Shown here piece after piece: positions 1 through 49,724 of a stretch of 49,724 nucleotides of DNA (positions are counted from its first letter, which is position 1; every line of letters begins with the position of its first letter). A program made the translations under genes and the position numbers. Source of the DNA: an uncultured Oscillospiraceae bacterium. Its GTDB lineage: Bacteria > Bacillota > Clostridia > Oscillospirales > Oscillospiraceae. A model generated the notes under the pieces. It made no database searches and had not been told where the DNA came from. It was given only the letters and a program-made list of their open reading frames with translations. The stretch lies in NCBI GenBank assembly GCA_947632155.1, contig CANROF010000012.1, positions 1 through 49,724 of the forward strand. The letters run 5' to 3'.

Positions 1-57
1 CCGCTCTTTGGGCCGGATGAAAAATGGGAAGACGGGAAAAAAGAAATCTCGAAATGA
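1..57 (+). CDS. 3' end of an upstream gene (partial, unidentified)
   Basis: An open frame runs in from the window edge and ends at TGA (55-57), coding a hydrophilic tail that reads PLFGPDEKWEDGKKEISK. It lies 27 bp before the ABC exporter gene on the same strand, so it is probably the end of an operon partner, perhaps the other half of a heterodimeric exporter. Too little is visible to name it, and a second frame stays open to 88. Confidence 0.4.
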   Translation, partial: PLFGPDEKWEDGKKEISK

Positions 58-84
58 CATGATTGATAGAAAGGAGCGGTCAAA

Positions 85-1707
<1,623 letters not shown>

Positions 1708-1716
1708 GCCCCAGCC

Positions 1717-1910
1717 TGTCGAAAAAGCCCTGACGGGCTTTTCCGACAAGGGGAACGTGCGGGAAATTTCCGCTGAATTTTGCGAAATTCAGCGAAAACT
1801 TCCCTGCTGTCGCCCTGCGCGCGCCCCGAAGGGGCACACTTGGGCGACAAAAGGTATTTTTTCCGACGCGCATGTCGCCGGAAAAAATATTGAATTTGAG
1901 TTTTTTGACA
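1717..1910 (+). repeat. Four-hairpin structured repeat, copy 1
   Basis: A 194-bp element that also occurs at 17029-17222 (same strand) and 40131-40321 (opposite strand). It begins TGTCGAAAAAGCCC and ends TTTTTTGACA, so its ends are imperfect inverted repeats. Inside are four hairpins in order: a terminal A/T-flanked hairpin, a long GCTGAATTT/AAATTCAGC stem, a GTCGCCC/GGGCGAC stem with a GC-rich inner stem, and a TTTTTTCC/GGAAAAAA stem. GGCGTAAGCCCC occurs on both sides (1701-1712 and 1916-1927). The first hairpin lies right behind the ABC exporter stop and could end its transcript. Confidence 0.85.
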
Positions 1911-1988
1911 AACTGGGCGTAAGCCCCGCCTCCGGCGCTTTTGGGAAACAAACCGGCGCTAAAAACTGTTTTTGTGCAAAATGCCATA

Positions 1989-2017
1989 TTGTCTTTTGGG
2001 TAATAAAGTGCTATTAT
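1989..2017 (+). promoter_or_regulatory. Promoter of the aromatic amino-acid operon
   Basis: A sigma-A type promoter: -35 TTGTCT (1989-1994), a 17-bp spacer, and -10 TATTAT (2012-2017). Transcription would start near 2024, giving a ~200-nt leader before aroF that contains a leader peptide and a terminator. No competing promoter is seen closer to aroF. Confidence 0.75.
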
Positions 2018-2047
2018 CTCATTAACAAATCGCCCGTGAGGTTTCGA

Positions 2048-2122
2048 ATGAAAAACGTTCGCCTTGAAAACCGCTATTTCGGCTTCTACTTTAGCTTTAC
2101 CCGTTTTTTTGGTAAGGCTTAA
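2048..2122 (+). CDS. Phe/Tyr-rich attenuator leader peptide
   Basis: A 24-codon open frame whose centre reads RYFGFYFSFTRFFG: six Phe and two Tyr within twelve codons, and no Trp. A ribosome site (GAGGT, 2038-2042) sits 5 nt before its ATG. The stop (2120-2122) comes 46 nt before an intrinsic terminator that in turn directly precedes the aroF ribosome site. This is the layout of ribosome-mediated attenuators such as E. coli pheL. When charged tRNA-Phe or tRNA-Tyr is scarce the ribosome should stall on these codons and let transcription continue into aroF. Codon content fits the two amino acids whose committed genes (pheA, tyrA) are in the operon. The role is inferred from layout; I do not recognise a named homologue. 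Confidence 0.85.
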   Translation: MKNVRLENRYFGFYFSFTRFFGKA

Positions 2123-2168
2123 AGCGGTTTGGCTGATTTAGGTTTACGGGCAAATAAAAACGCCTTGG

Positions 2169-2201
2169 AATCCCGCAGTCAGACCGACTGCGGGATTTTT
2201 T
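2169..2201 (+). terminator. Attenuation terminator upstream of aroF
   Basis: A perfect 12-bp stem AATCCCGCAGTC / GACTGCGGGATT with a 5-nt loop, followed by a run of T. It ends about 10 nt before the aroF ribosome site (AAGGAG), so it can only act inside the aro leader and not as the end of an upstream gene. Confidence 0.9.
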
Positions 2202-2221
2202 ACGGCTGAAGGAGTTATCGT

Positions 2222-3232
2222 ATGATCGTCATTTTAAAGGAAAACCCCAACAAGACCCAGGTCGATTCCCTGATGAACTGGCTCCGGAGCAAGGGCATCG
2301 AGATTCACACCTCCATCGGCGAGCACCAGACGGTCCTCGGCCTCGTGGGCGACACGTCCCAGATCGACATGGACCTTTTGCTGGCGCTGGACATCGTGGA
2401 GGACGTGAAGCGCATCCAGGAGCCCTACAAAAACGCCAACCGCAAATTCCACCCGGAGGACACGGTCATCGAGGTGGGGAACACGAGGATCGGCGGCGGG
2501 AACCTGACCCTCATCGCCGGGCCCTGCTCCGTGGAGAACGAGGAGCAGATCATCGCCGTGGCCCAGGCCGTCAAGGCCAGCGGCGCCACCATTCTCCGGG
2601 GCGGCGCCTTCAAGCCCCGGACCAGTCCCTATTCCTTCCAGGGCCTCCACGGCGAGGGGATAAGGCTTTTAAAGCTTGCCCGGGAGGTCACGGGCCTTCC
2701 CATCGTCACGGAGCTCATGGACGCCTCCCACCTGCCGCTTTTTGAGGACGTGGACATCATCCAGGTGGGCGCCAGGAACATGCAGAATTTCGAGCTTTTG
2801 AAGCTCTTAGGCCACGTGGACAAGCCGATTTTGCTAAAGCGCGGCCTTGCCAACACCTACGAGGAGCTCCTGATGAGCGCGGAGTACATCATGGCCGGGG
2901 GCAACGAACGGGTCATCCTCTGTGAGCGGGGCATCCGCACCTTTGAGACGTACACCCGCAACACCCTGGACGTCTCCGCCGTGCCGGTGCTGAAAAAGCT
3001 CAGCCACCTGCCGGTTTTGGTTGACCCCAGCCACTCCGCCGGAAAGTGGGAGCTGGTGGACCCCTTGAGCTGCGCCGCCGTGGCGGCGGGGGTGGACGGC
3101 CTCATCATCGAGGTCCACAACGACCCGGCCCACGCCCTGTGCGACGGGCCCCAGTCGCTGAAGCCCGCCGTCTTTGACGCCCTGGCAAATAAGCTCCGGG
3201 CGATTCACCAGGTCGTCTCCGCCCAAAGGTAA
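2222..3232 (+). CDS. aroF: 3-deoxy-7-phosphoheptulonate (DAHP) synthase
   Basis: Catalyses the first step of the shikimate pathway, joining phosphoenolpyruvate and erythrose 4-phosphate. The 336-residue protein is of the AroA-I-beta (Bacillus/Thermotoga) kind: a ~70-residue ferredoxin-like regulatory domain at the N-terminus, then the TIM barrel with GPCSVE near residue 100, KPRTSPYSFQG near 131, LCERGIRTFE, and the C-terminal DPSHSAG motif. In relatives the N-terminal domain binds Tyr or Phe for feedback inhibition (family knowledge). The ATG at 2222 has AAGGAG 7 nt upstream. It is the first gene of an eight-gene operon behind the Phe/Tyr attenuator, so both enzyme activity and transcription are likely controlled by end products. 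Confidence 0.95.
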   Translation: MIVILKENPNKTQVDSLMNWLRSKGIEIHTSIGEHQTVLGLVGDTSQIDMDLLLALDIVEDVKRIQEPYKNANRKFHPEDTVIEVGNTRIGGGNLTLIAGPCSVENEEQIIAVAQAVKASGATILRGGAFKPRTSPYSFQGLHGEGIRLLKLAREVTGLPIVTELMDASHLPLFEDVDIIQVGARNMQNFELLKLLGHVDKPILLKRGLANTYEELLMSAEYIMAGGNERVILCERGIRTFETYTRNTLDVSAVPVLKKLSHLPVLVDPSHSAGKWELVDPLSCAAVAAGVDGLIIEVHNDPAHALCDGPQSLKPAVFDALANKLRAIHQVVSAQR

Positions 3233-3247
3233 GGGAGGCTCTATATT

Positions 3248-4087
3248 ATGTCAACCATCGGTATCGTGGGCCTGGGCCTCATCGGGGGGTCCATGGCCAA
3301 GGCGATAAAATTTCATACGGACCACGCGGTCTACGGGGCGGATCTGAATCCGGACACCATGGCCCTGGCCTTCGCCTCCGGCGCCATTGACAGCGAGCTG
3401 GACGGGGGGAATCTGGGCGAGTGCGGCCTCGTTCTGCTGGCCCTGCCCCCGGAGGCCCTCGTCGGCTGGGCGGAGGCCAACGCCCCAAAAATCGCCAAAA
3501 CCGCCGTGGTGGTGGACCTGTGCGGCGTAAAGCGGATGATTTGCGACCGTCTGCGGCCGCTTGCGAAAAAGTACGGCTTTTCCTACGTGGGCGGGCACCC
3601 CATGGCGGGCAAGGAGCACGGGGGCTTTAAAAACGCCACGGCGCTGCTCTTTTCCGGGGCGTCCATGATCCTGACGCCGGAGGGGGACGCGGACGCGCCG
3701 CTTTTGGAGAGGCTCAAGGGCTTCTTCCTCTCCCTGGGCTTCGGGACCATCACCTACTCCACCCCCGCCGAGCACGACAGGATCATCTCCTACACCTCCC
3801 AGCTTTGCCACATCACCTCCTCCGCCTTCGTGAAGTCCCCCACGGCCCAGACCCACATGGGCTTCTCCGCCGGGTCCTTCCGGGACCTGACGCGGGTGGC
3901 GTATCTGGACGAGGACATGTGGACGGAGCTCTTTCTGGCGGACGCGGACTTCCTCACCGGGGAGCTGGACACGCTGATCTCCCACCTCCGGGAGTACCGG
4001 GAGGCCATCGGCGCGGGCGATAAGGACCGGCTCCGGGAGCTTTTGCGGGAGGGCCGGGAGCTTAAAATGACGGCGGGAGGCACATAA
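3248..4087 (+). CDS. tyrA: Prephenate dehydrogenase
   Basis: Oxidatively decarboxylates prephenate to 4-hydroxyphenylpyruvate, the committed step to tyrosine. The 279-residue protein starts with an NAD(P)-binding Rossmann fold (GLGLIGGS, residues 8-15). It carries the GGHPMAGKE motif, including the conserved substrate-site His, and a helical dimerisation half. It ends without the C-terminal ACT domain found in many Firmicute TyrA proteins, so tyrosine feedback through ACT is not expected here. It follows aroF by 15 bp, and its stop overlaps the aroB start by one base (TAATG). Confidence 0.93.
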   Translation: MSTIGIVGLGLIGGSMAKAIKFHTDHAVYGADLNPDTMALAFASGAIDSELDGGNLGECGLVLLALPPEALVGWAEANAPKIAKTAVVVDLCGVKRMICDRLRPLAKKYGFSYVGGHPMAGKEHGGFKNATALLFSGASMILTPEGDADAPLLERLKGFFLSLGFGTITYSTPAEHDRIISYTSQLCHITSSAFVKSPTAQTHMGFSAGSFRDLTRVAYLDEDMWTELFLADADFLTGELDTLISHLREYREAIGAGDKDRLRELLREGRELKMTAGGT

Positions 4088-5169
4088 TGGAAACTACTGC
4101 GCTTCATGTCGAGGCCGGCGCGGGCTGCGACATCCTCATTGAAGACGGCATCCTGGACCGGGCGGGGGAACACATCAAGGCGGCCCTCCCCCGGGCAAAA
4201 AGGATCTTCGTCATAACGGACACCAACGTCTCCCCCCTCTACGGGCCAAGGCTGGTGGCGTCCCTGGAAACCCACGGCTTTGAGGTCCACACCCGGGTCA
4301 TCCCCGCCGGGGAGCCCTCCAAGTGCGCCGGGGAGCTTGTGGCCCTCTGGGAGTGGATGGCCGCCCACGGCGTCACCCGCACCGACGCGGTGGCGGCTCT
4401 GGGCGGCGGCGTGGTGGGGGATCTGGCGGGCTTTGCCGCCTCCACGATCCTCCGGGGCGTGGGGCTGGTGCAGATACCCACCACGCTCCTGTCCCAGGTG
4501 GATTCCTCCGTGGGCGGCAAGACGGCCATTGATCTCACCGCCGGGAAGAACCTGGCCGGGACCTTCTACCAGCCGGGCCTGGTGCTCATGGACCCGGAGA
4601 CGCTGAGGACCCTGCCGGACCGGGATTTCATGTCCGGCATGGCGGAGGTCGTCAAGTACGGCTGTATCTGGGACGCGGGATTTTTTGACTTTTTGGCCGC
4701 CCGCCCCTCAAGGGAGGCTCTGATGGGGGACATCCCCCGCATCCTCCGCACCTGCTGCGACATAAAGCGCCAGGTGGTAAACGCGGACGAGCGCGACACG
4801 GGCCTCAGGATGATATTGAACTTCGGCCACACCCTGGGCCACGCCTACGAGCTGGCGGGGAACTACACCCGCTGGAGCCACGGCGAGGCGGTGGCGGCGG
4901 GAATGGCGGCGGCGGCGAAGCTCGGCGTGGAGCTGGAGATCACCGACGCCGCCGTGCCGGGGAAGATCGAAAGTATCCTCTCCCCCCTGGGCCTGCCCAC
5001 GAAGATCCCGTGCGATCTTGAGCACATCCGCCGGGCGGTGGGCGTGGACAAAAAGGGCTCCGGGGACCTTGTCACCCTGATTCTCCTGGAAAAAATCGGC
5101 GTGGTCCGGCCTCTGCTGCTGCCAAAGGAGGACGTCCTGGCGGCCCTGGAGAGGCTGGCGGGGAGGTAA
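4087..5169 (+). CDS. aroB: 3-dehydroquinate synthase
   Basis: Converts DAHP to 3-dehydroquinate, using NAD+ and a divalent metal. The 360-residue protein shows the family hallmarks GGGVVGDLAGFAAS near residue 107 and the stretch IPTTLLSQVDSSVGGKTAID. The metal-ligand His residues lie in NFGHTLGHA and RWSHGEAVAAGM. Length is normal. It overlaps tyrA by one base, which suggests translational coupling, and is followed after 2 bp by aroA. Confidence 0.96.
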   Translation: METTALHVEAGAGCDILIEDGILDRAGEHIKAALPRAKRIFVITDTNVSPLYGPRLVASLETHGFEVHTRVIPAGEPSKCAGELVALWEWMAAHGVTRTDAVAALGGGVVGDLAGFAASTILRGVGLVQIPTTLLSQVDSSVGGKTAIDLTAGKNLAGTFYQPGLVLMDPETLRTLPDRDFMSGMAEVVKYGCIWDAGFFDFLAARPSREALMGDIPRILRTCCDIKRQVVNADERDTGLRMILNFGHTLGHAYELAGNYTRWSHGEAVAAGMAAAAKLGVELEITDAAVPGKIESILSPLGLPTKIPCDLEHIRRAVGVDKKGSGDLVTLILLEKIGVVRPLLLPKEDVLAALERLAGR

Positions 5170-5171
5170 CT

Positions 5172-6326
5172 ATGGACATACGCGTGACTCCCCACGCTCT
5201 CTCCGGCGCGGTGACGCCGCCGCCCTCCAAGTCCCTCTCCCACCGGGCGCTGATGGCGGCATTTTTGGCCGGAGGCGTGGAGGGCCTTAGTAATCTGGCC
5301 GACTCCCAGGACATCGCCGCCACAAGGCGGTGCATGGAGGCGCTTTTGGACGCGGGAAAGGGCATACCGAGCCTCGACTGCGGCGAGAGCGGCTCCACCC
5401 TCCGGTTCCTCATCCCCCTCTCCCTCGTCTTGCGGGGCGGGGCGCGCCTCACGGGCCGGGGGCGGCTCATGGAGCGGCCGATGGAGCCGTATTTTGACAT
5501 TTTTCGGAAAAAGAACGTCCGCTTTGAGAAAAGCGGCGGGGCGCTCACCGTCACCGGCGGGCTGACGCCGGGGCTCTACGAGCTGCCCGGGGACGTGTCC
5601 AGCCAGTTCGTCACGGGGCTTCTCTTCGCCCTGCCCCTGCTGCCGGGGACGTCCGAGATCGCGATCACCTCCCCCTTGCAGAGCCGGGAGTACGTGACCA
5701 TGACGCTGAGGGTCCTCGAAAAGTACGGAATCGCCGTGGAAGACCGGGGCTTTCAGCGGTTTACCGTGCCGGGAGGTCAGAAATACCTCCCCACGGACTA
5801 CACCGTGGAGGCCGACTGGTCCCAGGCGGGCTTCTGGTACGCGGCGCGGTTTCTGGGGAACGACGTGGAGATCCTGGGCCTTGACCCCGCCTCCCCCCAG
5901 GGCGACCGGGTGGTGGCGGAGTACGCCGCCGCCCTCCCCGATGTCATCGACCTTGCCCAGATACCCGACCTTCTGCCGCCCCTGGCGGCCATGGCCGCGG
6001 TGAAGAGGGGCGAGACGCGCTTTATTAACGCCGCGCGGCTCCGGATGAAGGAGTCCGACCGCATCGCCTCCGCCGCCGCCATGCTCCGGGCCTTCGGCGC
6101 GGAGTGCGGGGAGGGTCCGGACTTCCTCACCGTCCGGGGGACGCGGGCGCTGCGCCCCTGCGCCGTGGACGGGGCCAACGACCACCGCATCGTCATGGCG
6201 GCGGCCGTCCTGGCCGCCGGGGCCGGCGGGCCCGTCACCGTTCTCGGGGCGGAGGCCGTTCAAAAATCCTACCCCGGATTTTTTGATGAATTCAGACGAC
6301 TTGGAGGGATAGCGGATGTCCTCTGA
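5172..6326 (+). CDS. aroA: 3-phosphoshikimate 1-carboxyvinyltransferase (EPSP synthase)
   Basis: Transfers enolpyruvate from PEP to shikimate 3-phosphate. The 384-residue protein is somewhat shorter than the ~427-residue E. coli enzyme but keeps the motifs KSLSHRALMAA (substrate-binding Lys), DCGESGSTLRFL, GDVSSQF, RMKESDRI and NDHRIVMA. The last two hold the late substrate and PEP contacts. Start ATG 5172 is 2 bp after aroB. The 3' end overlaps aroC by 11 bp. Confidence 0.95.
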   Translation: MDIRVTPHALSGAVTPPPSKSLSHRALMAAFLAGGVEGLSNLADSQDIAATRRCMEALLDAGKGIPSLDCGESGSTLRFLIPLSLVLRGGARLTGRGRLMERPMEPYFDIFRKKNVRFEKSGGALTVTGGLTPGLYELPGDVSSQFVTGLLFALPLLPGTSEIAITSPLQSREYVTMTLRVLEKYGIAVEDRGFQRFTVPGGQKYLPTDYTVEADWSQAGFWYAARFLGNDVEILGLDPASPQGDRVVAEYAAALPDVIDLAQIPDLLPPLAAMAAVKRGETRFINAARLRMKESDRIASAAAMLRAFGAECGEGPDFLTVRGTRALRPCAVDGANDHRIVMAAAVLAAGAGGPVTVLGAEAVQKSYPGFFDEFRRLGGIADVL

Positions 6327-7407
6327 AATCGGTCACAGGTTGAAGCTCTCCGTCTTCGGCCAGTCCCACGGGAGGGCCGTCGGCGTAGTTATCGACGGCC
6401 TCCCGGCGGGGGAGCCCGTGGATGAGGAGGCGCTCTACAGGTTCATGTCCCGCCGCGCCCCGGGAGGGGCCCTTGCCACAAAGCGAAAAGAGGCGGACCG
6501 GCCGGTCATCCTCTCGGGGGTGGCGGACGGCCATACCGCCGGCTCGCCGCTGTGCGCCGTCATCGAAAACACCGACACCCGCAGCGGCGACTACGCGAAT
6601 TTGGCCGACGTCCCCCGCCCCTCCCACGCCGACTACACCGCCAGGGCGCGGTATGGGGACGCCGTGGACATGCGGGGCTCCGGGCACTTCTCCGGGCGGC
6701 TCACTGCCCCCCTCTGTATCGCCGGGGGCATCGCAAAGCAGCTTTTGGCCCGCCGGGATATTTACGTGGGGGCGCATCTTTTGCGCGTGGGCGGGGCCTG
6801 CGACGAGCCCTTCCCCCTCCGCCCCACCCGGGAGCTCTTTGACGCCGTGGCCCAAAAAGAGCTGCCGGTCCTCTCGGACGAGGCCGGGGCGCGCATGAGA
6901 GCGCAGATCGAGGCCGCGCAGGCGGACGCCGACAGCGTGGGCGGGGTCATCGAGTGCGCCGCCGTCGGACTTCCCGCGGGGCTGGGCTCGCCCATGTTCG
7001 ACGGGATAGAAAACCGCCTGGCCGCGGCGCTCTTCGGCATCCCGGCGGTGAAGGGCGTGGAGTTCGGCGCGGGCTTCGCCGCCGCCGCCATGCGGGGCAG
7101 CCGGCACAACGACCCATACATCGTGGAAAACGGCAGGGTCATGACGTCGAAAAACGACGCCGGGGGCATCGTCGGCGGCATCACCACCGGGATGCCGGTG
7201 GTGGTAAAATGCGCCATGAAGCCCACCCCCTCCATCGGGAAGACTCAACAGAGCGTGCGCCTGTCCACCATGGAGCCGGAGGAGCTCACCGTAAAGGGCC
7301 GCCACGACCCCTGCGTGGCGCTCCGGGCCGTTCCGGTGGTGGAGGCCGTCGCCGCCTTTACATTATTAGACATACTTTTGGAGGAATTTGACCATGGAGC
7401 TTTCTGA
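6316..7407 (+). CDS. aroC: Chorismate synthase
   Basis: Makes chorismate from EPSP with reduced FMN as cofactor, the last shared step to aromatic compounds. The 363-residue protein begins with the family signature GHRLKLSVFGQSHG. It also has RPSHADYTARARYG, the SGRLTAPLCIAGGIAKQ segment, NDP, and the C-terminal DPCVALRAVPVVEA signature. It overlaps aroA (11 bp) and pheA (14 bp), so the three genes are probably translated in a coupled way. Confidence 0.96.
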   Translation: MSSEIGHRLKLSVFGQSHGRAVGVVIDGLPAGEPVDEEALYRFMSRRAPGGALATKRKEADRPVILSGVADGHTAGSPLCAVIENTDTRSGDYANLADVPRPSHADYTARARYGDAVDMRGSGHFSGRLTAPLCIAGGIAKQLLARRDIYVGAHLLRVGGACDEPFPLRPTRELFDAVAQKELPVLSDEAGARMRAQIEAAQADADSVGGVIECAAVGLPAGLGSPMFDGIENRLAAALFGIPAVKGVEFGAGFAAAAMRGSRHNDPYIVENGRVMTSKNDAGGIVGGITTGMPVVVKCAMKPTPSIGKTQQSVRLSTMEPEELTVKGRHDPCVALRAVPVVEAVAAFTLLDILLEEFDHGAF

Positions 7408-8536
7408 AATTCGCGGGAAGATAGACAAAATCGACGGGCAGCTTCTGAAGCTCTTTTTGGAGCGCATGGAGCTCTCCCGGGATGTGGCCCAGGTCAAGGC
7501 CCGGGAGCATCTGCCCATCCTCAACAAGGAGCGGGAGCGGGAGGTCCTGCGCTGGGCTCAGGAGAACTCCGGGGAGTTTGACCTCTACTCCCACCGGCTC
7601 TTCTCCACCCTCTTTGAGCTGAGCCGCACCTATCAGCGCAAGTACCTGACCACCGGCTCCGCCGTCCGCTCCTTTATCGAGGGCTCCCTCCGCGACACCC
7701 CGGAGCTCTTCCCGGAGGGGGGGCTTATCGCCTGCCAGGGCGTGGAGGGCGCCTACAGCCAGATGGCCGCGGACCGGATGTTCCCCCGGGGCAGCGTCAT
7801 CTACTTCAAGACCTTCGAGGCCGTCTTTGACGCGGTGGAAAGCGGCCTTTGCACCTTCGGCATCCTGCCCATCGAGAACAGCTCCAACGGCTCCGTCCGG
7901 GCGGTCTACGACCTGCTCCAGGTGAAGAACGTCAGCATCGTCCGCTCCGAGCGGCTGTGCATCTCCCACGAGCTGCTGGTAAAGCCGGGGACGGAGCTGT
8001 CCGATGTGAGGAAGATCCTCTCCCACGAGCAGGCCCTGGGCCAGTGCAGCGAGTTTTTGAAGTCCCTGGGCGACAAGGTGGAGATTGAGAAGTGCGACAA
8101 CACCGCCATGGCCGCGAAATTCGTGGCCCAGTCCCCGGACCCCGGCGTGGCGGCCATCTCCAGCTCCAACTGCGCGGAGCTCTACGGGCTCAAGGCCCTC
8201 AGCTGCGGGCACATCCAGAATTCCGACAACAACTACACCCGCTTTATATGCGTCGCCAAAAAGCCCGTGGTCTACCCCGGGGCCAACCGCATCACCCTGG
8301 TCCTCTCCTGCGAGCACCGGCCCGGGGCTCTCTACGACGTACTGAGCCACATCTCCGCGCTGGAGCTCAACCTTATAAAGCTGGAGTCCTGCCCCATGGT
8401 GGGACACGATTTTGAATTCCTCTTCTTCTTTGAAATCGAAGCCTCCGTCCGGGACCCCAAGGTGGTTGACATGCTGGAGAGCCTTGAGCACTCCTGCCGG
8501 TCCCTCCGGTATCTGGGGAATTATCAGGAGATCTGA
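7394..8536 (+). CDS. pheA: Bifunctional chorismate mutase / prephenate dehydratase (P-protein)
   Basis: Carries chorismate to phenylpyruvate, the committed path to phenylalanine. Residues 1-90 form an AroQ-type all-helical chorismate mutase. Residues ~105-285 form the dehydratase, with GVEGAYSQ, ILPIENSSNGSV and the catalytic Thr in NNYTRF near 282. Residues ~300-378 form an ACT domain with GALYDVL near 311. The usual ESRP phenylalanine-binding motif of this ACT domain reads ESCP (near residue 331). I chose ATG 7394 because GGAGG (7380-7384) lies 9 nt upstream; a TTG at 7388 would be only 3 nt away. It overlaps aroC by 14 bp and precedes the aroE/K fusion by 3 bp. Confidence 0.93.
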   Translation: MELSEIRGKIDKIDGQLLKLFLERMELSRDVAQVKAREHLPILNKEREREVLRWAQENSGEFDLYSHRLFSTLFELSRTYQRKYLTTGSAVRSFIEGSLRDTPELFPEGGLIACQGVEGAYSQMAADRMFPRGSVIYFKTFEAVFDAVESGLCTFGILPIENSSNGSVRAVYDLLQVKNVSIVRSERLCISHELLVKPGTELSDVRKILSHEQALGQCSEFLKSLGDKVEIEKCDNTAMAAKFVAQSPDPGVAAISSSNCAELYGLKALSCGHIQNSDNNYTRFICVAKKPVVYPGANRITLVLSCEHRPGALYDVLSHISALELNLIKLESCPMVGHDFEFLFFFEIEASVRDPKVVDMLESLEHSCRSLRYLGNYQEI

Positions 8537-8539
8537 GCC

Positions 8540-9784
8540 ATGCGGCGGGTATTCGGACTTATCGGCGAAAAGCTGGGCCATAGCTGGTCGCCCAGGATCC
8601 ACGCGGCCCTGGGGTGCCGGGGCTATAAGCTCTACGAGCTGAGCCGCCAGGAGCTGGGAGACTTCCTCCGCCGCCCGGACCTGGGGGGCGTCAACGTCAC
8701 CATCCCCTACAAGCGGGAGGTCTTTGACCTTGTGGACCGCGTGGACCCCGGGGCCATGGAGATCGGCGCCATCAACACCGTCGTCAACCGGAAAGGCGAG
8801 CTCACCGGCTACAACACCGACATCGACGGCCTCAAATACGCCCTGCGGCGGGGCGGCATCGACCCCAGCGGCAAAAAGGTGGCCGTTTTGGGCTCCGGGG
8901 GCACCTCCCACACCGCCGTGGCGGCGGCCAGGTCCCTGGGCGCGCGGGAAATCGTGGTCATCTCCCGCTCCGGGGAGAATAATTACGACAATCTGGAGAA
9001 AAACGCCGACACGGAGATCCTCATCAACACCACCCCCGTGGGCATGTACCCCAACTGCCCCGCGGCGCCCGTGGACCTGCGGGCCTTCCCCGCCCTTCGG
9101 GGCGTGATGGACGTGGTCTACAACCCCATCCGCACGGGACTTCTGATGCAGGCCCGGGAGCTGGGCATCCCCCACGCCGGGGGGCTCTCCATGCTGGTGG
9201 CCCAGGCCAAGGCGGCGGAGGAGCGGTTCTTTCTCAAAAGCATCGACGATGCGAAGATCGAGGCCATAACCGCGTCCCTCGCCCGGGACGTCACCAACAT
9301 CGTCCTCATCGGCATGCCCGGCTCCGGGAAGACCACCGTGGGCAAGTTCATCGCCTCTCTCTCCGGCCGGGAGCTCATTGACATCGACAAGGCCATCGCC
9401 GCCCAGGAGGGCGCGCGCCCCGGGGACATCATCACCGCCCGGGGCGAGGCGGCGTTCCGGAGGATCGAGACGGACGTCCTGCGCCGTGTCTGCGCCTCCG
9501 GGGGAAAGATCGTCACCACCGGCGGTGGGTGCGTCACGCGGGAGGAAAATTACCCCATTCTCCGCCAGACCGGGCGGATCTACCGCATCGACCGGGCCCT
9601 TTCGGAGCTGTCCACCCGGGGCCGGCCCCTCTCCGCGGGGGGGATAGAGGGCCTTCGGGCGCTCTTTGAGGCCCGGGACCCGCTCTACGCCCGGTTCGCC
9701 GACGTGACGGTAAAAAACGACGGCACCTTAGAGGACGCCGCCGGGAGGATCTGGAGGGATTTTTGTGAAAATACTGGTGCTTAA
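8540..9784 (+). CDS. aroE-aroK: Fused shikimate dehydrogenase / shikimate kinase
   Basis: One 414-residue chain carries two successive pathway enzymes. Residues 1 to about 250 are shikimate dehydrogenase: the catalytic Lys58 lies in VTIPYKREV, the paired Asp94 in YNTDIDG, the NADP-binding turn in VLGSGGTS, and INTTPVGMYP follows. Residues ~255-414 are shikimate kinase: P-loop GMPGSGKTTVGK (near 258-269), DIDKAI, TGGGCVTREEN and the lid RGRPLS. Both halves look complete, though the dehydrogenase part is compact. The enzymes catalyse dehydroshikimate to shikimate and shikimate to its 3-phosphate. The last 20 bp overlap aroQ. Confidence 0.93.
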   Translation: MRRVFGLIGEKLGHSWSPRIHAALGCRGYKLYELSRQELGDFLRRPDLGGVNVTIPYKREVFDLVDRVDPGAMEIGAINTVVNRKGELTGYNTDIDGLKYALRRGGIDPSGKKVAVLGSGGTSHTAVAAARSLGAREIVVISRSGENNYDNLEKNADTEILINTTPVGMYPNCPAAPVDLRAFPALRGVMDVVYNPIRTGLLMQARELGIPHAGGLSMLVAQAKAAEERFFLKSIDDAKIEAITASLARDVTNIVLIGMPGSGKTTVGKFIASLSGRELIDIDKAIAAQEGARPGDIITARGEAAFRRIETDVLRRVCASGGKIVTTGGGCVTREENYPILRQTGRIYRIDRALSELSTRGRPLSAGGIEGLRALFEARDPLYARFADVTVKNDGTLEDAAGRIWRDFCENTGA

Positions 9785-10193
9785 CGGCCCCAACCTCAAT
9801 ATGCTGGGCATCCGGGAGCCGGACATCTACGGCAAGTCCACCTACGCCGACCTTCTCAAAATGATAGCCGCCGAGGCCCAACGCCTGGGCGTGGAGGTGG
9901 AATTTTACCAGTCCAACCACGAGGGGGCGCTGGTGGACGCCATCCAGGGGGCCTTTGGGCGCGTGGACGGCATCGTCATAAACCCCGGGGCCTACACCCA
10001 CACCAGCGTGGCGCTTTTGGACGCGGTGAAGGCCGTGGGCATCCCCACGGTGGAGGTCCACATCTCCGACCCCGACACCCGGGAGGAATTCCGAAAAACA
10101 AGCTACATCCGCGCCGCCTGCGCCGCCACCATAAAAGGCCGCGGCTTCGAGGGCTACTTAGACGCCCTCCGGTTCCTGGCAGGGAAAAAATGA
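9765..10193 (+). CDS. aroQ: Type II 3-dehydroquinate dehydratase
   Basis: Dehydrates 3-dehydroquinate to 3-dehydroshikimate. The 142-residue protein is a typical small type II enzyme: NGPNLNMLGIREP with the catalytic lid Arg region, QSNHEG, NPGAYTHTS and EVHISDP are all present. Translation starts at GTG 9765 inside the end of aroE/K, out of frame, with an SD-like GGAGGG just upstream. It is the last gene of the aro operon and is followed 8 bp later by a strong terminator. Confidence 0.95.
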   Translation: MKILVLNGPNLNMLGIREPDIYGKSTYADLLKMIAAEAQRLGVEVEFYQSNHEGALVDAIQGAFGRVDGIVINPGAYTHTSVALLDAVKAVGIPTVEVHISDPDTREEFRKTSYIRAACAATIKGRGFEGYLDALRFLAGKK

Positions 10194-10201
10194 GCAAAGC
10201 A

Positions 10202-10237
10202 AATCTCCCGCCGCGTCATCAGACGCGGCGGGAGATT
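10202..10237 (+). terminator. aro operon terminator
   Basis: A perfect 16-bp stem AATCTCCCGCCGCGTC / GACGCGGCGGGAGATT with a 4-nt loop, followed by TTG. It begins 8 bp after the aroQ stop codon. Confidence 0.9.
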
Positions 10238-10257
10238 TTGTATTTCGGATTTATACT

Positions 10258-10364
10258 GATTTCCTTTAAAAAGTAGACATTTGAAAAGTGTCTACTTTTT
10301 ATAGCGCGAAGCGCGTAGGAAATCATATGAGACGTCTTTTTGGCGGCTTTGCCGCCAAAAAGAG
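10258..10364. repeat. Hairpin cluster between convergent genes
   Basis: Between aroQ and the next (- strand) gene is a block of nested inverted repeats. TGATTTCCT pairs with AGGAAATCA (10258-10266 / 10317-10325) and encloses AAAAAGTAGACA / TGTCTACTTTTT (10268-10279 / 10289-10300) and a GCGC/GCGC hairpin. A TTTTTGGCGGC / GCCGCCAAAAA hairpin follows (10337-10361). No reading frame is credible. It looks like a structured intergenic repeat, but only one copy is in this window. Confidence 0.55.
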
Positions 10365-10382
10365 CGACGCGTTAAGCGGCGC

Positions 10383-10416
10383 TTCTCCAATAAAAAGTCT
10401 TCTTTTTATTGGAGAA
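10383..10416 (-). terminator. Terminator of the lgt operon
   Basis: A perfect 15-bp stem TTCTCCAATAAAAAG / CTTTTTATTGGAGAA with a TCTT loop, lying 6 bp beyond the stop of the - strand gene ending at 10422. The stem contains its own A/T tract. Confidence 0.7.
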
Positions 10417-10421
10417 TAGTA

Positions 10422-10952
10422 TTACTTCTCCTCCGGGGCGTTCACCGTGTCCACGGTTTCCTCGTAGATGCGCTTGGCCTCCTGGGCGGCCTCCTCGGCC
10501 ATGCCGGCGGCCGCCTCGGCCTCGGCCTCCACGGTCTTTTCCACCTCATCCGTGATGTGGTCAGGCTCCGCGGGAGTCTCCTCCACCTCAACCTCCACCT
10601 CGGGCTCGGCCTCCAGGGCATCCAGCTCCGCCTGCTTGGCGGCTATCCGCTCCAGGCTCTCCTCAATGGCGGCGACGGGCTCGGCGAAGTCGGGGTCGGT
10701 CTGGCCGGCGTACTTCTCGTAGTAGAGCTTGCCCAGCTCCAGATACTTCTTCTTGGTGTTCTCCCGCTCGCCGGCGATCTCGGCGTTGAGCTTCGTCTTT
10801 TTCGCCAGCACCTGGGCCTTGCCGGCCACGTTCTTGGCGGCGTCGGTGGACTTCTCCGCCACGTCCTTGGCAAAGGCGGTGGTCTTCTCCACCACGGTCC
10901 CGGCAGTCTCGGTGATCTTCTGCTTCAGGCTCTCAAAGTCGATGTTTGCCAT
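10422..10952 (-). CDS. Small acidic helical protein, function unknown
   Basis: 176 residues, starting MANIDFESLKQKI. The N-terminal half is a Lys/Ala-rich amphipathic stretch with repeats like AKDVAEKSTDAAKNVAGKA, resembling YtxH/apolipoprotein-like helices. The C-terminal half is strongly acidic (Glu/Val/Ala-rich, EVEVEVEETPAEP), predicted as coiled coil and disordered. There is no signal peptide or membrane segment. The ATG at 10952 has GGAGG 10 nt upstream. The reading frame stays open upstream to an ATG at 11081, one base past the lgt stop, so a 219-residue form is possible. The AT-rich stretch 10960-11005 in between looks more like a leader than coding sequence. I do not recognise the family. 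Confidence 0.7.
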   Translation of the reverse strand: MANIDFESLKQKITETAGTVVEKTTAFAKDVAEKSTDAAKNVAGKAQVLAKKTKLNAEIAGERENTKKKYLELGKLYYEKYAGQTDPDFAEPVAAIEESLERIAAKQAELDALEAEPEVEVEVEETPAEPDHITDEVEKTVEAEAEAAAGMAEEAAQEAKRIYEETVDTVNAPEEK

Positions 10953-11082
10953 GATGTTTACCTCCGTTTTATTAGAATTTTTAGTATTAAACGCAAGTGT
11001 TTTTGAAAACTCCCAGGTCCTGCGGCGCTCCAAAAGCCGCCTCAAGGGCTCCAGGGCCTCGTCCAGCTCCCGCTCGTCCATC

Positions 11083-12012
11083 TCAGCTCTCCCCCTCCGG
11101 CTTATCCCCGCCGCCGGCCTCAGTCTCCGGCGCGCCGGGGGCATCCGTTTCCGGCGCGGCCCCGCCGGCCGATTGGCGGTTCACAAACATATTCGCCGGG
11201 TCCGGCCGCCGGACAAACCTATTATACACCAAAATCGCCGTGGACGCAATAAGCAGGATGAAAGAAACGAGCTGCGACACCCGTATCCCGGTGTTGAAGA
11301 GATAGAGGCTGTCGGTCCGCAGGCCCTCGATGAGCATCCGCCCGCAGCCGTACCAGGCGAAGTACACGAGCAGCATCTGGCCGTCGTAGCGCCGGTGCTT
11401 TTTTGACCAGAAGTGCATGAAGAGAAAGCCCACGAAATTCCACAGCGATTCGTAGAGGAAGGTGGGGTGGACGTAGTAGGTGACGCCGTTCTCCGTCAGG
11501 CCCATGCGGCAGAAGATGTCTGTCTCGTAGCCGAAGGCCTCCCGGTTCATGAAATTGCCCCAGCGGCCGATGAACTGGCCGATGATGAAGCCGAAGCACG
11601 CCATGTCCAGGAACGCCAGGATGGAGAGCTTCTTCCTCCGGCAGTAGATCACCGTGGCCAGCACCGCGCCGGCGATGACGCCGTACATCCCGATGCCGCC
11701 CTGCCAGATATAGAGGACGGAGATGGGGTCGTCCCTGAAAAGGTCCCAGTGGAACACGCAAAAATAGATTCGCGCGCAGATGAGGGCCAGGGGGACGCCC
11801 AGGATAATGACGTCGTAGACGTTGTCCGGCTTCATGCCGAACTCATGGGCGCGTTTGGCGCAGTAGAGCACCGCCAGGAAAAAGCCCGTGGCGATGATGA
11901 CGCCGTACCAGTGGACGGTGAGGGGCCCTACCTTAAAGCTGGCGGGCGGGTTTATCGTAAGATCCCCCAGCATGGGGAAAGAGATGGAGGCGTTCTCCAT
12001 ATGGGTGCTCAT
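11083..12012 (-). CDS. lgt: Prolipoprotein diacylglyceryl transferase
   Basis: Transfers diacylglycerol from phosphatidylglycerol to the lipobox cysteine of prolipoproteins in the cytoplasmic membrane. The 309-residue protein has the opening VHWYGVIIATGFF, seven or so hydrophobic segments, and the Lgt signature GRWGNFMNREAFG with the essential Arg/Asn/Glu residues, then HPTFLYES. The last ~35 residues are a Gly/Ala/Glu/Pro-rich tail unlike the core family. Its start lies 4 bp from the end of the M16 peptidase gene, so it is read from the same operon. Confidence 0.93.
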   Translation of the reverse strand: MSTHMENASISFPMLGDLTINPPASFKVGPLTVHWYGVIIATGFFLAVLYCAKRAHEFGMKPDNVYDVIILGVPLALICARIYFCVFHWDLFRDDPISVLYIWQGGIGMYGVIAGAVLATVIYCRRKKLSILAFLDMACFGFIIGQFIGRWGNFMNREAFGYETDIFCRMGLTENGVTYYVHPTFLYESLWNFVGFLFMHFWSKKHRRYDGQMLLVYFAWYGCGRMLIEGLRTDSLYLFNTGIRVSQLVSFILLIASTAILVYNRFVRRPDPANMFVNRQSAGGAAPETDAPGAPETEAGGGDKPEGES

Positions 12013-12016
12013 TTTT

Positions 12017-13297
12017 TTACCTGCCTTTCCTGTTGATGACCGAGACGGCCGTCCGCTCCGGCGTGAGATACTCCGCCAGAAAGGCCCGGGCGTCCTCCGC
12101 GGTCACGGTGTCCAGCACCGAGAGTGTGTCGAAATAGTCAAACCCGGCGAAGGCCCCCTCCGCCGCCCCGGCGCAGACGCTCTCAAAGGAGTTGAGGGCC
12201 CGGAGGCACGCGCCGTACATGGTCTTTTTGCGCCGGGCGAAATACGCCGGGTCGATTCCCCGGGAGGCCGCCGCGGCCGCCTCCTCCAGGACCCGGAGGA
12301 CCACTAAGGACGGGTCCCGCGTCTCCCCGCCGAAGGTAAGGTGGGAGTACCCGGCGGCGTTCTCAAAATCGTACCCGAAAGTCTCGTTGATAAGCCCCTC
12401 GTCATAGAGCCTGCGGTAGAGCGGCGACGCCGCGCCCATGAGCGACCCCAGCGCCAGCTCCGCCGTCAGCTCGAAGCGGACGCTCTCCCGGCCGCGAAGG
12501 TCCCGGGCCGTCTTGGCCCCGGCCAGGAACATGGGCGCGCCTATGTCCCAGGCGCTCTCAATTCTGTATTTGGCCGGCCTGTCCTGCTCCCGCTCCGGCT
12601 TTTCCCGGCGGGGAAGCACCGGGGGGACGGCCGGCGTGAGCCCCCGGGCCATTTCGAATACCCGCTCCGGCTCCACGTCCCCCACCGCCGCCAGCGTCAT
12701 GTTGGCCGGCGTGTAAAAGGCCCTGTGAAAGTCCCGGAGCGTCCCGGCCGTGATGCCGGAAATGCTCTCCTCCGTCCCGGCCACGTCCTCCCGGATGGGG
12801 GAGCGCTCATAGAGCGCGCGCAGCAGGGCGTAATACATGGCGTCCTCCGGGTCGTCGGCGGTCATGCGAATCTCACTGGCGATGATCTCCCTCTCCCGGT
12901 CCACGTCCTCCTCCGTAAAGCACGGCGTGGTGACGAGCCTCAGTAAAAGCTCCAAATTTTCATAGAACATATCCCCGCACTCGAAGAAAAACGCCGTGGA
13001 GTCGGGGCTTGTGAAGGCGTTGGCGTTGGCGCCCCGGCGGGACATCACCGCCATGGCGTCGCCAAGGTCCGGAAGCTCGAACATCCGGTGCTCCGCGAAG
13101 TGCGCCGTCCCCGCGGGGAACTCCCGGCGGACGCCGTCCAGGACGGCGCTCCTGTCCGCGCCGCCGCATTTCACCGCCAAAAACGCCATGCTCCGGCGAA
13201 ATCCGGGCTTGGGCGCCACGGTCAGGGATATGCCGTTTTCAAGCTCCCCGGAAAGGATACTCTCCCCGATCCGGGGATATTCATGTTTCCTCAGCAT
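12017..13297 (-). CDS. M16 family zinc peptidase (YmfH-like, catalytic subunit)
   Basis: 426 residues. The inverted zinc motif HxxEH is present as HFAEH near residue 62, and the third ligand glutamate lies in EREIIASEIRM about 75 residues later. The fold is the double-domain M16 (insulinase) type. It pairs with the next gene upstream, an M16 homologue without the motif, just as B. subtilis YmfH pairs with YmfF. The pair probably makes one heterodimeric peptidase; its substrate is unknown. Its start codon overlaps the end of the partner gene by 17 bp. The neighbourhood with lgt suggests envelope-related processing, but that is inference. Confidence 0.88.
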   Translation of the reverse strand: MLRKHEYPRIGESILSGELENGISLTVAPKPGFRRSMAFLAVKCGGADRSAVLDGVRREFPAGTAHFAEHRMFELPDLGDAMAVMSRRGANANAFTSPDSTAFFFECGDMFYENLELLLRLVTTPCFTEEDVDREREIIASEIRMTADDPEDAMYYALLRALYERSPIREDVAGTEESISGITAGTLRDFHRAFYTPANMTLAAVGDVEPERVFEMARGLTPAVPPVLPRREKPEREQDRPAKYRIESAWDIGAPMFLAGAKTARDLRGRESVRFELTAELALGSLMGAASPLYRRLYDEGLINETFGYDFENAAGYSHLTFGGETRDPSLVVLRVLEEAAAAASRGIDPAYFARRKKTMYGACLRALNSFESVCAGAAEGAFAGFDYFDTLSVLDTVTAEDARAFLAEYLTPERTAVSVINRKGR

Positions 13298-14588
13298 CGT
13301 CGCCCTCCGCCGTCAGAAAATAGATGTGGCTGAGCTCCGCCGAATTGGCCGCCCGGGCCGCCTCCTCCGCCGTGACGTCGGCGCACAGCGCCGCGGCGTC
13401 CCCGGGGCTCAGGCGCTGGCCCAGGATGGCTCGCCCCAGGTACAGCTCCTCCAATCCCGGCTGCTCGTCCATGGCCGAGAAATAGGAGCTCACCACGGCG
13501 CGCCTGGCGGCGTCCAGCTCCCAGGGCTCGATCTCCCCCCGCCGGATGGCGTCCAGCTCGGAAAGCACCATGTCGTGGACCTGGGCGAAGCTCCCGAAGT
13601 CAATGCCGGCGGAGACAAACATCGCCCCCTTGTACCTGTCCACGGCGGAGCTTATGTAATAGCACAGCCCCATTTTTTCCCGGATGTTCATGTAGAGCCT
13701 GGAGGCGGCGCACCCGCCGAAAAGGGCGTTGAACACCGCCAGCGCCGGGTAGTCGGGGCCGTCCTCCGGCCTTCTGAGCCGGAATCCCATGCACAGCCTC
13801 CCCTGGGTGACGTCCATAGTCTCCCGGACCGTCCTCACCGGCCCCACGGGGCCGTCCACACCGAAGCGCGTCGCCGGATACGCAAGCGCCCCGGTCCGGG
13901 GCATCGCCGACAGGGCCTCCCGCACCGTCCGCTCCACCCGCTCCGGCTCCTCGGCGCCGCAGTAGAACACCTCCATGGGCGCGGACGCCACCAGCTCCTT
14001 ATAATAGCGCGTCAGGATCTGCACCGTCACCCGGGAGGCGTCCGCCGCGGTGCCCAGCTTGCCGGTGCCGTAGCTCTCGCCCCGGAACATGATCTCGTTG
14101 AGCCTCCGGCTGGCGTAGGCGCGGCGGTCGTTTATCTCGGCGTTTATGTCGTCGATCAAATTCCGGCGCTCCGAATCCACAAGGTCCGCCCTCAGCCGCC
14201 CGCCGCGGGTGGCCGGGGACAGCAGCAGCTCCCCCATGAGCCCCGCCACAGCGGGGAGTATGTCGGGCCTCCCCGGCAGAAAGTCCCTGTCCGGGAAGTC
14301 CGCGCAGAAGCCCAGCGCCGTGACCTCGCCCTTTTTGCGTATCACCGGGTCGATTCTCGCCCCGTAGAGCTCGTCCAGCTCCGCCGCGATGGCCTCCGTG
14401 TCCGGGAGCCGCGCCGTGCCGCGCCGGAGGACATATGGCAGCGCCGCCGCCAGAGGCGCGTTCTTTTTCGTGTGGGGCGTCAGCAGAGTCATGGACAGAT
14501 ACCCCGTCTTGAATCTCTCCGCGTGTACGCATGTGAGCCTCACGCCCCGCATGAGCTCAACCTCCGCCACTCTGTCCAGCTCCGTCAC
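13281..14588 (-). CDS. M16 family peptidase homologue lacking the zinc site (YmfF-like)
   Basis: 435 residues with the M16 domain layout, but the place where HxxEH should be reads TPHTKKNAPLAAALPYVL, so the zinc ligands are missing. The C-terminal half carries the conserved GFRLRRPEDGPDYPALAVFNALFGG segment. In M16 pairs the non-catalytic chain helps close the substrate chamber and bind the peptide (family knowledge). It is the first gene of the operon YmfF-like, YmfH-like, lgt, small helical protein, and is preceded by a near-consensus promoter. Confidence 0.85.
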   Translation of the reverse strand: MTELDRVAEVELMRGVRLTCVHAERFKTGYLSMTLLTPHTKKNAPLAAALPYVLRRGTARLPDTEAIAAELDELYGARIDPVIRKKGEVTALGFCADFPDRDFLPGRPDILPAVAGLMGELLLSPATRGGRLRADLVDSERRNLIDDINAEINDRRAYASRRLNEIMFRGESYGTGKLGTAADASRVTVQILTRYYKELVASAPMEVFYCGAEEPERVERTVREALSAMPRTGALAYPATRFGVDGPVGPVRTVRETMDVTQGRLCMGFRLRRPEDGPDYPALAVFNALFGGCAASRLYMNIREKMGLCYYISSAVDRYKGAMFVSAGIDFGSFAQVHDMVLSELDAIRRGEIEPWELDAARRAVVSSYFSAMDEQPGLEELYLGRAILGQRLSPGDAAALCADVTAEEAARAANSAELSHIYFLTAEGDDAEET

Positions 14589-14646
14589 CCCCCCTGGTGC
14601 TAATTTCCAGTTATGGATATTGGCTCAAATCGCTTGTTTATCGTCT

Positions 14647-14675
14647 ATTATACCACTTACTGCCTGACATTACAA
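14647..14675 (-). promoter_or_regulatory. Promoter of the M16-lgt operon
   Basis: Read on the - strand: -35 TTGTAA (14670-14675), 17-bp spacer, -10 TATAAT (14647-14652). Transcription would start near 14640, about 50 nt before the first M16 gene. Confidence 0.8.
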
Positions 14676-14725
14676 CGGCAATTTTGCCGGAAAACGCCGC
14701 CTCCGGCGCAGATCCATACAAAACC

Positions 14726-14749
14726 GGCGCGGCCCCTCCGGGCCGCGCC
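14726..14749 (-). terminator. nrdG terminator
   Basis: A perfect 10-bp stem GGCGCGGCCC / GGGCCGCGCC with a 4-nt loop, followed on the - strand by GGTTTTGT. It begins 20 bp beyond the nrdG stop. Confidence 0.75.
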
Positions 14750-14769
14750 GCAAAAACGCTGTCTCCGTT

Positions 14770-15294
14770 TTAAATCCCGTCCCACAAAACGGGTTTCCCC
14801 TCCCGCAGCGTGGCGGGCAGGTCCAGGAGGCGCTGGTTGGACGAGCCCCGAAAGCGCAGGGAGATGTCCTTTTTCGCCAGGACGAATTTCCCGTCCACCA
14901 ATACGTCGATGAGGGCGAGAAGCCCGTCCGTGGCCTCGCACCGGGGGTGGGAACCGTCGGTCAGGAGCTCCTCTAAGGTGAAGCCGGAGTAGCACCAGAC
15001 AGTCTTTTCCGGATACGTCTCCCGGACGCGGCGGACAAAGGGCAAAAGGGCCCGCTGGTTCTCCGGCTCCATGGGCTCGCCCCCCAGGAGCGTGAGCCCG
15101 TTTATATAGGAGGGCGCCAGCATGGCCAAAAGCTCGTCCTCCGTCTCTTTGGTAAAGGGCTTTCCGTAGTGAAAATCCCAGGTCTGGGGCTGAAAGCACC
15201 CCTCGCACCGGTTGGTGCAGCCGGAGACGAACAGCGTCACCCGCACCCCCTGGCCGTTGGCAATATCGCAGTTTTTGATCTCACCAAAATACAT
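14770..15294 (-). CDS. nrdG: Anaerobic ribonucleotide reductase activating protein (radical SAM)
   Basis: Installs the glycyl radical on NrdD, using S-adenosylmethionine and a [4Fe-4S] cluster. The cluster motif CxxxCxxC is seen as CTNRCEGC, followed by FQPQTWDFHYG. The GGE SAM-contact motif lies in LTLLGGEPMEP. I chose the ATG at 15294 (MYFGEIKN) because GAGGGAAAGT directly precedes it; an ATG four codons earlier has no ribosome site. The protein is 174 residues, a normal size. It stands alone, 15.7 kb from nrdD at 30967-33165, whereas the two are often adjacent. Confidence 0.92.
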   Translation of the reverse strand: MYFGEIKNCDIANGQGVRVTLFVSGCTNRCEGCFQPQTWDFHYGKPFTKETEDELLAMLAPSYINGLTLLGGEPMEPENQRALLPFVRRVRETYPEKTVWCYSGFTLEELLTDGSHPRCEATDGLLALIDVLVDGKFVLAKKDISLRFRGSSNQRLLDLPATLREGKPVLWDGI

Positions 15295-15346
15295 ACTTTC
15301 CCTCACATTAAGAATCGAACGGAATCGGGTGATTTCTCATATACAC

Positions 15347-15375
15347 AGTCTATCACAAATCCGCAGAGCAATCAA
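15347..15375 (-). promoter_or_regulatory. nrdG promoter
   Basis: On the - strand: -35 TTGATT (15370-15375), 17-bp spacer, -10 TAGACT (15347-15352), about 45 nt upstream of the chosen nrdG start. Confidence 0.6.
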
Positions 15376-15443
15376 GTATAATACGAATATCCCTTCAAAA
15401 TGAGACACCGGGCGGCGGGGAAATTTTGTGTCAGGCAAGGAAA

Positions 15444-15472
15444 CCGCCGCCCCCTTTTTTGGGGACGGCGGC
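15444..15472. terminator. Hairpin between nrdG promoter and AP2 gene
   Basis: CCGCCGCCCC pairs with GGGG-A-CGGCGG around a T-rich loop. The + side is followed by TTTTTT and the - side by TTTCC. It lies 31 bp beyond the stop of the AP2 gene at 15503 and probably ends its transcript. Confidence 0.6.
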
Positions 15473-15502
15473 GTTTTTTCTTAACGACTTTTCGCGTGAT
15501 CA

Positions 15503-16507
15503 TCAGTAAGCGCTTCCGTTGGTCTGGACGGTAAATTTTCCGTCCGCGCGGGTCACCTGGTAATAAAACGGGTTGCTTTCCGCCCAGGACGGGTCGGCCT
15601 TCGCCTTTGCGCCGTAGGCCTCGAAGGCGGTGACGTAGCCCTTGTGGAGGGTTTCCTCCGCGTCGAGACGGGCCCGGACGGCCTTATCGAAGGAGGAATA
15701 GTGGCCAAGATCATAATACTTACCCTGAAACCGGATAGAGGCCCGGTATTTGCCGCTTTTCAGCCGGAAAAGTCCCCGGAAGCCGGACCTGTTCTTGTCT
15801 GTGTCCGCGCAGGACCGCTTTAAAACCTCCAAACAGGTGTCATCCTGATAGTGCATATGGTCGTGCATTTTCCTGCTCTGTTCCCGGTTCCAACAGCCGC
15901 AGCTCTGGGTCAGGCCACGTAAAAGGCTCCCCGTGTAAACATCCAGCTCGTTTCCACAGTCACATCGGCAGTGCCAGTAGCTGTTCTTGGAGCGATCTTC
16001 CTTATTCAGATGATATAGGGCCGTCAGGCGGCCAAACCGTTGTCCGGTCAGGTCATATTTGTTGTAAACCGTGTCATGCTTCTTACAGCCGCAGCTTCTT
16101 GTCTTGCCGCTTTTCAACTGCAAGGCCTGCGCGATCACTTCTTTTCCGCAGCTGCACCTGCACAGCCAGCAGACTTTGCCACCCTTATCGTTCTCCGCGC
16201 GGCTCAAAACAGTGAGTTCCCCGAACTGCCGTCCGGTCAGATCCTCGACCTGCCTCCTGGAGACATATTCCTTGGGAACACAGCCGCAGCTTGTCACATT
16301 GCCGCTTATGAGCTCCCGGCGGGTAGCAAGAATTTCTCCACCGCAGTCGCACCTGCAGTTCCAGCGGATGAGCCCCTCCCGGTTCCGGGACCCTGAGTCC
16401 CCGGTCACGGTCAAAAGGCCAAAACGGAGCCCGGTCAGGTCCGCCATTTTACGGTGGGATTCCTTATTCTCCATGGTCATCACCGCCGGACTTCCGGGCT
16501 TCTCCAT
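15503..16507 (-). CDS. Three Cys-rich modules plus AP2 DNA-binding domain
   Basis: 334 residues. Three copies of a ~55-residue module each read DLTG-x-RFG-x-LTV ... CRCDCG (or CRCSCG) ... SCGC; the four cysteines per module look like a small zinc-binding unit. They are followed at residues ~235-290 by an AP2-type domain (GFRGLFRLKSGKYRASIRF, then YYDLGHYSSFDKAVRA). AP2 domains in bacteria mostly occur in phage and homing-endonuclease proteins, where they bind DNA. No HNH or other nuclease motif is visible, so this may be a DNA-binding remnant or regulator. The start (ATG 16507) has TTGGAG upstream and lies inside the end of the paralogous gene (44-bp overlap). Confidence 0.75.
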   Translation of the reverse strand: MEKPGSPAVMTMENKESHRKMADLTGLRFGLLTVTGDSGSRNREGLIRWNCRCDCGGEILATRRELISGNVTSCGCVPKEYVSRRQVEDLTGRQFGELTVLSRAENDKGGKVCWLCRCSCGKEVIAQALQLKSGKTRSCGCKKHDTVYNKYDLTGQRFGRLTALYHLNKEDRSKNSYWHCRCDCGNELDVYTGSLLRGLTQSCGCWNREQSRKMHDHMHYQDDTCLEVLKRSCADTDKNRSGFRGLFRLKSGKYRASIRFQGKYYDLGHYSSFDKAVRARLDAEETLHKGYVTAFEAYGAKAKADPSWAESNPFYYQVTRADGKFTVQTNGSAY

Positions 16508-16979
16508 AATACCACTCCAAAAATGTGTCGTACATCTCCTCTCCCCTAACTCTGGCCCTGACGGCCTCCTCTAAAGTGGGGTAGCTGCCTAAGTAATACG
16601 TCTTGCCCTTAAAGGTGATTTGGGCGGCCCAGCGGCCGGACTTTTTGTCGAGGTACACGCCGTTGTAGCCGCTGGTGTTGGAGCGGATGGGCCTCTTCCT
16701 CCGGTTCTCGATGATTTTGACGCTGGTCCCGTCCACCATCTGCAGGTTCTCCCGGTAAATCTCCCGCTGGCGGCAGCCACAGCTCTTGGTGTGGCCGGAC
16801 TGGAGGTTGCTCTGGCACACCTGCGTCTCTTTTCCACAGTCACATTGGCAGCGCCAATAGTGCTTGCCCTCCCGCTTGCCAACGTAGGCGGTGACCACGA
16901 GGGACCCGAAGCGTTTTCCCACCAGATCCTTCAAGGGCGGCCGTCCCACGCGCTTTTCCGTCCGATCCGTGGTTTTCAT
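16464..16979 (-). CDS. One Cys-rich module plus AP2 DNA-binding domain
   Basis: 171 residues, a paralogue of the following gene. It has one module (DLVGKRFGSLVV ... CQCDCG ... SCGC, residues ~18-80) and then an AP2-type domain (SGYNGVYLDKKSGRWAAQITF ... YYLGSYPTLEEAVRA, residues ~105-155). The two genes are on the same strand and overlap by 44 bp, which fits a tandem duplication followed by module gain or loss. No catalytic motif is visible. Its upstream side faces a structured repeat (17029-17222). Confidence 0.75.
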   Translation of the reverse strand: MKTTDRTEKRVGRPPLKDLVGKRFGSLVVTAYVGKREGKHYWRCQCDCGKETQVCQSNLQSGHTKSCGCRQREIYRENLQMVDGTSVKIIENRRKRPIRSNTSGYNGVYLDKKSGRWAAQITFKGKTYYLGSYPTLEEAVRARVRGEEMYDTFLEWYYGEARKSGGDDHGE

Positions 16980-16995
16980 CTCTCACCCTCCAAAA

Positions 16996-17023
16996 AGGGC
17001 GGCGGACAGGGTCCGCCGCCCGG
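16996..17023. repeat. 28-bp direct repeat, left copy
   Basis: A 28-bp sequence containing a perfect 11-bp hairpin (GGGCGGCGGAC / GTCCGCCGCCC). It is repeated exactly at 17226-17253, and the two copies bracket copy 2 of the structured repeat. Confidence 0.9.
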
Positions 17024-17028
17024 CTGCC

Positions 17029-17222
17029 TGTCGAAAAAGCCCTGACGGGCTTTTCCGACAAGGGGAACGTGCGGAAAATTTTCGCTGAATTTTGCGAAAT
17101 TCAGCGTAAATTTTCCTGCTGTCGCCCTGCGCGCGCCCCGCAGGGGCACACTTGGGCGACAAAAGGAATTTTTTCCAAGGCACATGTCCTTGGAAAAAAT
17201 ATTGAATTTGAGTTTTTCGACA
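17029..17222 (+). repeat. Four-hairpin structured repeat, copy 2
   Basis: 194 bp, closely similar to copy 1 (1717-1910) and to the reverse strand of copy 3 (40131-40321). Here the terminal inverted repeats are longest: CTGCCTGTCGAAAAA is matched exactly on the opposite strand at the right end. The last hairpin is a perfect TTTTTTCCAAGG / CCTTGGAAAAAA stem. It sits between the start of one - strand gene and the end of another, so it cannot be a simple terminator for a + strand gene. Confidence 0.88.
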
Positions 17223-17225
17223 GGC

Positions 17226-17253
17226 AGGGCGGCGGACAGGGTCCGCCGCCCGG
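17226..17253. repeat. 28-bp direct repeat, right copy
   Basis: Exact second copy of 16996-17023. Its hairpin ends 7 bp from the surface-protein stop codon, so on the - strand it may also serve as that gene's transcript end. Confidence 0.9.
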
Positions 17254-17259
17254 TTCCTA

Positions 17260-20200
17260 TTACTGCTTTACATGCCGGCCCTTGCGGCTGACAATGCGAT
17301 TTTTGGAGAAGAGCAGATACGCGATGGCAAGGAGCGCCACAAAGGACATGCCGGACAGGGACAGCCACATAGCCATGTGCCTCTCATCGCCGGTATTCGG
17401 GAGCTCCGCCAGAGGAATTTCCGGATCGGGGATCTCCTCCCAGGGCTCGTCGTCCTCGGGCGTCCAGCGCCCTCTGTGATTCTGGAAGCGCACCTCGGAG
17501 CGCACAGCGTCCATGATCTCTCCGGTTGTGCCCTGGGCAACGGTGGTGTAGCCGTCCTGGTTGGCGTCCAGCTCCTCCACCGTGAACTGTGTGCCCACGG
17601 GGATCTGACGGCCCCACATGACCTCGCCGCTTCTCAGCGTGAACTCCGCAACGCCGTTCACGAACTCCATGCCGCCGTAGGTCCCGTTCAGAGGCTCGCT
17701 CAGCGTCACGCGGAAGTGGAATTCTCTGTTGGGCTCTCCCTCCGAGCCGGTCACCAGCTTGCGGACCGCCAGCGGGCCGGACACCGGCTCCACGGTCTGG
17801 ACATCCCTGGTGTTCAGGAACGCCGCTCTGGCCGTGCCGCCGTCGGGGATGGTGCCGGTGCTGCCGTTCTCCGTCGTCACATAGCCGTCCTGGTTGGCCT
17901 CCGCCTCGGTGACCGTGTAGGTGATGCCCGCGGGCAGGCCCGCGGCCGAGCGGCTCTGGCCGTGGCGCAGGGTGAATTCGGCCACGCCGTTGGTGAAGGT
18001 CATGCCGCCGTAGACGCCGTTCAGAGGCTCGCTCAGTGTCACGGTGAAGTGGAAGCTCGTCATGTTGCTGGTGACATTGCCGGAAACCGTCTTCGTCACC
18101 GTCAGGTTCCCGGTGCCGGGCCGCGTGTATGTGTTGGTGACCGTTACATTGGTGACCCTGCGGGCCTCCACGGTGACCTGGCCGCCGCCGGTGACATCGA
18201 GGATATAGCCCTCGACCTGGGTGTTGGCCTCAGTGACGGTGTAGGCGCCGGGCTTGAGGTCCTTCAGCGTGACGCTGCCGCCGGCCGCCAGCACGAAGGA
18301 CGCGCTGTATCCGTCGGGCCCGGTGACGGTGAAGGCGAAGGTCTTGCCCTCCAGCGCCTCGCCGCTGCCGATGACCTCCTTGGTGACGGTGAGGCTCCCG
18401 GTCTGCTCCGTGGGATTCTCGGGGATCTCCGTGGCGACCTCGGGGTTGTTGCCAACCCGGACAAAGGCCTGGTTGACGACCTTGCCGGCCACAACCGCGT
18501 TGGCGTTGACCCTTACCACCAGGGTCACGGTGCCGGAAGCGCCGGTGGGCTGATCGGCGAAGGTCCAGGTGACGGTGTGGGTCGCCGCGTCATAGACGCC
18601 GCCGTTACTGGCGCTGACAAAGTCCACGCCGCGGTCCAGCGGGTCACGGACGGTGACGGTGGCCGTACCGGTATCATCGTTGATCCAGGTGATGCGGTAG
18701 GTGATCTCGTCGCCAACCCTCACGGTTTCCCCGTCGCCCGGGGTAACCTCGGTCTTGTGCGGCTTCTCGTCCGTGGGGTTCTCGGGAATCTCGGTGGCCT
18801 GCTCGGGGTTATTGCCCACCTTGACGAAGGCTTGGTTCACGACCTTCATGTCGTCCTCAAGGGCCTCGGCGTTGACCTTGACCACCAGCCTCACAGCGCC
18901 GGAGGCGCCGGCGGCCTGGTCGGGCAGGGTCCAGGTGACGGTGTGGGTTGCCGCGTCATAGACGCCGCCGTTGTCCGCGCTGACGAAGTCCACGCCCACA
19001 TCCAGCGGGTCGCGGATGGTAACGGTGGCAGCCTCGTTCTCGTAGTTCTGCCAGGTGATCTCGTAGGTAATCTCGTCGCCCACGCTGACGTGCAGGCCGT
19101 CGCCCGGGGTGACCTCGGTCTTGTGCGGCTCGCCGGTGGGATTCTCGGGAATCTCGGTTTCCACCTCGGGGTTATTGCCAACCCGGACGAAAGCCTGGTT
19201 GACGACCTTGCCGGCCACGGTCGCCTGGGCATTGACCCTGACCACCAGGGTCACCGCGCCGGAGGCTCCGGCGGGCTGATCGGCGAAGGTCCAGGTGACG
19301 GTGTGGGTCGCCGCGTCATAGACGCCGCCGTCGCTGGCGCTGACGAAGTCCACGCCCACATCCAGCGGGTCGCGGACGGTGACGGTGGCAGCCTCGGTTT
19401 CATTATTCTTCCAAGTGATGCGGTAGGTGATGGCGTCGCCCACGCTGACATACTCGCCGTCGCCCGGGGTGACCTCGGTCTTGTGAGGCTCGCCCTCCGG
19501 CAGGTCGTTGACGAACTTTGCGGTCACTGTGCCGCCCGTGGGAATCCTGCCGGTATCTCCGGTGGCGCTGGTGGCGTAGCCGTCCTGATTGGCCTCCGCC
19601 TCCGTCACCGTGTAGGTGGTGCCGGAGGGCAGGTTCCGGGCGGTCTTGCTCTGGCTGTGGCTGAGGGTAAACTCGGCCACGCCGCCATTAAAGGTCATTT
19701 CGCCATAGACGCCGCTGACGGTCCTGTCGCTGAGCGTCACGGTGAAGTGGAATTCCCTGGTCTTGTCACCCACGCCGGTGACGGTCTTGGTGACGGTCAA
19801 ATTGCCGGTGGAGGGTCCCGGCGGCGGGGTAGTGGGCTTGTAGTTGGTAAACTCCGCCAGGGCGTTGCCGCTCTCCGGGATGACGCCTTCGGCGCCGGTG
19901 GCGCTGGTGGTATAGCCGTCCTGATCGGCCTCCGCCTCCGTCACCGTGTAGGTGGTGCCAGAGGGCAGGTTCCGGGCGGTCTTGCTCTCACCGTGGCTGA
20001 GGGTAAACTCGGCCACGCCGTTTGTGAAGTCCATGTCGCCGTAAGTACCGGTGACGGTCCTGTCGCCGAGGGTCACGGTGAAGTGGAATTTCCTGGTCCT
20101 GTCGCCGGAGCCGGTGACGGTCTTTTTGACGGTGAGTCCGGCAGTGACGGGGTTCTCCACCGGAGTGAGCTCCGTCGCGTCCTTGTCGCCGATCTTGACG

Positions 20201-23200
20201 CTCGCGCCGTTCTTGACCTTGGTCACGGCGTCCGCGGTGACCCGGGCCTTGACCCAGACCATGCCTCTGGCGCCGGCCTCCGCGGTAAACGTCCAGGTGA
20301 TGCTCTGGCCATTGTGGGTCAGCACGCCGTTGGCGGCGTCGCCATAGACGAGCTCGCCGTTGTCTCCCGCCGTCACGACGCCGGCGGCCACATATTCAAG
20401 GCCATCGCTCATGGTGTCGGTGAGGACGACCCTAACTTGGGTTTCTTCAGTGTTCTGCCAGGTGACGGTGTAGGTGATCTCGTCGCCCACGGTGACCTCC
20501 GGGCCAACCTTGACGTTGCCTTTGGTCGTCACGGTGACCTTTCGGTCGTTGATCTCGGCCTCGTCCTTCACGGGCTTGGTGGGGTTGGGGATGATTTCGG
20601 TGAGGAGCTTGGCATCGTTGCCAACCTGCACACCGCCCTGGTTCAGAATCCGGTAATCATCTTCACCGGTTTCACTTTCCTTGAAGCTGCCCGTTTCATT
20701 GTAGGTGTGCAGCCTATCCGCGTTTTCGTTGACGATAACGGAGAAGTACACATCGCCCTTATACTGGGCGGGGACACCCTTTCCGGTAATACCGATGGTC
20801 CAGGTGATGGTGCGGGACGCTTTATCGTAGGAAATCGTAACCTTGACTTCCTCACCATCAAGTGTGGCCGTGCCGCTGGCTGTCTGCTCCGCGGCGCTAA
20901 GCTTCACACCCTCAAACTCGGCGCTCACGAAGTCCACGCCGGGGTCCAGCTCATCGGTGACGGTGACCACGGCCTCTCCGTCCTTGTAATTGTTCCAATG
21001 AATGGTGTAATCCACCTGGTCGCCGGGCTTGACCAGCATACCCTCGCCGGGGCTGACCTCGGTCTTCTTAAGCTCGGGGGTGGGGTTCTCCACAATGCCG
21101 GTGTAGGCGCTGCTGTCGCCCACGGTGACCTTGGCCTGGTTGTCGATCTTGCCCGCGGGGGTGGCATTGGAGTTGACCTTTACCATTAGAGTCACGGCGC
21201 CTTCGCTGTTGGGCGCGCAGTCAAGCAGCGTCCAGGTGACGGTGTGGGTAATCTCATCATAGATACCGCCGTTGTCCGCGCGGACGAAGTCCACACCGGG
21301 GTCAAGCGCGTCGGTGATGACGACCTTGGCCGGCTTGTCATAGGCGTTCTTCCATTTGATGGTATAGGTGACTGCATCGCCCACATTGACCAGCGGCCCG
21401 ACAACGGTGTTGTCCGCACCTGTCTTGGGTTTGAGCTCCGGGTTGGTAGAGGCTCCGGCCTTAGTTTCGGTTTTCTCGGGGATCGGGTTCTCCACTATGT
21501 CGGTGTAGATTTTGGTGTCGTTGCCGACCTGGACGCTGGCGCGGTCCACGACCTCGTGATCCTTGCCGTCGTTGGTGTTGGGCGTATCGCCCGTGCCGTA
21601 CTGCCAGTAATTGACGGCCTTGCTGTTGACCTTCACGTAGAGGTCCACCCAGCCCTCGGAGAGGGACGGCTGCACGCCAAGATTCCAGACAACGCAATGG
21701 TTCGGGGTGTGATCGGAGCTTTCCCCGTTGAAATACTGGATAACGGGAATATTTTGACTTACTCCCGCGCCGTTTGCCGGCAGGGTGACCGTCTGCTCAG
21801 TATGGCAGTCCGAACCGTCGGCGGCGTTCAGCGTCATCCCGTTAAACACGGCTCTCACGAAGTCCACGCCGGGGTCCAGCGGGTCCTCGATGACGACGGC
21901 GGCGGATTCATCCTTATAATTCTGCCAGTGGATGCGGTAGTGAATCTCGTCGCCCACCTGGACCTGCTGGCGGTCGCCGGGAGCGGCCTCCTCCTTCTTC
22001 GGGCCCACGGGGTTCTTCACGATGTTGGTGTGAATCTCGGGGTCGTCGTTGAACTGGACGGAGGCGCGGTTCTGGACAAGCTGTCCGCCCTCGGACTCAA
22101 TACCGCCCTCCTTGCGGTAGTCCTCGTCCACAAATGTGCCGCCCCCAACCAGCGCGCGCTGGGTGACCAGGACGGTCACGGTAACGCTGCCGGCGGTCTT
22201 GGCGTTTTCTCCGGTAAGCTTCCAGGTGACGGTGTGGGTGCCCTCATCATAGACACCGCCGTCGCTGGCGCTGACGAAATCCACGCCGGGGTCCAGCTTA
22301 TCCGTTACGGTGACGGATTCCAGCGTCTCGCCCTCCTCAAGGGTGATTCGGCTGTCCCAGGTAACGGTATAGGTGACCTTTTCACCCACATTCACCAGCT
22401 CCCCGTCGCCGGGGTCAGTCTCGGTCTTTTCGGTCTTGGGGGTGGGGTTCTCGACGGTCTTGGTCTGCTGCTCGGGGTCGCCGTTGACCTGGACGTAGGC
22501 GGTGTTGTCCACCCAGCCCACGGGCGTGGCGGAGCTGAGCACCCGCACCTCCAGTGTCACCGTGCCCTCAGCCCCGGCGGGCTGCACACCAAGATTCCAG
22601 GTAACGGTGTGGGTCGCGGCATCATAGACGCCGCCGTTTTCTGCTCTGACGAATGCCACATTCGGATCCAGCGGGTCGCGGATGGTAACGGTGGCGGGGA
22701 CGTCCTTATAGTTCCGCCAGGTGATCTCGTAGGTGATCTGGTCGCCCACATAGACCAGCGGGCCGTGATACTTGCCGTCATCGCCGGGCGTCAGGTTGGC
22801 GTCGCCGACTGTGACATCATCGCCCTCGGCGCGGTCAATGTTCGTCTCCGTCTTATCCGGCTGGCCCACGGGGTTGACTATGGTGTTGGTGTAGTAGCTG
22901 TTATCCGCCACGCGGACCGTGGCGCGGTTGCGTACCATGTAGTCGTCGGGATTGGCGGGAACGGGCGCGTCGGCCACGCCGTCGCCGTCGTAATCCCACC
23001 ACTTGGCCGCTCTCCCGTTCACCCTGACGGTGAGGGTCACGCTGCCGTGTTCATTGGCGCCCTTCTTGCCCAGGTCCCAAATCACCACATGACCATTGTC
23101 CACCGTGGCGGGATTTTGCGTGCCGTAAATCCCGGCAAGGGCCGCGTCGGCCTGCTCCTTGACCGCGTAATGCACGCCGCCTTCGGTGCTGTCAACGTAG

Positions 23201-26200
23201 TCCACACCGTCGTCCAGCGGGTCGATGATGACAACGCGGGCGGTATCGCCGGTGGTGTTGGCCCACTCGATCGTATAGGTGATGGTGTCGCCCACCTGGA
23301 CGCCGGGCTGAGAGCCGGTGCCGTCGCCGGTAGGCCTTGAGGAGTCGCCGTTGATGGCGGTTTCGGACTTGCTTTTGTTGAACGTGTTGACGAAATTGGC
23401 GGACTCCTCGTAGGTGCCCGTGTTGCCGAAGACGGAGTACACGCCGTTGTAGTTGGTGTTGGGCTTCATCTCGGTCTGGTCCTTCGTCGCATAATTCTGG
23501 TCCTCGCCGTACACGCCGAAGTGGACGGTGGGGCTGGTGATATAGCGGCCTATATTCCGGATGTAACCGGATCCCTCGCCCTCGTAGTGCAAATCGCGGA
23601 GCACGCCGTCCTTGAAGAAGTAGTGGCGCACCTGATTGCCGCCGATGTCCTCGTCGCAACCGCCTTCACCCAAGGGTTTGCAGCTGGGATTGTCTCCCAC
23701 ATCGTGTGACAGCCCTGTGTCCGTGCTCATTTGCTTACCTTCATCCCAGAGCCAAAACGTGGACGATCCATCAGGAACGCCCGCCGGCTGGTGGTGGTTG
23801 TCGCCTGGCGCGTCCGCGACCATAGTGGAATAGGCCTCCCACACGACGGCGTTGGTGTGGTGGAACGGCTCGTAATGGAAATACGTCTCCTCATTCAGAT
23901 TGCCGTCCTGGTCCACCGCCCACATCAGGCCCTTTTCGGTCTTATTAGCATCGTATGTGTTCGGATACGCCCCGCCGCCGTACCAGCCGTAGGTCGTACC
24001 ATCATTATAGTAGACGGGAATCAACTGGGCGCCGGGGCGGTAGGTGCTGGTGGAGCCCACCTGCTGGGTGTGGCTCACCTCCTTCAGCGAATAGCCCTTG
24101 TCCATCTGCGCGTCGGTGAGCCTTTCGGTGACGCGGTACACGGTGGCGTTGGGGATGCCGCTGAACAGCAGCGCCTGCCCGTTCTTCAGGGTAAATTCGG
24201 CGGTGCTGGCCGCGATCGTTTCATTCGTCAGATCGGCGGGGAAGTAATCCGGGCGGTCGGCGGAGGGGATGATCTGGTCGTAGAGGTCGCCCTCAGTCAG
24301 AGTACTCCCCATAGTGCCAGAGCCGTCGTTCGGATTGGCGTTCTTGCCGAATTCCAGCTCCTTCGTCCAGTAGGCGCTGGAGGTGCGGTAGGGCGTGGAG
24401 ATGGTGATCTCGGTGGTGTCGGAGACATTGGGGTCGATGGTCAGCAGCTCAAAATAACTAATGGATTTATCGCTATAATTGCTGATATTAAATTCAGAAT
24501 TCCTGATGGGGTCAAGGTTATTCCATGCAGAGGTATACTCGTCCTCGGACACCAGCCAAACCTTGGCGGCCTTAAAGGTGCTCCCATCAATTTTAACATC
24601 ACTACCAGAAATTACGCCGTTCTCGTCCACGTCGTTATTGTGGTAGACGCGGAAGCCTGTATCAGATCCGCCGGCCTCGTTCGTCTTGTTCTTCCCTATG
24701 TAGACATAGTACACGGTGCCGAAATAATTTTTGATGGTGTTATCGGCATAGACGTACCCCACGCCGTCAGAAGCGGGGATCACGCGCTTTCCGTTCTCAT
24801 CCACCATGGCCTTTTGGCCGTCCTCGGTCTGGAGGAACAACTGGCCGTCCAGCTCCAGGTCGATGTAGTGGAACTGGCGCTGCCAGCTCTTGGCAGTCTC
24901 GTTCCACCGCACCACCACGGCGCTTTGCGTGCCGGTGATGCCTTTGATAAAGACCTGGAAATTGAATTCCTCGTTGTTGTCCACTTCGCCGGTCAGGGAC
25001 TCGACGGTCTTCGTCACCAGCAGGGTGGTGTCCGCCACGTACAGGCGGCCGTTGTTGCCCAGGTAGGTGTTCACGATGATGTCGTCAGCTCTGGCGCTGG
25101 AGGCGGTGCTGATGGTGGGCATATAGTAGTTGTTGGCCGTGCGGGTGACGTTGTCGGAGTAGAAGCCCCAGGTCAGGTTCTCATAATCGGTATCCGGGTA
25201 GCGTTTATCATAATAGCTCTTGATTATGGCCTGATCATCAGTGCTCGAATAAGTGCCGCCCTTGTTTTGAACGGCCTGAGACAGGTCGCCGACGCGCAGC
25301 CCGCCGGGCTTGGCGCTGACGACCCATTCGCCCTCGGGGGTAGAAGTAGGCTTATCCGTCGGCGCTTTCCCTTTTTCAACACCCATATACCAGCCGGTAT
25401 CGGGGTCGATTTCTGTGCCGATGTACTCCTTGCCGCGGGTGGGATCATTCGTTTCCGTGTAGGACAGATAGGGGTAGTCCTGGGTGTTCTTGCCGCTCAC
25501 ATCATGCCACACCAGCATATCGCCGTTGGAGATTCCGGCGGCGGAGTAGGCGGAGCCGAACTCGCTGCCCTTCCGGGTGATGACATACTGGGTAAATTCG
25601 GCCTTGTTGTTCGCTTCCAGATTATAAAATTCGATGGCCAGGAAGTAATAACCGTCGGAGGAGAACGGATCATCCGTGCTTTCATCGTCCGGCTTGGTCA
25701 CGTCTTTAAGGATGTCGTTCTTGAGCAGAACGATGTCACCCTCTTTGGGGGACATATCGGTTACTTTTGAAGCAATTCCCGCCGCGTCGGTTCCCTCATT
25801 CAGCACCGCCAGCAGCCTGCCGCCGGAGTTGGCGGAGGGCTCCACCTTCTTCCAATCGGTCCCGTCATACTGATACGCCGCTCTGTACAGGGGCAGCGCT
25901 TTTTCGAACAGGTAGTAGCGGTTGTCGGAGGCCGGGGAGAAGGAGGTCACCGGGTCGCCGTAGGTATAGTCGATGTTGGTGGTGGCGTAGTCGCCGTAGC
26001 GGTTCAGGGGGTTATACCAGTTGGAGAAAAATTCCACGTTCCCCTGGGCGACGCCGCGGGCGGCCGCGGCCTCCGCCGTGGTGATCTTGTTTTTCAGGAC
26101 GTACTCCGGGCTGATGGCGCCGGCCATGTTGATGCGGTTGTTCTCCAGCACCTCGTCGCTGACGCCCACGGTGTAAAACACGCGCAGCGGGAAGCTGCTG

Positions 26201-29200
26201 GCCTTATAGCCGGGATCGTCAGAATCCAGATTGGTGGTGTACGACCACTGGTCATCGTGTCCCGCTGTCGGGCTGCCCAAATTAATGGACACGGTGCGCA
26301 GAGGCAGCATGTTCACCGGGATGTTGATCCACAGGGCCTCGTCGTAGTTGGTGTCGGTCAGCACGTCGCCCAGAGAGTCGTTATAATCGCCGCTGTCCTC
26401 CACCCAGATTCGCAGGTCGGAAAGGGCGTACACGCCGGGGGTATCCTTATCCGCACCTTCCGGAACATCTGTTCCATAGGCGGGGTTCATGTGCAGCTCG
26501 CTGCGGTCAACGTCTTCATCCGCGATGCGATAGAAGGTGTACACGGTGTTCTGCATCTTTGTAACGGCGTCGCCAGGTAAAGCTGTGTTCATCTCATAGA
26601 GCGAGGGCACAAACTGGGCGGCGGTCCTGTAATTGACGCGGTATACCCAGCCCTCATTCCACATTTGATCGGATGTCTTGCCGGAAGGAGCTGTTGGCTG
26701 ATAGTCCGCCGCAGTAGGCTCACCGTTGTACCAGCCCTCGGGAAGCTCTTTTGTTCCGGCTCCCTGATCGGTAGCTTTCATGTACGCGTCGTTCCACTGG
26801 TAGTCGTACACGGCGGTCTTGACGATGTTGTAGTACTCACCGAACAGGGCCAGTCCCTTGACGTCCTTCACCTCCATGTACTTGCCCATGGGGTCCATGT
26901 AGGTGACGGAGTCCTCCACGCCCAAATCGTTGGCTCCGGCCACGGGGGTGAAGAGGGGCGCGGTGATGGCGTCCACGATCTCCTCAAAGGTATTGGCCAG
27001 GTCCTGCGTCGCATCGCCCGCAGTCGAGGCATAATACGCCTTGGTCACATAGTCATAGCTCAAGTCACCCAGCTTGAAGCCTGCCTTGCCTGCCGCCGTT
27101 GTGGCTTCAGCCTTTGTGGGGATGTAGAAATCCCCGTTGCCCGTCCCTGTACCGAGCTTTTGCTCAGCATATACGCGCCAAAAGCTGCTGTGGCCAGGGC
27201 TTGGGTAGTTGTCTGTAAACTTTTTATCGTCGTAAGTATCTCCTTGCTCCTGATTGATCGGGCTGCCGTCTTTGTATACCTTAATTTTGCCCTTGACATT
27301 ATTGGTGAGGAAGTTCCAGCCGCTCTGAATGGAGCGGAAGGTGGTAAGGCCGAGTTCGTTAGCGCTCTCCGCAGTCTTCCATGTCTCCCATGCCTGGATC
27401 GCTTTCTGGATTCCCTCTACGGTCATATCGCCGACTGTATAATCGTCGTAATAGGTATTATTTCCGGTATCTCCGGCTGTTTGGGTCAAATAACCGCTAT
27501 TCTCCAGCCAGTCAATATTAAAGCATTTTCCCGGGTTCATCATGGCGGGGTTACTGGTTATGGCCGCCTTTGTGGCGTCTTTAGCATCAAAGCCCGCGTT
27601 GAAGCCCTGGGTCGTGGGGTCGGGCATATCCACCGTGATGGTGTAGATGCTCCAGTCGTCTGTGCCGCTGACATTATAAGCGCTCTTTACCGCCTGCTTG
27701 TAATAGGCCGTCGTCAGCAGGTAGTTAAAAATCATGTAGGCCTCGTTATCCCGATACTGATTCGCCAGTGCCTGCATGGCTGTCAGGCTGTCTCCTGTGA
27801 CTTTGGTCGTCTTCGGAAACTCATCATTATATAGTACATTTTCCTCGTAGCTGATTTTTTTGTCTCCTGCGTCAGCGCTGGCCACAGCCTCGTAGTACAA
27901 ATCTCCCTTAGTCGCTTTTTCAGCCTCATCTGACGCAGAGCGTTTCGGGTCCTCTGTCCCCTTGTCTCCCTTCACGGCGAGGAACTGGTTCCATGACGTG
28001 CCTTTCCTATCGCTATTATTAAGGTCTGTTCCGTCCGGATCATTTTTCTGGACAAAAGAGACGCCCTTGTAGCTGAAGTCGCAGACAAATCCCATGGCGT
28101 TGCTCGTAACACCATTACTCGTTGTCGGGGTCAGCCAGTTGTCCAGCGCGTCGGTAACGGCGCCGTCGGTCAGCATCACCAGGGAGGGGACGCACTGATA
28201 GACCTGGTTGCCCACCTGCTCGGTCTTGTTGGCGTTCAGCAGCTCCTGCATACCCTGATAGATACCGGCCTGGATATTGGTGGTGCCGTTGCTGTAGGCG
28301 GTGTATTTATTATCGCCGCAGTTGTTCCAGCCATTCCAGCCAGTACCGTTCTTATACCAAATGTGCCCGGGGTTGTCGGAATCTGTCGTGTCGTCTGCAT
28401 TCAGCTCGCATATCTCATTGTTGACGAACACCCAGCCGCCTTCGCCTTTGCCTCCGTCTTCCTGACTTAAATTTCCGCCATCAGGTTGATCTATTTTTTT
28501 CTTATCGTTGTTCTTGCTCCAGCCGGCCGTTAAGTACTGCGTATTGTTACTGGGGTCTATTATTCCGTCATCCTCATAATCTTCGACCGCATCTTTGCCG
28601 GGCTCATAGTGCTTCATGGGCAGGATGGTCACAGCCGTGCTGTTGCCATGGTACCTGCTGGTACCATTAGACGTCTCTTGCTCCTCGTTCTCCCCTTTGT
28701 TCGCGCCGTCGCCAAACAGCACCACAGAAACCTCGTTATACTGACTGGCCAGCATCAGCATATCAATGGCGTTGTTGATAGCCGCCACTGTTTTGGCGAT
28801 ACGCTGAGAATCCCACAAGCGTTGCCCTTCATCCGCGGTGCTGGTGCTGTTATACATCGACCCGGAGTTATCGAACACGATCACCGTGCGCACGGGGGGA
28901 ACGCCGACAATCTCCATGCTCGACCCAAGGGCGCTGTACACGTGCAGGAAATCCTCGTCCAGCTCGATTGAGCCCGTCACGCCGTCGTCGGCCAGGTCAA
29001 GCGTCAAGGTTTTCCCGTCCCAGTCGTCGTCCTTATCATTGGTAATATCGCCCAACGCGAACACGGACTTATCGGACCAGAGCCGCCCGGCGTAGCGGGT
29101 GTTCCCCGAGAAGTCCAGCATCTGCTTATATGTATCCATGGTGCTGGGGTCGGCCTGCCGGGTCACGCCGGCGGTGCCGGGCTCCCCCGCCGCGTGGGCG

Positions 29201-29307
29201 GTGGGGATGACCAACCGCAGCCCCTCGCACAGCGAGAGCACCATACACGCGCACAGCAAAATCGCTGTGAGTCTGCGCGGCAAGGCACACCTTTTAAAAC
29301 GCTTCAT
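17260..29307 (-). CDS. Giant LPXTG-anchored surface protein (VWA, DUF11 repeats, pilin-like domains)
   Basis: About 4,015 residues. The start MKRFKRCALPRRL (ATG 29307) has GGGAGG 8 nt upstream and begins a signal peptide ending near AHAAG. A VWA domain (~130-600) has an intact MIDAS motif DNSGS near 145 and VMLTDGAVTD near 376. A pilin-like domain (TLLVTKTVESLTG) lies near 1430. From ~2000 to ~3630 there are about ten DUF11-type repeats (VGDxITYxITWxN ... DPLDxGVDFVSA ... GGVYDxATHTVTW). Two Spy0128-like domains interrupt them near 3060-3270, and one SpaA-like plus two Spy0128-like domains follow (3638-3950). YTVTEAE matches the glutamate box of isopeptide-forming domains. The C-terminus is LPNTG near 3970, a hydrophobic segment and a basic tail, so sortase anchoring is expected; no sortase gene is in the window. 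Likely an adhesin or fibre. A recombinase-bearing inverted-repeat segment lies just upstream. Confidence 0.9.
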   Translation of the reverse strand: MKRFKRCALPRRLTAILLCACMVLSLCEGLRLVIPTAHAAGEPGTAGVTRQADPSTMDTYKQMLDFSGNTRYAGRLWSDKSVFALGDITNDKDDDWDGKTLTLDLADDGVTGSIELDEDFLHVYSALGSSMEIVGVPPVRTVIVFDNSGSMYNSTSTADEGQRLWDSQRIAKTVAAINNAIDMLMLASQYNEVSVVLFGDGANKGENEEQETSNGTSRYHGNSTAVTILPMKHYEPGKDAVEDYEDDGIIDPSNNTQYLTAGWSKNNDKKKIDQPDGGNLSQEDGGKGEGGWVFVNNEICELNADDTTDSDNPGHIWYKNGTGWNGWNNCGDNKYTAYSNGTTNIQAGIYQGMQELLNANKTEQVGNQVYQCVPSLVMLTDGAVTDALDNWLTPTTSNGVTSNAMGFVCDFSYKGVSFVQKNDPDGTDLNNSDRKGTSWNQFLAVKGDKGTEDPKRSASDEAEKATKGDLYYEAVASADAGDKKISYEENVLYNDEFPKTTKVTGDSLTAMQALANQYRDNEAYMIFNYLLTTAYYKQAVKSAYNVSGTDDWSIYTITVDMPDPTTQGFNAGFDAKDATKAAITSNPAMMNPGKCFNIDWLENSGYLTQTAGDTGNNTYYDDYTVGDMTVEGIQKAIQAWETWKTAESANELGLTTFRSIQSGWNFLTNNVKGKIKVYKDGSPINQEQGDTYDDKKFTDNYPSPGHSSFWRVYAEQKLGTGTGNGDFYIPTKAEATTAAGKAGFKLGDLSYDYVTKAYYASTAGDATQDLANTFEEIVDAITAPLFTPVAGANDLGVEDSVTYMDPMGKYMEVKDVKGLALFGEYYNIVKTAVYDYQWNDAYMKATDQGAGTKELPEGWYNGEPTAADYQPTAPSGKTSDQMWNEGWVYRVNYRTAAQFVPSLYEMNTALPGDAVTKMQNTVYTFYRIADEDVDRSELHMNPAYGTDVPEGADKDTPGVYALSDLRIWVEDSGDYNDSLGDVLTDTNYDEALWINIPVNMLPLRTVSINLGSPTAGHDDQWSYTTNLDSDDPGYKASSFPLRVFYTVGVSDEVLENNRINMAGAISPEYVLKNKITTAEAAAARGVAQGNVEFFSNWYNPLNRYGDYATTNIDYTYGDPVTSFSPASDNRYYLFEKALPLYRAAYQYDGTDWKKVEPSANSGGRLLAVLNEGTDAAGIASKVTDMSPKEGDIVLLKNDILKDVTKPDDESTDDPFSSDGYYFLAIEFYNLEANNKAEFTQYVITRKGSEFGSAYSAAGISNGDMLVWHDVSGKNTQDYPYLSYTETNDPTRGKEYIGTEIDPDTGWYMGVEKGKAPTDKPTSTPEGEWVVSAKPGGLRVGDLSQAVQNKGGTYSSTDDQAIIKSYYDKRYPDTDYENLTWGFYSDNVTRTANNYYMPTISTASSARADDIIVNTYLGNNGRLYVADTTLLVTKTVESLTGEVDNNEEFNFQVFIKGITGTQSAVVVRWNETAKSWQRQFHYIDLELDGQLFLQTEDGQKAMVDENGKRVIPASDGVGYVYADNTIKNYFGTVYYVYIGKNKTNEAGGSDTGFRVYHNNDVDENGVISGSDVKIDGSTFKAAKVWLVSEDEYTSAWNNLDPIRNSEFNISNYSDKSISYFELLTIDPNVSDTTEITISTPYRTSSAYWTKELEFGKNANPNDGSGTMGSTLTEGDLYDQIIPSADRPDYFPADLTNETIAASTAEFTLKNGQALLFSGIPNATVYRVTERLTDAQMDKGYSLKEVSHTQQVGSTSTYRPGAQLIPVYYNDGTTYGWYGGGAYPNTYDANKTEKGLMWAVDQDGNLNEETYFHYEPFHHTNAVVWEAYSTMVADAPGDNHHQPAGVPDGSSTFWLWDEGKQMSTDTGLSHDVGDNPSCKPLGEGGCDEDIGGNQVRHYFFKDGVLRDLHYEGEGSGYIRNIGRYITSPTVHFGVYGEDQNYATKDQTEMKPNTNYNGVYSVFGNTGTYEESANFVNTFNKSKSETAINGDSSRPTGDGTGSQPGVQVGDTITYTIEWANTTGDTARVVIIDPLDDGVDYVDSTEGGVHYAVKEQADAALAGIYGTQNPATVDNGHVVIWDLGKKGANEHGSVTLTVRVNGRAAKWWDYDGDGVADAPVPANPDDYMVRNRATVRVADNSYYTNTIVNPVGQPDKTETNIDRAEGDDVTVGDANLTPGDDGKYHGPLVYVGDQITYEITWRNYKDVPATVTIRDPLDPNVAFVRAENGGVYDAATHTVTWNLGVQPAGAEGTVTLEVRVLSSATPVGWVDNTAYVQVNGDPEQQTKTVENPTPKTEKTETDPGDGELVNVGEKVTYTVTWDSRITLEEGETLESVTVTDKLDPGVDFVSASDGGVYDEGTHTVTWKLTGENAKTAGSVTVTVLVTQRALVGGGTFVDEDYRKEGGIESEGGQLVQNRASVQFNDDPEIHTNIVKNPVGPKKEEAAPGDRQQVQVGDEIHYRIHWQNYKDESAAVVIEDPLDPGVDFVRAVFNGMTLNAADGSDCHTEQTVTLPANGAGVSQNIPVIQYFNGESSDHTPNHCVVWNLGVQPSLSEGWVDLYVKVNSKAVNYWQYGTGDTPNTNDGKDHEVVDRASVQVGNDTKIYTDIVENPIPEKTETKAGASTNPELKPKTGADNTVVGPLVNVGDAVTYTIKWKNAYDKPAKVVITDALDPGVDFVRADNGGIYDEITHTVTWTLLDCAPNSEGAVTLMVKVNSNATPAGKIDNQAKVTVGDSSAYTGIVENPTPELKKTEVSPGEGMLVKPGDQVDYTIHWNNYKDGEAVVTVTDELDPGVDFVSAEFEGVKLSAAEQTASGTATLDGEEVKVTISYDKASRTITWTIGITGKGVPAQYKGDVYFSVIVNENADRLHTYNETGSFKESETGEDDYRILNQGGVQVGNDAKLLTEIIPNPTKPVKDEAEINDRKVTVTTKGNVKVGPEVTVGDEITYTVTWQNTEETQVRVVLTDTMSDGLEYVAAGVVTAGDNGELVYGDAANGVLTHNGQSITWTFTAEAGARGMVWVKARVTADAVTKVKNGASVKIGDKDATELTPVENPVTAGLTVKKTVTGSGDRTRKFHFTVTLGDRTVTGTYGDMDFTNGVAEFTLSHGESKTARNLPSGTTYTVTEAEADQDGYTTSATGAEGVIPESGNALAEFTNYKPTTPPPGPSTGNLTVTKTVTGVGDKTREFHFTVTLSDRTVSGVYGEMTFNGGVAEFTLSHSQSKTARNLPSGTTYTVTEAEANQDGYATSATGDTGRIPTGGTVTAKFVNDLPEGEPHKTEVTPGDGEYVSVGDAITYRITWKNNETEAATVTVRDPLDVGVDFVSASDGGVYDAATHTVTWTFADQPAGASGAVTLVVRVNAQATVAGKVVNQAFVRVGNNPEVETEIPENPTGEPHKTEVTPGDGLHVSVGDEITYEITWQNYENEAATVTIRDPLDVGVDFVSADNGGVYDAATHTVTWTLPDQAAGASGAVRLVVKVNAEALEDDMKVVNQAFVKVGNNPEQATEIPENPTDEKPHKTEVTPGDGETVRVGDEITYRITWINDDTGTATVTVRDPLDRGVDFVSASNGGVYDAATHTVTWTFADQPTGASGTVTLVVRVNANAVVAGKVVNQAFVRVGNNPEVATEIPENPTEQTGSLTVTKEVIGSGEALEGKTFAFTVTGPDGYSASFVLAAGGSVTLKDLKPGAYTVTEANTQVEGYILDVTGGGQVTVEARRVTNVTVTNTYTRPGTGNLTVTKTVSGNVTSNMTSFHFTVTLSEPLNGVYGGMTFTNGVAEFTLRHGQSRSAAGLPAGITYTVTEAEANQDGYVTTENGSTGTIPDGGTARAAFLNTRDVQTVEPVSGPLAVRKLVTGSEGEPNREFHFRVTLSEPLNGTYGGMEFVNGVAEFTLRSGEVMWGRQIPVGTQFTVEELDANQDGYTTVAQGTTGEIMDAVRSEVRFQNHRGRWTPEDDEPWEEIPDPEIPLAELPNTGDERHMAMWLSLSGMSFVALLAIAYLLFSKNRIVSRKGRHVKQ

Positions 29308-29407
29308 AATCATTTCCTCCCAGTAAGAAATAATTCGCCAGGGTTTTTTATGTTTTTGCGCATTTTTTTGCTGTTTTAAGCATTCTTTCACAGGCCCCCG
29401 CTCCCCG

Positions 29408-29432
29408 TTCGCAGAGTGGGCCACTCTGCGAA
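29408..29432. repeat. Inverted repeat, left copy (candidate recombination site)
   Basis: A 25-bp palindrome with arms TTCGCAGAGTGG and CCACTCTGCGAA around a single central G. Read on the opposite strand it equals the right copy (30879-30903), whose centre is C; with one flanking base the pair is a 26-bp perfect inverted repeat. It can also be read as 9-bp arms TTCGCAGAG/CTCTGCGAA around a 7-bp spacer TGGGCCA, the size usual for tyrosine-recombinase core sites. It lies about 100 bp upstream of the surface-protein start. Confidence 0.8.
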
Positions 29433-29433
29433 T

Positions 29434-29474
29434 TCAGGGGGCGGGGAGCGCTTTTCGCGGCCCCCGCCCCCTGA
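29434..29474. terminator. Strong GC hairpin downstream of the recombinase gene
   Basis: A perfect 13-bp stem TCAGGGGGCGGGG / CCCCGCCCCCTGA between the recombinase stop and the left inverted repeat. No T run follows on the - strand, so it is at best a partial terminator between the recombinase and the surface gene. CGCTCCCC (29399-29406) could pair with GGGGAGCG inside it as an alternative fold. Confidence 0.5.
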
Positions 29475-29516
29475 TTTTCCCGCCGAATCCCGCGGGGCTT
29501 TCCCGGCGCGCGCGGC

Positions 29517-29544
29517 GTCTGACGAAAAAGTCTGACGGCGAATT
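29517..29544. repeat. Paired short repeats, left of recombinase (candidate arm sites)
   Basis: GTCTGACG occurs at 29517-29524 and 29530-29537 (13-bp spacing). The second copy is the start of AGTCTGACGGCGAATT (29529-29544), which recurs exactly at 30709-30724 on the other side of the recombinase gene. It ends right at the recombinase stop codon. Confidence 0.75.
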
Positions 29545-30657
29545 CTACAGGCCCACCGCCGACAGCTTGTCCATATTTTCCCTTTTCAGCTCCAGGGAGG
29601 AGTGGACGTACCGGTCCAGCGTGATGCTGGTGTTGGCGTGGCCCAATATTTCAGAAAGGCTCTTCAGCTCAAAGCCCGCCTCCACGCACCGGGTGGCGAA
29701 GGTGTGGCGAATCGTGTGGAAGTGTACCCCCTCCAGGCCGCACTCCTTTGTATATTTGGCCAGCCGCTTCTGCACCAGCCGGGGCTCCATGAAACGCTCC
29801 GTGCCCGTCAGAAGAAACGCCGCCGGACAGTGCGGGTCAAACCGTCCGCACAGCCCGGCGGCGCTGTCATTGAGGGGTATCATCCGCACCGACGTGCCGC
29901 TTTTGGGGCTGCCGATGACGATTTTCGTCTTTCCCGGGCCCGCGTGGTCCAGGTCCCGTATTCGCTGCATGGTGGAGCCGACGCGGATCATCCTGTCGCC
30001 CAGGGACACGTCCTCCCACCTGAGCGCGCACAGCTCGCCGATGCGAAGCCCCGTGAGCAGGGCCAGGAGCACCCCGAACTTGCACGCGTCCATGTCCGTT
30101 CGGAGGAAGCTTACGAGCCTGCGCTGCTCCTCCTGGGTGAGTACCCGGGCCTCCCGCTTCGGCTCCCTGGGAAAAATCATCTCCACCGCCGGGAGGGCGC
30201 CGGGAAGCTGCTTTTCCGTGTACCGCAGGACGGAGCGCAGGACGGTCAAAATATCCCGCACGGTCTTCACCGACAGCCCCTCGCCCAGAAGCTCCTCCTT
30301 GAATCGCTCCGCCAGCGCCGTACTGAGCCCCTGGGGGAAGCAGCCGCCCAGCTTCGGGAGGATGTGCTTGGTCATCACGGAGTCGTATTTAATGAAGGTA
30401 GATTCCTTCACCCGCCCCCTTTCCGCCCGCAGCCATTCCCCGCAGTAATACGCGAACCGGTGGCGGCCTTCCGCCGCCGGGGGCGCGCCGGTGAGCAGCG
30501 CCGCCTTGCACCGCGCGGCCTTCTCCCGGGCCTCCCGGTAGGTCCTGCCGTAGCAGGAGCCGTATTTGAGCTTCCCGGAGAGCTCGCGCCCCTTGACATA
30601 CCGGGCCTCCCAACGTCCGTCTTTCCTTTTATAAATGTTTTCGCCTTTTCGTGCCAT
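29545..30657 (-). CDS. Tyrosine recombinase / integrase
   Basis: 370 residues. Residues 1-50 (MARKGENIYKRKDGRWEARY) form an arm-DNA-binding domain of the Tn916 Int kind, followed by a SAM-like core-binding domain. The catalytic domain is complete: Arg in LTGLRIGELCALRW near 203, HTIRHTF near 314, the GHAN His, and the nucleophile Tyr in DRYVHSS near 347. I start at ATG 30657, which has GGAGG 8 nt upstream; the longer frame upstream lacks a ribosome site. No excisionase, relaxase, phage or cargo gene is adjacent. The gene is centred between a 26-bp inverted repeat (29408-29432 and 30879-30903), which suggests it inverts or moves this 1.5 kb segment. Its partner in context is the giant surface-protein gene. 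Confidence 0.93.
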   Translation of the reverse strand: MARKGENIYKRKDGRWEARYVKGRELSGKLKYGSCYGRTYREAREKAARCKAALLTGAPPAAEGRHRFAYYCGEWLRAERGRVKESTFIKYDSVMTKHILPKLGGCFPQGLSTALAERFKEELLGEGLSVKTVRDILTVLRSVLRYTEKQLPGALPAVEMIFPREPKREARVLTQEEQRRLVSFLRTDMDACKFGVLLALLTGLRIGELCALRWEDVSLGDRMIRVGSTMQRIRDLDHAGPGKTKIVIGSPKSGTSVRMIPLNDSAAGLCGRFDPHCPAAFLLTGTERFMEPRLVQKRLAKYTKECGLEGVHFHTIRHTFATRCVEAGFELKSLSEILGHANTSITLDRYVHSSLELKRENMDKLSAVGL

Positions 30658-30691
30658 AGATTTTACCTCCCTAAATAATTGGATATGAATT

Positions 30692-30697
30692 ATTATA
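30692..30697 (-). promoter_or_regulatory. Probable -10 of the recombinase gene
   Basis: TATAAT on the - strand, 35 bp before the recombinase ATG. No good -35 lies at the right distance. The region where it should be is occupied by the repeat AGTCTGACGGCGAATT (30709-30724), so the promoter may be weak and controlled by the recombinase or another protein binding there. Confidence 0.5.
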
Positions 30698-30708
30698 CTC
30701 CCCCAGGC

Positions 30709-30735
30709 AGTCTGACGGCGAATTTGACGGTGAAT
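30709..30735. repeat. Paired short repeats, right of recombinase (candidate arm sites)
   Basis: AGTCTGACGGCGAATT (30709-30724) is an exact copy of 29529-29544. Within and after it TGACGGCGAAT (30713-30723) and TGACGGTGAAT (30725-30735) repeat with 12-bp spacing. These resemble the direct-repeat arm sites bound by the N-terminal domain of Tn916-type integrases. Confidence 0.7.
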
Positions 30736-30822
30736 ACGCATCGTTCGGCGCTCAGGCGTCCCCCCTCGCTGAACCGCGCTCCAAAAAAATGAAAAAATTT
30801 ATTCAAGGCGGACATTTATTTA

Positions 30823-30851
30823 TTGAATTTAGAAAACGGTTGTGCTATACT
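30823..30851 (+). promoter_or_regulatory. Outward-facing promoter inside the inverted-repeat segment
   Basis: -35 TTGAAT (30823-30828), exact 17-bp spacer, -10 TATACT (30846-30851). It points right, out through the right inverted repeat 27 bp away, into the nrdD terminator and the antisense strand of nrdD; no gene lies in its path. If the segment 29408-30903 were inverted it would point at the surface-protein gene, giving a 5' leader of about 150 nt. Confidence 0.7.
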
Positions 30852-30878
30852 GATACCGTTATAGGCTCAAAAAGTCCG

Positions 30879-30903
30879 TTCGCAGAGTGGCCCACTCTGC
30901 GAA
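30879..30903. repeat. Inverted repeat, right copy (candidate recombination site)
   Basis: Exact reverse complement of 29408-29432 (central base C here, G there), extended by one flanking G/C pair into a 27-bp palindrome. It abuts the A run that forms the tail of the nrdD terminator. No other copy of the arm TTCGCAGAGTGG was seen in the window. Confidence 0.8.
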
Positions 30904-30904
30904 C

Positions 30905-30936
30905 AAAAAAAGGCCGCCTCGCATTTTGCGAGGCGG
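30905..30936 (-). terminator. nrdD terminator
   Basis: A 10-bp stem CCGCCTCGCA / TGCGAGGCGG with a 3-nt loop, followed on the - strand by GCC and a run of seven T. It starts 30 bp beyond the nrdD stop. Confidence 0.9.
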
Positions 30937-30966
30937 TCATTTTGTTTTTAATGGGGAATTTCCGGC

Positions 30967-33165
30967 TTACAGGTGCAATACCCTGTCCCTTATCTCCTGG
31001 GTCCGGCCCTGGTTCCAGAACTGGGTGCCGATGTAGCCGCAGGTCCGGCGGGCGACGTTCATCTTGTTCTGGTCGGTGTTGCCGCACTTGGGGCACTTCC
31101 AGATGAGCTTGCCGTCCTCCTCCACGATCTGGATCTCGCCGTCCCAGCCGCAGACCTGGCAGTAGTCGGACTTGGTGTTGAGCTCGGCGTAGATGATGTT
31201 GTCATAGATGAACTTCATCACCTGCAAAACGGCCTCCAGGTTATTCTGCATGTTGGGGACCTCCACGTAGCTGATGGCGCCGCCGGGGGAGAGCGCCTGG
31301 AACTCGGACTCAAACTTGAGCTTGGTGAAGGCGTCGATGTTCTCCGTGACGTGGACGTGGTAGGAGTTGGTGATGTAGCCCTTGTCGGTGATGCCCTCGA
31401 TGATGCCGAAGCGGCGCTGGAGGCACTTGGCGAACTTGTAGGTGGTGGACTCCAACGGCGTTCCGTAGAGGGAGTAGTCGATATTCTCCGCCAGCTTCCA
31501 CTCCTTGCACTTGTCGTTCATCTTCTGCATGACGGCGAGGGCGAAGGGCGTGGCCTCCGGGTCGGTGTGGGACTTGCCGGTCATGTACTTGACGCACTCG
31601 TAAAGGCCGGCGTAGCCGAGGCTGATGGTGGAGTAACCGTTATAGAGGAGCTTGTCGATGGGCTCGCCCTTCTCAAGGCGCGCCAGGGCCCCGTACTGCC
31701 AGAGGATGGGGGCCACGTCGGAGGGGGTGCCCAGCAGCCGCTCGTGGCGGCACCGGAGGGCCCGGTGGCACAGCTCCAGGCGGTCCTCAAAAATCTTCCA
31801 GAACTTGTCCGTGTCCCCGCCGGAGCTGAGGGCCACGTCGGGCAGGTTAATGGTGACCACGCCCTGGTTGAAGCGACCGTAGTACTTGTGCTTGCCCGGC
31901 TCGTAGTTGCCGGCGTTGGCGATGTTGCCCACCCCCGCGTCAGTGAAGCGGTCCGGGGTCAGGAAGGAGCGGCAGCCCATGCAGGTATAGACGTCGCCCT
32001 TGAGCTCCAGCATCTTCTTCTCGCTGATGTAGTCGGGCACCATCCGGCGGGCGGTGCACTTGGCCGCCAGCTTGGTGAGCTCCCAATACCGGGACCCCTC
32101 GGTGATGTTGTCCTCCTCAAGGACGTAGATGAGCTTGGGGAAGGCGGGGGTGACCCAGACGCCGTCCTCGTTCTTCGTCCCCTCGTAGCGCTGGAGAAGG
32201 ACCTCCTTGATGATGAGGGCCAGGTCCTCCCGCTCCCGCTCGTTCCGGGCCTCCCCCAGGTACATGAAGACGGTGACAAAGGGGGCCTGTCCGTTGGTGG
32301 TCAGCAGGGTCACCACCTGGTACTGGATGGTCTGGACGCCGCGGCGGATCTCCTCCAAAAGGCGGTCCTCCACGATCTTCTGTATTTTCTCCTCCGTGGG
32401 GTTGACGCCCAGGGTCACCAGCTCCTGCTCCACGACCTTGCGGAGCTTCCGGCGGGAGACGTCCACAAAGGGCGCCAGGTGCGTAAGGGAGATGGACTGG
32501 CCGCCGTACTGGTTGGAGGCCACCTGGGCGATGATCTGCGTGGCGATGTTGCAGGCCGTGGAGAAGGAGTGGGGCCGCTCGATGAGCGTCCCGGTGATGA
32601 CCGTGCCGTTTTGCAGCATGTCCTCCAAATTCACCAGGTCGCAGTTGTGCATGTGCTGGGCGTAGTAGTCCGTGTCGTGGAAGTGGATGATGCCGGCCTC
32701 GTGGGCCTCCACGATGTCCCGGGGCAGCAGGATGCGCTCGGAAAGGTCGCGGCTGACCTCGCCGGCCATGTAGTCCCGCTGGGTGGAGTTGACCACCGGG
32801 TTCTTGTTGGAGTTTTCCTGCTTGGCCTCCTCGTTGCAGCACTCGATGAGGGAGAGTATCTTTTCATCCGTGGTGTTGCTCTGGCGCACCAGGGACCGGG
32901 TGTAGCGGTAGGTGATGTAGTTCTTGGCTACCTCAAAGGCCCCGTGGGCCATGATCTGCTTCTCCACCAGGTCCTGGATCTCCTCAACGGAGGGGCTGCG
33001 GCCCATGTTCTCGCAGTCCAGCTCCACGGACTCGGAAATGCGCTTTATCTGGAGGGGCGTCATGCGGGCCGTCTCCTCTACGGACATGTTGGCTTTGCTT
33101 ATGGCGTTCTCGATTTTTTTGATGTCGAATTCCATCTCGACGCCGTTTCTCTTTATTATTCTCAT
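30967..33165 (-). CDS. nrdD: Anaerobic (class III) ribonucleoside-triphosphate reductase
   Basis: Reduces ribonucleoside triphosphates to deoxy forms by glycyl-radical chemistry, with formate as usual reductant. The 732-residue protein has an N-terminal ATP-cone (MRIIKRNGVEMEFDIKKIEN, residues 1-95) for allosteric control. The catalytic barrel follows, then a C-terminal zinc site of paired CxxC (CQVCGWDG and CPKCGN) and the radical loop RRTCGYIG, with the radical glycine near residue 712. ATG 33165 has GAGGTGAT 5-10 nt upstream. The oxygen-sensitive enzyme supports an anaerobic host. Its activase gene nrdG lies apart at 14770-15294. A promoter and a pair of NrdR-like boxes precede it. Confidence 0.95.
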   Translation of the reverse strand: MRIIKRNGVEMEFDIKKIENAISKANMSVEETARMTPLQIKRISESVELDCENMGRSPSVEEIQDLVEKQIMAHGAFEVAKNYITYRYTRSLVRQSNTTDEKILSLIECCNEEAKQENSNKNPVVNSTQRDYMAGEVSRDLSERILLPRDIVEAHEAGIIHFHDTDYYAQHMHNCDLVNLEDMLQNGTVITGTLIERPHSFSTACNIATQIIAQVASNQYGGQSISLTHLAPFVDVSRRKLRKVVEQELVTLGVNPTEEKIQKIVEDRLLEEIRRGVQTIQYQVVTLLTTNGQAPFVTVFMYLGEARNEREREDLALIIKEVLLQRYEGTKNEDGVWVTPAFPKLIYVLEEDNITEGSRYWELTKLAAKCTARRMVPDYISEKKMLELKGDVYTCMGCRSFLTPDRFTDAGVGNIANAGNYEPGKHKYYGRFNQGVVTINLPDVALSSGGDTDKFWKIFEDRLELCHRALRCRHERLLGTPSDVAPILWQYGALARLEKGEPIDKLLYNGYSTISLGYAGLYECVKYMTGKSHTDPEATPFALAVMQKMNDKCKEWKLAENIDYSLYGTPLESTTYKFAKCLQRRFGIIEGITDKGYITNSYHVHVTENIDAFTKLKFESEFQALSPGGAISYVEVPNMQNNLEAVLQVMKFIYDNIIYAELNTKSDYCQVCGWDGEIQIVEEDGKLIWKCPKCGNTDQNKMNVARRTCGYIGTQFWNQGRTQEIRDRVLHL

Positions 33166-33193
33166 TCGTATCACCTCGCGCGAAAGTACTAAA

Positions 33194-33222
33194 AATATAC
33201 CACATATTCCGCCGTGGGTCAA
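33194..33222 (-). promoter_or_regulatory. nrdD promoter
   Basis: On the - strand: -35 TTGACC (33217-33222), 17-bp spacer, -10 TATATT (33194-33199), about 30 nt before the nrdD ATG. Confidence 0.8.
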
Positions 33223-33229
33223 GGGGGAA

Positions 33230-33278
33230 TCCATACATGTTGTGTTTTTGGGATTTGTCACAACACTATATGGTGTAG
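33230..33278 (-). promoter_or_regulatory. Pair of NrdR-like boxes upstream of nrdD
   Basis: Two matches to the NrdR consensus ACACWATATWTWGTGT: TCCATACATGTTGTGT (33230-33245, 11 of 16) and ACACTATATGGTGTAG (33263-33278, 12 of 16). They are 33 bp apart, about three helical turns, as is typical of paired NrdR sites (family knowledge). They lie just upstream of the -35. Confidence 0.55.
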
Positions 33279-33388
33279 CGGACACAAATTCGACAAAATC
33301 GGCGGAAAACCGGCTGAAATTGCGCTCAATTCTTCGTTTCCCCGTGTCGAAATCTGTAGAAAATTGTATATTTGCACAAAAAAGTATC

Positions 33389-34072
33389 CTATATGAGACA
33401 AACTTCGACCTCCCGCCGGGCCTCCAGGCTCCCCGGCGTCACGTCGCACTCCAGCGCCAAAAGCCGCACCCCGGCCTCCGCGGCCAGCCTCAACGTGTCG
33501 GCAAACTCCGGGTGGGTCGCCCGGTTGGGCTCGAAGCGCGTGACCTGCGCCATCTGGACGATGAACACCGCCCAGGCGTCAAAGCCGGCCTGCACACAGC
33601 GCACGAGCTCGTGGAGATGCCGGACCCCGCGCTCCGTGGGGGCGTCGGGGAAGCGGGCGATGCCGTCCTCCTCCAGCGTCACGCCCTTGACCTCTAAAAA
33701 CGCCCGGCGGTCCCCCGCCTCCAGGTAAAAGTCGAGGCGCGAGCCGCCAAAGACCGTCTCCGGCCGGATGAGGGTGGGATCGGGGTACAGCCTTCCCGCA
33801 GCCAGGTACTCATAAAAGACCCGGTTGGGCGCCGCGGCGTCCATATTGATGAGCCGCCCGCCCTTTTGGACGGCGATGAGGTCGTATTTCGTCCGCCGGG
33901 CGGGGTTTTGGGCGGGCTCCAGGTACACCCGGGCCCCGGGGACCAGCAGCTCCCGGCACCGGCCGGTATTTTTGACGTGTACCGTCTCAATATTCTCCCC
34001 CAGACGCACCCTCGCTATAAACCGGTTGAGCCGGCTCAAAAACTCCGCCGGGACCACGCCGCCATACGTCAC
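33389..34072 (-). CDS. sfsA: SfsA family nuclease / sugar fermentation stimulation protein
   Basis: 227 residues, full length for the family. It shows the N-terminal OB-like part (FIARVRLGENIETVHVKNTGRCRELLVPG) and the PD-(D/E)xK-like nuclease core SRLDFYLE ... AFLEVKGVTLE, then FPDAPTERGVRHLHEL. E. coli SfsA was named for sugar fermentation, but the fold is that of a nuclease; the role here is not known. The GTG start at 34072 has GAGGAGG 8 nt upstream. It is a single gene with its own promoter and is divergent from trkA. Confidence 0.92.
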   Translation of the reverse strand: MTYGGVVPAEFLSRLNRFIARVRLGENIETVHVKNTGRCRELLVPGARVYLEPAQNPARRTKYDLIAVQKGGRLINMDAAAPNRVFYEYLAAGRLYPDPTLIRPETVFGGSRLDFYLEAGDRRAFLEVKGVTLEEDGIARFPDAPTERGVRHLHELVRCVQAGFDAWAVFIVQMAQVTRFEPNRATHPEFADTLRLAAEAGVRLLALECDVTPGSLEARREVEVCLI

Positions 34073-34105
34073 GCGCCGCGCCTCCTCAAAATGTCGATCG
34101 GACTT

Positions 34106-34134
34106 AGTATCGCACCGGAAGCGCGCTTTGTCAA
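34106..34134 (-). promoter_or_regulatory. sfsA promoter
   Basis: On the - strand: consensus -35 TTGACA (34129-34134), 17-bp spacer, -10 GATACT (34106-34111). Confidence 0.75.
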
Positions 34135-34156
34135 GGAAGCATTTGTTTATTTATTC

Positions 34157-34184
34157 TTGCGTTTTTTCGGCTTTCTGTTATAAT
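34157..34184 (+). promoter_or_regulatory. trkA-trkH promoter
   Basis: -35 TTGCGT (34157-34162), 16-bp spacer, consensus -10 TATAAT (34179-34184), about 30 nt before the trkA ATG. It is divergent from the sfsA promoter. Confidence 0.7.
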
Positions 34185-34219
34185 TTTATAATAGTATATT
34201 GTCGCCTGGGGGTATTTTC

Positions 34220-35593
34220 ATGAATATCATCATTGTCGGCGCCGGGGGCGTGGGCTACTCGCTGGCCGACAGCCTCAATTCCGAGGGGCACCAGATAACG
34301 CTCATCGACCCCAACTCCGACCGGCTCAACTCCGCCTTGGAGAAGCTGGACGTCCAGGGCCTGGCCGGGAACGGCGTCAACCACGACGTGCTTTTGGAGG
34401 CCGGCGTCCGCTCCGCGGACCTGCTCATCGCCGTCACCGACCAGGACGAGGTCAACATGCTCTGCTGCCTCATGGCGAAAAAGCTCTCCGGCTGTCAGAC
34501 CATCGCCCGGGTGAGAAATCCCGTCTACTACCGGGAGATCGACCTCATCAAGGACGAGCTGGGGCTGAGCCTCTCCATAAACCCGGAGCTCTCCACCGCC
34601 GGGGAGATCTTCGACCTCATCCAGATCCCCGGCACCATGACGGTGGAGAGCTTCGCCAAGGGGCGGGTGAATCTCATCGGCATCCGCATCCCCCAGGGCT
34701 CCCCGGCGGACAACCTGAAGGTATCGGACTTCCCCGCCCGTGTCAGCCGCGGGACGCTCATCTGCATCTTGGAGCGCGGCGACACCCGCCGGGTGGAGAT
34801 TCCCCGGGGCGACACGGTGCTCCGGGCCGGGGACAGCATCCACATCATCGCCCCGCCCCAGGAGCTGGGGCCGCTCTTCAAAAAGCTGGGCTTCCAGGTG
34901 AAGCCCACCCGGGACGTGATGATCGTGGGCGGCGGCCGCACCGGCTACTACCTGGCGGAAATGCTCCTCTCCTCCGGCAGCCGCGTGAAGATCATCGAAA
35001 AAAGCCGCGAGATCTGCGAGGAGCTGTCCGCCCAGCTCCCCGGCGCGGAGATCATCTGCGGCGACGCCGTGGACCGCCAGCTCCTGCTGGAGGAGGGCAT
35101 CACCGGCGAGGACGTCTTCGTGCCCCTCACCGACATGGACGAGGAAAACATCCTCCTGTCCCTCTACGCCCGCAAAATATCCGCCGTCCGGCCCATCACC
35201 AAGGTCAGCACCTTCGGCTTCACCGAGGTCACGGAGGAGCTGCCCGTGGGAAGCATCGTAAACCCCAAGGAGATCACCGCCTACCAGATACTCCGCTACG
35301 TCCGTGCTATGTCCAACTCCTCGGATTCCTCCAACATCGAGTCCCTCTACTACCTGGCAAACCGCCAGGTGGAGGCGCTGGAGTTCCACATAAAGGCGGA
35401 GAGCGCCGTCACGGGCCGCCCCCTTTCGGAGCTGCGGGGCAAAATGCTGCCCAATCTGCTGATCTGCTGCATCTACCGCAACGGCCGGGCCATCATCCCC
35501 CGAGGCAACGATATGCTCTGCGTGGGCGACACCGTCATCATCGTCACCACCGCCCAGAAGCTGGCCTCCCTGAACGACATTCTAAAGGGGTGA
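34220..35593 (+). CDS. trkA: Trk potassium uptake system, NAD-binding subunit
   Basis: A cytoplasmic gating subunit of the TrkH potassium channel. The 457-residue protein has two tandem RCK units. The first Rossmann fold starts MNIIIVGAGGVGYSLAD, the second near residue 233 (VMIVGGGRTGYYLAE), and each is followed by a TrkA-C domain (LKVSDFPARVSRG and GKMLPNLLICCIYRNG). I start at ATG 34220, which has GGGGG 8 nt upstream and the typical TrkA N-terminus; an earlier in-frame ATG at 34199 has no ribosome site. trkH follows 4 bp later, so the two are co-transcribed. Confidence 0.94.
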   Translation: MNIIIVGAGGVGYSLADSLNSEGHQITLIDPNSDRLNSALEKLDVQGLAGNGVNHDVLLEAGVRSADLLIAVTDQDEVNMLCCLMAKKLSGCQTIARVRNPVYYREIDLIKDELGLSLSINPELSTAGEIFDLIQIPGTMTVESFAKGRVNLIGIRIPQGSPADNLKVSDFPARVSRGTLICILERGDTRRVEIPRGDTVLRAGDSIHIIAPPQELGPLFKKLGFQVKPTRDVMIVGGGRTGYYLAEMLLSSGSRVKIIEKSREICEELSAQLPGAEIICGDAVDRQLLLEEGITGEDVFVPLTDMDEENILLSLYARKISAVRPITKVSTFGFTEVTEELPVGSIVNPKEITAYQILRYVRAMSNSSDSSNIESLYYLANRQVEALEFHIKAESAVTGRPLSELRGKMLPNLLICCIYRNGRAIIPRGNDMLCVGDTVIIVTTAQKLASLNDILKG

Positions 35594-35597
35594 GGCC

Positions 35598-37037
35598 ATG
35601 AATTACTCCATAATCCGCTGGCTCGTGGGGTGGGTGCTGTGCATCGAGGCGGCATTTTTGCTCATCCCCCTGGGGCTGAATTTCGTCTACGGCGAGCCCT
35701 ACGCCGTGGACTACCTCATCGCCATCGCCGTCACCGCCCTCCCCGGCGTCCTGATGGCGGCAAAAAAGCCGAAAAACACCGTCTTTTACGCCCGGGAGGG
35801 CTTCGTTGCCACCTCCCTGAGCTGGATCGCCCTGTCCGTCGCCGGGGCGCTGCCCTTTTTTATCTCCGGCTGCGTGCCCTCCTTTGTGGACGCCCTCTTT
35901 GAGGTCATCTCCGGATTCACCACCACCGGTGCGTCCATCCTCTCCGACGTGGAGGCCATGCCCAAGTCGCTCCTTTTCTGGCGCAGCTTCACCCACTGGA
36001 TCGGCGGCATGGGGGTGCTGGTCTTTCTCCTGGCGCTGCTGCCCATGGCCGGGGGCCAGAGCATCCTCATCATGCGCGCCGAGAGCCCCGGCCCCAGCGT
36101 GGGCAAGCTCGTCCCGCGCTTGCAGCGCACCGCCGTCTACCTCTACGGCATCTATTTTTCCATCACCGTTTTGGAGATCGTCACGCTGCTTTGCGGAGGG
36201 CTGGACGTCTTCTCCGCTTTCTGCATCTCCTTCGGCACCGCCGGTACCGGCGGCTTCGGCGTGCTCAACGACTCCTTCGCCAGCTACTCCACCTACGTCC
36301 AGGTGGTGGTGACGGTCTTTATGCTGGCCTTCGGCGTCAATTTCAACTTCTACTTCTTCCTGCTCATCAAAAAGTTCCGGGCGGCCCTGGCCATGGAGGA
36401 GGTCCGCGCGTATCTTTTTGTGTTCCTGACCGCCGTGGCCCTCATCACCGTGAATCTCATGCGGATGGGCTTCGGGGGCTTCGGGTACTCCCTGCTCCAC
36501 GCGGCCTTCCAGTGCTCGTCCATCATGACCACCACCGGCTTTTCCAGCGTGGACTTTGACCTCTGGCCCACGTTCTCAAAGACGGTCCTCATCTGCCTCA
36601 TGTTCGTGGGCGCCTGCGCCGGCTCCACCGGCGGCGGCATCAAGGTCAGCCGCATCCTCATGTACTTCAAAAACATCGGCCTGGAGCTCCGGCGTCTCAT
36701 CCACCCCCGCGCCGTGGACGTGGTGCGCTTGGACGGCAAGGCCGTGGACAAGTCCACGGTGGCCACGTCCAATATGTGGCTCCTGGCGTATATCGCCGTA
36801 TTTTTCAGCTCCATGGCGCTCATCAGCCTTGACAATTTCGACTTCACCACCAACTTTTCCGCCGTGGCCGCCACCCTCAACAACATCGGTCCCGGCCTCA
36901 ATTTAGTGGGCCCCAGCCGCAACTTCGGCGACTTCTCCGACTTCTCCAAGCTCGTCCTCATGTTCGACATGTTAGCCGGCCGCCTCGAGATCTTCCCCAT
37001 GCTCCTGCTCTTGAGGCCCGCCACGTGGAGGAGGTAA
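35598..37037 (+). CDS. trkH: Trk potassium uptake system, channel subunit
   Basis: 479 residues, mostly membrane-spanning. It has the four selectivity-filter-like loops of the TrkH/KtrB family, recognisable as SGFTTTGASIL, FGTAGTGGFGVL, TTTGFSSVDFD and LNNIGPGLNLVG. The conserved GGMGVLVFLLALLP follows the first loop. It forms the potassium-conducting dimer in the membrane, gated by TrkA. It starts 4 bp after trkA and ends with a short cytoplasmic tail (RPATWRR), normal for the family. Confidence 0.95.
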   Translation: MNYSIIRWLVGWVLCIEAAFLLIPLGLNFVYGEPYAVDYLIAIAVTALPGVLMAAKKPKNTVFYAREGFVATSLSWIALSVAGALPFFISGCVPSFVDALFEVISGFTTTGASILSDVEAMPKSLLFWRSFTHWIGGMGVLVFLLALLPMAGGQSILIMRAESPGPSVGKLVPRLQRTAVYLYGIYFSITVLEIVTLLCGGLDVFSAFCISFGTAGTGGFGVLNDSFASYSTYVQVVVTVFMLAFGVNFNFYFFLLIKKFRAALAMEEVRAYLFVFLTAVALITVNLMRMGFGGFGYSLLHAAFQCSSIMTTTGFSSVDFDLWPTFSKTVLICLMFVGACAGSTGGGIKVSRILMYFKNIGLELRRLIHPRAVDVVRLDGKAVDKSTVATSNMWLLAYIAVFFSSMALISLDNFDFTTNFSAVAATLNNIGPGLNLVGPSRNFGDFSDFSKLVLMFDMLAGRLEIFPMLLLLRPATWRR

Positions 37038-37063
37038 GGTAAAAATTTCTCGGCTATTGTTGC

Positions 37064-37092
37064 TTGACATGTGCTATCGTATATGCTATTAT
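37064..37092 (+). promoter_or_regulatory. Toxin-antitoxin promoter
   Basis: Consensus -35 TTGACA (37064-37069), 17-bp spacer, -10 TATTAT (37087-37092). GCTAT occurs twice in and next to the spacer (37072-37076, 37085-37089), a possible operator half-site pair for autoregulation. Confidence 0.8.
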
Positions 37093-37117
37093 ATAAGTGG
37101 TCATGGGGGCGAATAAT

Positions 37118-37363
37118 GTGCAGATACGGCTGAAGAAACAGGCGCAGAAATATCTTGACAGTGTGGACGACAACACCCGTCAAAAGCTATATAAGGCGCT
37201 GGAACAGCTCTCCAGGTGGGAAGGCGATATTGTCCGCCTCGCTGGGACAACAAACCGCTACCGCTATAAGATAGCCCATTACCGCATACTTTTCACATGG
37301 GAAAAAGGCGATATTGTCATAACAGTTATTGAAATCAATACCCGCACAAATATCAAGTATTGA
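37118..37363 (+). CDS. RelE/ParE-type toxin
   Basis: 81 residues from GTG 37118 (VQIRLKKQAQKYLDSVDDNTRQ), ending VITVIEINTRTNIKY. The layout is that of the small RelE/ParE fold: two N-terminal helices, then VRLAGTTNRYRYKIAHYRILF with the conserved Arg-rich strand, then a final strand. Such toxins cleave mRNA on ribosomes or block gyrase. I prefer GTG 37118 because GGGGG lies 8 nt upstream; an in-frame ATG at 37103 is almost on the expected transcript start. The toxin precedes its antitoxin, the reverse of the common order. Base composition is less GC-rich than neighbours, fitting acquisition by transfer. Confidence 0.8.
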   Translation: MQIRLKKQAQKYLDSVDDNTRQKLYKALEQLSRWEGDIVRLAGTTNRYRYKIAHYRILFTWEKGDIVITVIEINTRTNIKY

Positions 37364-37374
37364 GAGGTGATCGT

Positions 37375-37656
37375 ATGAAACATGAATTAACACCCGAAGA
37401 ACTGGAACGGCGCCTTGCGGAAATCAATGCCCGGGAGCCGGAGGAGCCGACAGCGGAGGACTTGGCCGCGTTTGCCTCCGCCGACGTGGAGGATTCCGCC
37501 GACACAGTCACGTTGGAGGAATATCAGGCGCAGCGGGAGTACAGTGGACGGCTGATGCTCCGTATTCCGCGGGAGCTTCATCGCGATTTAGTAAATGCGG
37601 CGAAAAGAAACGGCGTAAGCCTGAATCAATACGCTCTTTATAAGCTCGCCAGATAA
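37375..37656 (+). CDS. HicB-type ribbon-helix-helix antitoxin
   Basis: 93 residues. The C-terminal third (GRLMLRIPRELHRDLVNAAK, then GVSLNQYALYKLAR) is the ribbon-helix-helix domain typical of HicB-family antitoxins, which would bind the promoter and repress the operon. The acidic N-terminal part (EEPTAEDLAAFASADVEDSA) would wrap and neutralise the toxin. ATG 37375 has GAGAGGTGA 5-8 nt upstream, and the gene follows the toxin by 11 bp. Pairing a RelE-like toxin with a HicB-like antitoxin is known in clostridia. Confidence 0.8.
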   Translation: MKHELTPEELERRLAEINAREPEEPTAEDLAAFASADVEDSADTVTLEEYQAQREYSGRLMLRIPRELHRDLVNAAKRNGVSLNQYALYKLAR

Positions 37657-37671
37657 CTCAAAAATAGCATT

Positions 37672-37698
37672 CGGGCCGCCCCAAAAAGGGGCGGCCCG
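37672..37698. terminator. Terminator between convergent genes
   Basis: A perfect 11-bp stem CGGGCCGCCCC / GGGGCGGCCCG with an AAAAA loop, 15 bp after the antitoxin stop. On the - strand it is followed by AATGCTATTTTTG, so it may also end the sigma-factor operon. Confidence 0.75.
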
Positions 37699-37740
37699 AT
37701 CGTTATATTTGTTCTGCTCCTATTACCCTGTCCAAAAACG

Positions 37741-37839
37741 TCATATTCCTTCCCTCGTCCGGCTCAGGGCAGCGTGGGCACAGAGGGCCAAAGTTAGGAG
37801 CAGGACGGTGCAGTAGATGAGCACTACGGCCTTTTCCAT
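37741..37839 (-). CDS. 32-residue single-span membrane peptide
   Basis: A short frame coding MEKAVVLIYCTVLLLTLALC and ending SRTREGI: one hydrophobic helix with a charged C-terminus. It has its own ribosome site (GGGGTGAG, 6 nt before the ATG) and starts 5 bp after the stop of the anti-sigma-like gene. It is therefore the third gene of the sigma-factor operon. Many regulators of this sort have such miniproteins nearby; the role is unknown. Confidence 0.55.
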   Translation of the reverse strand: MEKAVVLIYCTVLLLTLALCAHAALSRTREGI

Positions 37840-37844
37840 GCCGC

Positions 37845-39521
37845 TCACCCCAGGTCCTGGACCGGGGCGGTGCGGGACGGCTCGTAGAAGGGCAGCTCGT
37901 CGCCTATATCCGGCGTCTCCACGCCCTCGCGCCACTCCCAGGCGGCGGCGTCGCGCATGGCGACGGTCCCGCCGTCCCAATAGATGTCCGTAAGGGTGGC
38001 CCCGGACATGTTGGAGCTGAAGAGCCACAGCGTCCCCGTCTCCGGCTTTATGTGCAGGCTCGTCTTATAGGCGTCCACGTCCGCCAGCCACACGGCCCGG
38101 CCGTCCTGGGCGGTCCAGAAGCTCCACTTGCCGCCGTCGTAGGTGATGAGCTCCACGGCGCCCCCGTCGCCGGTCTTGAAATCAAAGAGCGCGTAGCCCT
38201 GCACCGACGGGTGGCTCAAGACCTCCAGGTAACAGCCGTACTTATCCGCGCCCTCGGTGTCCTGTCCGCCGCCGACCTTGAGGAAGTCCAGGACCGCGTC
38301 CACGGTGAGCTTCTCGTTGTCGATGGCCCAGCGGACGTTGAAGGACAGCTCCTCCTCCCACTTGTACTCCCCGCCGCCCGCGTAGGAGTAGATTCGCACC
38401 TGCCGTTCGGCCTGGCCGGTGTAGTCGTTGAGGTAGTCATTCAGGATGAGCACGTCCGTCTCCCCGTCGCCGGTGAGGTCCGTGAAGCACACCGCCGCCG
38501 TGTCCGTCCAGTTTTCCTCGTAGACCGTGTGGAACTCGTAGTCTGAAACCTTGCCGTCCCGGGAGAGGAAAAACCGCGCGGTGTTGAACTCCGGCGTGGG
38601 CCTGTAGGTGATGAAGTGGACCTCACCCCAGCCGGGAAGCTCCACGAGGAACGACTGGTCCTCCACGATGTTCTCCGGGTCAAGCTCCACCCCCGCGCCG
38701 AACTGGACCTCCTGCACCGGGGGCAGGTTGGGGACCACGATCTTGGAGATGAGGCTCCAGTTGAAGGACTTGGCCAGCGCCTCCAGGTCGTCCCTGGTGA
38801 CGGAGCCGGTGCTCAAGACCTCGTCGGCCTCCTCCCCGGCGTACACCAGCACGGTGAAAAAGCCGTTGCCCAGGTCCGCCAGAATAAGCGACCGGCTGCC
38901 GCTGCCCAGCACCAGGCACACGTCATAATCGCCCACCTTGATGCTCCACTCCGTGTGCTCCTCCCCCAGCCAGGAGGCGTTGATCTCCATCTGGGTGAGG
39001 CTTCCCTTGACCGAGCGGTGAAGGCTGTAGCCGATGGTCTTTCCGCCCCGGGAAAAATGCGTATCCGTGCTGTAGGACCCGTCCTCGTAGACGATAAAGG
39101 CATTGCGGGACGAGCGCATGTCCGTAAGGTCCCCGCCCTGGAGCTTCGCCATCTCCTCATAGGTGTAGACCTCGCAGCGGTCCACGTAGGTAAGGCCGTA
39201 CTTCTCGGCGGCCTCCCGGAGGCTGATGCCCGTATTCACGGACTCCATGTACGCCCGGCTCTCCGCGGAGTCGGCGTAGCCCTGGGCGGTGATGACACCG
39301 CTCTCCGGGTCCGCCACCCGGGCAAGGCCGAAAAAGCCCGTGGCCGACGCCGTCACGCCCAGCGCCGCCAGCACCGCCACCGCCGCGGCGATAAGCACGA
39401 TCTTCCTCACAGGGGTCTTTTTGTTTGTCTTCATTTTCTCAAAATCCTCCAAATTCACGGTGCAGGAGGAACGGACGTGAGAAAATGTGTCCTTATATAG
39501 ATCCTTGAAATCCTCAGCCAT
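37845..39521 (-). CDS. Membrane-anchored anti-sigma-like protein with large outer domain
   Basis: 558 residues. A short cytoplasmic part (MAEDFKDLYKDTFSHVRSSC) is followed by one membrane helix (KIVLIAAAVAVLAALGVTAS, ~40-63). About 490 residues lie outside, including FTDLTGDGETDVLILNDY, which resembles FG-GAP/calcium-binding repeats, and a LREAAEKYGLTYV helix. The gene directly follows an ECF sigma gene with a one-base TGATG overlap, the standard place for its anti-sigma factor. No zinc-binding anti-sigma motif (HxxxCxxC) is seen, so sequestration by the short inner segment is inference. The outer domain probably senses an envelope signal. It ends 5 bp before a small membrane peptide gene. 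Confidence 0.7.
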   Translation of the reverse strand: MAEDFKDLYKDTFSHVRSSCTVNLEDFEKMKTNKKTPVRKIVLIAAAVAVLAALGVTASATGFFGLARVADPESGVITAQGYADSAESRAYMESVNTGISLREAAEKYGLTYVDRCEVYTYEEMAKLQGGDLTDMRSSRNAFIVYEDGSYSTDTHFSRGGKTIGYSLHRSVKGSLTQMEINASWLGEEHTEWSIKVGDYDVCLVLGSGSRSLILADLGNGFFTVLVYAGEEADEVLSTGSVTRDDLEALAKSFNWSLISKIVVPNLPPVQEVQFGAGVELDPENIVEDQSFLVELPGWGEVHFITYRPTPEFNTARFFLSRDGKVSDYEFHTVYEENWTDTAAVCFTDLTGDGETDVLILNDYLNDYTGQAERQVRIYSYAGGGEYKWEEELSFNVRWAIDNEKLTVDAVLDFLKVGGGQDTEGADKYGCYLEVLSHPSVQGYALFDFKTGDGGAVELITYDGGKWSFWTAQDGRAVWLADVDAYKTSLHIKPETGTLWLFSSNMSGATLTDIYWDGGTVAMRDAAAWEWREGVETPDIGDELPFYEPSRTAPVQDLG

Positions 39522-39997
39522 CACGATCTCTCCTCCACAAGCTCCGCTTTCAGCGTCTGCCGCGCCCGCTGGAGCCTGGTGGTCACCGCGGTTTCCGAAA
39601 GCTCCAGGATGCGCGCTATTTCACGGACGGAATATTCCTCGTAATAAAATAAGTACAGCGGGACCCGGTACTTCTCCGGGAGGGACATGACGGCGGTGAA
39701 GAGGGCGATCTGCTCCTCCGCCTCAAAGGGCACGCTGAGGGCCAGCTCCTCCGGCGGCGTGGGGACGCGCCGGGAGGCCGCCCGGGCCAGGTTTTTGCAG
39801 TAATTCAGCGTCACCCGGATGAGCCAGCGCTTCACGTGCTCGTCCCCCTCAAACCGCTCCTTTGAGAGGTACAGCCGCAGCAGCGCCTCCTGCACCGCGT
39901 CCTCGGCGTCCTGGGCGCTGCCCGTGAAGTTCAGGGCCACCCGGTACACCGTGTCCTTGTATTTCTCGGCGCAGCGGCCGAAATCCGTCCTGTTCAT
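39521..39997 (-). CDS. ECF-family RNA polymerase sigma factor
   Basis: 158 residues. Region 2 covers residues ~10-75 (CAEKYKDTVYRVALNFTGS ... DAEDAVQEALLRLY, then HVKRWLIRVTLNYCKNLAR). Region 4 covers ~105-155 (LPEKYRVPLYLFYYEEYSVREIARIL, then SETAVTTRLQRARQTLK). This is the two-domain layout of group IV sigma factors. It is co-transcribed with the membrane protein downstream, its likely anti-sigma factor, and a miniprotein. A promoter lies about 40 bp upstream of the ATG. Confidence 0.92.
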   Translation of the reverse strand: MNRTDFGRCAEKYKDTVYRVALNFTGSAQDAEDAVQEALLRLYLSKERFEGDEHVKRWLIRVTLNYCKNLARAASRRVPTPPEELALSVPFEAEEQIALFTAVMSLPEKYRVPLYLFYYEEYSVREIARILELSETAVTTRLQRARQTLKAELVEERS

Positions 39998-40037
39998 TCC
40001 CTCACTGTCCCCCGCTGTCTTTTGAAAGCTTTCACTA

Positions 40038-40067
40038 ATAATACACGAAAAGCCGCCCCTTTGTCAC
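40038..40067 (-). promoter_or_regulatory. Sigma-factor operon promoter
   Basis: On the - strand: -35 GTGACA (40062-40067), 18-bp spacer, -10 TATTAT (40038-40043). It looks like a vegetative rather than an ECF-type promoter, so autoregulation is not obvious from this site. Confidence 0.5.
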
Positions 40068-40130
40068 AGGAAAACGGAAATTTTTTGTCAAAAAAACCGC
40101 CCCGGGACGAGAATCCCGGGGCTTACAGTT

Positions 40131-40321
40131 TGTCAAAAAACTCAAATTCAATATTTTTTCCAAGGACATGTGCCTTGGAAAAAATCCCTTTTGTCGCCCA
40201 AGTGCCGCCGTAGGCGGCGCGCAGGGCGACAGCAGGGAAGTTTTCGCTGAATTTCGCAAAATTCAGCGAAAATTTCCCGCACGTTCCCCTTGTCGAAAAA
40301 GGCCAACGGCCTTTTTCGACA
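40131..40321 (-). repeat. Four-hairpin structured repeat, copy 3
   Basis: 191 bp, the reverse-strand copy of 1717-1910 and 17029-17222. Several stems differ from the other copies by paired changes: GGCC/GGCC replaces GCCC/GGGC in the first hairpin, and GCCGCC/GGCGGC replaces GCCCC/GGGGC in the third. On its left an extra perfect hairpin CCCCGGGA / TCCCGGGG (40100-40121) and a second TGTCAAAAAA (40087-40096) extend the structured region. It starts 1 bp beyond the stop of the ECF-S gene, on the same strand. The whole gap 39998-40322 holds only this and the sigma promoter. Confidence 0.88.
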
Positions 40322-40322
40322 G

Positions 40323-40871
40323 TTAGTTCAGCATGAGCTTCGCTTTCTTCAGGGCCATGACGATGACGGGGATGAGGACGATGTGGAGGACGATTCCCGG
40401 CACGGCGTCCAGGACCGCCCCGGCCAGGAAGGCGGAAAAGGGGAAGGTCGTGTGCTGGAGCCCCGCGTAAATAAAGCGCACGATGCCCCAGACGACCCGC
40501 CCAGCCACCATGGCGGAGACGAGGGATGCGTAGATGGCCCAGATCTTCTTGGGCAGGAGCTTATAGAGAATGCCCGCCACGGCCCCGTAGGCGGCCATTT
40601 CAAAGGCCATGAATCCCGCGCCGGGCATCATGGGCATCCCAAAAATGGCATTGCGCAGCAGCGGCGCCACAAATCCCACCGCCAGCCCCCAGGGCCAGCC
40701 GCAGACAAGCCCGCACAGCAGCGCCGGGATGTGCAGGGGGGAGAGGGCCGCGCCGATCTCCGGTATCTGTCCCGTCAAAAAGGGCAGCACCATGGCCAGC
40801 GCCAGAAAGAGCGCGGAGTATACGAGCTTCAAGGTTCGGAGCCTCATGGGGCTCATGTTTTCGGTTTTCAC
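40323..40871 (-). CDS. ECF transporter S component (substrate-binding membrane subunit)
   Basis: 182 residues with about six hydrophobic helices. The segment SPLHIPALLCGLVCGWPWGLAVGFVAPLLR and the downstream MAFEMAAYGAVAG match the ECF S-component family, which captures vitamins or their precursors for a shared energising module (EcfA1A2T, not in this window). The substrate cannot be told from sequence. I start at GTG 40871, which has GGAGG 8 nt upstream, although ATG at 40856 is also possible. It is a single gene with its own promoter and a ~125-nt structured leader ending in a terminator, so expression is probably controlled by an RNA switch. Confidence 0.85.
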   Translation of the reverse strand: MKTENMSPMRLRTLKLVYSALFLALAMVLPFLTGQIPEIGAALSPLHIPALLCGLVCGWPWGLAVGFVAPLLRNAIFGMPMMPGAGFMAFEMAAYGAVAGILYKLLPKKIWAIYASLVSAMVAGRVVWGIVRFIYAGLQHTTFPFSAFLAGAVLDAVPGIVLHIVLIPVIVMALKKAKLMLN

Positions 40872-40996
40872 GTCGATGACCTCCAAAAAAATAAAGATAC
40901 CCGGCCCGCTGCGCAAGCCCAGATATCTTCCTGATATCAATATAAATATGTACGGCTGCCTCCGGCTTCTGCCGTTTTACACCGGCTTCAGCCGGT
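40872..40996 (-). promoter_or_regulatory. Structured leader RNA of the ECF-S gene (candidate riboswitch)
   Basis: The transcript start would be near 40996. In order the leader has an ACCGGC/GCCGGT hairpin (40981-40996), an ACGGC/GCCGT hairpin (40952-40975), a GATATC/GATATC hairpin (40922-40938) and a terminator (40885-40927). The GATATC hairpin uses the same bases as the terminator's first arm, so the two are mutually exclusive. I compared it by eye with TPP, THF, preQ1, FMN and cobalamin motifs and saw no match. Confidence 0.55.
40885..40927 (-). terminator. Attenuation terminator before the ECF-S gene
   Basis: An imperfect stem of about 14 pairs with outer arms GATATC / GGTATC, followed on the - strand by TTTATTTTTTT and then directly by the GGAGG ribosome site. 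Its place between promoter and ribosome site marks it as a regulated terminator. Confidence 0.7.
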
Positions 40997-41002
40997 AGTT
41001 TC

Positions 41003-41031
41003 ATTATAATACGAAAGCTCCCGCCGGTCAA
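41003..41031 (-). promoter_or_regulatory. ECF-S gene promoter
   Basis: On the - strand: -35 TTGACC (41026-41031), 17-bp spacer, consensus -10 TATAAT (41003-41008). The -35 lies in the loop of the upstream operon's terminator hairpin. Confidence 0.85.
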
Positions 41032-41042
41032 GCCCCGGCGGG
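41020..41042 (-). terminator. Terminator of the exonuclease-rarA-DUF951 operon
   Basis: CCCGCCGG pairs with CCGGCGGG around a short loop, 24 bp beyond the stop of the gene ending at 41066. It overlaps the promoter of the ECF-S gene, and a T run is lacking. Confidence 0.55.
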
Positions 41043-41065
41043 AATTATGACACATATTTGAAGTG

Positions 41066-41497
41066 TTACCGATATTTGAAGTGCTCCCAAACGCCCCTGC
41101 CCGCCAGGAAGAGGACGTAGAGTATCCCCGCCCCCACGGCCCCCGCGGCGTTGCCCCCGCACACGGCTATGAGGTACGACGCCGTGAGATACGCCCACAG
41201 GCCGGGGCCCGCGCCCGGAGCGGCGGCGCTCTCGGACAGCGCGTACAAAATCTCCCCGGCGCACAGCCCGATAAGGCCGATGATAAAGGGCTCCGCTGTC
41301 AGCACCGGCCTCTCCACATGGATGAACATGGTCACCTGGGCCGCAATGGACAAGTAGAAGAAGACCGCCGCTATATTCAGCCTGCCGCCGAAAAGCATAT
41401 CATCCGCGAACATCAGCGCCCCGGGGATCAGGAAGAAAAAGACCGCGATCAGCGCCGCGGAGAGCCCGGGGCGCCGGTCCGTAAAGGAGCGTATCAT
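41066..41497 (-). CDS. Small integral membrane protein, function unknown
   Basis: 143 residues with about four membrane helices (LSAALIAVFFFLIPGALMF; LNIAAVFFYLSIAAQVTMF; FIIGLIGLCAGEILYAL; GNAAGAVGAGILYVLFLAG). No family motif is recognised. The ATG at 41497 overlaps the DUF951 stop (ATGA), and GGGAGGAAA lies just upstream. It is the last gene of the exonuclease-rarA-DUF951 operon. Confidence 0.75.
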   Translation of the reverse strand: MIRSFTDRRPGLSAALIAVFFFLIPGALMFADDMLFGGRLNIAAVFFYLSIAAQVTMFIHVERPVLTAEPFIIGLIGLCAGEILYALSESAAAPGAGPGLWAYLTASYLIAVCGGNAAGAVGAGILYVLFLAGRGVWEHFKYR

Positions 41498-41682
41498 GGG
41501 GTTTCCTCCCTCTCTATCCGTTTTATGCCCCGCTCCACCTTGGACCGGGGGTTCATGATCTCCCGCCCGCAGCCAAGGCAGGTGAGCTTGAAGTCCGCGC
41601 CCACCCGGGTGACCCGCCACTCATAAGAGCCGCAGGGGTGGGGCTTTTTCATGACGAGCTTATCGCCCACTCTCACGTCCAT
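41494..41682 (-). CDS. DUF951 domain protein
   Basis: 62 residues, starting MDVRVGDKLVMKKPHPCGSY, with later cysteines in LTCLGCGREIM and the ending SKVERGIKRIE. This is the whole of the DUF951 family, found near recombination and replication genes in Firmicutes. The CG/CxxC pattern suggests a small zinc-binding protein. It overlaps the end of rarA by 23 bp and the next gene by 4 bp. No function is established. Confidence 0.88.
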   Translation of the reverse strand: MDVRVGDKLVMKKPHPCGSYEWRVTRVGADFKLTCLGCGREIMNPRSKVERGIKRIEREETP

Positions 41683-42946
41683 TTGCGTCCCCCTTTATGG
41701 CGTCCCAGTACTTTTTGGCCTGCTGCTCCACCTTGTTATCGCCGTACTCATAATATCTGGCGTCGCGTATCCCGTCGGGCAAATACTGCTGGCGCACCCA
41801 GTGATTTGGGAAATTATGGGGGTAGAGATACCCCTGCTCCCGCTCAAAGCCCGTGCCGTCGGCGTGGACGTTCTGGAGCTGGCGGGGGATGGGCCCGGCC
41901 TTCCCGGACTGCACATCGGAAAAGGCCCTGTCGATGGCCTCCACCACGGAGTTGGACTTGGGGGCCGTGGCCAGGAGGATGACGGCCTGGGCCAGGGGCA
42001 GCTTGGCCTCCGGCATCCCGAGCTGGAGGGCCGAGTCCACGCAGGCCTTGACGATAGCCGCCGCCTGGGGGTAGGCCATGCCGATGTCCTCGCTGGCCGA
42101 GCAGAGGATCCGCCGGCAGGCCCCGGCCATATCCCCGGCGCTGAGGGCCCGGGCCAGGTAGTGCAGGGCCGCGTCCACGTCGGACCCCCGGAGGGACTTC
42201 ATGAGGGCGGAGACGGAGTCGAAGTGCTGGTCCCCGTCCCGGTCGTAGCGCATGGCGTTTTTCTGGGAGACGATTTTGGCGTCCTCCAAGGTTATCTGAA
42301 GCCTCCCGTTCCCGCCTCTGGCGGCGGCGGTGAACAAAAGCTCCACGGCGTTGACGCTCTTTCGCACGTCCCCGCCGGAGGACGCGGCGATGTGCCGGAG
42401 GACCCCCTCCTCGATGTCCGCCTCGCCGAAGCGCTCCGCGGCAATTTTGGCGGCACGCTCCACGGCGCAAAGGACGTCCCCGGCTGTCAGCTCCTTGAAC
42501 TCAAAGACGGTGGAGCGGGAGAGCACCGCGTTGTACACGTAAAAATAGGGGTTTTCCGTGGTGGAGGCGATGAGGGTGATCTTCCCGTTCTCGATGAACT
42601 CCAAAAGGCTCTGCTGCTGCTTTTTGTTGAAATACTGGATCTCGTCGAGATAGAGCAGCACCCCGTTGGGCACTAAAAACGTGTCCAGCTCCGCGATGAT
42701 GTCCTTGATGTCCTGCAAGGACGCCGTGGTGGCGTTGAGACGCCGGAGTTCCCGCTTCGTCTCCCGGGCGATGATGTTGGCCACCGTGGTCTTTCCGGAG
42801 CCGGAGGGGCCGTAGAAGATCATGTTGGGGATCTGCCCGGAGGCGATGATGCGCCGGAGCAGGCCGTTTTCGCCTAAAATGTGCTTCTGGCCGTAGACCT
42901 CGCTGAGGGTCTGGGGCCGTATCTCGTCGGCAAGGGGTCTGTACAT
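41660..42946 (-). CDS. rarA: Replication-associated recombination protein A (AAA+ ATPase)
   Basis: A clamp-loader-like ATPase that acts at stalled replication forks. The 428-residue protein has a Walker A GPSGSGKTTVAN near residue 45, Walker B LYLDEIQYF, a sensor-1 region LIASTTENPYF, and the C-terminal MgsA tetramerisation domain (ALSAGDMAGACRRILCSASEDIGMAYPQA). It begins RPLADEIRPQTLSEVYGQKHI, as usual for the family. It follows the exonuclease gene by 15 bp and overlaps DUF951. Confidence 0.94.
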   Translation of the reverse strand: MYRPLADEIRPQTLSEVYGQKHILGENGLLRRIIASGQIPNMIFYGPSGSGKTTVANIIARETKRELRRLNATTASLQDIKDIIAELDTFLVPNGVLLYLDEIQYFNKKQQQSLLEFIENGKITLIASTTENPYFYVYNAVLSRSTVFEFKELTAGDVLCAVERAAKIAAERFGEADIEEGVLRHIAASSGGDVRKSVNAVELLFTAAARGGNGRLQITLEDAKIVSQKNAMRYDRDGDQHFDSVSALMKSLRGSDVDAALHYLARALSAGDMAGACRRILCSASEDIGMAYPQAAAIVKACVDSALQLGMPEAKLPLAQAVILLATAPKSNSVVEAIDRAFSDVQSGKAGPIPRQLQNVHADGTGFEREQGYLYPHNFPNHWVRQQYLPDGIRDARYYEYGDNKVEQQAKKYWDAIKGDANGRESGR

Positions 42947-42961
42947 GCTCCTTTTCCCTCC

Positions 42962-43516
42962 TTACATCTCCTCCCCCGCCGGGGGGAGGTAGTACTGGCG
43001 CCTGAAATCCCGGATGTCCATGCCCCGGGCAAGCTCGTCGATGAGCAAAAGCGCCGCCGCCCGGGCGTCGCTGCCGGCCCGGTGGTGATCGAGGGCTATG
43101 TCCAGGTATCCGCACAGGGTGTTGAGCTTTTTATCCGGTAAGTACGGGTAGCACCGCCGCGCCATCTGGCAGGTGCAGGCGTAGGGCGCGGAGTGCTTCC
43201 AGAAGATCCCGTAATGCCCCAGGCACTTACTGAGCACCCCCATGTCGAAGGGGGCGTTGTGGGCGACGAGGGTCCCGGTGTCGAAGACGGGCCGGAGCTC
43301 CCGCCACACCTCCGGGAAGGTGGGGGCAGCGCCGGCCGCCTCCGGGGTGATGCCGGTGAGGCGCACGTTGAAGGCGGAAAAAAACGTCTCCGGGTTTATG
43401 AGGGTATCGTAATCCCAGACGATCTTACCGCCCTCCACCACCGAAACGCCGATGGCGCTCATGCGGTCGTTTTTGAAATTCGGCGTCTCCACGTCAAAGA
43501 CGATAAACCGGTCCAC
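42962..43516 (-). CDS. DEDDh 3'-5' exonuclease (DNA polymerase III epsilon-like)
   Basis: 184 residues from GTG 43516 (VDRFIVFDVETPNF), which has GAGGGTGAGGGT directly upstream. The longer frame upstream has no ribosome site. The catalytic acidic residues are visible: DVE in VFDVETPN, the Asp in VAHNAPFDMGVL, and HxxxxD in LDHHRAGSDA. This is the exonuclease fold of DnaQ-like proteins, here free-standing. It heads an operon with rarA, so a role in repair or fork processing is likely. Confidence 0.85.
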   Translation of the reverse strand: MDRFIVFDVETPNFKNDRMSAIGVSVVEGGKIVWDYDTLINPETFFSAFNVRLTGITPEAAGAAPTFPEVWRELRPVFDTGTLVAHNAPFDMGVLSKCLGHYGIFWKHSAPYACTCQMARRCYPYLPDKKLNTLCGYLDIALDHHRAGSDARAAALLLIDELARGMDIRDFRRQYYLPPAGEEM

Positions 43517-43544
43517 ACCCTCACCCTCTCTATCTATATGGGCA

Positions 43545-43573
43545 ATTATAGCATTTTCACGCCGCTGTTGCAA
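43545..43573 (-). promoter_or_regulatory. Exonuclease-rarA operon promoter
   Basis: On the - strand: -35 TTGCAA (43568-43573), 17-bp spacer, consensus -10 TATAAT (43545-43550). The -35 is a palindrome and also serves the nth promoter on the other strand. Confidence 0.8.
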
Positions 43574-43596
43574 GAGGCCGGAGAAAGTGATATACT
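43568..43596 (+). promoter_or_regulatory. nth promoter
   Basis: -35 TTGCAA (43568-43573), 17-bp spacer, -10 TATACT (43591-43596), with transcription starting near 43603, about 17 nt before the nth ATG. It shares its -35 with the divergent promoter. Confidence 0.75.
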
Positions 43597-43619
43597 ATCC
43601 GCATAAAGGATGTGATACC

Positions 43620-44270
43620 ATGGACAGAGCCACATCGGATGAGATCGTCGCCCGCCTGGAGCGGGAGTACCCCTTGGCGGAGTGTACGCTGGACTATGAC
43701 GACGCCTACCACCTCCTGGTCAGCGTGCGCCTGGCCGCCCAGTGTACCGACGCCCGGGTGAACGAGGTCACCCCCGCCCTCTTCCGGCGCTTCCCCACGG
43801 TGAAGGCCATGGCGGAGGCGGACATTGCGGAAGTGGAGCAGTACATACGCCCCTGCGGGTTTTACCACGGCAAGGCCCGGGACATCGTGAACGCCGCCAT
43901 CATGATCGAGACGCAATTTTCCGGCCGCGTCCCGGACAACATGGAGGATCTGCTGAAGCTCCCCGGCGTGGGGCGCAAGAGCGCCAACCTCATTCTGGGC
44001 GACGTGTACCGCGTCCCCGGGTCCGTGGTGGTGGACACCCACTGTATCCGGATAACGAATCTCCTGGGCTACGTGGACACAAAGGACCCGGCGAAGATCG
44101 AGCCCATTTTGAGAAATATCCTCCCCCCGGAGAAGTCCAACGACTTCTGCCACCGCATGGTCCTCCACGGCCGGGCCGTCTGCGTGGCGAGGCGCCCCCA
44201 GTGCGAAAAATGCGTCCTGGCGGACCTGTGCCGGCATTGCGGCGCTCAGAATAAGGAGGCCACGGTATGA
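43620..44270 (+). CDS. nth: Endonuclease III (DNA glycosylase/AP lyase)
   Basis: Removes oxidised pyrimidines and cuts the abasic site in base excision repair. The 216-residue protein has the helix-hairpin-helix LPGVGRKSAN with the catalytic Lys near residue 119, the catalytic Asp in VVVDTHCIR near 138, and the iron-sulfur signature C-x6-C-x2-C-x5-C at the C-terminus (CVARRPQCEKCVLADLC). ATG 43620 has AAAGGATGTG upstream; the frame is open further left but without a ribosome site and past the promoter. Its stop overlaps the next start (ATGA). Confidence 0.94.
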   Translation: MDRATSDEIVARLEREYPLAECTLDYDDAYHLLVSVRLAAQCTDARVNEVTPALFRRFPTVKAMAEADIAEVEQYIRPCGFYHGKARDIVNAAIMIETQFSGRVPDNMEDLLKLPGVGRKSANLILGDVYRVPGSVVVDTHCIRITNLLGYVDTKDPAKIEPILRNILPPEKSNDFCHRMVLHGRAVCVARRPQCEKCVLADLCRHCGAQNKEATV

Positions 44271-45469
44271 AAAAACGGCTTTTCGCGCTGTTCCTGGCCC
44301 TGACGCTGCTCCTGCCCACGGCCCTGACCGCCGGAGCCGCGGAAACCGTCATGGAGTGCCGCCTGCGGGGGACGTACTTCAACAGTCTCAGCGAGGCGCT
44401 GAAGGTCTACGAGGACGGGGACGTCATCGAGCTTCTGATGGAGCTCCACCGGTGCTGCCAATTGGCGCCCAATGACGGCGAGATCCGCGTCCGGGGCGTG
44501 GACGGCGTGCGGGTGTACGACGACCTCTTTACCGTGGGCGTCCACCAGGAGCTCCGGCATTGGACGGAGGACGGCGTCCACATCTTCAAGTGCGTGGACC
44601 TGGAGCGCGACCCCTCCTTGCCGGAGGTGACGGTGGAAACCGGGACCGTGCCCTGTGGCATTGTGCGGTGCGCAGGGGCCTTCCCCTGGCCGGGGGAGAC
44701 TGTCCGGGCGGAGGTGTCGCCGCATCCGGGCTGTGAGGTGGCGTCCTTCACGGTGCTGGACAGCGAATTGAACGAGATTCCCTCCTGGCCTGTGGAGGAT
44801 CCCGGGTATGGCTCCGATGTGTATTATGAATTCGTTCTCCCGGCGGAGCATCTGCCCGTGAAGCTCTACGCCGCCGTCCGCCAGGTGGGAGAGACGGACG
44901 AAAACTGCCCCAGCGTGCGCTTCACCGACGTCCCGGCGGACGCCTGGTACCACACGGCGGTGGACGAGCTTGTGGCCCGCGGCGCCCTCAGCGGCAAGAC
45001 CGCCGGCAGATTTGTCCCCTACGCCGGCCTCACCCGGGCCGAGGCGGTGACCGTCCTCTACAGTCTCGCGGAGAGGCCGGACGTCCCCTGGTCCCCGGTC
45101 TTTTCGGACGTGGCGGAGGACGCCTGGTACGCCGGGGCCGTCCTCTGGGCCGACCGGGAGGGCATCGTCAGCGGCGTGGGCCAGGGACGCTTCGCCCCCA
45201 ACGCGCTTCTCACGTGGGAGCAGCTCTGGGTCATGCTCCTGGCGCTGTCCGGCGAGGAATACCATTTCTTCCGCCTCGACACCGAGGAGGCCGTGCGGAC
45301 CCGGGAGGTCAGCGCTTTCGCCGCCGACGCCCTCACCTGGGCGCTGGACAACGGCATCTATGCCGCCGACCCCATCCACGGCCACGCCTCCCCCACCCGC
45401 GCCGAAACAGCCGTCACCGTCTACCTCTATCTCCTCTACCGGCAAAAGCTCGCCGAAAAAGGGGAATAA
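44267..45469 (+). CDS. Secreted protein with three SLH domains
   Basis: 400 residues. A signal peptide (KKRLFALFLALTLLLPTALT, cut near AGAAE) is followed by ~200 residues of unknown fold. Three S-layer-homology domains come at the C-terminus (~228-395), marked by FTDVPADAWYHTAVDELVAR, FSDVAEDAWYAGAVLWAD and VSAFAADALTWALDNGI. SLH domains bind pyruvylated wall polymers, so the protein is probably wall-bound. Its start overlaps the nth stop by four bases, so it is translated from the nth transcript, an odd pairing of a repair enzyme with a surface protein. Confidence 0.88.
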   Translation: MKKRLFALFLALTLLLPTALTAGAAETVMECRLRGTYFNSLSEALKVYEDGDVIELLMELHRCCQLAPNDGEIRVRGVDGVRVYDDLFTVGVHQELRHWTEDGVHIFKCVDLERDPSLPEVTVETGTVPCGIVRCAGAFPWPGETVRAEVSPHPGCEVASFTVLDSELNEIPSWPVEDPGYGSDVYYEFVLPAEHLPVKLYAAVRQVGETDENCPSVRFTDVPADAWYHTAVDELVARGALSGKTAGRFVPYAGLTRAEAVTVLYSLAERPDVPWSPVFSDVAEDAWYAGAVLWADREGIVSGVGQGRFAPNALLTWEQLWVMLLALSGEEYHFFRLDTEEAVRTREVSAFAADALTWALDNGIYAADPIHGHASPTRAETAVTVYLYLLYRQKLAEKGE

Positions 45470-45563
45470 AAAAGCCGGGGGAAATATTGATTAACATTTC
45501 CGTATCCTCCACCTTTCCGGGCGGTCGATAGGCAGCTTGCACTTTTGAAATCCGCGCAAAAAC

Positions 45564-45588
45564 CCGGCCCGCCAAAATGGCAGGCCGG
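45564..45588. terminator. Bidirectional terminator between SLH gene and rpoC
   Basis: CCGGCC-C-GCC pairs with GGC-A-GGCCGG around AAAAT. A T run follows on both strands (GTTTTTC on +, GGTTTTTG on -), so it can end both the nth-SLH and the rpoB-rpoC transcripts. Confidence 0.85.
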
Positions 45589-45597
45589 ACGTTTTTC

Positions 45598-49724
<4,127 letters not shown>

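What the first reader, a model, noticed from the sequence alone, without database searches (positions are those of the whole stretch)
29408..30903. Candidate self-contained promoter-inversion switch upstream of a giant surface protein
Seen: a 26-bp perfect inverted repeat bounds a 1.5 kb segment that holds one complete tyrosine recombinase gene and nothing else coding. The two sites are exact reverse complements (central base G in one, C in the other). One site lies ~100 bp before the start of a ~12 kb LPXTG surface-protein gene that has no clear promoter of its own in that gap. Known: phase variation of surface structures by tyrosine-recombinase inversion of a promoter is common in gut bacteria. 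Inference: this is an invertible ON/OFF switch carrying its own recombinase. The main alternative is a minimal integrative element with these repeats as its ends; because each site is itself a palindrome, direct-repeat (excision) recombination cannot be excluded.
Basis: partly seen in the sequence, partly recalled or inferred. Interest (0 to 1): 0.87.

Follow-up and report, generated by a model that had tools for sequence, protein, structure and literature searches.

The report
Self-carried invertible promoter switch
A 1.5-kb piece of DNA carries its own flipping enzyme and an outward-pointing promoter, and most likely turns a giant cell-surface protein gene on and off by flipping over; relatives of this cassette stand before surface and other genes of Clostridia, in both orientations.

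Summary
A 26-bp perfect inverted repeat (29407-29432 / 30879-30904) brackets one intact tyrosine recombinase. Of 90 related loci (window included) 75 have paired inverted core sites; of these 71 have a similar outward promoter, and integrase-type arm repeats (TGACGG) lie in the left end of 58 and the right end of 65. Seven adjacent positions, the presumed crossover overlap, are identical between the two inverted sites in 73 of 73 aligned loci although the sequence differs between loci. Homologous flanks occur on opposite ends in 28 of 81 flank-matching pairs; in L040/L041 and L038/L039 both flanks are swapped. The enzyme resembles Tn1549 integrase with a predicted arm-binding domain. Best explanation: a self-contained promoter-inversion cassette built from a Tn916-type integrase. 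The excising-element rival is rejected for the family; only the window's overlap is nearly palindromic (6 of 7). Here cassette and giant gene separate nrdD from nrdG, adjacent in 9 of 9 relatives examined. Flipping within one strain and promoter activity are untested.

The parts
29407..29432 (.). left recombination (core) site; presumed 7-bp overlap TGGGCCA at 29417-29423
   Evidence: inverted repeat; overlap placed by within-locus identity over 73 loci
30879..30904 (.). right recombination (core) site; presumed overlap TGGCCCA at 30888-30894 (reverse complement of the left)
29545..30657 (-). tyrosine recombinase with predicted arm-binding, core-binding and catalytic domains; R205, K252, H314, R317, H340, Y350 invariant in the 30 aligned sequences
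   Evidence: the catalytic roles of these residues are recalled, the invariance is
30823..30851 (+). outward promoter-like site TTGAAT-N17-TATACT with TG extension; would face the giant gene after inversion
   Evidence: same kind of element in 71 of 75 loci
29519..29539 (+). left arm-type direct repeats CTGACGAA / CTGACGGC, 13 bp apart, the second close to the recombinase stop codon
30712..30731 (+). right arm-type direct repeats CTGACGGC / TTGACGGT, 12 bp apart
29431..29477 (.). strong G+C-rich hairpin between recombinase stop and left site; possible insulator, without a U run in this copy
   Evidence: folding z -4.4
30912..30938 (.). two-way terminator-like hairpin just outside the right site, into which the outward promoter now reads
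17260..29307 (-). presumed target: giant surface protein (about 4015 aa, signal peptide, DUF11/DUF7601/isopeptide-type repeats, LPNTG anchor); start may be 29313
16464..16979 (-). AP2-domain protein in the same insert
15503..16507 (-). 334-aa protein without a family hit; a 70% relative (one stop inside) lies on the contig of the genome's second switch
30967..33285 (-). nrdD (anaerobic ribonucleotide reductase), right neighbour, convergent with the outward promoter
14770..15306 (-). nrdG-like activase (Fer4_12; name inferred), next to nrdD in 9 of 9 relatives examined, here about 15.6 kb away

Best explanation
The segment 29407-30904 is a self-contained promoter-inversion switch. The recombinase binds arm-type repeats inside both ends of the segment and the two inverted core sites, exchanges strands over a 7-bp overlap and flips the segment. 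In the assembled state the outward promoter fires into the nrdD terminator and the giant surface gene has no promoter (OFF). After a flip the same promoter would lie about 150 nt before the giant gene's ATG and transcribe it (ON). All arm sites lie inside the segment, so both states give the enzyme the same substrate geometry and the switch should be reversible without a directionality factor. Shown: anatomy, conservation, within-locus overlap identity, and opposite orientations at homologous loci of other species. Inferred: promoter activity, arm binding, flipping in this strain, and the effect on the giant gene.
For: Paired inverted sites in 75 of 90 loci (77 of 90 by score alone), at a median of 75 nt after the stop codon and 222 nt before the start, against 1 of 15 evaluable more distant integrase loci; direct repeats of the same score are no commoner than in those controls (16 of 90 against 3 of 15). 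Within-locus identity 73 of 73 at each of seven adjacent positions, while identity between loci is 0.29-0.56 at six of them. Outward promoter score at least 9.5 in 71 of 75, against 1 of 75 on the other strand of the same stretch. TGACGG repeats in the left end of 58 and the right end of 65 of 75 loci. In 28 of 81 flank-matching pairs the left flank of one matches the right flank of the other. L040/L041 have both flanks swapped about an 85% identical segment. L038/L039 are 95.8-98.3% identical in the long blocks with the segment reversed; the second flank of L039's genome (89% identical) lies on another contig whose last 77 nt equal the first 77 nt of L039's contig. Contig ends lie within 300 bp of a site on 11 of 150 sides, 2.35 expected.
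Against: No reads were available, and the genome-contig scan, which may leave out the window's own genome, gave no locus above 80% identity, so flipping in this species is not shown. The opposite orientations are between species, so they show that inversion happened, not how often; 53 of 81 flank-matching pairs share one orientation. The promoter is a consensus match, and 4 of 75 loci fall below the cut-off. 15 of 90 loci lack a recognised pair: 4 are cut inside the gene, 2 end close by (L073, L113), and 9 have flanks but no pair with the motif. The pair finder needs an exact 8-nt seed, which favours identical stretches; positions 4, 5 and 15 of the site are also 73 of 73 identical, though conserved between loci. 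L077 and L092 show no arm motif at either end. By ORF heuristics 18 of 75 loci have an outward gene on both sides and 17 of 75 cannot be called.
Confidence: 0.9

Rival explanations
1. A minimal integrative element: a recombinase gene whose ends are att sites, which moves by excision and integration.
For: The recombinase is closest in sequence and fold to Tn1549 integrase, and the window's two sites are 96% alike as direct repeats.
Against: Sites are inverted in the 75 loci with a pair; overlaps match at most 4 of 7 in direct register in 72 of 73, so excision would need mismatched strand exchange. The best direct repeat scored at most 15 in 87 of 90 loci (window 25, L104 20, L110 17). Homologous loci were found that differ by orientation; I did not search for sites lacking only the 1.5-kb segment.
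Confidence: 0.04
2. A once-invertible element that is now locked OFF in this strain, the giant gene being silent or driven from elsewhere.
For: Only one orientation is known for this species; among loci with one clear target side more are OFF than ON (27 to 13, rough ORF heuristics).
Against: Recombinase frame, invariant residues, both sites, arms and promoter are all intact.
Confidence: 0.05
3. The inverted copies at the ends serve mainly as transcription terminators or regulator-binding palindromes around a resident recombinase, without inversion.
For: The right site scores as a terminator-like hairpin on the minus strand.
Against: In 72 of 73 loci the overlap is far from palindromic, yet the inverted identity holds; swapped flanks at homologous loci.
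Confidence: 0.01

Closest known systems
Hin/fljBA switch of Salmonella (recalled; named in a passage of PMC5903667)
   Same: Recombinase gene and an outward promoter inside one invertible segment of about 1 kb; flips surface-antigen expression (recalled).
   Different: Hin is a serine recombinase; here a tyrosine integrase with arm repeats. Hin's need for Fis and an enhancer is recalled and has no counterpart tested here.
Tn916/Tn1549 integrases (IntTn916 subgroup of PMC8138268; part of the abstract and passages seen)
   Same: Predicted three-strand plus helix arm-binding domain; best solved-structure matches 6EMY/6EMZ/6EN0; direct arm repeats about one helical turn apart (that Tn916 ends carry such repeats is recalled).
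   Different: No transposon cargo inside the segment; inverted instead of direct end sites; a conserved outer half-site; apparently used for inversion.
Clostridioides difficile RecV switches such as cwpV (PMC2784873: listing and start of abstract; PMC5903667: passages)
   Same: Tyrosine recombinase inverting a small segment that controls a large surface protein.
   Different: RecV serves more than one switch (flagellar and cwpV); here the recombinase lies inside its own segment and no third copy of the site was found in the genome.
Gut invertons of PMC11892184, group 139 with invertase group 35 (sections 7 and 8 read, further passages)
   Same: 32 of 33 invertons from Clostridia, linked to a tyrosine-type recombinase/integrase.
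   Different: Section 7 reports that recombinase family as enriched among nearby non-intersecting genes; section 8 counts intersecting and nearby genes together. The motif is only in supplements that could not be read, so identity with this family is neither shown nor excluded.

Membership tests
Inverton (site-specific promoter inversion switch) | segment bounded by inverted repeats that are recombination sites | tested here: met
   that they are recombined is inferred from overlap identity and swapped flanks
Inverton (site-specific promoter inversion switch) | both orientations exist at the same locus | tested here: met
   between species for relatives; for the window's own species not testable without reads
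Inverton (site-specific promoter inversion switch) | promoter inside the segment that reads out across one site | tested here: met
   by consensus only; activity not tested
Hin-type self-contained switch | recombinase encoded inside its own invertible segment | tested here: met
Hin-type self-contained switch | serine recombinase of the resolvase/invertase family | tested here: not met
   PF00589 Phage_integrase
IntTn916 subgroup tyrosine recombinase | N-terminal arm-binding domain of three strands and one helix | tested here: met
   predicted E9-12, E15-24, E30-37, H40-56; pLDDT of the blocks 56-86; Pfam arm-domain match only sub-threshold
IntTn916 subgroup tyrosine recombinase | conserved strand insertion in the catalytic domain | not tested
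   strands 223-261 are predicted but were not compared with the subgroup feature
Integrative element (attL/attR, excision) | ends are direct repeats that can recombine to excise | tested here: not met
   72 of 73 loci; inconclusive for the window alone, 6 of 7 overlap matches
RecV-like trans-acting invertase system | one recombinase serving several separate switches | tested here: not met
   only the two flanking sites in the draft genome; the one further partial match lies singly inside an ORF; sites of quite different sequence would be missed

The most novel reading that the evidence does not exclude
A lineage of Tn916-type integrases, with arm-binding domain and arm sites kept, has become a stand-alone portable ON/OFF promoter cassette that spreads among Clostridia and settles in front of unrelated target genes (surface proteins, signal peptidases, an AraC regulator, an FtsK/FHA protein, an Hsp70, a cation ATPase). 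Because every arm site lies inside the segment, the arms that make integrases directional here make the reaction symmetric, which breaks the rule that an arm-binding tyrosine recombinase marks a mobile element.
Probability: 0.5. Interest if true: 0.82.

Novelty: new variant of a known kind. Interest (0 to 1): 0.74.

Why it matters
In my view phase variation in gut Clostridia is less well mapped than in Bacteroides. This family gives a sequence signature (MxRKGENIYKRKDGRWEARY recombinase, TCGCAGAGT-type outer half-sites, YTGACGGC arms, outward promoter) that predicts switchable genes, giant adhesins among them, directly from genomes. It also questions the arm-binding domain as a mark of mobile-element recombinases, a link drawn in PMC8138268 (part of the abstract and passages seen), and offers a one-gene test of how arm sites set direction in tyrosine recombination.

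Tried and rejected
Orphan sites served in trans: a third 16-mer match in the genome (C23, 1 mismatch) lies singly inside an ORF with no inverted partner in the 7 kb fetched; rejected.

Universal terminator between recombinase and left site: only 30 of 74 loci fold with z below -2, and 20 of 74 have a stem of at least 7 pairs with a U run of at least 4, so it is common but not a defining part; the window has the hairpin without a U run. A simpler scan gave 15 of 75 with stem and T run, none in shuffles.

Phage origin: of the 78 viral-contig loci, one search listed eight with at least 38% identity, and three of those have paired sites of this kind (L135, L138, L140). By eye, without a family search, L135 and L138 look chromosomal or like mobile islands, while L140 has tail- and lysis-like ORFs some 4-8 kb away with serine recombinase genes between. 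Left open, weak.

Literature: in eight searches none of the listed titles and abstract beginnings describes a tyrosine recombinase inside its own invertible promoter segment in Clostridia. Most listed papers were not opened, and subscription journals and preprints are mostly not in the library, so this is no proof of absence.

ORF-based ON/OFF counting is rough: with a 160-aa cut-off 27 OFF, 13 ON, 18 both, 17 other of 75; with 120 aa 24, 13, 21, 17; with 200 aa 24, 10, 14, 27. It misfiles L038 at the first two cut-offs, where a spurious ORF hides the surface gene.

Comparison of the two giant proteins of this genome gave nothing because I translated from a wrong start frame; not repeated.
Full report
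WHAT IS THERE. Base-shuffled flanks of the same size gave at most 13 nt in 300 trials, and the palindrome has no other copy in the 2.5-Mb draft genome at up to three mismatches. Between the repeats lies one intact tyrosine recombinase on the minus strand, 29545-30657. To the left is a gene of about 4015 codons on the minus strand with a signal peptide, many isopeptide-type and DUF11 repeats and an LPNTG anchor. Its likely ATG is at 29307 (or 29313) after GGGAGG, about 100 nt from the left site, and no promoter-like site was found on its strand in that gap. To the right, nrdD ends at 30967 in convergent orientation.

THE MISSED PART. At 30823-30851 the plus strand has TTGAAT, 17 bases, TATACT with an extended TG. 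It lies inside the segment and reads out across the right site into a two-way terminator-like hairpin (30912-30938). As assembled it therefore points away from the giant gene. After inversion its -10 box would lie about 150 nt before the giant gene's ATG (my arithmetic from the coordinates). The assembled state is therefore read as OFF.

RELATIVES. A search of 60 related genomes gave 13 close relatives of the recombinase outside the window (44-81% identity), one of them a second copy in the same genome. After dropping three duplicates, 90 loci including the window were examined. 77 have an inverted-repeat pair scoring at least 13 near the recombinase, and 75 of these carry the site motif; the motif filter was mine. 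The gap is 14-221 nt after the stop codon (median 75) and 142-320 nt before the start (median 222). Of the 15 without, four have contigs that end inside the gene (L051, L096, L099, L112), two end close by (L073, L113), L043 has a truncated recombinase beside what looks by eye like a serine recombinase gene, and eight have flanks but no pair with the motif. Among 18 more distant integrase loci used as a control, 15 had sequence on both sides and one (L015) had an inverted repeat scoring 13 or more; direct repeats of that score occur in 16 of 90 family loci and 3 of 15 controls. In a tree of 103 proteins all 89 family rows fall on one side of a branch with support 99/92.

CORE SITES. Aligning 73 of the 75 site pairs shows a conserved outer half (TCGCAGAGT and variants) and a looser inner half. 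At seven consecutive positions (7 to 13) the two sites of a locus are identical in inverted register in 73 of 73 loci, although identity between loci falls to 0.29-0.46 at five of them (0.82 and 0.56 at the ends). Positions 4, 5 and 15 are also identical in 73 of 73 but are conserved between loci as well (0.73-1.0). This is what a 7-bp strand-exchange overlap predicts (its usual size in this family is recalled). One caveat is that the pair finder needs an exact 8-nt seed; looking by motif within 260 and 400 nt in the loci without a pair showed no pair with a mismatched overlap. There are 63 distinct overlaps among 73. In direct register, which excision would need, they match at 0, 2 or 4 of 7 bases in 72 of 73 loci; only the window matches at 6 of 7.

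ARM SITES AND ENZYME. The 6-mer TGACGG occurs in the left end of 58 and in the first 130 nt of the right end of 65 of 75 loci, on the same strand and often as pairs 12-13 bp apart, while the opposite strand has few such motifs; L077 and L092 show none at either end. In the window they are at 29519-29539 and 30712-30731. The AlphaFold model (mean pLDDT 85.1, pTM 0.69) starts with three strands and a helix. The best solved structures by sequence and by fold are Tn1549 integrase, and full-length lambda integrase also aligns. Pfam's arm-binding model matches only below its cut-off. The residues R205, K252, H314, R317, H340 and Y350 are invariant in the 30 aligned sequences; their roles are recalled from the family. 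PMC8138268 (part of the abstract and passages seen) says that recombinases of mobile elements evolved by acquisition of an arm-binding domain essential for mobility. Here such a recombinase with conserved arm-like repeats appears to serve a resident switch.

PROMOTER. With one scoring rule the outward strand between recombinase start and right site reaches 9.5 or more in 71 of 75 loci. The opposite strand of the same stretch does so in 1 of 75, and the shorter left end in 2 and 6 of 75 on its two strands.

ORIENTATION. Flank comparison among the 75 loci gave 81 pairs with similar flanks; in 28 the left flank of one matches the right flank of the other, in 53 the sides agree. Some of these matches are short. 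Seven pairs that I picked were aligned in full: five show the segment reversed and two the same orientation. L040/L041 have both flanks swapped about an 85% identical segment. L038/L039 share long blocks at 95.8-98.3% with the segment reversed. The missing flank of L039's genome (89% identical) is on another contig that ends with exactly the first 77 nt of L039's contig, inside the segment's recombinase-stop end. This fits an assembly-graph fork, as a mixed population would give, though a repeat could do the same. Contig ends lie within 300 bp of a site on 11 of 150 sides against 2.35 expected. For the window, similar sequence of the giant gene lies on the same (OFF) side in L033, L035, L036, L037 and L052, and L083 has a short similar stretch (150 bp at 78%) on the promoter side. 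By ORF heuristics 27 loci look OFF, 13 ON, 18 have outward genes on both sides and 17 cannot be called.

TARGETS AND SPREAD. Twenty neighbouring proteins were scanned: 19 putative target-side genes that I picked and nrdD. Hits include DUF7601 surface proteins (Blautia massiliensis with an LPXTG anchor, Blautia parvula, Lachnoclostridium An138 with a sub-threshold match, and the second copy in this genome), two S26 signal peptidases, an AraC regulator, a SpoVT-like regulator, an FtsK/FHA protein, an Hsp70, a cation ATPase, a GHKL-domain protein, a sub-threshold dynamin-like match and a helicase; five of the 20 had no Pfam hit. A strict profile search, with at most five candidates scored per genome and no check of sites, found the family in 16 of 391 genomes drawn from the class, the window's own included.

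CHROMOSOMAL CONTEXT. The end of nrdD was found in 23 of 34 genomes of the genus, the own one included. In 9 of 9 relatives examined, of 22 with a match, it is followed within 42-415 bp by the nrdG-like gene. In the window about 15.6 kb lies between them: the switch, the giant gene, an AP2-domain protein and a 334-aa protein without a family hit. A 70% relative of the 334-aa protein, with one stop inside, lies on contig C6, where the second switch is. In G019, G023 and G033 the switches lie on other contigs than the nrdD matches; nrdG adjacency was not checked there. So the adhesin and its switch appear to have entered this locus together; how is not known.

MECHANISM AND LIMITS. The data support a reversible inversion with the recombinase encoded inside. 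Since all arms and the recombinase travel with the segment, both orientations present the same substrate. That inference is not tested. Not shown: flipping in this species, promoter activity, arm binding, and expression of the giant protein.

KNOWN OR NEW. It works like Hin (recombinase and promoter in one invertible segment) but uses a Tn916-type tyrosine integrase. PMC5903667 (passages and section 12) notes that recombinases occasionally lie within the invertible segment and gives Hin as the example. PMC11892184 (sections 7 and 8, further passages) links Clostridia inverton group 139 to a tyrosine recombinase group, whose family it reports among nearby non-intersecting genes. Whether it is this family cannot be told without its supplements. 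None of the titles and abstract beginnings listed in eight literature searches describes such a cassette. I rate it a new variant of a known kind.

Noticed in passing
L033 (G000:C6:15500-33500): A second, 70% identical switch in the same genome, with different core sites, in front of another giant surface protein, also in the OFF arrangement.
   Followed up: partly
window 15309-30966: About 15.6 kb (switch, giant gene, AP2-domain protein, 334-aa protein) separates nrdD from nrdG, which are adjacent in 9 of 9 relatives examined; no clear direct repeats seen at the junctions by eye.
   Followed up: partly
L171, L174, L176, L180, L182, L184, L189, L193, L195 (viral contigs): A much more distant recombinase group (24-29% identity) has inverted repeats of score 13-19 at similar places (229-395 nt after the stop codon, 35-56 nt before the start); L184/L189 and L193/L195 look like near-copies. 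Possibly a second self-contained inverton type in phages.
   Followed up: no
L015 / L046 (G036:C35): A 36% identical recombinase lies between inverted copies of a stretch of about 80 nt that by eye encodes a signal peptide, perhaps a switch between two surface genes.
   Followed up: no
L051 right end (266-356 nt before the recombinase start): Three tandem copies of the core-site motif instead of one; L038 and L039 also have extra tandem copies.
   Followed up: no
L135, L138, L140 (viral contigs): Family members (40-43% identity) with paired sites on contigs called viral; by eye L135 stands before signal-peptide proteins and L138 before an Hsp70-like gene, as in L115.
   Followed up: partly
window 29431-29477: Long G+C-rich hairpin (folding z -4.4) between recombinase and left site; similar hairpins in some relatives may stop recombinase transcripts from reaching the target.
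   Followed up: partly
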